DNA of 41,372 bases from Gammaproteobacteria bacterium (lineage in GTDB: Bacteria; Pseudomonadota; Gammaproteobacteria; Steroidobacterales; Steroidobacteraceae): NCBI GenBank assembly GCA_028870275.1, contig JAGWPY010000174.1, forward strand, positions 1 through 41,372. Reading direction: 5' to 3'. The notes below the pieces were generated by a model, which ran no database searches, was not told the DNA's origin, and was given only the letters and a program-made list of their open reading frames with translations. The position numbers were made by a program, and so were the translations under genes. Shown piece by piece: positions 1 through 41,372 of this stretch (its first letter is position 1; every line of letters starts with the position of its first letter).

Positions 1-624
1 AAGATCAAGGGAATACACCAGGCGATCCGTTCCGGCGTGACCGCGGCCGAGCACTACGTCGAGACCGGCACCAGCGCCGGATTCGACCGTCGCTGGCGCG
101 AGTCGGCAGGTGGTCGCGAACTGCGCAAGGTGCGCAACATCCGGCCGGGCTTCCGCCGCGGACTCTGGTTCGGGCTCGCCAACGCGGCCTACGAGACGGT
201 GACGATGGGCAAGTCGCCCTGGACCCTGGCCAATCACGCCGATCACAGCGCGCTGCGCAAGCTCGACGACTACGTCTCTCCGGAGCGCGGTTGGGGCGAA
301 CGCGACCTGCCGCCCCGCGACCGGCTCGCGGCGATTTTCTTCGCCGCGACCGCGCACGAAGAGAACCAGCCGGTGCACCTGCACGTCGCCGACACCTCGA
401 TCTGCGCCACGCGCTGCGCCCGGGAATTCGGCAATCCCTGCACGAATTTCTGCCCGGCCAACGTCTACGAGATGGTCGACGACGGCGCCGGCGGCCGGCG
501 CCTGCAGATCAACTCCTCCAACTGCGTCCACTGCAAGGCCTGCGACATCAAGGAACCGTACGCGGACCAGATCACCTGGTGCACGCCCGAGGGGGGTTCG
601 GGACCGAACTACCAGGGTCTCTAG
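1..624 (+). CDS. Electron transfer flavoprotein-ubiquinone oxidoreductase, C-terminal part
   Basis: Open from the first base of the window, so the 5' part, with the FAD-binding domain, lies outside. The 207 visible residues match the C-terminal third of ETF:ubiquinone oxidoreductase. This membrane-associated enzyme takes electrons from reduced ETF (fatty acid and amino acid dehydrogenation) and passes them to ubiquinone. The conserved ferredoxin-like 4Fe-4S region near the end is visible: a CPANVYE segment followed by NCVHCKACDIK, and then the typical ending with ITWCTPEGGSGPNY. The gene ends with TAG, 14 bases before the probable zapE start. The family assignment is clear from these motifs. 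Only the missing N-terminus limits it. Confidence 0.93.
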   Translation, partial: KIKGIHQAIRSGVTAAEHYVETGTSAGFDRRWRESAGGRELRKVRNIRPGFRRGLWFGLANAAYETVTMGKSPWTLANHADHSALRKLDDYVSPERGWGERDLPPRDRLAAIFFAATAHEENQPVHLHVADTSICATRCAREFGNPCTNFCPANVYEMVDDGAGGRRLQINSSNCVHCKACDIKEPYADQITWCTPEGGSGPNYQGL

Positions 625-638
625 CCACGGACCTCGCG

Positions 639-1751
639 GTGCTGGCGGGATCGCGGCAAACCGGCGCGCCTCCTCTGCGTGAGATCGCCGAGCGGCGACT
701 GCGGCTCGACGCCGCACAAATCGAAGCGGCCGCCCGTCTCGATGCGCTCGCCGCCTCGTTGCGATCCGTCGCGGCGCGCGGCCGGTTCGCCGGCGTGGTC
801 CTGCCGCGCTGGATCGCGCGGGCGCGCGGCGCGGCGCCGCGCGGGCTCTATCTGTGGGGCGCGGTCGGACGCGGCAAGACGCTTCTGATGGACCTGTTCT
901 ACGAGTCGCTCGAGTTCCCCGATCGGGAGCGCGACCACTTCTACGTGCTGATGCGCGCGGTACACGCGGAGCTGCGTACGATCAGGGAGCGCACCCGCCC
1001 GCTGGACGTCGTCGCCGACCGCCTCGCGGCGCGCTCGCGCCTGATCTGTCTGGACGAGTTCTTCGTGGCCGACATCGGCGATGCGATGATCCTCGGCGGC
1101 CTGCTCGAGGGGCTGTTCCGCCGCGGCGTGACGATCGTCGCGACGTCGAATCTGCCGCCGGCGGCGCTGTACTCAGGCGGCCTCCAGCGCGAGCGATTCC
1201 TGCCCGCGATCGCCCTGATCGAGCGGCACATGCAGGTCGTGCACCTCGACGGCGGCACCGACTACCGCCTGCGCAGCCTGACCGATGCGCACACCTACTT
1301 CGATTCCTCGGACCCGCGGGCCGACGCGCGGATGCGCGCCCTGTTCGACGCGCTCGCCTCGAGGAAGGGCTCGGGTCCGGTCGAGCTCGAGATCGACGGA
1401 CGAACGCTCGCCGCGCGCGACACCGCGCCGGGGCTCGCCTGGTTCGATTTCCACGAACTGTGTGAAACGCCGCGCGGCGCGGCCGACTATCTCGATCTCG
1501 CGCACCGCTTTTCTACGCTGCTGGTCTCCGACGTGCCCGTGTTCACTCGCGAGCGCGAAGACGGGGCGCGCCGCTTCCTCACGCTGATCGATGCGCTCTA
1601 CGACCGCGGGGTCAAGCTGGTGCTCGCGGCGGCCGCGCCGCCCGGGACTCTCTACCGAGGCGAGAAATTGTCTTTCGAATTCGTCCGCGCCGCGAGCCGG
1701 CTCGTCGAGATGCAGTCGCGCGAGTACCTCGCGACGGAGCATCGCCCTTGA
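639..1751 (+). CDS. zapE: Cell division ATPase ZapE / AFG1-like ATPase
   Basis: A 370-residue P-loop ATPase of the ZapE/AFG1 family (E. coli ZapE is about 375 aa). Known members act on the Z-ring during division in bacteria, and on respiratory chain protein turnover in mitochondria. Visible motifs are the Walker A GAVGRGKT (about residues 74-81), the Walker B LICLDE (about 135-140) followed by the family's FFVADIGDAM, and an ATSNLPP sensor-like segment. The start is uncertain. The frame is open far upstream through the preceding gene, and GTG at 639 is the first start codon after the upstream stop that gives family-like length. No strong ribosome site is seen there. Downstream neighbours encode pyruvate dehydrogenase, so no functional link is implied. 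Confidence 0.88.
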   Translation: MLAGSRQTGAPPLREIAERRLRLDAAQIEAAARLDALAASLRSVAARGRFAGVVLPRWIARARGAAPRGLYLWGAVGRGKTLLMDLFYESLEFPDRERDHFYVLMRAVHAELRTIRERTRPLDVVADRLAARSRLICLDEFFVADIGDAMILGGLLEGLFRRGVTIVATSNLPPAALYSGGLQRERFLPAIALIERHMQVVHLDGGTDYRLRSLTDAHTYFDSSDPRADARMRALFDALASRKGSGPVELEIDGRTLAARDTAPGLAWFDFHELCETPRGAADYLDLAHRFSTLLVSDVPVFTREREDGARRFLTLIDALYDRGVKLVLAAAAPPGTLYRGEKLSFEFVRAASRLVEMQSREYLATEHRP

Positions 1752-1770
1752 GGCACGAGCGCCGCCGCCC

Positions 1771-1779
1771 TGGCATAAT
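1771..1779 (+). promoter_or_regulatory. Extended -10 promoter for the pdh genes
   Basis: TGGCATAAT is an extended -10 element (TG, one base, then CATAAT at 1774-1779). The pdhA ATG at 1786 begins 7 bases after it. Transcription would therefore start at or within a base or two of the ATG, giving a leaderless message. A possible -35, TTGAGG at 1748-1753, is 20 bases away, which is too far to weigh much. This is a prediction from sequence only. Confidence 0.5.
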
Positions 1780-1785
1780 CCGCAC

Positions 1786-2868
1786 ATGAGGACGGTTGCC
1801 GAGTTCCGCGTCGAGTATTCGCAGTTGCTCGGACCGGATGGCGATGCGGTCGGCGATCTGCCGCCATTCGCCCGCGACGTTGAGGAACTCGTGCGGATGT
1901 ACCGCATGATGACGCTCGCGCGCAGCTTCGACGTGAAGGCAGTCAACCTGCAGAGGACCGGCCAGCTGGGCACCTACGCCCCCTGTCTCGGGCACGAGGC
2001 GACGCACGTCGGCGTCGGCGCGGCGATGCGAGCGGAGGACGTGCTCGCGCCGGTCTATCGCGAGGTGGGCACGCAACTCTGGCGCGGCGTGACCATGCGG
2101 GAGATCCTCGTGTACTGGGGTGGCGATGAACGCGGCAGCGATTTCGCCGTGCCCCGCGGGGATTTTCCCTGGTGCATTCCGATCGCGACCCAGACGCTGC
2201 ACGCGGCCGGCGCCGCCATGGCCTTCAAGATTCGCCGTGAACGGCGCTGCGCGGTCGCCTACATCGGCGACGGCGGCACCTCCGAAGGCGACTTCTACGA
2301 GGCGGTGAACGTCGCCGGCGCGCGCGCGTTGCCGGTCGTGTTCGTGGTCGTCAACAACGGCTGGGCGATTTCGGTGCCGCTGTGCGCTCAGACCGCCGCG
2401 AAGACTCTGGCGCAGAAGGCGATCGCCGCCGGGATCCCGGGCGTGCAGGTCGACGGCAACGACGTCTTCGCGGTGCGCCAGGCGGTGTCCTCGGCGCTCG
2501 AAGCCGCGCGCGACGGCCGTGGTCCGGCTCTGGTCGAGGCGATCACCTATCGCTTGAGCGATCACACGACCGCCGACGATGCGGGCCGTTACCGCCAGGC
2601 GGCCGAGGTCGAGCGCGCCTGGCGGATCGAACCGCTCCTGCGCACGCGCCGCTTCCTCGAGAAGGCGGGCCTGTGGGACGAGGACCGGGAGCGCGCACTG
2701 CTCGCGGACTGCGCCCGCGAGGTCGAACAGGCGGTCGCCGCCTATCTCTCCTTCCCGAAACCCGAACCCGGTGCGATGTTCGACCATCTGTTCGAACGGG
2801 CTCCGGCACATCTGGCCGCGCAGCGGGTCATGGCGACCCGTCGCGCGGATCGCGCCGGCGGACACTGA
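1786..2868 (+). CDS. pdhA: Pyruvate (2-oxoacid) dehydrogenase E1 component, alpha subunit
   Basis: 360-residue thiamine-diphosphate enzyme subunit. With the beta subunit it decarboxylates pyruvate (or another 2-oxoacid) and reductively acylates the lipoyl group of E2. The ThDP motif runs from GDGGTSEGDFYEA (about 161-173) to the NN pair at 190-191 in VVVNNGWAIS. The active-site loop region with YRLSDHTTADD is also present, at about residues 253-263. The ATG at 1786 fits the N-terminus of heterotetrameric E1 alpha subunits. The E1beta and E2 genes follow directly in one operon and E3 is not here. Pyruvate is the likeliest substrate from overall resemblance. A branched-chain 2-oxoacid specificity cannot be excluded by reading alone. 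Confidence 0.9.
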   Translation: MRTVAEFRVEYSQLLGPDGDAVGDLPPFARDVEELVRMYRMMTLARSFDVKAVNLQRTGQLGTYAPCLGHEATHVGVGAAMRAEDVLAPVYREVGTQLWRGVTMREILVYWGGDERGSDFAVPRGDFPWCIPIATQTLHAAGAAMAFKIRRERRCAVAYIGDGGTSEGDFYEAVNVAGARALPVVFVVVNNGWAISVPLCAQTAAKTLAQKAIAAGIPGVQVDGNDVFAVRQAVSSALEAARDGRGPALVEAITYRLSDHTTADDAGRYRQAAEVERAWRIEPLLRTRRFLEKAGLWDEDRERALLADCAREVEQAVAAYLSFPKPEPGAMFDHLFERAPAHLAAQRVMATRRADRAGGH

Positions 2869-2871
2869 ATC

Positions 2872-3855
2872 TTGCCCAAGGTCACCATGGTCGAGGCCAT
2901 CGCGATGGCGCATGGCTGGGAAATGCAGCACGACGAGCGCGTGGTGGTGCTTGGCCAGGACGTCGGCGCGAACGGCGGCGTGTTCCGCGCAACGCTCGGC
3001 CTGCAGCAGCGCTTCGGCGGCGACCGCGTGCAGGACACGCCGCTCGCCGAGGCGGCGATCGCCGGCATGGCGGTCGGCATGGCGGCGCAGGGCCTGAGGC
3101 CGGTCGCCGAAATCCAGTTCATGGGCTTTCTGTACCCGGCGCTCGACCAGATCGTCAACCACATGTCGAGGCTGCGCTACCGCACGCGTGGCCGCCTCAG
3201 CTGCCCGGTCGTCGTGCGCATGCCGCACGGCGGCGGTATCCACGCCCCGGAACACCACTCGGAGAGCGTCGAGACCATGCTCTGCCACGTGCCCGGTCTC
3301 AGGGTCGTCTGCCCTTCCTCGCCCGCGCGCGCCTACGGACTGCTGCTCGCCGCGATCCGCGACCCGGACCCGGTGATGTTCCTCGAGCCGGCGCGGCTCT
3401 ACCGGGCCGTGCGCCAGGACGTCGAGGACGACGGGCGGGCGCTGCCGCTCGACACCGCCTTCACGCTGCGCGAAGGCGGCGACGTCACGATCGTGACCTG
3501 GGGCGCGATGACCGCCGAGACCCTGCGGGCGGCCGATGAACTCGCCGGACGGGGGATCGACGCCGAGGTGATCGATCTCGCCACCTTGAGCCCGATCGAC
3601 ACCGAGACGATCCTTGCCTCGGTCGGCAGGACCGGCAGGCTCGTCGTCGTACACGAAGCCGCGCGCAACGTGGGCCTGGGCGCCGAGATCGCCGCACTGG
3701 TCGCCGAACATGCTCTTTACGACCTGCTTGCGCCGATCCGGCGCGTGACCGGTTACGATACGGTGATGCCGTTGTATCGGTTGGAAATGGACTACATTCC
3801 CGGCGTCGAACGGATCGTCGCGGCGGCGGAGCGCACCATGGCCGATTCGCGATGA
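2872..3855 (+). CDS. pdhB: Pyruvate (2-oxoacid) dehydrogenase E1 component, beta subunit
   Basis: 327 residues, the usual length for E1beta. The N-terminus reads MPKVTMVEAIAMAHG, then VVVLGQDVG, the family's conserved opening. FLYPALDQIVNH and MPHGGGIHAPEHHSE form the ThDP pyrimidine-binding and subunit-contact regions. The chosen start is TTG at 2872, three bases after the pdhA stop, because it gives the complete opening. ATG at 2887 would cut off five residues. The stop overlaps the E2 start in ATGA (3852-3855), showing translational coupling. It works as an alpha2beta2 tetramer on the E2 core in the cytoplasm. Confidence 0.9.
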   Translation: MPKVTMVEAIAMAHGWEMQHDERVVVLGQDVGANGGVFRATLGLQQRFGGDRVQDTPLAEAAIAGMAVGMAAQGLRPVAEIQFMGFLYPALDQIVNHMSRLRYRTRGRLSCPVVVRMPHGGGIHAPEHHSESVETMLCHVPGLRVVCPSSPARAYGLLLAAIRDPDPVMFLEPARLYRAVRQDVEDDGRALPLDTAFTLREGGDVTIVTWGAMTAETLRAADELAGRGIDAEVIDLATLSPIDTETILASVGRTGRLVVVHEAARNVGLGAEIAALVAEHALYDLLAPIRRVTGYDTVMPLYRLEMDYIPGVERIVAAAERTMADSR

Positions 3856-5003
3856 CGACCTTCCGATTGCCCGATCTCGGGGAGGGGCTTGCCGAGGCCG
3901 AGATCGTCGAGTGGCACGTGCGGGTCGGGGATCGCGTCGAGGTCGACCAGCCGCTGGTGTCGGTCGAAACCGCCAAGGCGGTGGTGGAGATTCCCGCGCC
4001 ATACGCCGGTACGGTGAGTGCGCTGCACGGCGCGCCCGGCGAGATACTCGCCACGGGAGCCGCGCTGATCGAATTCGAGGGCGGAGCAACCGTGGTCGGC
4101 AGCATGCCGCCGACCAGCCCTGACGAACTGATCGAGCATGCCAGACCCGGACGCGATCCGGGGGAGCCGCGCCACGGCGCCGACTCGCGGCGGGTACGGG
4201 CCCTGCCGGCGGCGCGCGCTCTGGCGCAGCGCCTCGGCCTCGACCTGGGATCGCTCCATGGAAGCGGCCACGAGGGACAGATCACGATCGAGGACGTGCT
4301 CGCCGCGGCGCCTCTGCAGCAGGCGACCACGCCGCCGGCCACACCTGCGCCGGCGGGGCATGCGCAGGAACTCGCCGAACCGTTGCGCGGCGCACGGCGG
4401 ACCATGGCGCAGTCGATGACGGCCGCCCGCGACGAGGTCGCGCTCAGCACCGTGTTCGAGGACGCCGACATCGATCTCTGGCTCGACTCCGGGGCGGTCA
4501 TGGCGCGTCTGATGCGGGCGATCGTCGCCGGATGCCGCGCCGAGCCGGCTCTGAACGCATGGTACGACCCGCGAACCTCGAGCCGCACGGTCCATCCCCA
4601 GGTCGATCTCGCGGTCGCGGTTGACACCGCCGACGGACTGCTGGTGCCCGTGATCCGCGACGTGGGCGGCAAGACGGCCGCGCAACTCGCCGCCGAGCTC
4701 GATGCGCTGAAGAGTGCGGCCCACGCACGCCGTCTCTCGCCTGAACAGTTACGCGGCTACACGATCATGCTCTCGAACTTCGGCACGGTCGCGGGCCGCT
4801 ACGCGACCCCTCAGGTCGTACCCCCGGCGGTCGCGATCCTCGGTGCGGGCCGCACCCGACGCGCGGCGGTGCCGGGCGCGGAGGCGGTGGCCGTGCACCG
4901 CGTCCTGCCCCTGTCGCTCAGTTTCGATCATCGTTGCGTGACCGGCGGCGAGGCGTGTCGCTTCCTCGCGGCCGCGATCGCCGATCTTCAGTCGCCGGAA
5001 TGA
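3852..5003 (+). CDS. pdhC: 2-oxoacid dehydrogenase E2, dihydrolipoyl acyltransferase
   Basis: 383 residues with the standard E2 layout: one lipoyl domain (about 1-78, lipoyl lysine K42 in VETAKAVVE), a Pro/Gly/Asp-rich linker, a peripheral subunit-binding domain (about 115-152, with RALPAARALAQRLG and GSGHEGQITIEDVL), an Ala/Pro linker and a catalytic domain. It transfers the acyl group from E1 to CoA. The catalytic motif reads SFDHRCVTGGEA. The histidine (H360) is kept, but the position four residues on, Asp in the classic DHRxxDG motif, is Thr (T364). The start overlaps the E1beta stop by four bases. Only one lipoyl domain is present, unlike the E. coli enzyme with three. Confidence 0.9.
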   Translation: MTTFRLPDLGEGLAEAEIVEWHVRVGDRVEVDQPLVSVETAKAVVEIPAPYAGTVSALHGAPGEILATGAALIEFEGGATVVGSMPPTSPDELIEHARPGRDPGEPRHGADSRRVRALPAARALAQRLGLDLGSLHGSGHEGQITIEDVLAAAPLQQATTPPATPAPAGHAQELAEPLRGARRTMAQSMTAARDEVALSTVFEDADIDLWLDSGAVMARLMRAIVAGCRAEPALNAWYDPRTSSRTVHPQVDLAVAVDTADGLLVPVIRDVGGKTAAQLAAELDALKSAAHARRLSPEQLRGYTIMLSNFGTVAGRYATPQVVPPAVAILGAGRTRRAAVPGAEAVAVHRVLPLSLSFDHRCVTGGEACRFLAAAIADLQSPE

Positions 5004-5009
5004 CACGCC

Positions 5010-5031
5010 CGGACCGCCGTCCGGCGGTCCG
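5010..5031 (+). other. 9-bp perfect hairpin before the glutamate dehydrogenase gene
   Basis: CGGACCGCC (5010-5018) and GGCGGTCCG (5023-5031) pair perfectly around a GTCC loop. There is no T run, so it is not a typical intrinsic terminator. The AGGAGG ribosome site of the next gene starts four bases later (5035-5040). It could weaken read-through from the pdh operon or protect an mRNA end. The role is inferred. Confidence 0.45.
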
Positions 5032-5048
5032 CACAGGAGGTCCAGCCA

Positions 5049-8000
5049 ATGTCCGAGAACAGAACCGAACCCGCAGGCAAGACCTTGCAGTCGATTGCCG
5101 CCGCGGTACGCCGCAGTCCGCTGGCGGCAGTCGACGCGAAGCGGTTCCTGCGCGGCTATTTCGCCAACGTCGACGCCGAGGATCTGTCGGCCCGCGAGCC
5201 GCGCGACCTGGCCGCAGCGGCGCTGTCGCACCTGCGCTTCGCGGCCACGCGCCCGCGGGGTCGGGCCTCGGTTCGCGTATTCAATCCGAACCTCCGCGAA
5301 CACGGCTATGCGTCCACGCACACCGTGGTCGAGATGGTCGGCGAGGACATGCCCTTCCTGGTCGATTCCATCGGTCTCGCCGTCCTCGCCCATGGACTCA
5401 CCATTCACTTCCTCGCACATCCGATCTTCGCGGTCGCGCGTGACGCGCGCGGCGCGCTGCTCGGCCTGCACGAACGAGGCGACCACGGCGCCGACCGCAG
5501 CTCCCGGCTCGAGTCCTTTCAGCACGCCGAGGTCGACCGGATCGTCGATCCGGAGGCGCTCGCGGCGCTCGCGCGCGACATCGAACGCAACCTCTCGGAC
5601 GTGCGCGTCGCCTGCGCCGACTGGCGCCGCATGGAGGCGGCCGCGGGATCGATCGTGCGCGAGCTCGATACGGCACCTGCGCGCGGCGACGCGCGCGACG
5701 CAGCCGAAACGCGCGCGTTGCTCGAGTGGATGATCGATCGGCACTTCACCTTCCTCGGCTACCGCGAATACCGGCTGAAGGGCGGGACCGGCAGCGAGAC
5801 GCTGCAGCCGGTCGAATCGACCGGACTCGGCATCCTGCGCCGCGGCCATCACCGGCCCGAGCGCTCGCCCCGCGCGCTGCCGAGCGACATCCGTCGGGAG
5901 AGCCGCCGCCGCGAACTGGCGCTGGTGACCAAATCGAACACTCAGTCGACCGTGCACCGTGCCGGATATCTCGACTATGTCGGCATCAAGCACTTCGACG
6001 CCGACGGACGCCTGATCGGCGAGCGCCGCTTCCTCGGGCTGTGGACCTCGGCGGCCTACAGCGCGCACCCGCGCGAGATCCCGCTGGTTCGGCACAAGGT
6101 CGACCGGGTCGTGGCGCATTTCGCCCTGGCCCCGGACAGTCACGACGGCAAGGCGCTGCAGCACGTGCTGGAGTCCTTCCCGCGCGACGAACTCTTCCAG
6201 GCGAACGTCCCGGAGCTGATCGGCATCACCGCCGGGATCCTTGGTCTGCAGGAGCGACCGCGGGTTCGCCTGCTGATGCGCCGCGATCCCTTCCGCCGGT
6301 TCTATTCCTGCCTGATCTTCGTGCCTCGCGAGAAGTACAACAGCCAGGTCCGTCAGCGCATCGAAGCCGTGGTTCGCGAGGCGTTCGGCGCCCTGCACCT
6401 CGACTCCCAGGTGCAGATCACCCAGTCGAACCTGGCGCGGATCCACGTGATCGCCAGAACCCAGCCGAGCGACGTGAAGCGCGTCGGGCTCGAGGCGCTC
6501 GAGTCGCGCGTCGAGGCCGCCGTTCGCTCATGGGCGGACGGCTTTCGCACGGCGCTGCTCGGCAAGCTCGACGAGGACCGCGCACTCAAGCTCCACGCCA
6601 AGTATGCCGGCTCGTTCCCTGCAGCCTATACCGAGGATTTCGACGGCGAGGCCGCGGCCGGCGACGTCTCGTTCCTCGAGGCGCTGGCGCTGGAGCCGGC
6701 GCGTCTGCAGCTCGAGATCTACCGGCCCGACGCGCGGCGCAGGGAGCGCGTATTCCTGAAGATCTACCGCAGCCAGGACGCGATTCCGATCTCGGACCTG
6801 CTGCCGATGCTCGAGCACATGGGCCTGCGCGTGATCGCCGAACGCCCCTACGAGCTCGAGTTCCCGCAGGGCCGGCGGTGCTGGATCCAGGACCTCGAAC
6901 TCGAGATTCCGCCGAGCGCCCAGGCGGCCTTCGAGGCGCATTCGGCGCACATCAAGGACACGTTCACCGCGGTGTGGTCCGGACGGATGGACGACGACGG
7001 ACTGAACCGCCTCACGCTGCACGCCGGCGTTCCCTGGCGACTGGTTTGCGTGCTGCGGGCATACTGCCGGTACCTGTTGCAGACCGGTCTGCCGTTCAGC
7101 CATGGCTACGTCGCGCAGGTGCTGGTCGCCAATGCGACCGCCGCGCGCCTGCTCGCCGACCTGTTCGTCGCCAGATTCGATCCTGCCGTGCCGCCGCGCA
7201 AACGCGCCGCCGTGCAGAGTCGCCTGGCCGCGAGGCTGCAGCGTGCGCTCGAGGAGGTGCGGCGCTCGGACGAGGACCGCATCCTGCGGGGACTGTGGAG
7301 CGCCGTGGACGCCACGGTGCGCACCAACGCCTACCGGACCGACGCCGAGGGCCAGCCACGCGAGTACCTCTCGTTCAAGATCGAGAGCAGGCGCCTGCGC
7401 GAATTGCCGCTGCCGAAGCCGCTGTGCGAGATCTATGTGTTCTCGCCGCGCATGGAAGGCGTGCACCTGCGCATGGGCCGCGTCGCGCGCGGCGGCATCC
7501 GCTGGTCGGATCGCCTGGAGGATTTCCGCACGGAAGTCCTCGGGCTGATGAAGGCGCAGAACGTCAAGAACACCGTCATTGTGCCGGTGGGCGCCAAGGG
7601 CGGGTTCGTCGTTCGGCGCATGCCCGATGGCGGCCGGGAAGCGCAGGCGGCCGAGGTCATCGCCTGTTACCGCACATTGATCCGCGGCCTGCTCGACCTC
7701 ACCGACAACATCGTCGCGGACCGGATCTCGCCGCCTCCCCAGGTCGTGCGCCATGACGGCGACGACCCGTATCTGGTGGTCGCAGCCGACAAGGGCACGG
7801 CGACGTTCTCCGACATCGCCAACGAGATTTCGCGCGAATACGGCTTCTGGCTCGACGATGCCTTCGCCTCCGGCGGTTCCGCGGGCTACGACCACAAGAA
7901 GATGGCGATCACCGCGCGCGGCGGCTGGGAGTGCGTCAAGCGTCACTTCCGCGAATTCGGCGTCGACGTTCAGCAGAGGGAATTCACGGTGGCCGGGATC

Positions 8001-9872
8001 GGCGACATGGCCGGCGATGTCTTCGGCAACGGCATGCTGCAGTCGCCGCGCATCCGCCTGGTCGCCGCCTTCAATCATCAACACCTGTTCATCGATCCGT
8101 CGCCCGATGCCGCGCGCTCGTTCCGCGAACGCGAGCGGCTGTTCAAGCTGCCTCGTTCCAGCTGGGAGGACTACTCCCGTGCGGCGATTTCCAAGGGCGG
8201 CGGGATCTACCTGCGAAGCGCCAAGAGCATCGCCCTGTCCCGCGAGGCCCAGTCCCTCCTCGGGCTTTCCGCGCAGACCACGCCGAACGAGGCGATCAAG
8301 GCGATCCTGCGCCTGCCGGTCGATCTGCTGTGGAATGGGGGCATCGGCACCTACGTGAAGGCGAGCCACGAGAGCCACTCGGACGTCGGCGACCGCACCA
8401 ATGACGCCGTGCGCGTCGACGCAAGGGAACTGCGCTGCAAGGTCATCGGCGAAGGCGGCAACCTCGGCCTGTCGCAGGCCGCGCGCGTCGAATACGCCCG
8501 GGGCGGCGGCCGTCTCAACACCGATTTCATCGACAACTCGGCGGGCGTGAACTGTTCGGACGTCGAGGTGAACCTGAAGATCCTCCTGAACGGTGCCATG
8601 CGCGCGCGCGAACTGTCGCGTCCGGCGCGCGACCGCCTGCTCGTGCGCATGACCGACGCGGTCGCGGCCCTGGTCCTGCGCAACAATTACCTGCAGAGTC
8701 AGGCGATCAGCATGGTCCAGCACCGTGCGCGCGAGAGATTGAGCGAGAGCGCCTTCCTGCTGCGCGCCCTCGAGCGCGCCGGCGATCTCGACCGGGCGCT
8801 CGAATTCCTGCCCAGCGAGGAGGAGATCGCCGAGAGGCGCAAGGCCGGCCAGGGCCTCACGAGGCCGGAGATCTCGATCGCGCTCAGCTACGGCAAGATC
8901 TGGCTGGATCGGGCGCTGATCGGCTCGAACGTGCCGGAGGACGCCTTCTTGTCCCACGAACTGTTGCGCTACTTCCCGGCGCCGGTTCGCAACCGGTTCG
9001 GGGCGCGCATCGCCCGGCATCCGTTGCGGCGGGAAATCATCGCCACCGCGGTCACCAACGAACTGATCAACCGTATGGGGCCGGCCTTCCCGGTCCGCGC
9101 GGCCGCCGACACCGGAGCGGATCCAGCGGCGATCGCCCGGGCCTACACGATCGCCCGCGAGGTCTTCGGCGCGCAGGCGATCTGGGCCCAAATAGAGTCG
9201 CTCGACGGCCGCGTCGCCGCTTCGGTTCAGTACGAGGCTCTCGACCAGATCGCGCGAATCCTGCGCCACATGAGCTATTGGCTGCTCGCCAATCGTCGCG
9301 ACGATCTCGACGTCGAACGCGGCGTTCGCCGTTATGCGACCGGTATCGGCGAATTGATGAGGGACCTGCATTCGATCCTGGGGACCCTCGAACGCGACCG
9401 TTTCGAGGCGCTGCGGATGCGGCTCGCCGGGGAACGCGTCCCCGACGCCCTCGCCGCGCACATCGCCGCACTGGATGCTCTGCACGGTGCATTCGACCTC
9501 GTCGAAGTGTCGCTGTCCGCCCGCGTCCCGGTCGGCTTCTCCGCCCAGGCCTATTTTGCGCTCGGCGAACGGGTCGGCCTCGCCTGGCTCAAGGAACAGA
9601 TCGAAGCGCTGGCGGTCGACGGCCACTGGCAGGCGGTCGCCCGCAGCACGCTGCGGGATTCCTTGTACGCGATGCATCGGCGCATCACGGAGTCGGCGCT
9701 CGCCGTCGCCCGTGGCTCCGCCGTCTCGCGCGTGGACTCCTGGTGCGCCCGCCGCCGCACCGAAATCGACTACCTGGCGAGCCTGCTGGCCGACCTGCGA
9801 GCCGGAGCCGGCACCGACTTCGCGACGCTGTCGGTCGCCCTGCAATCGGTGCGCCGGCTGGCCGGCGAATGA
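5049..9872 (+). CDS. gdhB: NAD-specific glutamate dehydrogenase, large 180 kDa type
   Basis: 1607 residues, the typical size of the 180 kDa NAD-glutamate dehydrogenases (family first described in Streptomyces and Pseudomonas). It oxidises glutamate to 2-oxoglutarate plus ammonia. It has a long N-terminal region with ACT-like regulatory segments, and a catalytic core around residues 810-1150. The core contains [33 protein letters not shown] and the nucleotide-binding [16 protein letters not shown], followed by the [16 protein letters not shown] segment. A long helical C-terminal domain ends the protein. The ATG at 5049 has AGGAGG eight bases upstream. The gene is complete, without frame breaks. 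It is followed 44 bases later by gpmA. Confidence 0.95.
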
Positions 9873-9916
9873 GCGATCGGCCACCTCTGCCCGCACACTC
9901 CACGAGGGATTGCCGC

Positions 9917-10669
9917 ATGCCCGGAAAACTGGTCCTGATCCGCCACGGACAGAGCGTCTGGAACGTCGAAAACCTGTTCACCGGCTGGGTGGACGTCGAT
10001 CTCAGCGAGCAGGGCCGCCGCGAGGCGGCACAGGCCGGTCGCGAGCTTCTCGCCCAGGGAATCCAGCCACAGGTCGCCTTTACCTCGGTGCTGAAGCGGG
10101 CGATTCGCACGCTCTGGATCGTGCTCGACACGATGGATCGCATGTGGATCCCGGTCGAACGCAGCTGGCGCCTGAACGAGCGCCACTATGGCGCTCTACA
10201 GGGTCTGGACAAGGCGCAGACCGCCGCGAAACACGGCGAGGCGCAGGTCAAGATCTGGCGCCGCAGCTACGACGTGCCGCCGCCACCCCTGCCCCTCGAC
10301 GACCCCGGACATCCCCGCTTCGATCCCCGCTATGCGGGCGTCGATCCGGGCGAACTGCCCTCCTGCGAATCGCTGAAAGACACCCTGGCGAGGGTCACTC
10401 CGGACTGGAAGGAGAAGATCGCCCCGCGTCTGGCGGCCGGACAGACCGTGCTGGTCGTCGCCCACGGCAACTCGTTGCGCGCTCTGGTGAAGATGCTCGA
10501 CCGCATGAGCGAGAGCGAGATCCTCGAGTTCAACATTCCGACCGGCGTGCCGATGCTCTACGAGTTCACCGGCTCGCTCGAATCCACCGGGCGCCGCTTC
10601 CTCGGAGATCCGGCGGCGATCGCCGCCGCTCAGGACGCCGTGCGTCGGCAGGGCGAGAAGAAGACCTGA
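9917..10669 (+). CDS. gpmA: 2,3-bisphosphoglycerate-dependent phosphoglycerate mutase
   Basis: 250 residues, the expected length. It interconverts 3- and 2-phosphoglycerate in glycolysis and gluconeogenesis. The phosphohistidine motif [10 protein letters not shown] gives H10, the acid/base glutamate is E88 in [13 protein letters not shown], and the second catalytic histidine is H183 in [11 protein letters not shown]. The GVPMLYEF segment near the end is also typical. The frame is open upstream, but ATG 9917 gives the canonical [11 protein letters not shown] opening. It converges on the ferredoxin gene with 22 bases between the two stops. Confidence 0.96.
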
Positions 10670-10691
10670 ACCCGCCGCGCGCGCGGATGCC

Positions 10692-11009
10692 TCAGGCGTC
10701 CGGGGCGATCGTGAGCTTCAGACCGTCGAGCTCGGGCGTGAAATCGACCTGGCAGGATAGACGCGACGTGGCCGGCTGATAGTCCGAGAGTTCGGTGAGC
10801 AGGTCCTGCTCGTCGCTCTGCTTCTTCGGCAGTCGGCCCGCCCAGGCTTCGTCGATGTAGACGTGACAGGTCGCGCAGGAACACAGTCCGCCGCAGATCG
10901 CCGCGACCCCGTAATCCAGTTCGCGCAGGATCTCCATCAATTTCAGTCCCGGCTTGGCATCGACCGAGTGTTCCTTGCCGTCACGGTCCACAACCGTTAT
11001 CCGCGCCAT
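10692..11009 (-). CDS. fdx: 2Fe-2S ferredoxin, adrenodoxin/ISC type
   Basis: 105-residue cytoplasmic electron carrier with a plant/vertebrate-type 2Fe-2S fold. Cluster cysteines are C39, C45 and C48 (C-x5-C-x2-C) and C86 in RLSCQV. The HVYIDE and EQDLL segments are typical of the adrenodoxin-like branch that includes ISC ferredoxin and ferredoxins serving monooxygenases. It lies outside an isc operon, 53 bases after the kinase gene on the same strand, so the partner is unknown. ATG 11009 is preceded by CGGAG. Confidence 0.9.
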   Translation of the reverse strand: MARITVVDRDGKEHSVDAKPGLKLMEILRELDYGVAAICGGLCSCATCHVYIDEAWAGRLPKKQSDEQDLLTELSDYQPATSRLSCQVDFTPELDGLKLTIAPDA

Positions 11010-11062
11010 TCTTCGAGCTCCGTTGGATGATCTAACGAGGGAGGGGGCAGCCGCCCGGCCCG

Positions 11063-11989
11063 CTAGTGTGCCGGAACTCGCGCCGCGGAACCACCCGTCG
11101 CGAGGCGTTCGGCCAGACGGTCCGCCCGCTCGCGGATCGCAGGATCCGCCGCCCCGCCCGTCTCCAGCAGGAACACCTCGCTCCAGAGGAGACAGACGTA
11201 GTCGTAGAGCCAGATGAGCGCCTCGAAGCGCTGCCTCTCGTCCACTTCGGGCAAGCGCCCCAGATAGCGCGCGAGGAGCGTCGCGCGCCTCGCGAAATCG
11301 AAATCGTTCATGCAGCACCAGCCGGCGACGTCCCAGAGTGGATCGCCGATATGCGCGTATTCCCAGTCGAGCACCACCAGCCCGCCGTCGGTCTCGACGA
11401 GATTGGCCGGATGGAGGTCGCTGTGACAGAGCGTTCGTCTGCCGCCATGGGCGGCCGCGAGCCGCTCGAGTTCCCGGAGACTCGCTGCGCGCAGCGCCGA
11501 TGTCGCGTGCAAACGGTCCGGTGACGCCGCGCGCAACGCGCGTTCGTAGGATTCGATCCACGGTCCCGGGCCGGTCTGCTGCGGGGCCGGCGGGACCTGC
11601 AGCCCATGGATCCTGCGCATCAGCGCGGCGACCGCGTCGATCCCGCGCGGCTCGCCGACCGCTGCGGCCTCGAACTCCCGCCCCTCGACCCAGGTCGACA
11701 CCAGCACGCCGTCCTCCGCGGCGTAGAGCAGCGGTGTCGGCGCGAAGCCGGCCCGCGCCGCATGCGCGCGAAGCTCCGCTTCCCAGCGCGCATGGGCGCC
11801 GCCGCGCACCGCGGAGCGTTCCAGCCGCATCGCATAGCGCTTGCCGTCGCGCTCCACGCGAAAAGTGGCGCGCGCCAGTCCGGTCCCAACCAGCTCGAGC
11901 CGGGGCTCATCCCGACCGGGCACGTGGCGGCGCGCGAGCCGCAAGGCCTCGGACCCGAGCCGCTGCGCCTCAAGCTCCGGCATGCGCAT
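11063..11989 (-). CDS. Aminoglycoside phosphotransferase/choline kinase-family small-molecule kinase
   Basis: 308-residue kinase of the APH/choline kinase fold. The catalytic loop reads LCHSDLHPANLV (Brenner motif HxDxxxxN), followed by the metal-binding VVLDWEYAHIGDPLWDVA. Its reading frame overlaps the end of the pnuC gene (start 11989, or 11983 at the second ATG, against the pnuC stop at 11970). This means translational coupling with a vitamin transporter. The pairing suggests it phosphorylates the imported compound, for instance thiamine (as ThiK/YcfN does) or a nucleoside-like precursor, trapping it in the cell. That is an inference from context. The sequence alone supports only the fold. 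Antibiotic resistance is unlikely given the pairing. Confidence 0.8.
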   Translation of the reverse strand: MRMPELEAQRLGSEALRLARRHVPGRDEPRLELVGTGLARATFRVERDGKRYAMRLERSAVRGGAHARWEAELRAHAARAGFAPTPLLYAAEDGVLVSTWVEGREFEAAAVGEPRGIDAVAALMRRIHGLQVPPAPQQTGPGPWIESYERALRAASPDRLHATSALRAASLRELERLAAAHGGRRTLCHSDLHPANLVETDGGLVVLDWEYAHIGDPLWDVAGWCCMNDFDFARRATLLARYLGRLPEVDERQRFEALIWLYDYVCLLWSEVFLLETGGAADPAIRERADRLAERLATGGSAARVPAH

Positions 11990-12587
11990 CCCGGTCGAGG
12001 CTGCGCCGCCAGGCGCGGATGCCGAAGAAGATCATGATCAGGTAGACCGCGAACAGCAGCATCGTCGGGTAGAGCTCGCGCCGGAAATACACGAACATCG
12101 CGACCGAATCGATCGCCAGCCACCAGTGCCAGTTCTCGTAGACCTTGATCGCGACCAGGTAGGTCGCGAATGCGCTCGACCAGGTGACCATCGAATCGAC
12201 GAACGGCCAGGCGGCCGGGGTATAACGGCGCAGGACGTAGGCGCTGCACGACGAGCAGACCAGGACCGCCGCGAATCCGAGGGCATGCCGGCCGAGCGAC
12301 CAGCGCCGCACGCCGCCGTCCTGGCGTCGGTCGCCGCGCGACCATTGCACCCATCCGTAGACGGCCATCGCCGCATAGAAGGTGTTGAGCACCGACTCCA
12401 TGTAGAGCCGCGCGCCGAACATCACGACCACGTAGAGGCAGGAACTGATGAATGCCGCGACCCAGCAGAGCCGCCATTGCGGAATGGCGAGCACCAGGTA
12501 GAGGACGGCGAGAGCCGCCGCGATGATCTCGGTCCAGCTCGCCGTGTGCAGCGCATCGGCGATCTGCGCGCCAAGCTGGCCGATCAA
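11970..12587 (-). CDS. pnuC: PnuC-family vitamin transporter (nicotinamide riboside or thiamine)
   Basis: About 205 residues, almost all membrane helices. It has the PnuC signature features of WTEIIAAALAVLYLVLAI near the start, repeated aromatic-rich segments (WPFVDSMVTWSSAFATYLVAIK, ENWHWWLAIDSVAMFVYF) and a C-terminal basic tail. PnuC carriers move unphosphorylated vitamins by facilitated diffusion and depend on a kinase for trapping, which fits the overlapping kinase gene. The start is uncertain. TTG 12587 is the best in-frame start giving family-like length. The ATG at 12719 would run past the start of the divergent phzF gene and lacks family similarity. I looked for a TPP riboswitch upstream and saw none. 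Confidence 0.82.
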   Translation of the reverse strand: MIGQLGAQIADALHTASWTEIIAAALAVLYLVLAIPQWRLCWVAAFISSCLYVVVMFGARLYMESVLNTFYAAMAVYGWVQWSRGDRRQDGGVRRWSLGRHALGFAAVLVCSSCSAYVLRRYTPAAWPFVDSMVTWSSAFATYLVAIKVYENWHWWLAIDSVAMFVYFRRELYPTMLLFAVYLIMIFFGIRAWRRSLDRDAHAGA

Positions 12588-12694
12588 GGGACGAATGCAC
12601 GCATAAGGGCGCGTCAGTGTAGCGGCAGGGCCGGGCGCGTGCAAAACTGCGGTCCGCGGGGAGATCCCCGGCGTATCAAGCAGGAGTTTCGAGC

Positions 12695-13588
12695 GTGCGC
12701 ATCTTCCAGGTCGATGCATTCACCCGCAGTCGCTTTACCGGCAACCCGGCCACGGTGGTACTGGACGCACAGGGCCGCGACGATGCGCTGCTGCGCGACG
12801 TGGCACGGGAATTCGCGCATGCCGAGGTCGTCTTCGCGCTTCCGCCCACCGATCCGGGCCACGACCTGTGGCTGCGGTTCTTCAATACGCGCAAGGAGGC
12901 ACCGTTCGTCGGCCACGCGACCGTCGCCGCGCACGCGGTACTGCTCGAACTCGGACTGCGCGAGATCGGTCTCTGCCGGCAGCGCTCCGGGACCGGCACG
13001 CTGGAAGTGCTCGCGAGCCGCGAGACCGCAACGGGGCAGGCCAGGATCGAGTTTCGGCAATCGGTGCCCGAGCTCGCCGCGCCACTGCCCTTGAAGACCA
13101 CGCTGCGCGTCGCCGAGGCGCTCGGCCTCCCCGGCGCGCGGCTGCACGACGACCTCCCGGCGCGGGTCGCGCGCAAGGGCGGTAGCCGCCTGCTCGTGCC
13201 GGTCGCGGATCCGCAGGCGCTCGACGGGCTCGCGCCGCAGAGCGATTCACTGCTGGCGCTCGGCCGCGAGCTCGACGTCGACGGCTTCTTTACGTTCAGC
13301 TTCCTGCACGACGGCGCGGGCCCCTGCACCGAGTCGCGCATGTTCTGTCCGGCACTCGGCATCGCCGAGGACCCGGTGAGCGGCAACGCCCACGCGATGC
13401 TCGCAACCTACCTGCTCGACGCGGGCCTGCTGCCACGCGGTCCATCGCGATTCGTCGGCCACCAGGGCATGCAGCTCGGTCGTCCCGGACGGGTCGACGT
13501 GAGCCTGGAATTCGAGGGCTCCCGACACACGGCGGTCCGCATCGCCGGCGAGGCGGTGATCGTCAGCGAGGGACGCCTCGCCGAATGA
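12695..13588 (+). CDS. PhzF-family isomerase/epimerase
   Basis: 297 residues with the PhzF/diaminopimelate epimerase-like fold. Family signatures are FTGNPATVV (about 14-22), the probable catalytic glutamate E44 in AHAEVVF, VGHATVAAHA (about 73-82) and, near the C-terminus, EDPVSGNAHAMLATYLL. PhzF itself isomerises a phenazine precursor. Most chromosomal homologues have no proven substrate, and no phenazine genes are nearby, so the reaction is open. The start is GTG 12695 with CAGGAG eight bases upstream. Transcribed divergently from pnuC. Confidence 0.88.
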   Translation: MRIFQVDAFTRSRFTGNPATVVLDAQGRDDALLRDVAREFAHAEVVFALPPTDPGHDLWLRFFNTRKEAPFVGHATVAAHAVLLELGLREIGLCRQRSGTGTLEVLASRETATGQARIEFRQSVPELAAPLPLKTTLRVAEALGLPGARLHDDLPARVARKGGSRLLVPVADPQALDGLAPQSDSLLALGRELDVDGFFTFSFLHDGAGPCTESRMFCPALGIAEDPVSGNAHAMLATYLLDAGLLPRGPSRFVGHQGMQLGRPGRVDVSLEFEGSRHTAVRIAGEAVIVSEGRLAE

Positions 13589-13593
13589 GCCAG

Positions 13594-13630
13594 TCCGATC
13601 GAGGCACCGCGCAGCGGGGCCTCGATCGGA
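13594..13630. terminator. Long hairpin between convergent genes
   Basis: TCCGATCGAGGC (13594-13605) pairs perfectly with GCCTCGATCGGA (13619-13630). Inside, CCGC/GCGG extends the stem around a GCA loop with one mismatch. It begins five bases after the phzF stop and lies 30 bases beyond the stop of the opposite gene, a good place for a bidirectional terminator. There is no T run. A third copy of the arm (TCCGATCGG, 13642-13650) could compete for pairing. Confidence 0.5.
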
Positions 13631-13659
13631 TCAGCCTGGGCTCCGATCGGCCCGACGAC

Positions 13660-14292
13660 TCACTGGCCGCTAGTGGCCGCCGCCGCGCCACCCGCCGACT
13701 CGTCGGCGAGCTTGAGCTTGAGCGTACCGGCGAGGCTCGCGATCTTCGTCTGCACGTCCTTGGCGGTCGAGACCGCCTCTTGCAGATTGCCCGCCGCGAA
13801 CGCAGCCTGCGCCTTCGACCAGGTCGTGGTCACCTCGCCGAGCGACTGCTTCGCCGCGGCGAGATCGATGCCGCGCGCCATGCGCCGGTTCCTCGCCAGC
13901 TCCTGGAGACGGTGCTCGATGGCGGTCGTATCGGCCGGCAGCGAGCCCGAGAGTTTGGACCACTGGTCGTTGAGCGCCTGCATGACCTCGGTCTTCTTGG
14001 CCGCCGCGGCGGCCGCGAGGCCCTGGGCGGAGGCGAGTACCGCGGGCGCGCCGGTGATCACGGCCGCGTAGTCCTTGTTCGCGAACGAGGCCTTGAGCGC
14101 GTCGAGCTTGTCCTGCACGTCCTTCATCTGGTCCGGAACGTACTTCGAGGCGTCGGCCGATGCCGCAGCGACGGTCGAGTCGATCTGCGAGATCATCTTC
14201 TGCGCGGGTTCCATCTTGTTGGCGCAGGCGGCGAGCAGCAGGGCGGCCAGCGCGATCGACGCGCCGTGGCGCAAGCGGTGGACTCGGGTCAT
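13660..14292 (-). CDS. Helical lipoprotein of unknown function
   Basis: 210 residues starting with a basic, hydrophobic lipoprotein signal (LLLAAC lipobox, cysteine C23), so it is predicted to be lipid-anchored in the cell envelope. The rest is rich in Ala, Lys, Gln and Asp and predicted alpha-helical and probably coiled-coil. It has a repeated pattern of 'AAVITGAPAVLASAQ' and 'AQAAFAAGNLQEAVSTAKDVQTK' type segments, resembling a helical repeat. The tail is Ala/Gly-rich. ATG 14292 has AGGAGA nine bases upstream. I do not recognise a named family. It may belong with the TPR membrane protein transcribed upstream on the same strand (70-base gap). Confidence 0.75.
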   Translation of the reverse strand: MTRVHRLRHGASIALAALLLAACANKMEPAQKMISQIDSTVAAASADASKYVPDQMKDVQDKLDALKASFANKDYAAVITGAPAVLASAQGLAAAAAAKKTEVMQALNDQWSKLSGSLPADTTAIEHRLQELARNRRMARGIDLAAAKQSLGEVTTTWSKAQAAFAAGNLQEAVSTAKDVQTKIASLAGTLKLKLADESAGGAAAATSGQ

Positions 14293-14362
14293 GATCGTTC
14301 TCCTCGTATGTCGGACCGTTCGCGCAGACTAGCGCGCCTGCGGCCATCGCGCCACCCGCGGT

Positions 14363-15097
14363 TCAGTCGCGTTCGCGGCGGGCCAGCGAGAGCCACTCGG
14401 CCTGGGCCCGACGATAATGCGCCGGCGCGAGCCTCGCGCCTTCGAGCAGCTCGCGGAACTCCCGGTTCGCCTCGTCCCGCCGCCCGAGACGCTTCAGCAG
14501 TTGTCCGTAGCGCAGGCGCGCCTCGGCGCCGGGATATGCCGGTGCGACGCGCGCGTATTCGCGCAGTGCTTCCTCGGTGGCGCCGGCCGCCTCGAGCGTG
14601 CGCGCATACAGCAGGCGCGCCTCGGCCGAGTTGAATTCCGGATTGTTCCGATCGAGCGCTTCCAGGCTCTCTCTCGCGGCGGGGTAGTCCCCCTTCGCAA
14701 AGCTCGCGCGCGCGAGCTCGAGCAGCAGCGTCGGATCGTGCTCGAAGATTCCGCTCAATCCGCCGCGACACACCTCGATCGCCCGGTCATATTGGCCGCG
14801 CCGCGTCAGCTCCTCGGCGAGCCGGCGGCGGGCGTCGACGTTGCCCGACACCTCGACCTCGGTCGACGCGCGTCGCAGTTCGCGATCCGGGTCGACCAGT
14901 CGCCACAGACCGCCGCCCGTGCGGCGCGCGGATGCGCCGCCGACGTGTTCAGGGACGATTTCGACGAGCAGGTAGGCGAGCGAGCCGGCGAACGGCAGCA
15001 GCGCGATCGCGAGGATCCACAGCGCGTTGCGGCCGGTGCGCAGAACGTGCACGATCAAGGCGAGCTGGACCAGGAGCGATACGACGACCAGCGGCAC
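14363..15097 (-). CDS. TPR-repeat inner-membrane protein with PLDc_N-like anchor
   Basis: 244 residues. Two N-terminal membrane helices (about 2-18 and 24-47) contain the ALWILAIALLPFAGSLAYLL pattern of the PLD-nuclease N-terminal (PLDc_N) module. A soluble region with tetratricopeptide-like repeats follows from about residue 85 to the end (for example ALEALDRNNPEFNSAEARLL-type segments). Such anchors with TPRs usually scaffold protein complexes. The partner is unknown. The start is GTG 15097, whose G is also the last base of the preceding ATPase gene's TAG stop, so the two genes are tightly coupled. Confidence 0.75.
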   Translation of the reverse strand: MPLVVVSLLVQLALIVHVLRTGRNALWILAIALLPFAGSLAYLLVEIVPEHVGGASARRTGGGLWRLVDPDRELRRASTEVEVSGNVDARRRLAEELTRRGQYDRAIEVCRGGLSGIFEHDPTLLLELARASFAKGDYPAARESLEALDRNNPEFNSAEARLLYARTLEAAGATEEALREYARVAPAYPGAEARLRYGQLLKRLGRRDEANREFRELLEGARLAPAHYRRAQAEWLSLARRERD

Positions 15098-16650
15098 TAC
15101 GAATCCTCCGGGGAATCGATCAGATCCATTGTAGTCGCGACCTCCAGACCTCGCGAGCGGATGCGCAGCAGCCGCGTGATGCAGCCCGGAAGATCCTCGT
15201 GCTGGTGGACGGCGATCACGATGGTCGTACCGGTGCGGGCGAGATCGTCGAGGCGCCGCTTCACCAGACCGCGCTGGAGCGCATCGAGACCCGTGAGAGG
15301 TTCGTCGAGCAGCAGTAGTTCCGGCTCGTGCACCAACGCACGCGCGATCAGGGCTCGCCGCATCTGCCCGTACGACAGCTCCCTCGGCCGGCGCCGTTCG
15401 AGGCCCGCGAGGCCGAAGAACCCGAGCCAGCGGCGCGCCCGTCGGCGAAGCTCCGCCGGCGCCGCGTCGACGAGACCGATGCTCGCGTTCGCTCCGCTCG
15501 CCACCACTTCAATGAGGTCGCCGGCGCCCGCGTACTCGGTCTGCAATTCAGGCGATACGTAGCCGATACGCCGTTTCCAGAGCTCGATCGGCCTGCCGGG
15601 CCCCAAGCCCCGGCGTGCGATCTCGCCGCCGTGGGCGGGCGCGAGGTCGCCGTACAACAGCTTCAGGAAGCTGGTCTTGCCGGAGCCATTCGCGCCGACG
15701 ACCGCCCAGTGCTGGCCGCGCCTCAGCTGCCAGTCGACCTTGCGCAGCACGCATTGGTATTCGACGTACAGGTCCACCGCGCGCAGACGAAGCAGGGTCT
15801 CGCCCGCGGCGGCGCGCAGCGGCGCGGTACCGTCCACGCGCGATGGCGAGGCCAGCCGTTCGAGCGCCTGCAGATCGCTGCGACGCAGGTCCCGGTTCTC
15901 GACCACCCGACCCGCCTGCAGGCGCAGCAGCCGGGTCGTGCCGCGCGGCAGGTCGTCCAATCGATGGGCGCTCGCGACCCAGGACCGCCCGTCGCGCCGC
16001 GCCGCGGCCATCATCCGGTCGATGCGCCGACGACCGCGCCGATCGAGGCCGTTGTAGAACTCGTCGAGCAGCAACCAGTCGGGCTCGCCGATCAGCGCCC
16101 TCGCGAGCAGCACCAGGCGTTTTTCGCCGTAGGAGAGCGTGAGGAATCGACGCGCGGCGAGCCGCAGGAGTCCGTGCCGCCGCATGAGGCGTTCGACGCG
16201 ACCGAGTTCCTCCTCGCTTGGCGGTTCGAGCAGCAGATCCGTGCCATGCAGTCCGGTCGCGATCACGTCGCGCACCGGCAGGTTCCAGCCGTAACGCGCG
16301 TACTTGTCCTGACGCTCGGCGCCGAGATAGGCGATGCGCCGCTTGACCTCGCCCGGTTCGAGCCTGTGTCCGCCGCTGTCGTAGCGCAACGAGCCTCGCG
16401 AACCCGGCGAGGGCCACACGTCGGTGGCGATCAACTTGAGGAACTGGGTCTTGCCCGCGCCGTTTTCCCCGAGTAGCGCGTAGCGGCGACCACTCTGCAG
16501 TCGCAGCCGCAGATCTCGCAGCACCGGCCGGCCGCCGCGCCGCAGAGCGACGCCTTCGAGCGAGACGTCAATGCCATCGCGCGGGCTCGCGTCCGGCGAG
16601 TCGCCTGGCCGAGTTGCGCGACGCGGTGAAGCCGCTACACTGGGGTTCAT
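15097..16650 (-). CDS. Tandem-domain ABC ATPase, ModF-like
   Basis: 517 residues with two full ABC nucleotide-binding domains and no membrane segment. The first has Walker A GENGAGKT, signature LSYGEKRLVLLARAL and Walker B LLLDEFYNGLD. The second has GANGSGKT, LSYGQMRRALIARAL and LLLDEPLTGLD. The layout resembles ModF (PhrA) of the molybdate region, whose role is poorly defined. No molybdate transport genes are nearby. The start ATG 16650 shares a CATG palindrome with the ATG of the divergent gene. The next in-frame alternative would be a non-standard start. It is translationally coupled to the downstream TPR membrane protein gene, so the two may act together. Confidence 0.82.
   Translation of the reverse strand: MNPSVAASPRRATRPGDSPDASPRDGIDVSLEGVALRRGGRPVLRDLRLRLQSGRRYALLGENGAGKTQFLKLIATDVWPSPGSRGSLRYDSGGHRLEPGEVKRRIAYLGAERQDKYARYGWNLPVRDVIATGLHGTDLLLEPPSEEELGRVERLMRRHGLLRLAARRFLTLSYGEKRLVLLARALIGEPDWLLLDEFYNGLDRRGRRRIDRMMAAARRDGRSWVASAHRLDDLPRGTTRLLRLQAGRVVENRDLRRSDLQALERLASPSRVDGTAPLRAAAGETLLRLRAVDLYVEYQCVLRKVDWQLRRGQHWAVVGANGSGKTSFLKLLYGDLAPAHGGEIARRGLGPGRPIELWKRRIGYVSPELQTEYAGAGDLIEVVASGANASIGLVDAAPAELRRRARRWLGFFGLAGLERRRPRELSYGQMRRALIARALVHEPELLLLDEPLTGLDALQRGLVKRRLDDLARTGTTIVIAVHQHEDLPGCITRLLRIRSRGLEVATTMDLIDSPEDS
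16614..16641 (+). promoter_or_regulatory. Candidate promoter for the 16649 gene (leaderless)
   Basis: TTGCGC (16614-16619) and TACACT (16636-16641) are separated by 16 bases. Start of transcription about seven bases downstream would fall at the ATG at 16649, so no leader is left. The whole promoter lies inside the first codons of the opposite-strand ATPase gene. Predicted by eye. Confidence 0.45.
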
Positions 16651-17188
16651 GTCCAAGCCGCCCAACGCGCTTCGCTTCGGCGATCCACGCTCTTGGAACG
16701 AGTTCGCACGACCGGATTTCGACCAGTCGCGGCGTTTCCTCGCCGAGTCGTTGTCCCTGCTGCTCGCCGATCTGCTGCGCTCCGTGCTCGCCGATGCGAG
16801 TCCGGCGCTGCCCGCCGACGAAGGGACCGTCGATCGTTTTCGTGAACTCGCCGACGCGCTCGAGATTCCGGATTCCGCGCGCCCGACCGGGCTCGGCGTC
16901 ACCCGCGCCGGTCTTGCCAAGCGCTGCGTGAACTGGCTGAAGCTGCTGCTCGCCGAGGCCACGGCCGGCAACGCCGGCGCGGCGATGCGCGAATTCCTCG
17001 ACGCGCTCGGACTGTTTCCCGCGCTCTTCGACAGCGAGCCCTCGGCCAGATCACGCCGCGCGAGGCTCACCTGGCTCCTGACACATGACCGCCGCCTCGA
17101 CGCGAGCACTCGCGAGGCCGCGACCGCACTGATCGAGGCCTGCGAGCACCTCGGCGTGCTGCTCTGGCCGGACGCCGAAACCGCCTGA
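16649..17188 (+). CDS. Hypothetical protein
   Basis: 179 residues, soluble, no signal peptide or membrane segment. The N-terminus (SWNEFARPDFDQSRRFLAE) is followed by amphipathic helices. A central ADALEIPDSARPTGLGVTRAGLAKRC region and a C-terminal helical part end in ATALIEACEHLGVLLWP. I do not recognise the family. Codon-position GC is like that of its neighbours, so it looks like a genuine resident gene. It is divergent from the ModF-like ATPase, with the two ATG codons overlapping in CATG (16648-16651). It has no recognisable ribosome site, consistent with a leaderless message. Confidence 0.65.
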   Translation: MSKPPNALRFGDPRSWNEFARPDFDQSRRFLAESLSLLLADLLRSVLADASPALPADEGTVDRFRELADALEIPDSARPTGLGVTRAGLAKRCVNWLKLLLAEATAGNAGAAMREFLDALGLFPALFDSEPSARSRRARLTWLLTHDRRLDASTREAATALIEACEHLGVLLWPDAETA

Positions 17189-17242
17189 ACGGATCCCCGG
17201 GACCGGGAGCCGCCGGACGGCGGCGTCAGGCCCGCCATCCGG

Positions 17243-17260
17243 CGCCGACTTCGGCGGATT
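17243..17260 (+). terminator. Weak candidate terminator
   Basis: CGCCGA (17243-17248) and TCGGCG (17251-17256) form a short stem with a two-base spacer, followed by GATTTTC. A second small GC hairpin lies at 17209-17224 (GCCGCC, GGAC loop, GGCGGC). It lies between the end of the 16649 gene and the convergent formaldehyde dehydrogenase gene. Weak because of the short stem and the T run of only four. Confidence 0.3.
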
Positions 17261-17261
17261 T

Positions 17262-18371
17262 TCAATAGACGACGACGCTGCGGATCGAATCGCCGGAGTG
17301 CATCAGGTCGAACGCCTTGTTGATGTCGGTGAGCGGCATCGTATGGGTGATCAGGTCGTCGATGTTGATGCGGCGGTCCATGTACCAGTCGACGATCTTC
17401 GGAACGTGCGTGCGGCCGCGCGCGCCACCGAAGGCCGTTCCCTTCCAAACCCGTCCGGTGACCAGCTGGAACGGACGCGTGCTGATCTCCTTTCCGGCGC
17501 CGGCGACGCCGATGATCACCGAGACGCCCCAGCCGCGGTGGCAGCATTCGAGCGCCTGTCGCATGAGATCGACATTGCCCACGCACTCGAAACTGTAGTC
17601 CGCACCACCGTCGGTGAGCGCGACCAGGTGTGCGACCAGGTCCTGACCGACCTCCTTCGGGTTCACGAAGTGGGTCATGCCGAACTTCTCGGCGAGCGCC
17701 TTGCGGCGGGGATTGATGTCTACGCCGACGATCATGTTCGCGCCCGCCATGCGCGCGCCCTGAATGACGTTGAGCCCGATGCCGCCGAGCCCGAACACGA
17801 CCACGTTCGCGCCGGGTTCGACTTTGGCGGTGAAGATCACGGCGCCGATGCCGGTCGTGACCCCGCAGCCGATGTAGCAGACCTTGTCGAACGGCGCGTC
17901 TTCACGGATCTTCGCGACCGCGATCTCCGGCAGCACCGTATGCTGGGCGAAGGTCGAACAGCCCATGTAGTGATGGATCTTGTCCTTGCCGATCGAGAAT
18001 CGGCTCGTCCCATCCGGCATCACGCCCTTGCCCTGGGTGGCGCGGATTGCGGTGCACAAGTTGGTCTTGTGCGAGGTGCAGGACTTGCACTGGCGGCATT
18101 CCGGCGTGTAGAGCGGGATCACGTGGTCGCCCTTCCTGACCGAGGTGACGCCCGGACCGACATCGACCACCACGCCCGCCCCCTCGTGACCGAGGATCAC
18201 CGGAAAGAGCCCCTCCGGATCCGCGCCTGAACGAGTGAATTCGTCGGTATGGCAGATGCCGGTCGCCTTCAGTTCGACCAGGACCTCGCCCGCCTTCGGG
18301 CCGTCCAGATCGACCGTGACGATCTCCAGCGGCTTGCCGGCGGCGTATGCGACTGCGGCTTTCGTTTTCAT
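17262..18371 (-). CDS. frmA: S-(hydroxymethyl)glutathione dehydrogenase / class III alcohol dehydrogenase
   Basis: 369 residues, standard for zinc class III alcohol dehydrogenase. It oxidises the glutathione adduct of formaldehyde with NAD+, and can reduce S-nitrosoglutathione. Catalytic zinc ligands C40, H62 (GHEGAG) and C169 ([10 protein letters not shown]) and structural zinc ligands C92, C95, C98 and C106 are all present. The NAD fold motif is GLGGIG at 194-199. ATG 18371 has AAGGA upstream. No S-formylglutathione hydrolase gene or FrmR-type regulator is adjacent, so the second step of the pathway must be elsewhere. Confidence 0.95.
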
Positions 18372-18462
18372 GGGCGGATCCTTGCTTGGTGGATTCGGAT
18401 CCGTACCCTAATGCAACCCAGGCCGACTTGGAAGCGCGGCCTCGCGCGGCGGTGGGTCAATG

Positions 18463-18497
18463 AAAAACGCCCCGGCAACCTTCCGGTTGCCGGGGCG
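18463..18497 (-). terminator. Rho-independent terminator of the small His/Lys-rich gene
   Basis: A perfect 13-bp stem, CGCCCCGGCAACC (18468-18480) with GGTTGCCGGGGCG (18485-18497), loop TTCC. Read on the minus strand it is followed by five T (A run at 18463-18467). It lies 52 bases after the stop of the 18550-18771 gene and before the formaldehyde dehydrogenase gene. Confidence 0.9.
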
Positions 18498-18549
18498 TCG
18501 TGCGACCTTGGACCGCGGAATCCGCGGCCGGCGGGTACGCGGAACGGCC

Positions 18550-18771
18550 TTACTTGGGCGCCGCTTCCTTCTTGGCCTTCTTCGCCATCTTCTTGTGGTG
18601 CTTCACGTGCTTGACATGGTGCTTCACGTGATGCTTCGCGTGCTTGGTCTCCTTCTTCGCCGGCGCGGTCGCGGCAGCCGGAGCGTCGGCGGCCTGGGCC
18701 ACGGCCAGCGAGCTGGCGGCAAGACCCAGCGACAGGAGGGCGGACATCATCAGTGTGGTGGACTTGGTCAT
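18550..18771 (-). CDS. Small exported His/Lys-rich protein
   Basis: 73 residues. A clear Sec signal peptide ends near residue 27 (AVAQA, then ADAP). The mature part of about 46 residues has an Ala/Pro stretch followed by a run built of HHVK/HVK/HHKK units (8 His, 14 Lys) and a KKAKKE tail. It would sit in the periplasm as a strongly basic, probably disordered peptide. Composition recalls the acid-shock protein Asr of enterobacteria and His-rich metal-binding peptides, but no homology can be claimed from composition alone. ATG 18771 has GGAG eight bases upstream, and a strong terminator follows, so it is its own small transcription unit. Confidence 0.8.
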   Translation of the reverse strand: MTKSTTLMMSALLSLGLAASSLAVAQAADAPAAATAPAKKETKHAKHHVKHHVKHVKHHKKMAKKAKKEAAPK

Positions 18772-18860
18772 TGATCTACTCCGGTGTGGATTGAAAACCA
18801 GGGTTCAGGATACGCGGTCCATCGCCCCATGAGCGGATATGAAGATCATTTCACCCAGGG

Positions 18861-18887
18861 CGGCGACGGCCGTCGCCGCGCGGCGAC
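18861..18887. other. Three alternating repeats forming mutually exclusive hairpins
   Basis: CGGCGAC (18861-18867), its complement GTCGCCG (18872-18878) and CGGCGAC again (18881-18887). The middle copy can pair with either flank: 18861-18878 is a perfect 18-base palindrome and 18872-18887 a perfect 16-base one. It lies between the DUF2127 gene's stop and the small exported protein gene, both on the minus strand. It may terminate the first or control the second. Confidence 0.45.
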
Positions 18888-18907
18888 AGAGCAACATTAA
18901 GAACCCT

Positions 18908-19411
18908 TTACCCTCGGGATGAACGGATTCCCCGGGCCGAGGACTGGCTCTGACGCAGCTGCCGGATCAGGAACCAGACGATCGCGACGTTGACGGCGAG
19001 CACGACGAAACGGCCCAATCGGGCGCGCTGCCAGAACTCCCAGAGTTCGAACGGGATCAGCGAAGCGGTGATCACGATGGTGAGCCACTCCGCCCAGCGG
19101 CGCCGCATCCACAGGCCGACGCCCTCCACCGAGAACACCAGCGCATAGGCGAGGGTGACGAAGCCGAGCGCCTGGACACGGGCGGCCGACAGTCCGCTGA
19201 ACCAGACCAGGATATCGAGCACCGCGTCGTGCTCCGGTCCCGAGGGCAAAGTCGACGCCCAGGAGTACAGCCGAGCAAGCACCGAGGCGTCGCGCAGCCG
19301 CAGTTCGCCGTAGGCGGCGCCGATCAGCAGGAACACCTTGGTGATCTTGTAGACCGCGATGGTGCGCAGGAGACCGAAGCGCGGCGGGGGATTCTTGACG
19401 GTACGCGTCAC
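18908..19411 (-). CDS. DUF2127-family membrane protein
   Basis: 167 residues with four likely membrane helices. The first carries the family pattern RTIAVYKITKVFLLIGAAYGELRL, followed by a soluble loop of about 45 residues. The C-terminal helices include FVTLAYALVFSVEGVGLWM and RRRWAEWLTIVITASLIPFELWEF, as in DUF2127. Function unknown. GTG 19411 is the chosen start because similarity to the family begins just after it. The frame is open further upstream inside the ABC ATPase gene, whose stop is 13 bases before. It is probably the last gene of that operon. Confidence 0.75.
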   Translation of the reverse strand: MTRTVKNPPPRFGLLRTIAVYKITKVFLLIGAAYGELRLRDASVLARLYSWASTLPSGPEHDAVLDILVWFSGLSAARVQALGFVTLAYALVFSVEGVGLWMRRRWAEWLTIVITASLIPFELWEFWQRARLGRFVVLAVNVAIVWFLIRQLRQSQSSARGIRSSRG

Positions 19412-19424
19412 CTCAGGGGCCGGC

Positions 19425-20732
19425 TCAGCTCGGATTCTCGAGACTGAACACCTCGTTGCCGTCGTCGTAGGCGAAAGCCTCGGCGTAGCGGCCCCAGTGG
19501 ACCACGGCGCGCAGCGTGTGCTCGGCGTCCTCTTCTCCCATGAAATCCTCGAGCTCGTCGATGAAGCGGGTCTTGCGCGCCGAATGCGAGGTCCTTTCGT
19601 CGAGCACGCGACGGATGTGGGCGGCGAGCGGCACATACGCGAGCAGATGTCGACGGAAGATGCGTTTGCGCTCGTCCTGATCGGCGTGGGCGAATGCGAG
19701 TCCGTCGTCGGTGATCTTGAGGTCGCCGCCCTCGAGTTCGGCGAAGCGCATCATCTGTAGGGTTTCGGCGACCGGAAACAGCTCGTCGATCTCCATCTGC
19801 AGATCCGAGGCGATCTCAGGCAGGTCGGCCTTGCCGTTGAACGGTGGCGCCGCCACCGCCTCGATCAGGCCGGCCTGGGCGTTCGACGAGACCGGCGGCA
19901 GCACGCTGCCGATACCGAGTCCCGGGAACCGCTCCTGCCGACCGACCGCCGCCGATCCCGTCGGCCGGGCGGTCATCTCCACGTAGATGCGTTCGACCTG
20001 GTCGCGGAAGCTCGGGTCCAGGCGGTTGCGCGGCTGCGGCAGCGCCACCTTGATCTCCGAGAGAATCCGTCCCGGGTTGCTGCCGAACACGAGGATCCGG
20101 TCGCACATCAGCACCGCCTCCTCGATGTTGTGGGTGACCAGCACGACACCCTTGATCGGCATGCGTCCCTCGGACCACAGGTCGAGGAAATCGGTGCGCA
20201 ACGTCTCCGCGGTGAGCACGTCGAGTGCGGAGAACGGTTCGTCCATCAGAAGGATGTTCGGGTGCACCACGAGCGCGCGCGCGAAGCCGACCCGTTGGCG
20301 CATGCCGCCCGACAACTCGCGCGGATAGGCCGACTCGAAGCCGTCGAGGCCGATCAGGTCGATCGCCGCAAGCGAGCGCTTGCGGATCTCGGCCTTTGGC
20401 ATGCGCTGCGCCTCGAGTCCCAGGGCGACGTTTTCGTAGACGGTGAGCCAGGGAAACAACGCGAAACTCTGGAAGACCATCGCGATGCCGGGCGCCGGTC
20501 CGTAGATCGGCTGGCCGAGGTAGGACAGTTCGCCGGCGCTCGGCTCGGCCAGGCCGGCGATCAGGCGCAACAAGGTCGACTTTCCGGACCCCGAGCGGCC
20601 GAGCAGGCCGATGATCTCGCCCTCGTGGATCTCGAGGTCCATGCCCTCGAGCACGAGGAGCTCGCCGCCGTCGGGCTTCGGGAAAGCCTTGCGGATGCCG
20701 GTGCATTTGAGGAGCGCTGCGCTGCCGTTCAT
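19425..20732 (-). CDS. ABC transporter ATPase with C-terminal AAA-associated domain (NitT/TauT type)
   Basis: 435 residues. The N-terminal 250 are a NitT/TauT/SsuB-class import ATPase: Walker A GRSGSGKST (45-53), Q-loop VFQSFALFPW, signature LSGGMRQ (140-146), Walker B ILLMDEP (160-166). The remaining part has the AAA-associated domain found on a subset of these ATPases, with a LPEIASDLQMEIDELFPVAE-like start and an acidic tail (FMGEEDAEHTL). The role of that extra domain is unknown. It energises the adjacent two-module permease gene, which ends 10 bases before this start. The substrate is undefined. Nitrate, sulfonate or bicarbonate are only family analogies. Confidence 0.88.
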   Translation of the reverse strand: MNGSAALLKCTGIRKAFPKPDGGELLVLEGMDLEIHEGEIIGLLGRSGSGKSTLLRLIAGLAEPSAGELSYLGQPIYGPAPGIAMVFQSFALFPWLTVYENVALGLEAQRMPKAEIRKRSLAAIDLIGLDGFESAYPRELSGGMRQRVGFARALVVHPNILLMDEPFSALDVLTAETLRTDFLDLWSEGRMPIKGVVLVTHNIEEAVLMCDRILVFGSNPGRILSEIKVALPQPRNRLDPSFRDQVERIYVEMTARPTGSAAVGRQERFPGLGIGSVLPPVSSNAQAGLIEAVAAPPFNGKADLPEIASDLQMEIDELFPVAETLQMMRFAELEGGDLKITDDGLAFAHADQDERKRIFRRHLLAYVPLAAHIRRVLDERTSHSARKTRFIDELEDFMGEEDAEHTLRAVVHWGRYAEAFAYDDGNEVFSLENPS

Positions 20733-20742
20733 CGCCAGGCCT

Positions 20743-22497
20743 TCAGGTCAGCCGAAACTTGCGCTCGGCATAGTAGTACAAAGGTCTCCAGAACAGCCGG
20801 TTCAATGCGACGACGAACAGGCTCATCACGCCGACACCCAGGACGATATGGTGAAAGTTGCCCGCCGCGGTCGCATCCGCGATGTAGGACCCCAGGCCCC
20901 GCGCCTCGATCGTCGTGTGGCCCCAGGAGACCAGCTCCGCAACCTGCGCGGCGTTCCAGGATCCTCCGGACGCGGTAATCGCGCCGGTCACGTAATACGG
21001 CAGAACGCCGGGCAGAGCGACTTTTCGCCACCATAGCCAGCCGCGCAGGCCGAGGTTGGCCGAGGCGTACCGCAGCTCGGTCGGCAGCGCCGCCGCGCCG
21101 GCGATCACGTTGAAGAGGATATACCACTGCGTGCCGAGGATCATCAGCGGACTGAGCCAGATGTCCGGCTTCAATTTCAGCACGACGATCCCGTAGATCG
21201 CGATCGGAAACAGGAGGTTCGCGGGAAACGCCGCCATGAACTGCGCGATCGGCTGTACGTACTCCGCGACCCGCGGCCTGAGGCCCACCCAGACACCGAT
21301 CGGCACCCAGATGAGGCTCGCCAATCCGATCAATACGAACACCCGCACCATCGTGAGCAGCGCGAGCGTGACGACGTGGAGGAATTCCCGCAGTCCCGTA
21401 TTGGAGACCAGGTCCGCGGCGAGGCGCCAGACGCCGAGCAGCACCAGGACGGCAACCAGCGCGACCCAGATGCGGTCCTTGCCGCGACTGCGCCGCAGAC
21501 CCTGCGGGTCCGGCGGCGGCGGGTCGTAACGCTGAACGACGCGGCTGGTCCAGAGCACGGTCGCATGGAAGGCGAGCCTCGCGGCCTGGATCAACCGCGA
21601 CCGGCGCATCATCGTCAGTGCCCAGGACTGCGGCTCGCGCAGGCCGGGCTCCTGTTCGACGCGGAACCGGTCGACCCAGGCCACCAGCGGTCGGAACAGC
21701 AGCTGATCGTAGGCCAGGATCACCAGGAACATCGTCAGGATCGCCCAACCGATCGCCTTCAGGTTGCGCTGCTCGATCGCCAGGGCGATGTATGAACCGA
21801 CGCCGGGCAGGGTCACGCTGGTCCGCCCCACGCTGATCGACTCCGAGGCGACCACGAAGAACCAGCCGCCGGACATCGACATCATCATGTTCCAGATCAA
21901 CGCCGGCAGGCCGAACGGTACCTCCAGTTGCCAGAATCGCATCCAGGGCGAGAGTCGGAACGACTCCGCGGCCTCGGACAGCTCCGTCGGAATCGTGCGC
22001 AGCGACTGATAGAAGCTGAACGCCATGTTCCAGGCCTGGCTGGTGAAGATCAGGAAGATCGAGGCGAACTCGGCTCCCAGCACCCGGCCCGGCGCGAGCG
22101 ACATGAAGAAGACGTAGGTCACCGACAGGAAGCCGAAGATCGGCACGGATTGCAGGATGTCGAGGATCGGTACCAGGAGCTTGCCGGCCCGTTCGCTCTT
22201 CGCGGCCCAGGTCGCGTAGGTCAACGTGAACACCAGCGAGGCGAACAGAGCGATGAGCATGCGCAGCGTGGTCCGCGCCGCATACATCGGCAGGAAGTAC
22301 GGGTCGAGCGACATCGGCGTGACGCGCAGCTGCGCGAGCGGCACGAACATGCCGCGGGCGGCGTTGCCGAGGAAGGCGATCAGGCCGATGACCACGACGA
22401 ACGCGGCGAGATCCCAGCGGGAGGCGAGATCCCGCAGGAAGCCGAAGGGCTCGAAGCGCGGCGCCGCGGCGCCGGATTCTGGCGTGGAGTCGCTCAT
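20743..22497 (-). CDS. ABC transporter permease, two fused permease modules
   Basis: 584 residues with about twelve membrane helices. It has two binding-protein-dependent transport (BPD) modules in tandem. The first holds AESFRLSPWMRFWQLEVPFGLPALIW (about 175-200), the EAA loop that docks the ATPase. The second has the matching ANLGLRGWLWWRKVALPGVLPYYVTG near residue 500. Between them is a basic linker. Fusion of both halves into one chain is seen in a subgroup of NitT/TauT-like importers. No periplasmic binding protein gene accompanies it here. The start MSDSTPES at 22497 is preferred over the upstream ATG at 22536, which adds a non-conserved basic stretch. Confidence 0.87.
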   Translation of the reverse strand: MSDSTPESGAAAPRFEPFGFLRDLASRWDLAAFVVVIGLIAFLGNAARGMFVPLAQLRVTPMSLDPYFLPMYAARTTLRMLIALFASLVFTLTYATWAAKSERAGKLLVPILDILQSVPIFGFLSVTYVFFMSLAPGRVLGAEFASIFLIFTSQAWNMAFSFYQSLRTIPTELSEAAESFRLSPWMRFWQLEVPFGLPALIWNMMMSMSGGWFFVVASESISVGRTSVTLPGVGSYIALAIEQRNLKAIGWAILTMFLVILAYDQLLFRPLVAWVDRFRVEQEPGLREPQSWALTMMRRSRLIQAARLAFHATVLWTSRVVQRYDPPPPDPQGLRRSRGKDRIWVALVAVLVLLGVWRLAADLVSNTGLREFLHVVTLALLTMVRVFVLIGLASLIWVPIGVWVGLRPRVAEYVQPIAQFMAAFPANLLFPIAIYGIVVLKLKPDIWLSPLMILGTQWYILFNVIAGAAALPTELRYASANLGLRGWLWWRKVALPGVLPYYVTGAITASGGSWNAAQVAELVSWGHTTIEARGLGSYIADATAAGNFHHIVLGVGVMSLFVVALNRLFWRPLYYYAERKFRLT

Positions 22498-22552
22498 GGC
22501 TGCATCGACGCGGCGAGGCCGGCGTAAAGTCGGCATTCTCGCAGGACAAACG

Positions 22553-22570
22553 CGGCACTAGCTAGTACCG
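22553..22570. promoter_or_regulatory. Near-perfect palindrome upstream of the MFS exporter, possible operator
   Basis: CGGCACTAG/CTAGTACCG (9+9 bases, one mismatch; the core ACTAGCTAGT at 22557-22566 is perfect). It is followed by six T at 22577-22582. It lies in the 112-base divergent gap between the ABC permease gene and the fsr-like gene. A dyad this compact is more like a protein-binding site than a terminator. No regulator gene is adjacent. Confidence 0.4.
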
Positions 22571-22609
22571 TATGCGTTTTTTCGACTCCAGGTCCTTTGG
22601 CTGACGATC

Positions 22610-23878
22610 ATGCAAGACGGTCCGGCGATCGACGCAGGCGCGGCGGACACCTCATCCGGTGAGGCGGCCTCCGCGGACGGCACCCGGTTCAGAGTGCTCG
22701 GGGCGATCAGTTTCTCGCACTTCCTGAACGACATGATCCAGTCGCTCATCGTGGCGATCTATCCGTTGCTCAAGGGCACGTTCGCGCTCTCGTTCACGCA
22801 GATCGGCCTGATCACGCTCACCTACCAGCTCTGCGCCTCGATGCTCCAGCCGGCGGTCGGGGCCTATACCGACCGCCATCCCCAGGCGCACGCGCTCAGC
22901 GCCGGCATGAGTCTCACGCTCGCGGGACTGCTCGCGCTCGCCTTCGCACCCAGTTACGGCTGGGTACTGGTCGCCGCCGCGCTGATCGGCTGCGGGTCGG
23001 CGATCTTCCACCCCGAATCCTCGCGGATCGCCCGGCTCGCCTCCGGTGGGCGGCACGGGCTCGCGCAGTCGATCTTCCAGGTCGGTGGCAACACGGGCAG
23101 CGCGACCGGGCCGCTGCTCGCCGCATGGCTCATCATGCCCCGCGGCCGCGGCAGCGTCGCGTGGTTCGCGATCGCGGCGCTGGTCGCCGCGACGGTGCTG
23201 TGGAACGTCGGTGGCTGGTATCGCCGCCAGCACCTTTCGGGCGGCCGCCCCGCCCGACCCCAGGTCCCGAGCCCCGTGCCGCGGTCGGTCGCGCTTCGTT
23301 CGCTGGCGATTCTCCTGGTGCTGATCTTCTCCAAGTATTTCTATCTCGCCAGCATCGGCAGCTATTACGCCTTCTACCTGATGCACAAATTCCACCTGGC
23401 GGCCACCAGCGCGCAGATCTACCTGTTCGTGTTCCTGTTCGCGGTCGCGCTCGGCACCGTATTCGGCGGGCCGGTCGGCGACCGCATCGGCCGCAAGCGG
23501 GTCATCTGGGCATCGATCCTCGGCGTGGCGCCGTTCACCCTCGTCCTGCCCTACGTCGATCTCGAATGGACCATGATCCTCAGTTTCCTGATCGGCCTGA
23601 TCCTCGCCTCGGCGTTTTCCGCCATCCTCGTCTACGCGCAGGAACTCTTCCCCGGCAAAGTGGGCACCATATCGGGCCTTTTCTTCGGGCTCGCGTTCGG
23701 CGTGGGGGGCATCGGCGCAGCGGTGCTCGGCGCGCTCGCCGACAGCCGCGGTATCGAGTTCGTCTACCGGCTTTGCGCCTTCCTGCCGCTGCTCGGCGCG
23801 GCGGCCGCGTTCCTGCCGGACATCGAGCACGGGCGGACGCGCAACGCCCTTGAGCCCGCCGGCGGGCCAGGCGGCTAG
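22610..23878 (+). CDS. fsr: MFS exporter of the fosmidomycin resistance (Fsr) type
   Basis: 422 residues, about 12 membrane helices after a 25-30 residue hydrophilic N-terminus. The first helix region reads LGAISFSHFLNDMIQSLIVAIYPLLK, then ALSFTQIGLITLTYQLCASMLQPAVGAYTDRHP, as in Fsr of E. coli and relatives. FHPESSRIARLASGGRHGLAQSIFQVGGN and the second-half motif GGPVGDRIGRKRVIW confirm an MFS antiporter. Known members export fosmidomycin, and the natural substrate is unclear. The TAG stop overlaps the stop of the convergent hydrogenase-like small subunit gene inside CTAG (23875-23878). Confidence 0.88.
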   Translation: MQDGPAIDAGAADTSSGEAASADGTRFRVLGAISFSHFLNDMIQSLIVAIYPLLKGTFALSFTQIGLITLTYQLCASMLQPAVGAYTDRHPQAHALSAGMSLTLAGLLALAFAPSYGWVLVAAALIGCGSAIFHPESSRIARLASGGRHGLAQSIFQVGGNTGSATGPLLAAWLIMPRGRGSVAWFAIAALVAATVLWNVGGWYRRQHLSGGRPARPQVPSPVPRSVALRSLAILLVLIFSKYFYLASIGSYYAFYLMHKFHLAATSAQIYLFVFLFAVALGTVFGGPVGDRIGRKRVIWASILGVAPFTLVLPYVDLEWTMILSFLIGLILASAFSAILVYAQELFPGKVGTISGLFFGLAFGVGGIGAAVLGALADSRGIEFVYRLCAFLPLLGAAAAFLPDIEHGRTRNALEPAGGPGG

Positions 23879-24396
23879 GCGCCCCGCGCGGCCTCGATCA
23901 CCGTCAGCAATCCCGCGAGCAGCCGCGTCGGGCTCGGCGGACAGCCTGCGATCGTCGCATCGACCGGGATCACGTTGGAGATGCGTCCGAGGCTCTCACC
24001 GCTTTCGCCGAAGACCCCTCCCGTGGCGGCGCAATCCCCGACCGCCACCACGAGCTTCGGGTCGGGCGTCGCCTCGTAGGTGCGCAGCAGCGCCTCGCGC
24101 ATGTTGCGCGTCACCGGCCCCGTCACGAGCAGCAGGTCGGCATGGCGCGGACTCGCCACGAACCTCACCCCTAAGCCTTCGATGTTGTAGATCGGATTGC
24201 CGAGCGCGTTGATCTCGAGCTCGCAGGCATTGCACGAACCGGCATCGACCACGCGAATGCACAGTGCCCGCCCCAGGATCTCGAGGATCCGGCCCTGCAG
24301 GGCCTCGCGCTCACGCGCCGCGGCTGCGGCGCTCGCCGCGGGGGGCGGTTCGCTCACGCAACCGACGCGTCGGATCTTCTGCAAGGTCTTCAGCAT
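23875..24396 (-). CDS. hyfI: Group 4 hydrogenase/complex I-like small subunit (NuoB/HyfI type)
   Basis: 173 residues, last gene of the operon. It matches the NuoB/HycG/HyfI small subunit that carries one 4Fe-4S cluster next to the large subunit. All four likely ligands are present: C55 and C58 (GSCNACELEINAL), C122 (VVAVGDCAATGG) and C152 (IAGCPPSP). The CxxC spacing is the hydrogenase-type form, not the adjacent CC of respiratory complex I. An Ala-rich stretch near residues 20-28 is unusual. It starts seven bases after the large subunit stop. With an intact cluster it should still transfer electrons even though its partner has no NiFe site. Confidence 0.88.
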   Translation of the reverse strand: MLKTLQKIRRVGCVSEPPPAASAAAAAREREALQGRILEILGRALCIRVVDAGSCNACELEINALGNPIYNIEGLGVRFVASPRHADLLLVTGPVTRNMREALLRTYEATPDPKLVVAVGDCAATGGVFGESGESLGRISNVIPVDATIAGCPPSPTRLLAGLLTVIEAARGA

Positions 24397-24403
24397 GGCG
24401 CCC

Positions 24404-25885
24404 CTAGAGATCGTGTCCGCTGTAGGACAGGTTGAACGACTTGTTGATCAACGGGAAGTCGGGGACGATGTTGCCGATGATCGCGTGCTCGAGCACCGGC
24501 CAGTTCTGCCAGGACGGGTCGTGCGGGTGACAGAACCGGATCCGGCCCGCCTCACCGATCGACAGCGCCACCAGCACCGGTCCGCGCCAGCCCTCGACCA
24601 GTCCGACCCCGAACCCGTCCTCGCATGCGGGCGGCGGCGCGATCGACTCGCCCGCCGGCAGCCCTTCGAGTATGCGCCCGACCAGCCGGCAACTTTCGGC
24701 AAGCTCTTCGAACCTCTGTTCGACACGCGCGGCGACGTCGCCGCCGGTGGCGCCGCATTTCGCCGGGCCGAGGCGATCGTAGGGCGCCCACGGACGGTCG
24801 ATGCGCAGATCCTGAGCCTGACCACTCGCGCGACCCGCGAGACCCGTGAGCCCGAGCCGCGCGGCGAGTTCCGGCGTGACCGTTCCCGCGCCCGCAAACC
24901 GGTCGCGCAGCCCCGCATGTTCGTCATAGATCGAACGCAGCTCGATGCTCTCGGCCGCCACCGCGGTCACCGTGTCCGCCAGGACCGCGGCGCCCGAGCG
25001 ACTCAGATCCACGCGCATGCCACCCGGCGCCACGGCATCGAGCAGGTAGCGTTGCCCCAGAGCGGTCTCGCTTGCCCGCAGCACCTGCTCCTTCAGCCGG
25101 GAGAACTGCGTCAATCCGAACGCGAAACCCGCGTCGTTGCCGAGCGCGCCGAGGTCGCCGAGGTGGTTCTCGATCCGTTCGAGCTCGAGCGCGAGCGCGC
25201 GCAGCCAGGCGGCGCGCGGCGGAATCTCATGCTTCGAGGCGCCCTCGAGCGCCTGGCAGTAGGCCCAGGCGTAGGCAACCGCCGAATCGCCGCTGACGCG
25301 CGCCGCGAGCCGATGGCCCTCGAGTGCGTCGAATTCGCGGAATCGCCGCTCGATATCCTTGTGCGCGTAACCCAGCCGCTGCTCGAGCCGCAGCACCTTC
25401 TCGCCGACCACGGAGAAGCGGAAATGCCCCGGCTCGATGATGCCCGCATGAACGGGGCCGACCGGGATCTCGTGCACCCCATCGCCCGCGACGCGCACGA
25501 ACGGATAGTCGCCGCCATCACCGTGACGCAGCCATGGCCGCGGGTCCATGGCCGAGGCCCGCAGGCCGACCAGGTCGCGCACCGCGCGCTGCATGCGCGC
25601 GGCGAATGGAAAGAGGTCCTGCAGACCCGGGTATTCGCTCGACGAATCATCGCCGGCGCCGCAGCCGAGCGCCGCGATCAGCAGGCCGTGCGCGGCATCG
25701 TAGGCCGCGAAGACCGTCGGCTCGCCCGCCTCGCCGCCCTGCCCCCATAAGGCCAGCAGGCGTGCGCCGGCCGCGGCGAAGTCCTCGGCGATGGCGCGCC
25801 ATTCGCCGCGACCGGCCCGCACCAGGCGCGCTCCGGGTGCGCCACCGATCGGCCGGCCACGATCGAACCAGGCCCGGTGCCCCAA
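24404..25885 (-). CDS. hyfG: Hydrogenase-like large subunit lacking all NiFe ligands (HyfG/NuoCD type)
   Basis: 493 residues: an N-terminal NuoC-like part (about 1-115) and a NuoD/hydrogenase large-subunit part. In true group 4 hydrogenases the NiFe centre is held by RVCGxC-type and DPCxxC motifs. Here the first reads RVSGDS (S198, S201 in place of both Cys). The C-terminal end reads NLSYSGHDL (S487 and G490 in place of both Cys). None of the six cysteines in the protein can replace them by position. H2 chemistry is therefore not expected. The start is TTG 25885, with GGAGGAGG at 25892-25899 inside the end of hyfF. The frame upstream of it only shadows hyfF. The residue substitutions are seen directly. 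The lost activity follows from known enzymes. Confidence 0.88.
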   Translation of the reverse strand: MGHRAWFDRGRPIGGAPGARLVRAGRGEWRAIAEDFAAAGARLLALWGQGGEAGEPTVFAAYDAAHGLLIAALGCGAGDDSSSEYPGLQDLFPFAARMQRAVRDLVGLRASAMDPRPWLRHGDGGDYPFVRVAGDGVHEIPVGPVHAGIIEPGHFRFSVVGEKVLRLEQRLGYAHKDIERRFREFDALEGHRLAARVSGDSAVAYAWAYCQALEGASKHEIPPRAAWLRALALELERIENHLGDLGALGNDAGFAFGLTQFSRLKEQVLRASETALGQRYLLDAVAPGGMRVDLSRSGAAVLADTVTAVAAESIELRSIYDEHAGLRDRFAGAGTVTPELAARLGLTGLAGRASGQAQDLRIDRPWAPYDRLGPAKCGATGGDVAARVEQRFEELAESCRLVGRILEGLPAGESIAPPPACEDGFGVGLVEGWRGPVLVALSIGEAGRIRFCHPHDPSWQNWPVLEHAIIGNIVPDFPLINKSFNLSYSGHDL

Positions 25886-25887
25886 CT

Positions 25888-27351
25888 TCAGCCTCCTCCG
25901 AGCAGTTGCGCGGCGGCCCGGTACCAGTCCGCGAGAAACGGCGGAATGAACAGTCCGAGCATCAGCACGATCAGCAGATGGGTGAACACCGGCAGCAGCG
26001 CCGGCGAATGCGGCAGGCGGCGCAGACGCGTCTCGCCGAACACCATCGGCTGGACCCGCTGAAGAATCGCCGCGAATGCGACCGCGAACGAGATCAGCAG
26101 GATCGGCGTCGCCCAGGGCTCTGTGCGCATGGCGGTGGTGAGGATCAGGAACTCGCTCGCGAACACCCCGAATGGCGGTACGCCGAGGATCGCCAAGGCG
26201 CCGATCATCAGACCCCAGCCGACCGAGGGACTGATCGTGACCAGGCCGCGGATGCGGTCCATCAACTGCGACCCGGATTTCTGCGCGGCGTGACCGGCGG
26301 CGAAGAAGATCGCCGATTTCGTCAGCGAGTGGACCGTCATGTGCAGCAGTCCGGCGAAGTTCGCCACCGGCCCCCCCATGCCGAACGCGAACGAGATCAC
26401 GCCCATGTGCTCGATCGAGGAATAGGCGAACAGGCGCTTGATGTCCTGCTGACGCCAGAGCGAGAACGAGGCGACGACGACCGTCAGCAGCCCGAAGCCC
26501 ATCAGCATCGCCGACGGCCAGGCCGAATGCAGTGCGCCCTCCGCCAGTACCTTGCAACGCATCACCGCATAGATCGCCACGTTGAGCAGCAGTCCCGACA
26601 GCACCGCCGAAATCGGCGTCGGGCCCTCGGCATGCGCGTCGGCGAGCCAGTTGTGCAGCGGCACGAGACCCACTTTCGTGCCGTATCCGACCAGCAGGAA
26701 GACGAACGCGATGCTGAGCACCCGGGGTTCGAGCTGCGATTTCACCGCATCGAGATGGGTCCAGAGCAGCGCGCTCGCACCGCTCGCGCCGAGCGCGCGC
26801 TCCGCGGCGATGTACAGCAGCACCGTCCCGAACAGCGCCTGGGCGATGCCGACGCCGCACAGCACGAAATACTTCCAGCCGGCGGCGAGGCTCGCGGGAG
26901 TGCGGTACAGCGCCACGAGCAGCACCGTGGAGAGCGTCGCCGCCTCCATCGCCACCCACATGAGACCGAGATTGTTGGTGGTCAACGCGAGCAGCATGGT
27001 CGCGATGAACAACTGGTACATGCAGTGGTAGAGCCGCAGCCGGCCGGGGGTCATGCGCCGATCGGCGGTCTCGATGCGCATGTACGGCCGCGAGAACAGC
27101 GAAGTCGTCAGGGCGACGAACGCGGTCAGCGTGACCAGGAAGACGTTCAGCGGGTCGACGAAGAACTGTTCGCCGCCGGCGCTCATCGCGCCGCGCGTGG
27201 CGACCCGGACACTGAGGGCAGCCGCGGCGGCGAAAGTCACCAGACTGAAGGCCACGTTGAGCTCGGCCGCCCGCGGTCGCGCGCCCAGCATGGCGAACGT
27301 CGCCGCGCCGACGACCGGCGAGCCGAGCAGCAGCCAGAGAGCGAGGGTCAC
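25888..27351 (-). CDS. hyfF: Antiporter-like membrane subunit HyfF (NuoN/NuoL family)
   Basis: 487 residues, about 13-14 membrane helices, of the Mrp/complex I antiporter-like family. Conserved elements are WVAMEAATLSTVLLVALYR with the buried glutamate, and GTKVGLVPLHNWLADAHAEGPTPISAVLSG (about 222-250) with the pumping lysine and histidine. FAYSSIEHMGVISFAFG and HSLTKSAIFFAAGH follow. These residues form the proton/sodium path in relatives. The start is GTG 27351, overlapping the hyfE stop as GTGA. The open frame upstream only shadows hyfE. The stop is three bases before the hyfG start, so hyfF and hyfG are coupled. Confidence 0.9.
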   Translation of the reverse strand: MTLALWLLLGSPVVGAATFAMLGARPRAAELNVAFSLVTFAAAAALSVRVATRGAMSAGGEQFFVDPLNVFLVTLTAFVALTTSLFSRPYMRIETADRRMTPGRLRLYHCMYQLFIATMLLALTTNNLGLMWVAMEAATLSTVLLVALYRTPASLAAGWKYFVLCGVGIAQALFGTVLLYIAAERALGASGASALLWTHLDAVKSQLEPRVLSIAFVFLLVGYGTKVGLVPLHNWLADAHAEGPTPISAVLSGLLLNVAIYAVMRCKVLAEGALHSAWPSAMLMGFGLLTVVVASFSLWRQQDIKRLFAYSSIEHMGVISFAFGMGGPVANFAGLLHMTVHSLTKSAIFFAAGHAAQKSGSQLMDRIRGLVTISPSVGWGLMIGALAILGVPPFGVFASEFLILTTAMRTEPWATPILLISFAVAFAAILQRVQPMVFGETRLRRLPHSPALLPVFTHLLIVLMLGLFIPPFLADWYRAAAQLLGGG

Positions 27352-28013
27352 GGCGCCTCCCGGCGGGATTCGAGCCGGTCGAGATCCAGACTGTCGAACT
27401 GCTCGCGGATCTGGAAGAAGAACACGCCGAGCACCAGCATCGCCACCAGAACGTCGAGCGCAACGCCGAGTTCCACGATCATCGGCATTCCATAGCTCGC
27501 GCACATCGCCCCGAAGAACAGCCCGTTCTCCATCGACAGGAATCCGATCACCTGCGACATGGCCTTGCGGCGCGTGATCATCGTCAGGAACGCCAGCAGT
27601 ATCACGGCGATCGCGATGCCGATCGCGCTGCGCGTCGCGGTGCTGGCGAGAGCCGAGATCGGTTGGGCGAGGCCGAACGCGAACACGACGATCGGCACAC
27701 CCACCAGCATGGTTCCGGAGATGTTCAGCAGAGGATCCGTATCCCAGTAGACGCCGAGGCGGCGGATCATCGCATGCAGCAGGCGCGGCAGGGCGATCAC
27801 CTTCACCGACAGGGTCAGCGCCGCCGACAGGTAGAGATTGACCTCGCCGGTGCGCCATGCGAGCAGCAGCGTCGCGGCGCACAGCACCGCCCCCTGCAGC
27901 GCGAACAGGTCGACCAGGGTGACGATGCGCCGCTGCGCGAGCATCGCGAAGGACAGCAGGAGCAGCAATGCGGCCAGCGAGTCGAGCAACTGCATCACCA
28001 GAGGCGGGATCAC
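27348..28013 (-). CDS. hyfE: Membrane subunit HyfE (NuoK-related)
   Basis: 221 residues with about six to seven membrane helices. It has the NuoK-like core of HyfE: LSAALTLSVKVIALPRLLHAMIRR in the first half, FLSMENGLFFGAMCASYGMPMIVELGVALDVLVAMLVLG in the second, with the buried glutamates of SMENG and VELG typical of the NuoK proton path. The C-terminal tail is hydrophilic and acidic (SLDLDRLESRR). The start is GTG 28013, four bases after the hyfC stop. The stop overlaps the hyfF start (GTGA). It links the NuoH-like subunit to the antiporter-like subunits in the membrane arm. Confidence 0.87.
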   Translation of the reverse strand: MIPPLVMQLLDSLAALLLLLSFAMLAQRRIVTLVDLFALQGAVLCAATLLLAWRTGEVNLYLSAALTLSVKVIALPRLLHAMIRRLGVYWDTDPLLNISGTMLVGVPIVVFAFGLAQPISALASTATRSAIGIAIAVILLAFLTMITRRKAMSQVIGFLSMENGLFFGAMCASYGMPMIVELGVALDVLVAMLVLGVFFFQIREQFDSLDLDRLESRREAP

Positions 28014-28017
28014 GGCT

Positions 28018-28968
28018 TCAGTCTCCGAGGAGCAGATGGACGAGCATGCCGAGCACGGCCAGCAGGAACGCGGTCGCCAGGAACTCCGGCGCGCGGAATA
28101 CCCGCAATTTCGCCGAGACGGTCTCGATCGTCGCGAGGGCCGCCCCGGCGAGCGCCAGTTTCGCGCCGAGCGCCGGCAATGCGAGCGCCAGGGCGAGCGG
28201 TCCGGACCGGCCCGTGGCGCTGCCCCAGGGAAGGAACAGCGCGAAACCGATGCAGGCGTAGTTGAGCAGCTTCAGGCTGGCGGCGAACTCCATCAACGCC
28301 AGGTGCCGCCCCGAATACTCGAGGACCATGGCTTCGTGGATCATCGTGAGTTCGAGGTGCGTCGCCGGATTGTCGATCGGGATCCGGGCATTCTCGGCGA
28401 GCAGCACCATCGTGAACGCGACGCCGGTGAAGGCGAGGCTCGGCGACAGCTCGAGCGGGCGCAGCGCCAGATGTTCCGAGATCACCGGCAATGCGGTGGT
28501 CGCCGAGATCAGCGAGGCGACGAAGACCACCATCAACAGGGCGGGCTCGGCGAGAAATCCCACCATCATCTCCCGGCGCGCACCGAGCGTGCCGAACGGC
28601 GTGCCGACGTCCATCGCGGCGAGCGCGAGGAACACCCTCGCGGTCGCGAACAGGCCGACCAGCACGATCGCGTCTGCAGCGGCGCCCATCGGCAAGCGCG
28701 TGCCCATCGAGGGGATGACGGCCGCGGCCGCCAGCATCGCCGCGAAGACCACGTAGGGTGCGGCGCGAAACAGCGGCGATGCCTCGCGGGCGATCACCGG
28801 ATCCTTGTGCAGGAGCTTGCGCAGTCCGAGATACGGCTGCCACAAAGACGCGGCTCGCCGGTTCTGCAGCCAGGCGCGGCACTGGTTCACCCAGCCGAGG
28901 AACAGCGGCGCCGCGGCCAGCGCGACCGCGACCGCGAGCGCCTGCGTGAACCAGTCGATCGGCCTCAT
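28018..28968 (-). CDS. hyfC: Membrane subunit HyfC (NuoH-like, complex I subunit 1 family)
   Basis: 316 residues, about eight membrane helices. It has the NuoH/HyfC/HycD features: QPYLGLRKLLHKDPVI in the first cytoplasmic loop, ALAAMDVGTPFGTLGARREMMVG, AENARIPIDNPATHLELTMIHEAMVLEYSGRH (about 185-215) with the conserved charged residues that contact the hydrophilic arm, and LMEFAASLKLL. This subunit anchors the small/large subunit pair and couples its chemistry to ion movement. ATG 28968 overlaps the hyfB stop (ATGA). Confidence 0.9.
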   Translation of the reverse strand: MRPIDWFTQALAVAVALAAAPLFLGWVNQCRAWLQNRRAASLWQPYLGLRKLLHKDPVIAREASPLFRAAPYVVFAAMLAAAAVIPSMGTRLPMGAAADAIVLVGLFATARVFLALAAMDVGTPFGTLGARREMMVGFLAEPALLMVVFVASLISATTALPVISEHLALRPLELSPSLAFTGVAFTMVLLAENARIPIDNPATHLELTMIHEAMVLEYSGRHLALMEFAASLKLLNYACIGFALFLPWGSATGRSGPLALALALPALGAKLALAGAALATIETVSAKLRVFRAPEFLATAFLLAVLGMLVHLLLGD

Positions 28969-31028
28969 AGCACGAGCACCAGAGCGAGCAGCAGGCACAG
29001 AGTGACCAGCGCATACAGCAGGAAGGTGGCGATGCGGCCGCGCTGCAGCGCCGCGAGCGCGCCCGCCACCCGGTCGGTCAGTGGTGCGAGCGGCGCGTAC
29101 AGGACGTTCCAGAAGCGGTCGCCGATCGTCACTTCGTAGCGTGGCTCCGCGTCGAAGGGCGAGGGAAGCGCGCGGCGCATCGCAAAGAACGGCGCGAACA
29201 GGTGCCGGATCGGCTGGCCGAACCCCTCCGCCGTATCCTGGGTGCGGCCGGAAAGGCCGGCGCCGCCACAGGCCCAGGGCTCTGCCAGGCGCACGCGACG
29301 GCGGTAGACGAGGCGGAGCACGAACGAGGTCGCGGCCACCGCCGCGAACAGGGTCGCGGCGATCACCGGCGCGGCATAGGAAGCCTGCCGGGCATCGAGC
29401 GGCACCAGCATCCACCAGCCGGCGGCCGGCCGCGGGAGCGCGCCGACCCCGAGCCACTGCGCGACCCCGGCGAGCACCGGCACGACCGCGGCCGGCAGCA
29501 GGCCGAGCAGCACGCAGCCGAGCGCGAGCCAGCCGAGGCCCAGCCGTTCGGCGAAACCGGCATCGTGTGCATCGGCGAGCGCCGCTTCACGTGCTCGCCC
29601 GAGGAACACCACGCCGAAGAATTTCACCATCACGTACCCGGCCAGCGCCGCGATCAGCGCAACCAGGCCGAGACCGAGCGGCAACAGCATGTTCACGAAC
29701 GGATACGGAACGGCGTGCGAGGCGAGGAAAGCCTGCAGCAGGAGCCATTCGGACACGAAGCCATTGAGCGGCGGCAGACCGGCGATCGCCAGGGCGCCGA
29801 CCAGCGTGAGCCAGGCGACCCAGGGCATGCGGTGGATCAGTCCGCCGAGCCGGCCGAGATTGCGCTCGCCGGTCGAATGCAGCACCGCTCCGGTTCCCAG
29901 GAACAGCAGGCTCTTCATGAACGCGTGATTGATCGCGTGATAGAGCACGGCGACCAGCGCCAGCGCGGCGAAGGTCGGCATCGATGCGCCCCGGAACACC
30001 ATGGCGAGACCGATGCCGGTGAACAACAGACCGAGGTTCTCGATCGACGAATAGGCGAGCAGCCGCTTCATGTCGGTCTGGGCGGCCGCGAAGGCGATGC
30101 CGTAGAGCGCTGAAAACAACCCGAGCGCGACCGGCACCAGTCCCCACCACCAGGGAAGACCGCCGATCAGGTCGAACGCGACCCGCAACAGGCCGTACAC
30201 CGCCATCTTCAGCATCACGCCGCTCAGCAGCGCCGAGACCGGTGAGGGGGCGGCCGGGTGCGCCTCCGGCAGCCAGGCGTGCAGTGGTACGAGTCCGCCT
30301 TTCGCACCGAAGCCCGCCAGGGCCAGCAGGAACGCGGCGCCCGCCCAGGCCGGCGGCAAGTGCGCGCCGCGCATCGCGTCGAATGTGAACTGCCAGCTCC
30401 CGCCCTGCAGCACTCCGAAGCAGAGCAGGATCGCGAGCGCGCCGACGTGCGCCATCACCAGATAGAGGTATCCGGCGCGGCGGATCTCCGCGATGCGATG
30501 CTGTGCGATCACCAGGAAATACGAGGACAAGGCCATCGTCTCCCAGGCGATCATGAACGCGTAGGCGTCGTCGGCGAGGAGTACGAGTCCCATGCTGGCG
30601 AGGAACACGTGATACTGGAAACAGAGCAGACCGGGCGGCGTGCCCTCGCCGGATCGGAAATAGCCCGCCGCGAACACCGATATTCCGGCCGAGGCCGCCC
30701 CGAGCAGGACCAGGAAGATCCCCGACAGCGGATCCAGCCGGAGGTGCATCGGCAGATCGGGCAGGCCGAACGGCAGCACGACCCTCGTGGGCGCGGCGCC
30801 GAGATTCGCCGCGGCGACCACCGCGATCGCGACCGATACGAGCGCACCGAGCGGAAACAGCGTGCGCCCTGCGAACCGCAGGCTCCCCGGCCGCACGAGC
30901 CCGGCGAGGCCCACGACCAGCCAGGCGGCGAGCAGCGCGAGGACCTCGGCCAACGCGGATGCGGATGTCGCGCTCAACTGCGGATCGCTCGCCTCGATGG
31001 ATTTGAACCGGATATGCGCCGAATGCAA
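28965..31028 (-). CDS. hyfB: Antiporter-like membrane subunit HyfB (NuoL family), first gene of the operon
   Basis: 687 residues, about 16 membrane helices. Family features are MIAWETMALSSYFLVI with the conserved glutamate, FGAKGGLVPLHAWLPEAHPAAPSPVSALLSG (about 240-270) with the pumping lysine and histidine, and LAYSSIENLGLLF. The hydrophilic C-terminal region around SLAEPWACGGAGLSGRTQDTAEGFGQPIRHLFAPFF is typical of HyfB/HycC. Start uncertain. TTG 31028 opens the frame and lies close behind the predicted -10, while TTG codons further in (before SATSASA and AEVLALL) would give shorter but still complete proteins. Together with HyfF it gives the complex two antiporter-like channels; HyfD is absent. 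Confidence 0.88.
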   Translation of the reverse strand: MHSAHIRFKSIEASDPQLSATSASALAEVLALLAAWLVVGLAGLVRPGSLRFAGRTLFPLGALVSVAIAVVAAANLGAAPTRVVLPFGLPDLPMHLRLDPLSGIFLVLLGAASAGISVFAAGYFRSGEGTPPGLLCFQYHVFLASMGLVLLADDAYAFMIAWETMALSSYFLVIAQHRIAEIRRAGYLYLVMAHVGALAILLCFGVLQGGSWQFTFDAMRGAHLPPAWAGAAFLLALAGFGAKGGLVPLHAWLPEAHPAAPSPVSALLSGVMLKMAVYGLLRVAFDLIGGLPWWWGLVPVALGLFSALYGIAFAAAQTDMKRLLAYSSIENLGLLFTGIGLAMVFRGASMPTFAALALVAVLYHAINHAFMKSLLFLGTGAVLHSTGERNLGRLGGLIHRMPWVAWLTLVGALAIAGLPPLNGFVSEWLLLQAFLASHAVPYPFVNMLLPLGLGLVALIAALAGYVMVKFFGVVFLGRAREAALADAHDAGFAERLGLGWLALGCVLLGLLPAAVVPVLAGVAQWLGVGALPRPAAGWWMLVPLDARQASYAAPVIAATLFAAVAATSFVLRLVYRRRVRLAEPWACGGAGLSGRTQDTAEGFGQPIRHLFAPFFAMRRALPSPFDAEPRYEVTIGDRFWNVLYAPLAPLTDRVAGALAALQRGRIATFLLYALVTLCLLLALVLVL

Positions 31029-31041
31029 CTCGCATTATAAT
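31022..31041. promoter_or_regulatory. Shared divergent -10 region between hyfB and the ribbon-helix-helix gene
   Basis: ATTATAAT (31034-31041) is a palindrome, so it presents a consensus TATAAT on both strands: + at 31036-31041, - at 31039-31034. The + start codon (31053) lies 12 bases beyond it and the - start (31028) 6 bases beyond. An inverted repeat AATGC-AACTC-GCATT (31022-31036) overlaps it. No convincing -35 is seen on either side at normal spacing. A protein bound here would switch both genes. Confidence 0.6.
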
Positions 31042-31052
31042 ACGATTCGCAC

Positions 31053-31271
31053 ATGCCCCAGGAAATCCGTACCGCCCGACTGACCGTCCTGATCGATCCG
31101 CGCAAGAAAGCCGTGTTCGAGCGGCTCTGCGCGGAAGAGGACGCCGTACCCTCCCAGGTCGTGCGTCGTCTGCTGCGGCGCTACATCGAGGAGCGGCTCG
31201 GTCGGCCCTGGATCCCCGAGGAACCCCCGTCGGCGGTGCGCCGCGGGCGGCGTGCGAAACCGCGACGCTGA
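31053..31271 (+). CDS. Ribbon-helix-helix (CopG/Arc-like) DNA-binding protein
   Basis: 72 residues. The ribbon strand RTARLTVLIDPRKKAVFERLC is followed by helix A and by SQVVRRLLRRYIEERLG, helix B, the standard RHH fold that binds DNA as a dimer. The tail is short and basic with RRGRRAKPRR. It is divergent from hyfB across a shared -10, so it may regulate itself and the hydrogenase-like operon. No toxin gene follows, which argues against an antitoxin. The leader would be only about four bases long. ATG 31053 is the only sensible start. Confidence 0.8.
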   Translation: MPQEIRTARLTVLIDPRKKAVFERLCAEEDAVPSQVVRRLLRRYIEERLGRPWIPEEPPSAVRRGRRAKPRR

Positions 31272-31318
31272 TCGCGCCCGCGGCCGATACCTCAAGGAAC
31301 CCATGCCAAGGAGTGACC

Positions 31319-31837
31319 ATGCCGCGCAACGACAACCGTTATTCGGGCCTGATGATCGCGATCCACTGGACCACCGCGGTCCTGGTGCTGGTCGCATATC
31401 TCGTCAGCGAATCCTCCGAACACTTCGGCCAGCATCCGCCGGTGCTGCATTTCGCCTGCGGGCTCGCGGTGCTGGCGCTGGTGGCCGTGCGACTGCTCGC
31501 GCGCGCATCGGGCGGCGCACCGCGGCCTCTCGAGGGCGGGCCGTCCTGGCTCGCCATGCTCGCGAAGCTCGGCCACTTGACGCTCTATCTGCTGCTGATC
31601 GCGGTGCCGCTGACGGGATGGTATGCGCTGTCGCGGCTGGGACGTCCGATCGATCTCTGGGGTGTTTCGATACCGCCGATCGCCGCAGCGGTCAAAGGCG
31701 ACATCGGCGAGATCGGCGACGTGCACCAGGTCGGCGGCAATCTGCTGCTGATTCTCGCCGGGCTGCATGCGGCGATGGGCTTGTGGCATCAGTTCGTGCG
31801 CCGCGATCACGTGCTCGAGCGCATGCGCCCGTTCTGA
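31319..31837 (+). CDS. Cytochrome b561 family membrane protein
   Basis: 172 residues, four membrane helices, of the bacterial diheme cytochrome b561 (CybB/YodB) family, which oxidises or reduces quinones at the inner membrane. The opening RYSGLMIAIHWTTAVLVLVAY places H16 as a heme ligand. H44 (VLHFACG), the histidine in AKLGHLTLYLLL, that in DVHQVGGNLLL and that in LAGLHAAMGLWHQF complete the usual set. It starts at ATG 31319 with AAGGAG five bases upstream, in preference to GTG 31313, which lies within that ribosome site. It is 47 bases after the RHH gene, so the two may be co-transcribed. Confidence 0.88.
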   Translation: MPRNDNRYSGLMIAIHWTTAVLVLVAYLVSESSEHFGQHPPVLHFACGLAVLALVAVRLLARASGGAPRPLEGGPSWLAMLAKLGHLTLYLLLIAVPLTGWYALSRLGRPIDLWGVSIPPIAAAVKGDIGEIGDVHQVGGNLLLILAGLHAAMGLWHQFVRRDHVLERMRPF

Positions 31838-31844
31838 TGTGAAC

Positions 31845-31876
31845 AGGGCGGACGCCCCGCGAGGGGCGCCCGCCCT
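31845..31876. terminator. Strong hairpin between convergent genes
   Basis: AGGGCGGACGCCCC (31845-31858) pairs with GGGGCGCCCGCCCT (31863-31876), 14 bp with one mismatch and a GCGA loop. It starts eight bases after the cytochrome b561 stop. No T run, so it is either a GC-only terminator or an mRNA end protector serving both sides. Confidence 0.55.
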
Positions 31877-31937
31877 GGTCGAACGGCGGGAGGACGGGCG
31901 GCACGCGCAAGCGCCCGTCCCGAACTCCCCGCCAGGC

Positions 31938-33869
31938 TCAGTCGTTCAGCAGGGCGATCATCTGATCCGCCGACACCGTCGCGCTCGAGCCGTCGTACGG
32001 GCCGTTCGCGGCGAGCCCGACCAGCGTGGTGCTGCCGTTCAGGTCGCTGGTCAGCGCCGTCACGAAGGCATCGAAGGTCGTGAAGGAGTCGGCCTGCTCG
32101 GTCACGCGGTGGACGATCAGGAACTTGGGGTTGGCGGCCGCGGCATCGGGCGCGAAGTTGAGCCCGCCGCTGAGCGATGCCGCCGTGATCGGCGTGAACC
32201 CATACCGCATCTCGAACTCCGCGGCTGCCGAGAGCACCGTCGGCGAAATCGACGCGCCGCTGCTGGTCAGGGTCGAGAACGGCGCGGTCTGGCCGGGCGA
32301 GCTCCAGCGGATCAGCACCTGCACGTCGGCATTCGCGAAGTCGACCGACGAGAGCGCGACGAAATCCGGCGGCGCCGCGCCGAACGGCGTCACGAAGCCG
32401 TAGAACCGCACCGGCGCCCCGCTGGTCAGCGAACTCGGCGAAATCGCCGCGGGCAACTGCACGGTATAGGCCGAAGCAACCGCATCGCTCGACGCGCCGC
32501 TACCGGTGCCGGCGAAGTTGAACGCGCTGGGCGCCGAACCATTGATCGACTGCAGCGCCAGCGTCACCACCGTGCCACTCACCGAAGCGACCGTGCCGCT
32601 GACCCGGCTCGGCATCAGGAGGGCGCTGCCCGCCGTCGCATCGAGCGTCGGATTACCCGAAGCGTCCTGGCCGAGCGTGCCGGAGAACTGAGCGAGCTGC
32701 CCGACCGAGATGTCCTGGGTCGTGAACGCGCCCGATTGGCCGAGTTCCGACACGGCGGTGTTCATGCCGACCGTGACGGTGATCTGGTGCACGAAGGCCG
32801 TGCTGCCGGCAAGGTCCGAATGCTCCTCCTCGCCGTTGGCAACCGTCAGCGTATTGCCGCTGCGCGACAACACGGTGCCCACCACGCCGTCGTGACCGCT
32901 GCCGAAGACGCTAGAGCCGGCCAGCACGCTCGACGCGGTGAACGTCATGGTCGATCGATCCAGCGTTCCGTAGGCGACCGTCATCGTGCCGGCCGCGAGC
33001 GTCGCGAGTTGGGCGAGGCCGGCCGCGCCGGTGTAGCCCGTGCCGTTGATCGTGTAGCTCGTGGTCGCCGAGGTGGTCACGGTCGCCTGTCCACTGTTGC
33101 CGGAATCGTCGTCGAAGGGGTGCACGTCGATCGTGTAGGTCGAGGCGCCGGTATCGACACTGACGAGACCGCCGCGCATGCGCTCCTGCTTGGTCGTGTC
33201 TGGCACGAGGCTGCCGGTCAAGGTCGGCGTGACGGTGACCGTCGTCGGCGCGGTGGTCGACGGCGAGATCGCGTTGGACGCGGCCAGATTGAAATCGAGG
33301 GCGAGATGCGCGACCGTCCCCGGCGTCACCACGAACGGCGAATTCGCGGGAAGCGACAGCTTCAGGGTCATCTGCGTCGGGTTCGGCGACGCGAGCGGCT
33401 GGGAGGTCGTGCCGTCGATGATCTGGTTGGCGGCGATGGTCACGCCGGTCGTGCCGTTGTCGACCACGATGGTGGCGCCGGCGTAATCGAGGGTGATCGA
33501 CGCCGAGGTGTACTGTCCGGCCGGAATCTGCGCCGTGCTCACGATCTCCGAGAGATTCACGAGCTGGGCGAAGTCGACCTTGGTCGTGACCGGCAGCGCC
33601 TGCACCACGGTGCCGTCCGCACGCGTGAGTTGCAGAGAAACGACGTTGACGATGTAGCTGAGGAAATCGCCTGGCGCGTCGGTGAGCGAGATCATCGTGC
33701 CGCCGCAACCGGTGCACGCGGCCGGAGCCGAACCGCCCGGAGCGGCCCCCATGGGTCCCCCGCCGGATCCGCAGGCGGCGAGCGCACTGATGCCCGCCGC
33801 AACGAGAAAGACGCGCGCGCGACGGAGCCAGCGCGCGATCGGCTTGTCCATGTGGTTGAAAAGAGCCAT
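31938..33869 (-). CDS. Large DUF4382-domain lipoprotein
   Basis: 643 residues. A lipoprotein signal with LAAC lipobox lies in the first 35 residues, then a Gly/Ala linker, then a DUF4382 domain recognisable from TMISLTDAPGDFLSYIVNVVSLQL through AQIPAGQYTSASITLDYAG. The remainder is Thr/Ser/Gly-rich beta-strand repeats (segments such as VVGTVLSRSGNTLTVANG and VSGTVASVSGTVVTLALQ) resembling DUF5666-type units. Predicted to be anchored at the outer membrane and exposed on the envelope. Function unknown. ATG 33869 is chosen over ATG 33851 because an AGG lies nine bases upstream and the second ATG has none. Base composition at third positions is less GC-extreme than in the enzymes around it. Confidence 0.82.
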   Translation of the reverse strand: MALFNHMDKPIARWLRRARVFLVAAGISALAACGSGGGPMGAAPGGSAPAACTGCGGTMISLTDAPGDFLSYIVNVVSLQLTRADGTVVQALPVTTKVDFAQLVNLSEIVSTAQIPAGQYTSASITLDYAGATIVVDNGTTGVTIAANQIIDGTTSQPLASPNPTQMTLKLSLPANSPFVVTPGTVAHLALDFNLAASNAISPSTTAPTTVTVTPTLTGSLVPDTTKQERMRGGLVSVDTGASTYTIDVHPFDDDSGNSGQATVTTSATTSYTINGTGYTGAAGLAQLATLAAGTMTVAYGTLDRSTMTFTASSVLAGSSVFGSGHDGVVGTVLSRSGNTLTVANGEEEHSDLAGSTAFVHQITVTVGMNTAVSELGQSGAFTTQDISVGQLAQFSGTLGQDASGNPTLDATAGSALLMPSRVSGTVASVSGTVVTLALQSINGSAPSAFNFAGTGSGASSDAVASAYTVQLPAAISPSSLTSGAPVRFYGFVTPFGAAPPDFVALSSVDFANADVQVLIRWSSPGQTAPFSTLTSSGASISPTVLSAAAEFEMRYGFTPITAASLSGGLNFAPDAAAANPKFLIVHRVTEQADSFTTFDAFVTALTSDLNGSTTLVGLAANGPYDGSSATVSADQMIALLND

Positions 33870-33945
33870 GACGATATACCTCCATTGACGCCAATGTCCC
33901 GCGCACGCATCCGCTCGGGATCTGCGCGTGGTTTTCGTGGCGGCA

Positions 33946-33975
33946 TTGTCGGATTCCACCGCGATTGCGCAAAAT
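33946..33975 (+). promoter_or_regulatory. Candidate promoter of the serine hydrolase gene
   Basis: TTGTCG (33946-33951) and CAAAAT (33970-33975) are 18 bases apart. Transcription would begin near 33982, within the inverted repeat at 33973-33994, about 55 bases before the ATG. By-eye prediction. Confidence 0.4.
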
Positions 33976-33994
33976 GTCGGTGCAGACCGACATT
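33973..33994. promoter_or_regulatory. Perfect inverted repeat, probable operator
   Basis: AATGTCGGT (33973-33981), spacer GCAG, ACCGACATT (33986-33994). A related half-site ATTGTCGG lies at 33945-33952, overlapping the candidate -35. The repeat overlaps the predicted -10 and start of transcription, the normal place for a repressor site. It could also form an RNA hairpin in the leader. Confidence 0.55.
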
Positions 33995-34036
33995 CGCAGC
34001 GTGGATCCGCCACCCGGGACGAACAGGGGACACCGT

Positions 34037-35827
34037 ATGCACTCGCGCACCGCCGCATGGTTGAGCACGTTGGCCACCTTCGCGCTCGGCGCCGCAACGA
34101 TGATCGCGGTCGCGGACGACGCCACGCCGCGCGCGCCGCTGCCCAATTCGGACTTCTACCCCGGCCGCGACGCGCAAGTCGCGGGTCCCTTCCACGGCGT
34201 TCTTGACATAACGCAGACGAAGCTCGCGACCCGGCCTCGCCTGCTCGACCCGATGCAGCAGGGGCGCGACGCAAGATTGTTCCCCGGCGTGCGGCTCGAA
34301 TTCTTCACGCTCGGCGATCAGCTCGTGCCGGTGGCGCGGGGCGAGATCGTCGCCGAGAGCGCCCCCGGCGCCGTACGCAGCTACTGGAGCGTGATACCGC
34401 AGTTCGGCCGCATCTGGCGGGAGCCAGGTGACGGCGCCTGGTCGCGAGGGGCGTTTCCGCTGATGCTGGTCAACGACACCGAGAACGCGGCGCACCAGGG
34501 CCTCGCGCTGTTTCGCTACAGGGCGGGCCGCGTGAGTCACCTGCGCCTGCAGTTCGTGCAGGAGTCGGCCCCCTACGTGCTGAAACAGCACTTCGTCGCC
34601 TGGGGCTCGGCGCCGATGCACCTTGCGGCCGCGCAGCTGCGCGACCTGCGCGCCGCGCGCGCCGGCGCCGCCGCGGAACTCGCCGCACGACTGCCGGCGC
34701 AACCCTTGAGCGCGCTGCTTGCGCGCCTCCCCGCGGGCACCCTCGATGGCTTCGGCGGTCCCGTACTGCCGCAATGGCGCGTGGAGACGGCGCTCGTCGA
34801 TCACGGAATCCTCTACTACCAGCCCTCGGCGACCCCTTACGGTCCCTACCCCTACCCGCTCGAAATGCGATTCGGCGTGCGCTCGATCATGAAGAGCGTC
34901 GGCCCGCCGCTCGCGTTGCTACGCCTCGCGAAGCTCTACGGACCCTGGGTGCTCGACCTGAAGATCGGCGACTACGTGGCGGGGCTCGATCCGAAATGGC
35001 GAACGGTGCGATTCCGCGATGCCGCCGACATGGCCAGCGGATTCGGCGGCGTCGGGAGCCTGCGCACGCGCCCGAACGATCTCTTCGACGGCTATCTGCA
35101 GGGCGACTACGACGCGTGGTACCTCGCGCCCTCCTACGCGGAGAAAATCGCCCAGATCGACGCGCATCTGCGCCCCTATCCCTGGGCGCCCGGAACGGTC
35201 GTGCGCTACCGCGATCAGGATATGTTCCTGCTCGGCGCCGCGCTCGATCATTTCCTGAAATCCATGCGCGGGCCGAATGCGGATATCTGGGACATGCTGC
35301 GCGCCGAGGTGTTCGCTCCGATCGGCATCTTCCACGCTCCCGCCGTGCGCACGATCGAAGCGCACGGTCGCCGGGGGCTGGTCTGGTTCAACGCCGGCTA
35401 CTATCCGACCCTGGACGATCTGGCGAAGATTGCCCGCCTGTACAGCGACCTCGGCGCCCACGACGGGCGGCAGATCCTCGATCGTCCGCTCACGGCCGCC
35501 CTGATGGCCGCACGAGGCGCTCTCCCCAAGACCGGCGACCTCTCGGGCGGTGCACTCGGCCGCGCGGCTGCGGCCGGCGAGCCGCCGTCTGCGCAGGGTC
35601 TCTATGAAATGGGATTCCACTTCCAACCGTTCGTGCCGACGCCGGGCCGGCCAGCCGTGGAACTGCCGACGATGTTCGGTTCGGGAGAAAATGAGGTCGT
35701 GATCTATCCGAACGGCATGATCTCGCTGGTGATGGCCAAAGCCGCCGAGTTGCCGCCGGGCGCGAAGGCCAAGTCCGATCGCGGCCCCGAGACCCTGCGC
35801 GCGGTCTACCGGCTCGCGCCCTTCTGA
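34037..35827 (+). CDS. Exported serine hydrolase, beta-lactamase/penicillin-binding protein fold
   Basis: 596 residues with a Sec signal peptide (HSRTAAWLSTLATFALGAATMIAVA). After about 200 residues of unassigned N-terminal domain comes a class C beta-lactamase-like domain. The nucleophile motif is S-I-M-K (S283, K286) in FGVRSIMKS, the tyrosine motif is probably Y391 in VVRYRDQDMFLLG, and a GENEVVIYPNGMISLVM segment occurs near the end. Such proteins include esterases, peptidases and amidases, and the substrate cannot be read. ATG 34037 has AGGGGA six bases upstream. The stop overlaps the convergent flavoprotein gene by 22 bases. The 596-residue length is long for the family, owing to the N-terminal extension. 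Confidence 0.78.
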   Translation: MHSRTAAWLSTLATFALGAATMIAVADDATPRAPLPNSDFYPGRDAQVAGPFHGVLDITQTKLATRPRLLDPMQQGRDARLFPGVRLEFFTLGDQLVPVARGEIVAESAPGAVRSYWSVIPQFGRIWREPGDGAWSRGAFPLMLVNDTENAAHQGLALFRYRAGRVSHLRLQFVQESAPYVLKQHFVAWGSAPMHLAAAQLRDLRAARAGAAAELAARLPAQPLSALLARLPAGTLDGFGGPVLPQWRVETALVDHGILYYQPSATPYGPYPYPLEMRFGVRSIMKSVGPPLALLRLAKLYGPWVLDLKIGDYVAGLDPKWRTVRFRDAADMASGFGGVGSLRTRPNDLFDGYLQGDYDAWYLAPSYAEKIAQIDAHLRPYPWAPGTVVRYRDQDMFLLGAALDHFLKSMRGPNADIWDMLRAEVFAPIGIFHAPAVRTIEAHGRRGLVWFNAGYYPTLDDLAKIARLYSDLGAHDGRQILDRPLTAALMAARGALPKTGDLSGGALGRAAAAGEPPSAQGLYEMGFHFQPFVPTPGRPAVELPTMFGSGENEVVIYPNGMISLVMAKAAELPPGAKAKSDRGPETLRAVYRLAPF

Positions 35828-36816
35828 GGCAGGGCCGGCCGCGGTAGCGCGCCGCGCTGCAGGGCGAAGTCCATCGCGCGCATTGCCAGACCGCCGAGGC
35901 TCGCGCACGAGAGGTCGCCGAGGTCGTAGGGCGTACCGTCGAGAATCGCCGCTGCCGCGCGCTGGCCGCTGCGGATCGCCGGACCGATCCCTTCGCACAG
36001 ATCGCGGGTCGCGAGCCCCGCGGCATCGCCGGCGAGGAAGGCATTTCCGCGGCGCACATGGTCTGCCGGGGGGCGCAGGTAATAGCTGTAGCCGGTCGGT
36101 TCGCGGGGCGGGCGGATCGCGAATCGCCGCTCGAGCAGGCGCGCGAAACGGCGCCAATGGCCCCAGATGTCATCGCCCCTCTGCTTGAGGCGCTCTGCGA
36201 GCGCGCCGATGCCGACGTTCAGCCAGCCGTTCGCTTTCGGCACGTACCAGCTGTAGCCCGGCAGTCCGTGATCGAAGAACCACAGACGGCAATCCGGGTC
36301 GGTCCAGTCGCAGGCGAACTCGATCTCCAGTGTGACCGTCTGCAGGCTGCGTAAGCGCGGGTGCGCGTCCCGGAAAAACGCGCGATGCACCGGACAACCG
36401 GTCCCGCCTGCGCCCACGAGGTAGCGGCAGCGGTACTCGCCATCGATCGTGAATCCCTCGCCGTCGGCGCGGATCTCCTTGACCGCGTGCCTCGCGACCG
36501 CGGCCCCGGAGCGCTCGAGCAACCAGGCGTCGAATTCGAACCGGCGAATCGAATGCTGCAGGCACGGGACCGGCAGGTGCAGGCGCTTCAGGTACCAGTG
36601 GAGGCGGCGAAAACTCAGGAAGCCGTGCGGGTAGTCGCCCGCGTCGAACGCGAGGTCGGCGAGCACCTGAGGCGTGATCCAGCCCGCGCACAGCTTGTGC
36701 CGCGGAAACTCCTCCCGGTCGAGCACCAGCACATCCAAGCCGCCGCGTCGCAACCGCGCCGCCGCAGCGGAACCCGCCGGCCCGCCGCCGACCACGATCA
36801 CATCGGCGTTACGCAT
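35806..36816 (-). CDS. FAD-dependent reductase, geranylgeranyl reductase-like
   Basis: 336 residues. The FAD fold opens with DVIVVGGGPAGSAAAARLRRGG and LDVLVLDREEFPRHKLCAGWITPQVL, the typical start of the geranylgeranyl reductase/menaquinone-type flavoprotein family. FLAGDAAGLATRDLCEGIGPAIRSG is the second FAD-contact motif. Members reduce isolated C=C bonds in isoprenoid or lipid chains. It is the last gene of a run beginning with an acyl-CoA desaturase and a cyclopropane synthase (24-base gap), suggesting a lipid substrate. The substrate is inferred from context only. It could also act on quinone or isoprenoid side chains. Confidence 0.8.
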   Translation of the reverse strand: MRNADVIVVGGGPAGSAAAARLRRGGLDVLVLDREEFPRHKLCAGWITPQVLADLAFDAGDYPHGFLSFRRLHWYLKRLHLPVPCLQHSIRRFEFDAWLLERSGAAVARHAVKEIRADGEGFTIDGEYRCRYLVGAGGTGCPVHRAFFRDAHPRLRSLQTVTLEIEFACDWTDPDCRLWFFDHGLPGYSWYVPKANGWLNVGIGALAERLKQRGDDIWGHWRRFARLLERRFAIRPPREPTGYSYYLRPPADHVRRGNAFLAGDAAGLATRDLCEGIGPAIRSGQRAAAAILDGTPYDLGDLSCASLGGLAMRAMDFALQRGALPRPALPQKGASR

Positions 36817-36840
36817 GCGCGGACCGGGGCGGACCGGCCC

Positions 36841-38073
36841 TCACCGGCCGTAGACGTAGTCCCGGGTGAGCGGCAGGTCATTGTTCTCGCGACCGGTGAA
36901 CAGCACCTGGAACAACTGCAGCACCCCCGACTCGAAGGCTGCCACCGAACCGGCGAGGTACAGGCGCCACATCCGCAACAAGGTCTCGTCGAACATCGCG
37001 CGCACCTGCCCGGCGGCCGCCTCGTAGCGGCGCAGCCAGTCCCGCAGCGTCAGCGCGTAGTGCAACCGGATATTCTCCACGTCGAGCACCGAGAGGTCCG
37101 CGGGCTCGAAGATCTGCATCATCTGCCCGATCGAGGGCGGATAGGCTCCCGGGAAGATCCGCCGCTCGATCCATGGATGCAGGGGCGCCGGCCGATTGCG
37201 TCCGATCGAGTGGATCAATCCCCGTCCGCCGCGGCCGATCGCCCGCCGCGCGATACGGCCGAGTTCCGGATAATTCTCCGTGCCGACGTGTTCGAGCATG
37301 CCGATCGAGACGAACACGTCGTAACGGCCATCGATGTTGCGATAGTCGTCCTCGACGAACTCGACGCGGCCCTCGAGTCCGCGTTCGCGCGCACGCCGGC
37401 GCGCGTACGCGATCTGTTCCCGGGAGATGTTGTAGGCCCGCACCCGTGCGCCGTAGCGCTCCGCCATGTGCATCGCGAATGTCCCCCAGCCGCAGCCTGC
37501 CTCGACCACCGAGGAACCCGGCGCCAGCCGCAATTTGCGGCAGACGTGGTCCATCTTGGCGATCTGCGCCGTGTCGAGATCGACGCCCGCGCTCGGGTAG
37601 TAGGCGCAGGTGTAGGCCATGGTCTCGCCGAGCCAGAGTGAATAGAAATCGTTGCCGAGATCGTAATGGCGATGGATGTTGTCGCGCGACCCGCTGAGCG
37701 TATTGCGCCGCGGGCGGTGCAGCCAGCCCGCAACGCGTTCGGCGATCGAGCCCTCGGCGCCACGATCCATCGCGCTGCGGTAAACGACGTTCATGAGCTC
37801 GATCAGGTCGCCCGCCACCTCGATGCGGCCGGCACTGTATGCGTCGCCGAAGCGGACCTGCGGATCGGCCAGCAGACCGAGCAGCGTCGCACGATCGCGC
37901 AGATGCACCGCCGCGACCGAGGCCCCTCCACTCGCCACCCGCTCGCCGGTCCAGTCGATCACGAACTCGACCGGCGGCTCACCGAGCGCGCCGAGCAGGC
38001 GGCGCAGCAGCCGCGCCTCCAGGGATTCCCGTCCTTCGTTGCCTCGCTCGGCCGGTTGCGGTGTCGCGCTCAT
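36841..38073 (-). CDS. cfa: Cyclopropane-fatty-acyl-phospholipid synthase family enzyme
   Basis: 410 residues (E. coli Cfa is 382). It uses S-adenosylmethionine to add a methylene group across the double bond of unsaturated phospholipid acyl chains at the membrane. The SAM motif is VVEAGCGWGTFAMHMA (about 189-204). Residues equivalent to the E. coli bicarbonate-site set are all present: C156 (AYTCAYY), E261 (GMLEHVG), H288 (LIHSIG) and Y339 (RLHYALTLRDW). It therefore looks catalytically intact. Homologues that make methylene- or methyl-branched chains share the same fold, so the product is not certain. The gene lies between the desaturase and flavoprotein genes, all on one strand. Confidence 0.9.
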   Translation of the reverse strand: MSATPQPAERGNEGRESLEARLLRRLLGALGEPPVEFVIDWTGERVASGGASVAAVHLRDRATLLGLLADPQVRFGDAYSAGRIEVAGDLIELMNVVYRSAMDRGAEGSIAERVAGWLHRPRRNTLSGSRDNIHRHYDLGNDFYSLWLGETMAYTCAYYPSAGVDLDTAQIAKMDHVCRKLRLAPGSSVVEAGCGWGTFAMHMAERYGARVRAYNISREQIAYARRRARERGLEGRVEFVEDDYRNIDGRYDVFVSIGMLEHVGTENYPELGRIARRAIGRGGRGLIHSIGRNRPAPLHPWIERRIFPGAYPPSIGQMMQIFEPADLSVLDVENIRLHYALTLRDWLRRYEAAAGQVRAMFDETLLRMWRLYLAGSVAAFESGVLQLFQVLFTGRENNDLPLTRDYVYGR

Positions 38074-38157
38074 GCGAACCTCTCCCTCTCGATCCCCCAG
38101 GACGAGGCGCGCCGCGGGCCGATCCTCGACCCGCGGCCGGTTGCTGCGGCCGGGCCC

Positions 38158-39294
38158 TCAGTCGAGCTGGGCCTGCAGCAACCGCATGCGCCGGTGCTGG
38201 AAGCGCAGCTCGTACTCCAGCTCACGCAGACGCTGCTGGATGGTCGAATGCTCCCAGCGCTCGGCCACCGCGCGCTTGGCCTGGGCGAGCTGCTCGCGCA
38301 GATCGCTCCAGGTGCTCACGGCACGGCAGAAGGCCTCGTATTCCTCGGCGATGCGCTTGCGCAGGTGCTCGAGCTGCGCCCGGCCGGGATGCGCCGCGAG
38401 ACGCTCCTGGGCCCGCTGGAACTGCGCGTCGAGCATCGCCCTCTGGATCTTGAACCAGGGCACCTGCTTCAGGTTGCGGGCGAGTCCCAGTCCCTGCATC
38501 GCGCGGATGAACCACTTCGAGGGATCCCACTGCCAGGGGCGCACGCCGTTGCGGTAATCGTGCGCGAACATGTGGTGGAAATTGTGATAACCCTCGCCGT
38601 AGGTGAGGAACGCCAGCACGAAATTGTCTCGCGCGGTGTTCCCGTCGGTGTAGGGCTGCGAGCCCCAGATGTGGGCGAGCGAGTTGATGAAGAACGTGAC
38701 GTGATGGCTGATCACGAGGCGCAGCACGCCGGCGAGCAGCAGCATGCCCACGACGTCGCCGGCCGCCCAGCCGAGCAGCATCGGCAGGCCGACGTTCATC
38801 GCGAGCGCGAGCGCCAGGTAGTGTCGATGCTGCCATGCGACCAGCGGGTCACGCTGCAGGTCGCGCACCGTACTGAAATCGGACTCCCCGCTCGGATAGT
38901 TGCGCAGCATCCAGCCGATGTGCGAGTACCAGAAACCGCGCTTCGCGCAATAGGGGTCGCGTTCCGGATCGTCGATGTATCGATGGTGGACGCGGTGGTC
39001 CGCGCTCCACTTCAGCGCGCTGTTCTGCAACGCCATCGCGCCGAACAGCAGGTAGACCGCCCTGAGCAGCGGGTGCGCCTCGTAGGTCGAATGCGCGAAC
39101 AGGCGATGGTAGCCGCAGGTGATCGCAAGCCCGTTGGCGGCCAGCAGCACCGCGAACCAGACCCACAGGTGTGCCGAGTAGCCGTGGGCGAGACCGTACC
39201 ACGGTACCGCGACCAGTGCGCCCGCCGTCGTCAGGACGAACATGAGGGTCGTCACCCAGTTGCGGGGCGCCTTGGTGCTGCGCGTTGCAGTCAT
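38158..39294 (-). CDS. Acyl-CoA desaturase (delta-9 type) with long C-terminal helix
   Basis: 378 residues. A membrane di-iron desaturase with the three histidine boxes HRLFAH (63-68), HRVHH (100-104) and HNFHH (237-241), plus four membrane helices. It introduces a double bond into acyl-CoA using O2 and electrons from a reductase not seen here. Residues from about 290 to the end form a charged, Glu/Arg/Gln-rich, probably coiled-coil extension not needed for the fold. ATG 39294 is preceded by GGAGGAGG six bases upstream. It is the first gene of the desaturase-cfa-flavoprotein set. The double bond it makes is the natural substrate of the next enzyme. Confidence 0.9.
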   Translation of the reverse strand: MTATRSTKAPRNWVTTLMFVLTTAGALVAVPWYGLAHGYSAHLWVWFAVLLAANGLAITCGYHRLFAHSTYEAHPLLRAVYLLFGAMALQNSALKWSADHRVHHRYIDDPERDPYCAKRGFWYSHIGWMLRNYPSGESDFSTVRDLQRDPLVAWQHRHYLALALAMNVGLPMLLGWAAGDVVGMLLLAGVLRLVISHHVTFFINSLAHIWGSQPYTDGNTARDNFVLAFLTYGEGYHNFHHMFAHDYRNGVRPWQWDPSKWFIRAMQGLGLARNLKQVPWFKIQRAMLDAQFQRAQERLAAHPGRAQLEHLRKRIAEEYEAFCRAVSTWSDLREQLAQAKRAVAERWEHSTIQQRLRELEYELRFQHRRMRLLQAQLD

Positions 39295-39544
39295 CTAAAT
39301 CCTCCTCCGCGGCCGTCAGCGGATTGGCTCAATGGGACGGTCTTAGTGGATGGGGGCAGTGTATCCGGAGCAGCCACTGCCGGAAAGAGCGTATTCTATG
39401 CAAGTCGCCACAGGGAAACACGCGGTCGCGCCGCCCGCGCCCGGGGGTTTCCACCATGGCCATCCGGATCTTCCACGAAGGCCGGCAGCGGCCCTGGCCT
39501 TGATATCATGAGACCGGGCGCGCAGGTGGCCGAGGAGGTCGCCC
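39295..39544. other. Divergent intergenic region
   Basis: The longest gene-free stretch of the window (250 bases), between the desaturase and BON-protein genes. Weak -10-like boxes are visible: TAGAAT on the minus strand (39398-39393) towards the desaturase, and TATCAT on the plus strand (39504-39509) towards the BON gene. Neither has a good -35. Short open frames here have no ribosome site or recognisable content. I see no RNA gene. Confidence 0.4.
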
Positions 39545-40195
39545 ATGAAATCCGATCACGACATCCGTCGGGATGTGCAGAGTGAACTGCAGTGGGATCC
39601 GAGCGTCGACGAGCGCGGCATCGGCGTGATCGTCAAGGACGGGGTCGTCACGCTCGTCGGCGAGGTACCGCAGTTCTCCGACCGCTGGAACGCCGAGGAC
39701 GTCGTCAAGCGGATCGGCGGGGTCCGGGCGATCGCCAACGAATTGCAGGTGAGGATCCCGATCGCCGGAATGCGTCGCGACCCGGAGATCGCCGAGAGCG
39801 CGGCGAACGCCCTGCGCTGGCACGTCGCCACGGTCGCCGCCGCGGTCAAGCCGGTGGTCAACGACGGCTGGATCACGCTGACCGGCGAGGTGGACTGGGG
39901 CTTTCAGAAGACCGCGGCCGAGGACGCGATGCGCAACCTGCCCGGCGTCAAGGGAGTCAGCAACGACATCAAGGTGCGCACGGCGATCCGGCCCGCGGAC
40001 GTCAAGCGCAAGATCGAGGACGCCTTCCGGCGGCACGCGCTGCTCGATTCTCGCGACATCGAGGTCAAAGTCGACCACGCGACCGTCACGCTGCAGGGCA
40101 GCGTGCGCAGCTGGCAGGAGCGCGAGGACGCCGCGCGCGCCGCCTGGGCCGCCCCGGGCGTGATCGACGTCGAGAACCACCTCACGATCCAGTGA
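39545..40195 (+). CDS. Three-BON-domain protein (OsmY-like)
   Basis: 216 residues made of three consecutive BON domains of about 65-70 residues (about 5-72, 76-145, 148-216). Each has the pattern of a helical start, then a VxVxVxdGxVTLxGxV strand pair ([41 protein letters not shown]) and a conserved glycine. No signal peptide is visible, so unlike OsmY it is predicted to be cytoplasmic. BON domains bind membranes or phospholipids and are linked to osmotic and envelope stress. AGGAGG stands directly before the ATG at 39545. It converges on a universal stress protein gene, consistent with a general stress setting. Confidence 0.88.
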
Positions 40196-40208
40196 GACCG
40201 GTGTTCCT

Positions 40209-41087
40209 CTAGAACGGCAGGGCTGCGCCGAAGTCGAGGCCCTTCACGACCAGGAGGTCAGAGGGCATGAACTCGAGCACGCGCTCCGCCGTACTGCCGA
40301 GCAGCGCACGCTTCAGGCCGCCGCGCGCGATGGCGCCCATCACGACGATGTCGGCCGCACTCTCTTCGGCGATCCGCGGCAGGAAGTCCCGCGCCATGCC
40401 GGGTTCGACGTGCACGGCCTCGGCCCCGACGCCGTACGGTGCCGCGAGCGCGACGATCTCCGCCCGTCGACGTTCGCTCTCGGCGCGCAGCGCATCGACC
40501 GAAACGCCGACCGCGGGCGGCATGCCGGAGCCCGCCGCGGTCGCGATCGTCGAGGGGAAGAACGCATTCGCGACCCGAACCCGGCCCTCGATCCGCGCGC
40601 CCAGCGCGGCGGCGAATTCGAGAATCCGTCGATCGAGCGTGGCGCCAGGATCGGCGGCATGCCCTGGATCCACCGCGGCGAGGATCACCGGCCGCTCGGC
40701 CCAGGGCCTCGGCTTGACCAGCAGGAGCGGCTGGGCACAGCCGCGAATCAGGCGCCAATCGGTATTGGTGAACAAGGTTCGACGTGGCAAGGAGTGCGGA
40801 TGCGTGTCCTTGACGACCAGGTCGACCGGCGCGCCGTGAAGGCGCGCGAGCAGCATTTCATGCAGCGGCGCGCCGGCCAGTTCGTGCGCATCGACCTGCA
40901 GGCCGAGCTCGCGCAGCGGCGCCACCAGGGCGGGCATGAGCCCCGACGGGCAATCGCCCTCGGTCGCGCAGGCCAGCAGCTCCAGGCGGGCGCCGAGCCG
41001 CCGCGCGAGCCAGGTCGCCTTGTCGACCGCAGGTTGCCGCGGCGCGGTGGGATCGACGATCGCGAGGATCGAGGCGATCTTCGGCAT
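40209..41087 (-). CDS. Tandem universal stress protein (UspE-like)
   Basis: 292 residues, two Usp domains (about 1-145 and 150-292). The second ends with GAIARGGLKRALLGSTAERVLEFMPSDLLVVK, the nucleotide-binding loop pattern with a GST. The first has a degenerate form (DTHPHSLPRRTLFTNTDWRLIRGCAQPLLLVK), as is common in UspE. These proteins raise resistance to starvation and oxidative stress by unclear means. The start is ATG 41087. An AGGAGG runs up to the earlier ATG at 41093 with no spacing, so the second ATG, six bases after the AGGAGG, fits better. Confidence 0.87.
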   Translation of the reverse strand: MPKIASILAIVDPTAPRQPAVDKATWLARRLGARLELLACATEGDCPSGLMPALVAPLRELGLQVDAHELAGAPLHEMLLARLHGAPVDLVVKDTHPHSLPRRTLFTNTDWRLIRGCAQPLLLVKPRPWAERPVILAAVDPGHAADPGATLDRRILEFAAALGARIEGRVRVANAFFPSTIATAAGSGMPPAVGVSVDALRAESERRRAEIVALAAPYGVGAEAVHVEPGMARDFLPRIAEESAADIVVMGAIARGGLKRALLGSTAERVLEFMPSDLLVVKGLDFGAALPF

Positions 41088-41161
41088 CTTCATCCTCCTG
41101 CGCGGCGAGTATGCGCGGCGCCGCCCGCGGCTGACCATACGCGCTTTCGCTTATCCGAGCA

Positions 41162-41372
41162 TCACAACGGCGCGAGCTCCGCAAGCCGCATGCACACCTC
41201 GTCGAGAGGTTGGTAGCGCTCGCGAAACGCGGCGGGCCACCGTGCCGGCCGGCCGCTCGAGAGCTCGATGCAGGCATATTCGATTTCGGCGCGGGCGAGG
41301 GTCGCGCCCTCGGCACGGCACACCTGGAAACGCCGGCGCACTCGCAACCGACCCTCGCCCGGAATCAGCCAG
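41162..41372 (-). CDS. Acyl-CoA thioesterase-like protein (4HBT fold), C-terminal part
   Basis: Open to the window edge, so the start lies beyond 41372. The about 69 visible residues (RRFQVCRAEGATLARAEIEYACIEL, then SGRPARWPAAFRERY) match the last strands of hotdog-fold thioesterases of the YbgC/FadM type. In these the active-site aspartate is near the N-terminus, which is missing here. Identity is therefore tentative. Confidence 0.6.
   Translation of the reverse strand, partial: WLIPGEGRLRVRRRFQVCRAEGATLARAEIEYACIELSSGRPARWPAAFRERYQPLDEVCMRLAELAPL

Follow-up and report, generated by a model that had tools for sequence, protein, structure and literature searches.

A gene unit matching the Ehr complexes, with a large subunit that lacks the usual NiFe ligands

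What reaction could a hydrogenase-4-like membrane complex catalyze if its large subunit has none of the usual NiFe ligands? The question is raised by a six-gene unit, ehrA-B-C-D-L-S, occupying positions 23875-31028 on the minus strand of the window (the whole stretch of DNA analyzed, 41,372 nucleotides), in which all six frames are open and adjacent genes, all on that strand, overlap by 4 nt or are separated by a few nt (Table 1). A sequence-only reading had placed a hydrogenase-4-like complex at this position, and profile searches indeed assigned the genes located there to hyf-like families. Thus, EhrA matched NCBIfam NF005086 with 832 bits (cut-off, 667) over residues 25-685, EhrD matched NF005045 ('hydrogenase 4 subunit F') with 834 bits (cut-off, 543), and EhrC matched NF008556 ('hydrogenase 4 membrane subunit') with an E value of 2.4e-26, under the cut-off of that profile, and had no match in Pfam. 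The solved relatives of EhrB found by sequence were HycD and MbhM only. The start of ehrA lies possibly about 20 codons 3' of TTG 31028, and upstream of the ehrL TTG there is GGAGGAGG, ending 6 nt before the start. The six subunits are homologous to HyfB, C, E, F, G, and I of the E. coli hydrogenase-3/-4 systems, from which Ehr differs in lacking the NiFe ligands, any counterpart of hyfA, hyfD, and hyfH within the unit, and the C-terminal tail, and also in the EhrB loop.

Table 1. Location of the ehr genes and of selected residues in the window.
Feature	Coordinates	Strand	Description
ehrA (hyfB-like)	28965..31028	-	NuoL-family antiporter-like subunit, 687 aa, TTG start at 31028
ehrB (hyfC/NuoH-like)	28018..28968	-	membrane anchor; ATG 28968 overlaps ehrA stop; Pfam PF00146, 104 bits
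ehrB cytoplasmic loop HLELTMIH	28336..28359	-	both His invariant in 96/96 rows
ehrC (hyfE-like)	27348..28013	-	membrane subunit, 221 aa
ehrD (hyfF-like)	25888..27351	-	antiporter-like subunit, 487 aa
ehrL (NuoC-NuoD/HycE-like)	24404..25885	-	large subunit, 493 aa, TTG start
ehrL E151	25433..25435	-	in the alignment column of MbhL E21, which relays protons to NiFe; Glu in 116/116 rows
ehrL R196-V-S198-G-D200-S201	25283..25300	-	former first CxxC; D200 invariant in 116/116 rows
ehrL C-terminus DFPLINKSFNLSYSGHDL (D476-L493)	24407..24460	-	former second CxxC; N481, K482, N485, and Y488 near-invariant
ehrS (NuoB/HycG/MbhJ-like)	23875..24396	-	small subunit, 173 aa; PF01058, 108 bits; MbhJ, E 2.2e-36
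ehrS C55, C58, C122, C152	23941..24234	-	cluster cysteines, hydrogenase CxxC spacing

The alignment of EhrL with HycE of E. coli (PDB 7z0s_E; E value of 3.4e-46) placed RVSGDS over RVCGIC and NLSYSG over DPCYSC, so that S198, S201, S487, and G490 stand in for the four NiFe cysteines. The HyfG alignment gave the same four replacements, which were those proposed beforehand from the sequence, and no intact cysteine pair was observed at the ligand positions when EhrL was compared with HycE, HyfG, Mbh, and complex I. The conservation of these positions was analyzed in 116 EhrL rows (the window, 80 named loci, and 35 unnamed loci), a set that excludes the five second-type loci L077-L081 and includes L046 and L082, which are apparently one contig. 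The four ligand columns contain no cysteine in 104 rows and one in 12, and none of the 116 rows has even two of the four cysteines of the group 4 [NiFe] hydrogenase motifs (RxCGxC and DPCxxC). The claim that every ligand had been lost is, therefore, exact for the window, but about a tenth of its relatives retain a single cysteine. Column 198 holds S in 97 rows, C in 11, A in 7, and V in 1, column 201 holds S in 98, T in 15, A in 2, and C in 1, and cysteine is found at column 487 or 490 in 0/116 rows. Across these rows, the ligand loss is neither a matter of chance nor a sequencing error.

The complex is maintained rather than decayed, as had also been claimed, because the six frames are open, the ehr genes show dN/dS values of 0.03-0.25 over seven within-genus pairs (purifying selection), a unit with the same gene order recurs across many lineages (B-C-E-F-L-S in hyf lettering, identical in 62/62 whole-unit loci among the 80 named loci), and both the EhrS cysteines and the pump residues are kept. 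C55, C58, C122, and C152 of EhrS, which fall on Cys positions of MbhJ and HycG, are present in 113, 113, 112, and 111 of 113 rows, respectively, the remainder being gaps, and they are thus intact, as the earlier reading stated, in every row with a letter at those positions. The parallel claim of intact ion-path residues, made in general terms without naming any, held for E163, K243, H368, and E427 of EhrA, each invariant in 92 rows, and for E136, K226, H315, H341, and E400 of EhrD, each invariant in 105 rows, but not for K274 of EhrA, which is Lys in 81/92 rows, nor for the two Glu residues of NuoK, which aligned with no Glu of EhrC in an alignment that is itself doubtful. The position of NuoM K265/NuoN K247 is an invariant Asn in EhrD, as it is in HyfF, and the loop of EhrB has a 3-residue insert with respect to HyfC, HycD, NuoH, and MbhM.

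All of this makes it almost certain that the complex is a complete Ehr (ehrABCDLS), an assignment made by matching it to the descriptions of the published Ehr complexes. The absence of CxxC pairs, the HyfE- and NuoL-like subunits, and the genes A, B, C, D, L, and S agree with those descriptions, which bears out the earlier suggestion of a fit to Ehr. In the published passages considered here, the Ehr of Geobacter, Methylacidiphilum (ehrABCDLS), Sulfobacillus, and Nitrospirales has a large subunit without ligand motifs and a function called unknown, and the Geobacter cluster carries seven locus numbers (GSU0739-45) versus the six genes of the unit analyzed here. Ehr is a kind of complex already in print and widely reported, of which the window unit is a further member.

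Regarding the former NiFe pocket of EhrL, residues D200, D244, N481, K482, and N485 show little or no variation over the 116 rows, but other residues occupy these positions in HycE, HyfG, and NuoCD and in each of the five second-type proteins compared. Judged from these alignments, the pocket appears to be remodelled (D200, N481, K482, and N485) rather than empty. HycE was the best solved match to EhrL both by sequence and by fold, and the AF2 model of EhrL (mean pLDDT of 84.4) gave a VIA Z of 41.1 to HycE, with low confidence at the pocket segments 143-153 and 169-172 and at the C-terminal residues 490-493. EhrL stops where the tails of HycE and HyfG begin and has no hydrogenase-type C-terminal tail, the segment that HycI removes from hydrogenases.

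Complex I shares the core fold with Ehr, and NuoCD, NuoD, and EhrL all end at the position that precedes the hydrogenase tail. In contrast, the quinone-headgroup His and Tyr of the 49-kDa subunit of complex I are both missing from EhrL, Nqo4 H38 being I150 in 116/116 rows and Nqo4 Y87 being G199 (G in 113 rows, A in 3), and neither Pfam nor NCBIfam profiles revealed any counterpart of NuoI, NuoE, NuoF, or NuoG among the six ehr genes. Moreover, Nqo4 has Gly at the MbhL E21/EhrL E151 position, and the cluster motif of complex I has adjacent cysteines instead of the CxxC of EhrS. As for the MBH of Pyrococcus furiosus, MbhJ is the best match of EhrS, MbhL E21 corresponds to E151, and D251 is common to both, but MBH is described as having four NiFe cysteines, and the EhrL of the window has none. 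The MBS of P. furiosus, as portrayed in the relevant passages of PMC7684303, is a group 4 relative that lacks NiFe and yet transduces energy, with two NiFe-site cysteines kept, no E21 equivalent, and a proximal cluster bound by three cysteines in a shortened motif. EhrL matched MBS by profile (6u8y_L, E value of 1.3e-39), but Ehr is unlike it on each of the last three traits, having the CxxC spacing in 113/113 EhrS rows and E151 in 116/116 EhrL rows.

Because EhrS has the hydrogenase-type CxxC spacing, unlike complex I and MBS, its cluster looks like a relay and not like a catalyst. A ferredoxin-like subunit is not encoded in the six-gene unit, the sole CxxCxxCxxxC match of the window being off frame, and of the matches to this motif within 3.8 kb of the unit in the 80 named loci, many of them short-flanked, none looked by eye like a ferredoxin except one in L099, which sits in a neighboring second-type cluster. 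The lack of an encoded subunit for electron input is also compatible with a machine that does no redox work.

The most likely reading, in which we place about even confidence, is that Ehr works as an ion-motive oxidoreductase and is supplied by a soluble carrier. The sequence-level facts beneath it are the absence of the usual NiFe ligands, a single four-Cys site in EhrS, the antiporter-like EhrA and EhrD, the anchor EhrB, and E151. A soluble one-electron carrier would dock on EhrS and, by way of the single [4Fe-4S] cluster, exchange electrons with a substrate sitting where the NiFe site used to be. S198/D200/S201 and N481/K482/N485/Y488 would line this pocket, and E151 would still supply it with protons. 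The change of charge might then reach EhrD and EhrA via the EhrB loop and set ions moving, the opposite, ion-driven direction being equally allowed. The likeliest substrate would be a quinone, in a binding mode unlike that of complex I, or else a different small polar acceptor. The flank and co-occurrence analyses revealed no substrate or partner. Cultured strains in which the unit occurs include Rhizobium johnstonii 3841 (pRL11, RL_RS31255 to RL_RS31230), Cupriavidus metallidurans CH34, Paraburkholderia phymatum STM815, and Azospirillum brasilense. With such carriers at hand and the pocket reduced to a short list of residues for mutation, the reaction becomes testable.

A hydrogenase-derived cation/proton antiporter or pH-homeostasis device, with the Fe-S cluster as structural element or redox sensor and no turnover in EhrL, is a less likely alternative. 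The antiporter-like subunits are intact, the unit has no electron-input subunit, and published text on Methylacidiphilum ehrABCDLS suggests a role in pH homeostasis. However, if no chemistry took place in EhrL, it would be difficult to account for the invariant pocket residues, absent from the compared hydrogenases and complex I, and for the kept E151. Entry of electrons into Ehr from a formate dehydrogenase, an idea put forward for Margulisbacteria and hinted at for Geobacter, is rather improbable, although Geobacter Ehr subunits are described as more abundant on formate and an FDH-Ehr complex is hypothesized in a passage of PMC6349859. In the class sample, FdhD was found in 12/29 Ehr carriers versus 49/199 other genomes (p 0.072, uncorrected for kinship), and the window's own genome has FdhD along with HypD and a RuBisCO-family match, but FdhD was missing from 17/29 carriers, 16 of these at least 95% complete, and there was no formate dehydrogenase among 20 Pfam-scanned flanking proteins (of 683 flank ORFs).

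NDH-1MS and DAB are complex-I-like modules that drive CO2 hydration or bicarbonate uptake, and a comparable activity of Ehr is conceivable but quite improbable. Its stricter form, Ehr as a third complex-I-derived inorganic-carbon machine whose metal-free pocket (D200, K482, N485, and E151) handles CO2/bicarbonate instead of H2, is more improbable still; if true, ions would be pumped via EhrA and EhrD, and SulP and carbonic anhydrase homologues would be partners in some autotrophs. The Thiobacillus MAG locus L112 has the order SulP, ehrABCDLS, carboxysome shell carbonic anhydrase homologue, with 79 bp between the end of SulP and the part of ehrA that was matched, L070 carries the same homologue directly 3' of ehrS, and SulP lies in the flanks of 7/66 loci. 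Neighboring genes of ehr loci include those that we take to be metG, purE, purK, and pckA; because the metG pattern on the same tree (11 loci, 9 changes) equals that of SulP (7 loci, 6 changes), the SulP adjacency was retained merely as a lead. The carbonic anhydrase match was weak (TIGR02701, 36-37 bits versus a cut-off of 241; best solved match with an E value of 0.031), PF20686 was above its cut-off in L112 only, the homologue occurred in 3/229 class genomes, two of the three without Ehr, and that of L070 also adjoins purE/purK-like genes. A general link between RuBisCO and Ehr was rejected (16/29 carriers versus 98/199 others in the class sample; p 0.69, uncorrected for kinship), and this also argues against a role in carbon supply. 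Overall, the links of Ehr to RuBisCO, formate, and NiFe maturation are nil or weak, the co-occurrence with HypD included (p 0.068 in the same sample, uncorrected for kinship).

That Ehr is a hydrogenase whose metal site is merely atypical is extremely improbable and, in line with the earlier statement that the complex cannot be a hydrogenase, hydrogenase activity seems very unlikely because, despite HycE being the best solved match and HypD being present in 16/29 carriers, there are no ligands (columns 487 and 490 included) and no HycE/HyfG-like tail, HypD is missing from 13/29 carriers of the class sample (11 of these genomes with a completeness of 95% or more), and H2 does not raise Ehr expression in Nitrospira moscoviensis according to a passage of PMC12342949. 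As for HycE-relative controls, three genomes of the class sample passed an E value of 1e-70, their loci being themselves Ehr, so this sample provided no same-class hydrogenase.

Ehr complexes occur widely, in soil heterotrophs as well as in records whose names refer to iron and sulfur oxidizers, and MAG loci titled Nitrospirae and Deltaproteobacteria group inside the Ehr clade. Individual loci show irregularities: L159 and L072 have L alone detected, L148 reads E-F-gap-L-S with B and C undetected, L051 has a garbled C-terminus, C is split into three pieces in L090, and about 1 kb separates L and S in L157.

Alignment of EhrL, the large subunit of the Ehr (hydrogenase-related) complex, with HycE of E. 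coli hydrogenase-3 (EhrL residues 105-490 against 7z0s_E, E 3.4e-46) placed RVSGDS on RVCGIC and NLSYSG on DPCYSC, and a second alignment with HycE, HyfG, NuoCD and the source genome's own NuoD gave the same placement. The two agree with the sequence-only reading that the NiFe ligand motifs are lost, its residue numbers were correct, and no intact cysteine pair was found at the ligand positions in these alignments, which it had proposed as a check. Of the 116 EhrL rows compared, 12 retain a lone cysteine without a partner at a ligand position, in most cases 198 (e.g. L042, L052, L057 and L061, loci of relatives).

Across the 116 rows, H146, E151, H175, D200 and D244 are invariant (116/116 each), and D492 (115/116), N481, K482 and Y488 (114/116 each) and N485 (113/116) are nearly so, the exceptions at the C-terminal columns including the garbled C terminus of L051. 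H146, H175 and D492 are common to HycE, HyfG and NuoCD; E151 and Y488 are shared with both hydrogenases but not with NuoCD; and D200, D244, N481, K482 and N485 occur in none of the three. In complex I, the quinone headgroup is held by H38 and Y87 of Nqo4 (excerpt of PMC7684303), whereas the corresponding positions of EhrL are I150 (116/116) and G199 (G in 113 rows, A in 3). Judged by these residues, the EhrL pocket has been rebuilt into a site that is neither that of a hydrogenase nor that of complex I or MBS.

EhrL terminates, with SYSGHDL, exactly at the CYSCTDR of HycE and HyfG, which precedes their C-terminal tails, and NuoCD ends at the same position, before the hydrogenase tail. HycI cleaves this tail after the Arg of CYSCTDR, and the EhrL sequence predicts no maturation cut. 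An AF2 model of EhrL aligned to HycE 9-537 with Z 41.1 and rmsd 2.4 over 479 residues. At E 1e-30, the class sample of 229 genomes gave 31 with a match, leaving 29 other carriers once the source genome and G187, a genome with the second type of large subunit only, were subtracted. HypD is present in the source genome and absent from 13 of these 29 carriers, 11 of which are at least 95% complete, and from 5 of 11 carriers within the genus and family.

The small-subunit FeS cysteines and the ion-path residues of the membrane subunits had both been described as intact. All four EhrS cysteines have counterparts in the MbhJ and HycG alignments, and EhrA and EhrD show no variation at the main glutamates and the lysine of their antiporter path. 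Because the CxxC spacing is kept in 113/113 rows, the EhrS cluster is expected to have its full set of ligands, in contrast to that of MBS with its three cysteines (excerpt of PMC7684303). An EhrB loop has two histidines that are present in 96/96 rows, and it is longer by a 3-residue insert that HyfC, HycD, NuoH and MbhM lack; the first histidine is also found in 4 of 5 loci of the second type.

The ehr genes encode hyfB-, hyfC-, hyfE-, hyfF-, hyfG- and hyfI-like proteins, and family-profile scans found no formate dehydrogenase, ferredoxin or hyp gene among the six. The source assembly (2.9 Mb, 86% complete) has an ordinary NuoD-family gene on a different contig and, elsewhere, matches to RuBisCO, HypD and FdhD. 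A scan of the 80 named loci for CxxCxxCxxxC returned seven flanking frames, of which three look ferredoxin-type by eye (L134, L145 and L150, none closer than 3.8 kb), and eleven matches inside unit spans, of which only that of L099 looks ferredoxin-like, in a second-type cluster beside Ehr. Either electrons are delivered by a protein whose gene lies elsewhere, or the complex has no electron input.

Coordinates of features in the window and in loci of relatives
Sequence	Feature	Position	Strand	Remark
Window	Large-type NAD-glutamate dehydrogenase, 1607 aa	5049-9869		After 2-oxoacid dehydrogenase genes
Window	ABC transporter ATPase (AAA_assoc_C domain) and BPD_transp_1 permease	19428-22536	-	Beyond MFS gene; close copies seen solely in same-genus loci
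Window	MFS transporter gene	22610-23878	+	3' end meets ehrS end
Window	Six-gene ehr unit	31028-23875	-	Genes overlapping or almost abutting
Window	Cytochrome b561 gene	31313-31837	+	Diverges from other side of ehr unit
L070	Carbonic anhydrase homologue region	6031-8864
L093	Tandem pair of complete six-gene Ehr units	4759-19440		Single contig
L099	Cluster directly adjoining six-gene Ehr unit	325-3675		Likened to second type by identity alone; carries ferredoxin motif
L126	Cluster directly adjoining six-gene Ehr unit	2-4350		Likened to second type by identity alone
L112	Thiobacillus MAG, Ehr region	2621-13383
L182	Methylovirgula plasmid pHY1, Ehr region	1-14013

The second type of large subunit (L077-L081) also lacks CxxC pairs, is 30-37% identical, lies in a different gene arrangement and reads RVSGVGSV...FGLTIAGCDR or ...SVAENDR.

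In seven within-genus pairs (NG86), dN/dS was 0.17-0.23 for ehrL, 0.10-0.25 for ehrS, 0.05-0.15 for ehrD, 0.06-0.12 for ehrC, 0.03-0.15 for ehrB and 0.07-0.23 for ehrA. This range of 0.03-0.25 across all six subunits upholds the earlier view that the complex is not decaying and indicates that it is maintained. Close relatives occur in 11 of 40 genomes searched, the source genome included, and a scan of named records gave at least 574. The best 80 of these, mostly MAGs with lineages as in the record titles and binning taken as deposited, are titled Beta-, Gamma-, Alpha- and Deltaproteobacteria, Nitrospirae, Acidobacteriaceae/Granulicella and Mariprofundus. The whole unit, always ordered B-C-E-F-L-S (ehrA to ehrS), is present in 62 of the 80 (58 alone, four with a further cluster or additional B-like matches next to it) and is partial in the other 18, mostly cut by contig ends. 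A quick tree separated the 116 rows from the outgroups (HycE, HyfG, two NuoD sequences and the five proteins of the second type) by a branch with an SH-aLRT of 100; the program warned of long branches among those outgroups. Plasmid records matched in 62 of 72,556 cases at E 1e-40, named cultured carriers among them. EhrL of seven plasmid loci has the same end motif, without a CxxC pair, and six have the first motif, likewise without cysteines; the pattern for the latter had no match in the Methylovirgula EhrL. Public names for plasmid EhrL (H1, H23, H30, H34, H38; L178, L183, L184) disagree: NADH-quinone oxidoreductase subunit C, nickel-dependent hydrogenase large subunit or HypE.

Excerpts of published work describe ligand-less Ehr in Margulisbacteria and relatives (PMC6349859), in comammox Nitrospira, Sulfobacillus and CPR bacteria, in about half of Nitrospirales genomes (PMC12342949) and in some ammonia-oxidising archaea; they also report Ehr in Methylacidiphilum, as ehrABCDLS, and in M. 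tuberculosis and Geobacter. Its function is called unknown or undetermined in the excerpted comammox Nitrospira, M. tuberculosis, Sulfobacillus and Nitrospirales papers. The window complex belongs to this known kind of unknown function, as the sequence-only reading had recognized in interpreting a genuine ligand loss. Set against the Ehr papers excerpted here, with Marreiros 2013 and Coppi 2005 outside that comparison, the analysis would add the invariant pocket residue set, the EhrL proton-relay Glu kept while the quinone residues are missing, and a unit without an encoded input subunit, with tractable carrier strains listed.

The gene neighborhood of Ehr varies between lineages; a small HTH gene lies upstream of ehrA in 8 of 35 loci of one set and also in Rhizobium and Methylovirgula. 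In Methylovirgula, Ehr on plasmid pHY1 has as its neighbor an F0F1 ATP synthase operon, together with AtpZ/AtpI and a fae gene, an arrangement that may point to an ion circuit. A formate link is no more than hinted at: FdhD occurs in 12 of 29 carriers versus 49 of 199 others (p 0.072), and an excerpted proteomics result has Ehr subunits of Geobacter more abundant on formate. A carbon link was suggested by SulP genes flanking the unit at 7 of 66 loci, but metG is equally scattered, and by a carboxysome shell carbonic anhydrase homologue directly after ehrS in two loci, but the match is weak; RuBisCO is not enriched among carriers. In the Thiobacillus MAG (L112), SulP, ehrABCDLS and the carbonic anhydrase homologue follow one another, then LysR-like and Mrp antiporter-like genes. 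In L070, the homologue lies between ehrS and purE- and purK-like genes, for enzymes that work with CO2 or bicarbonate.
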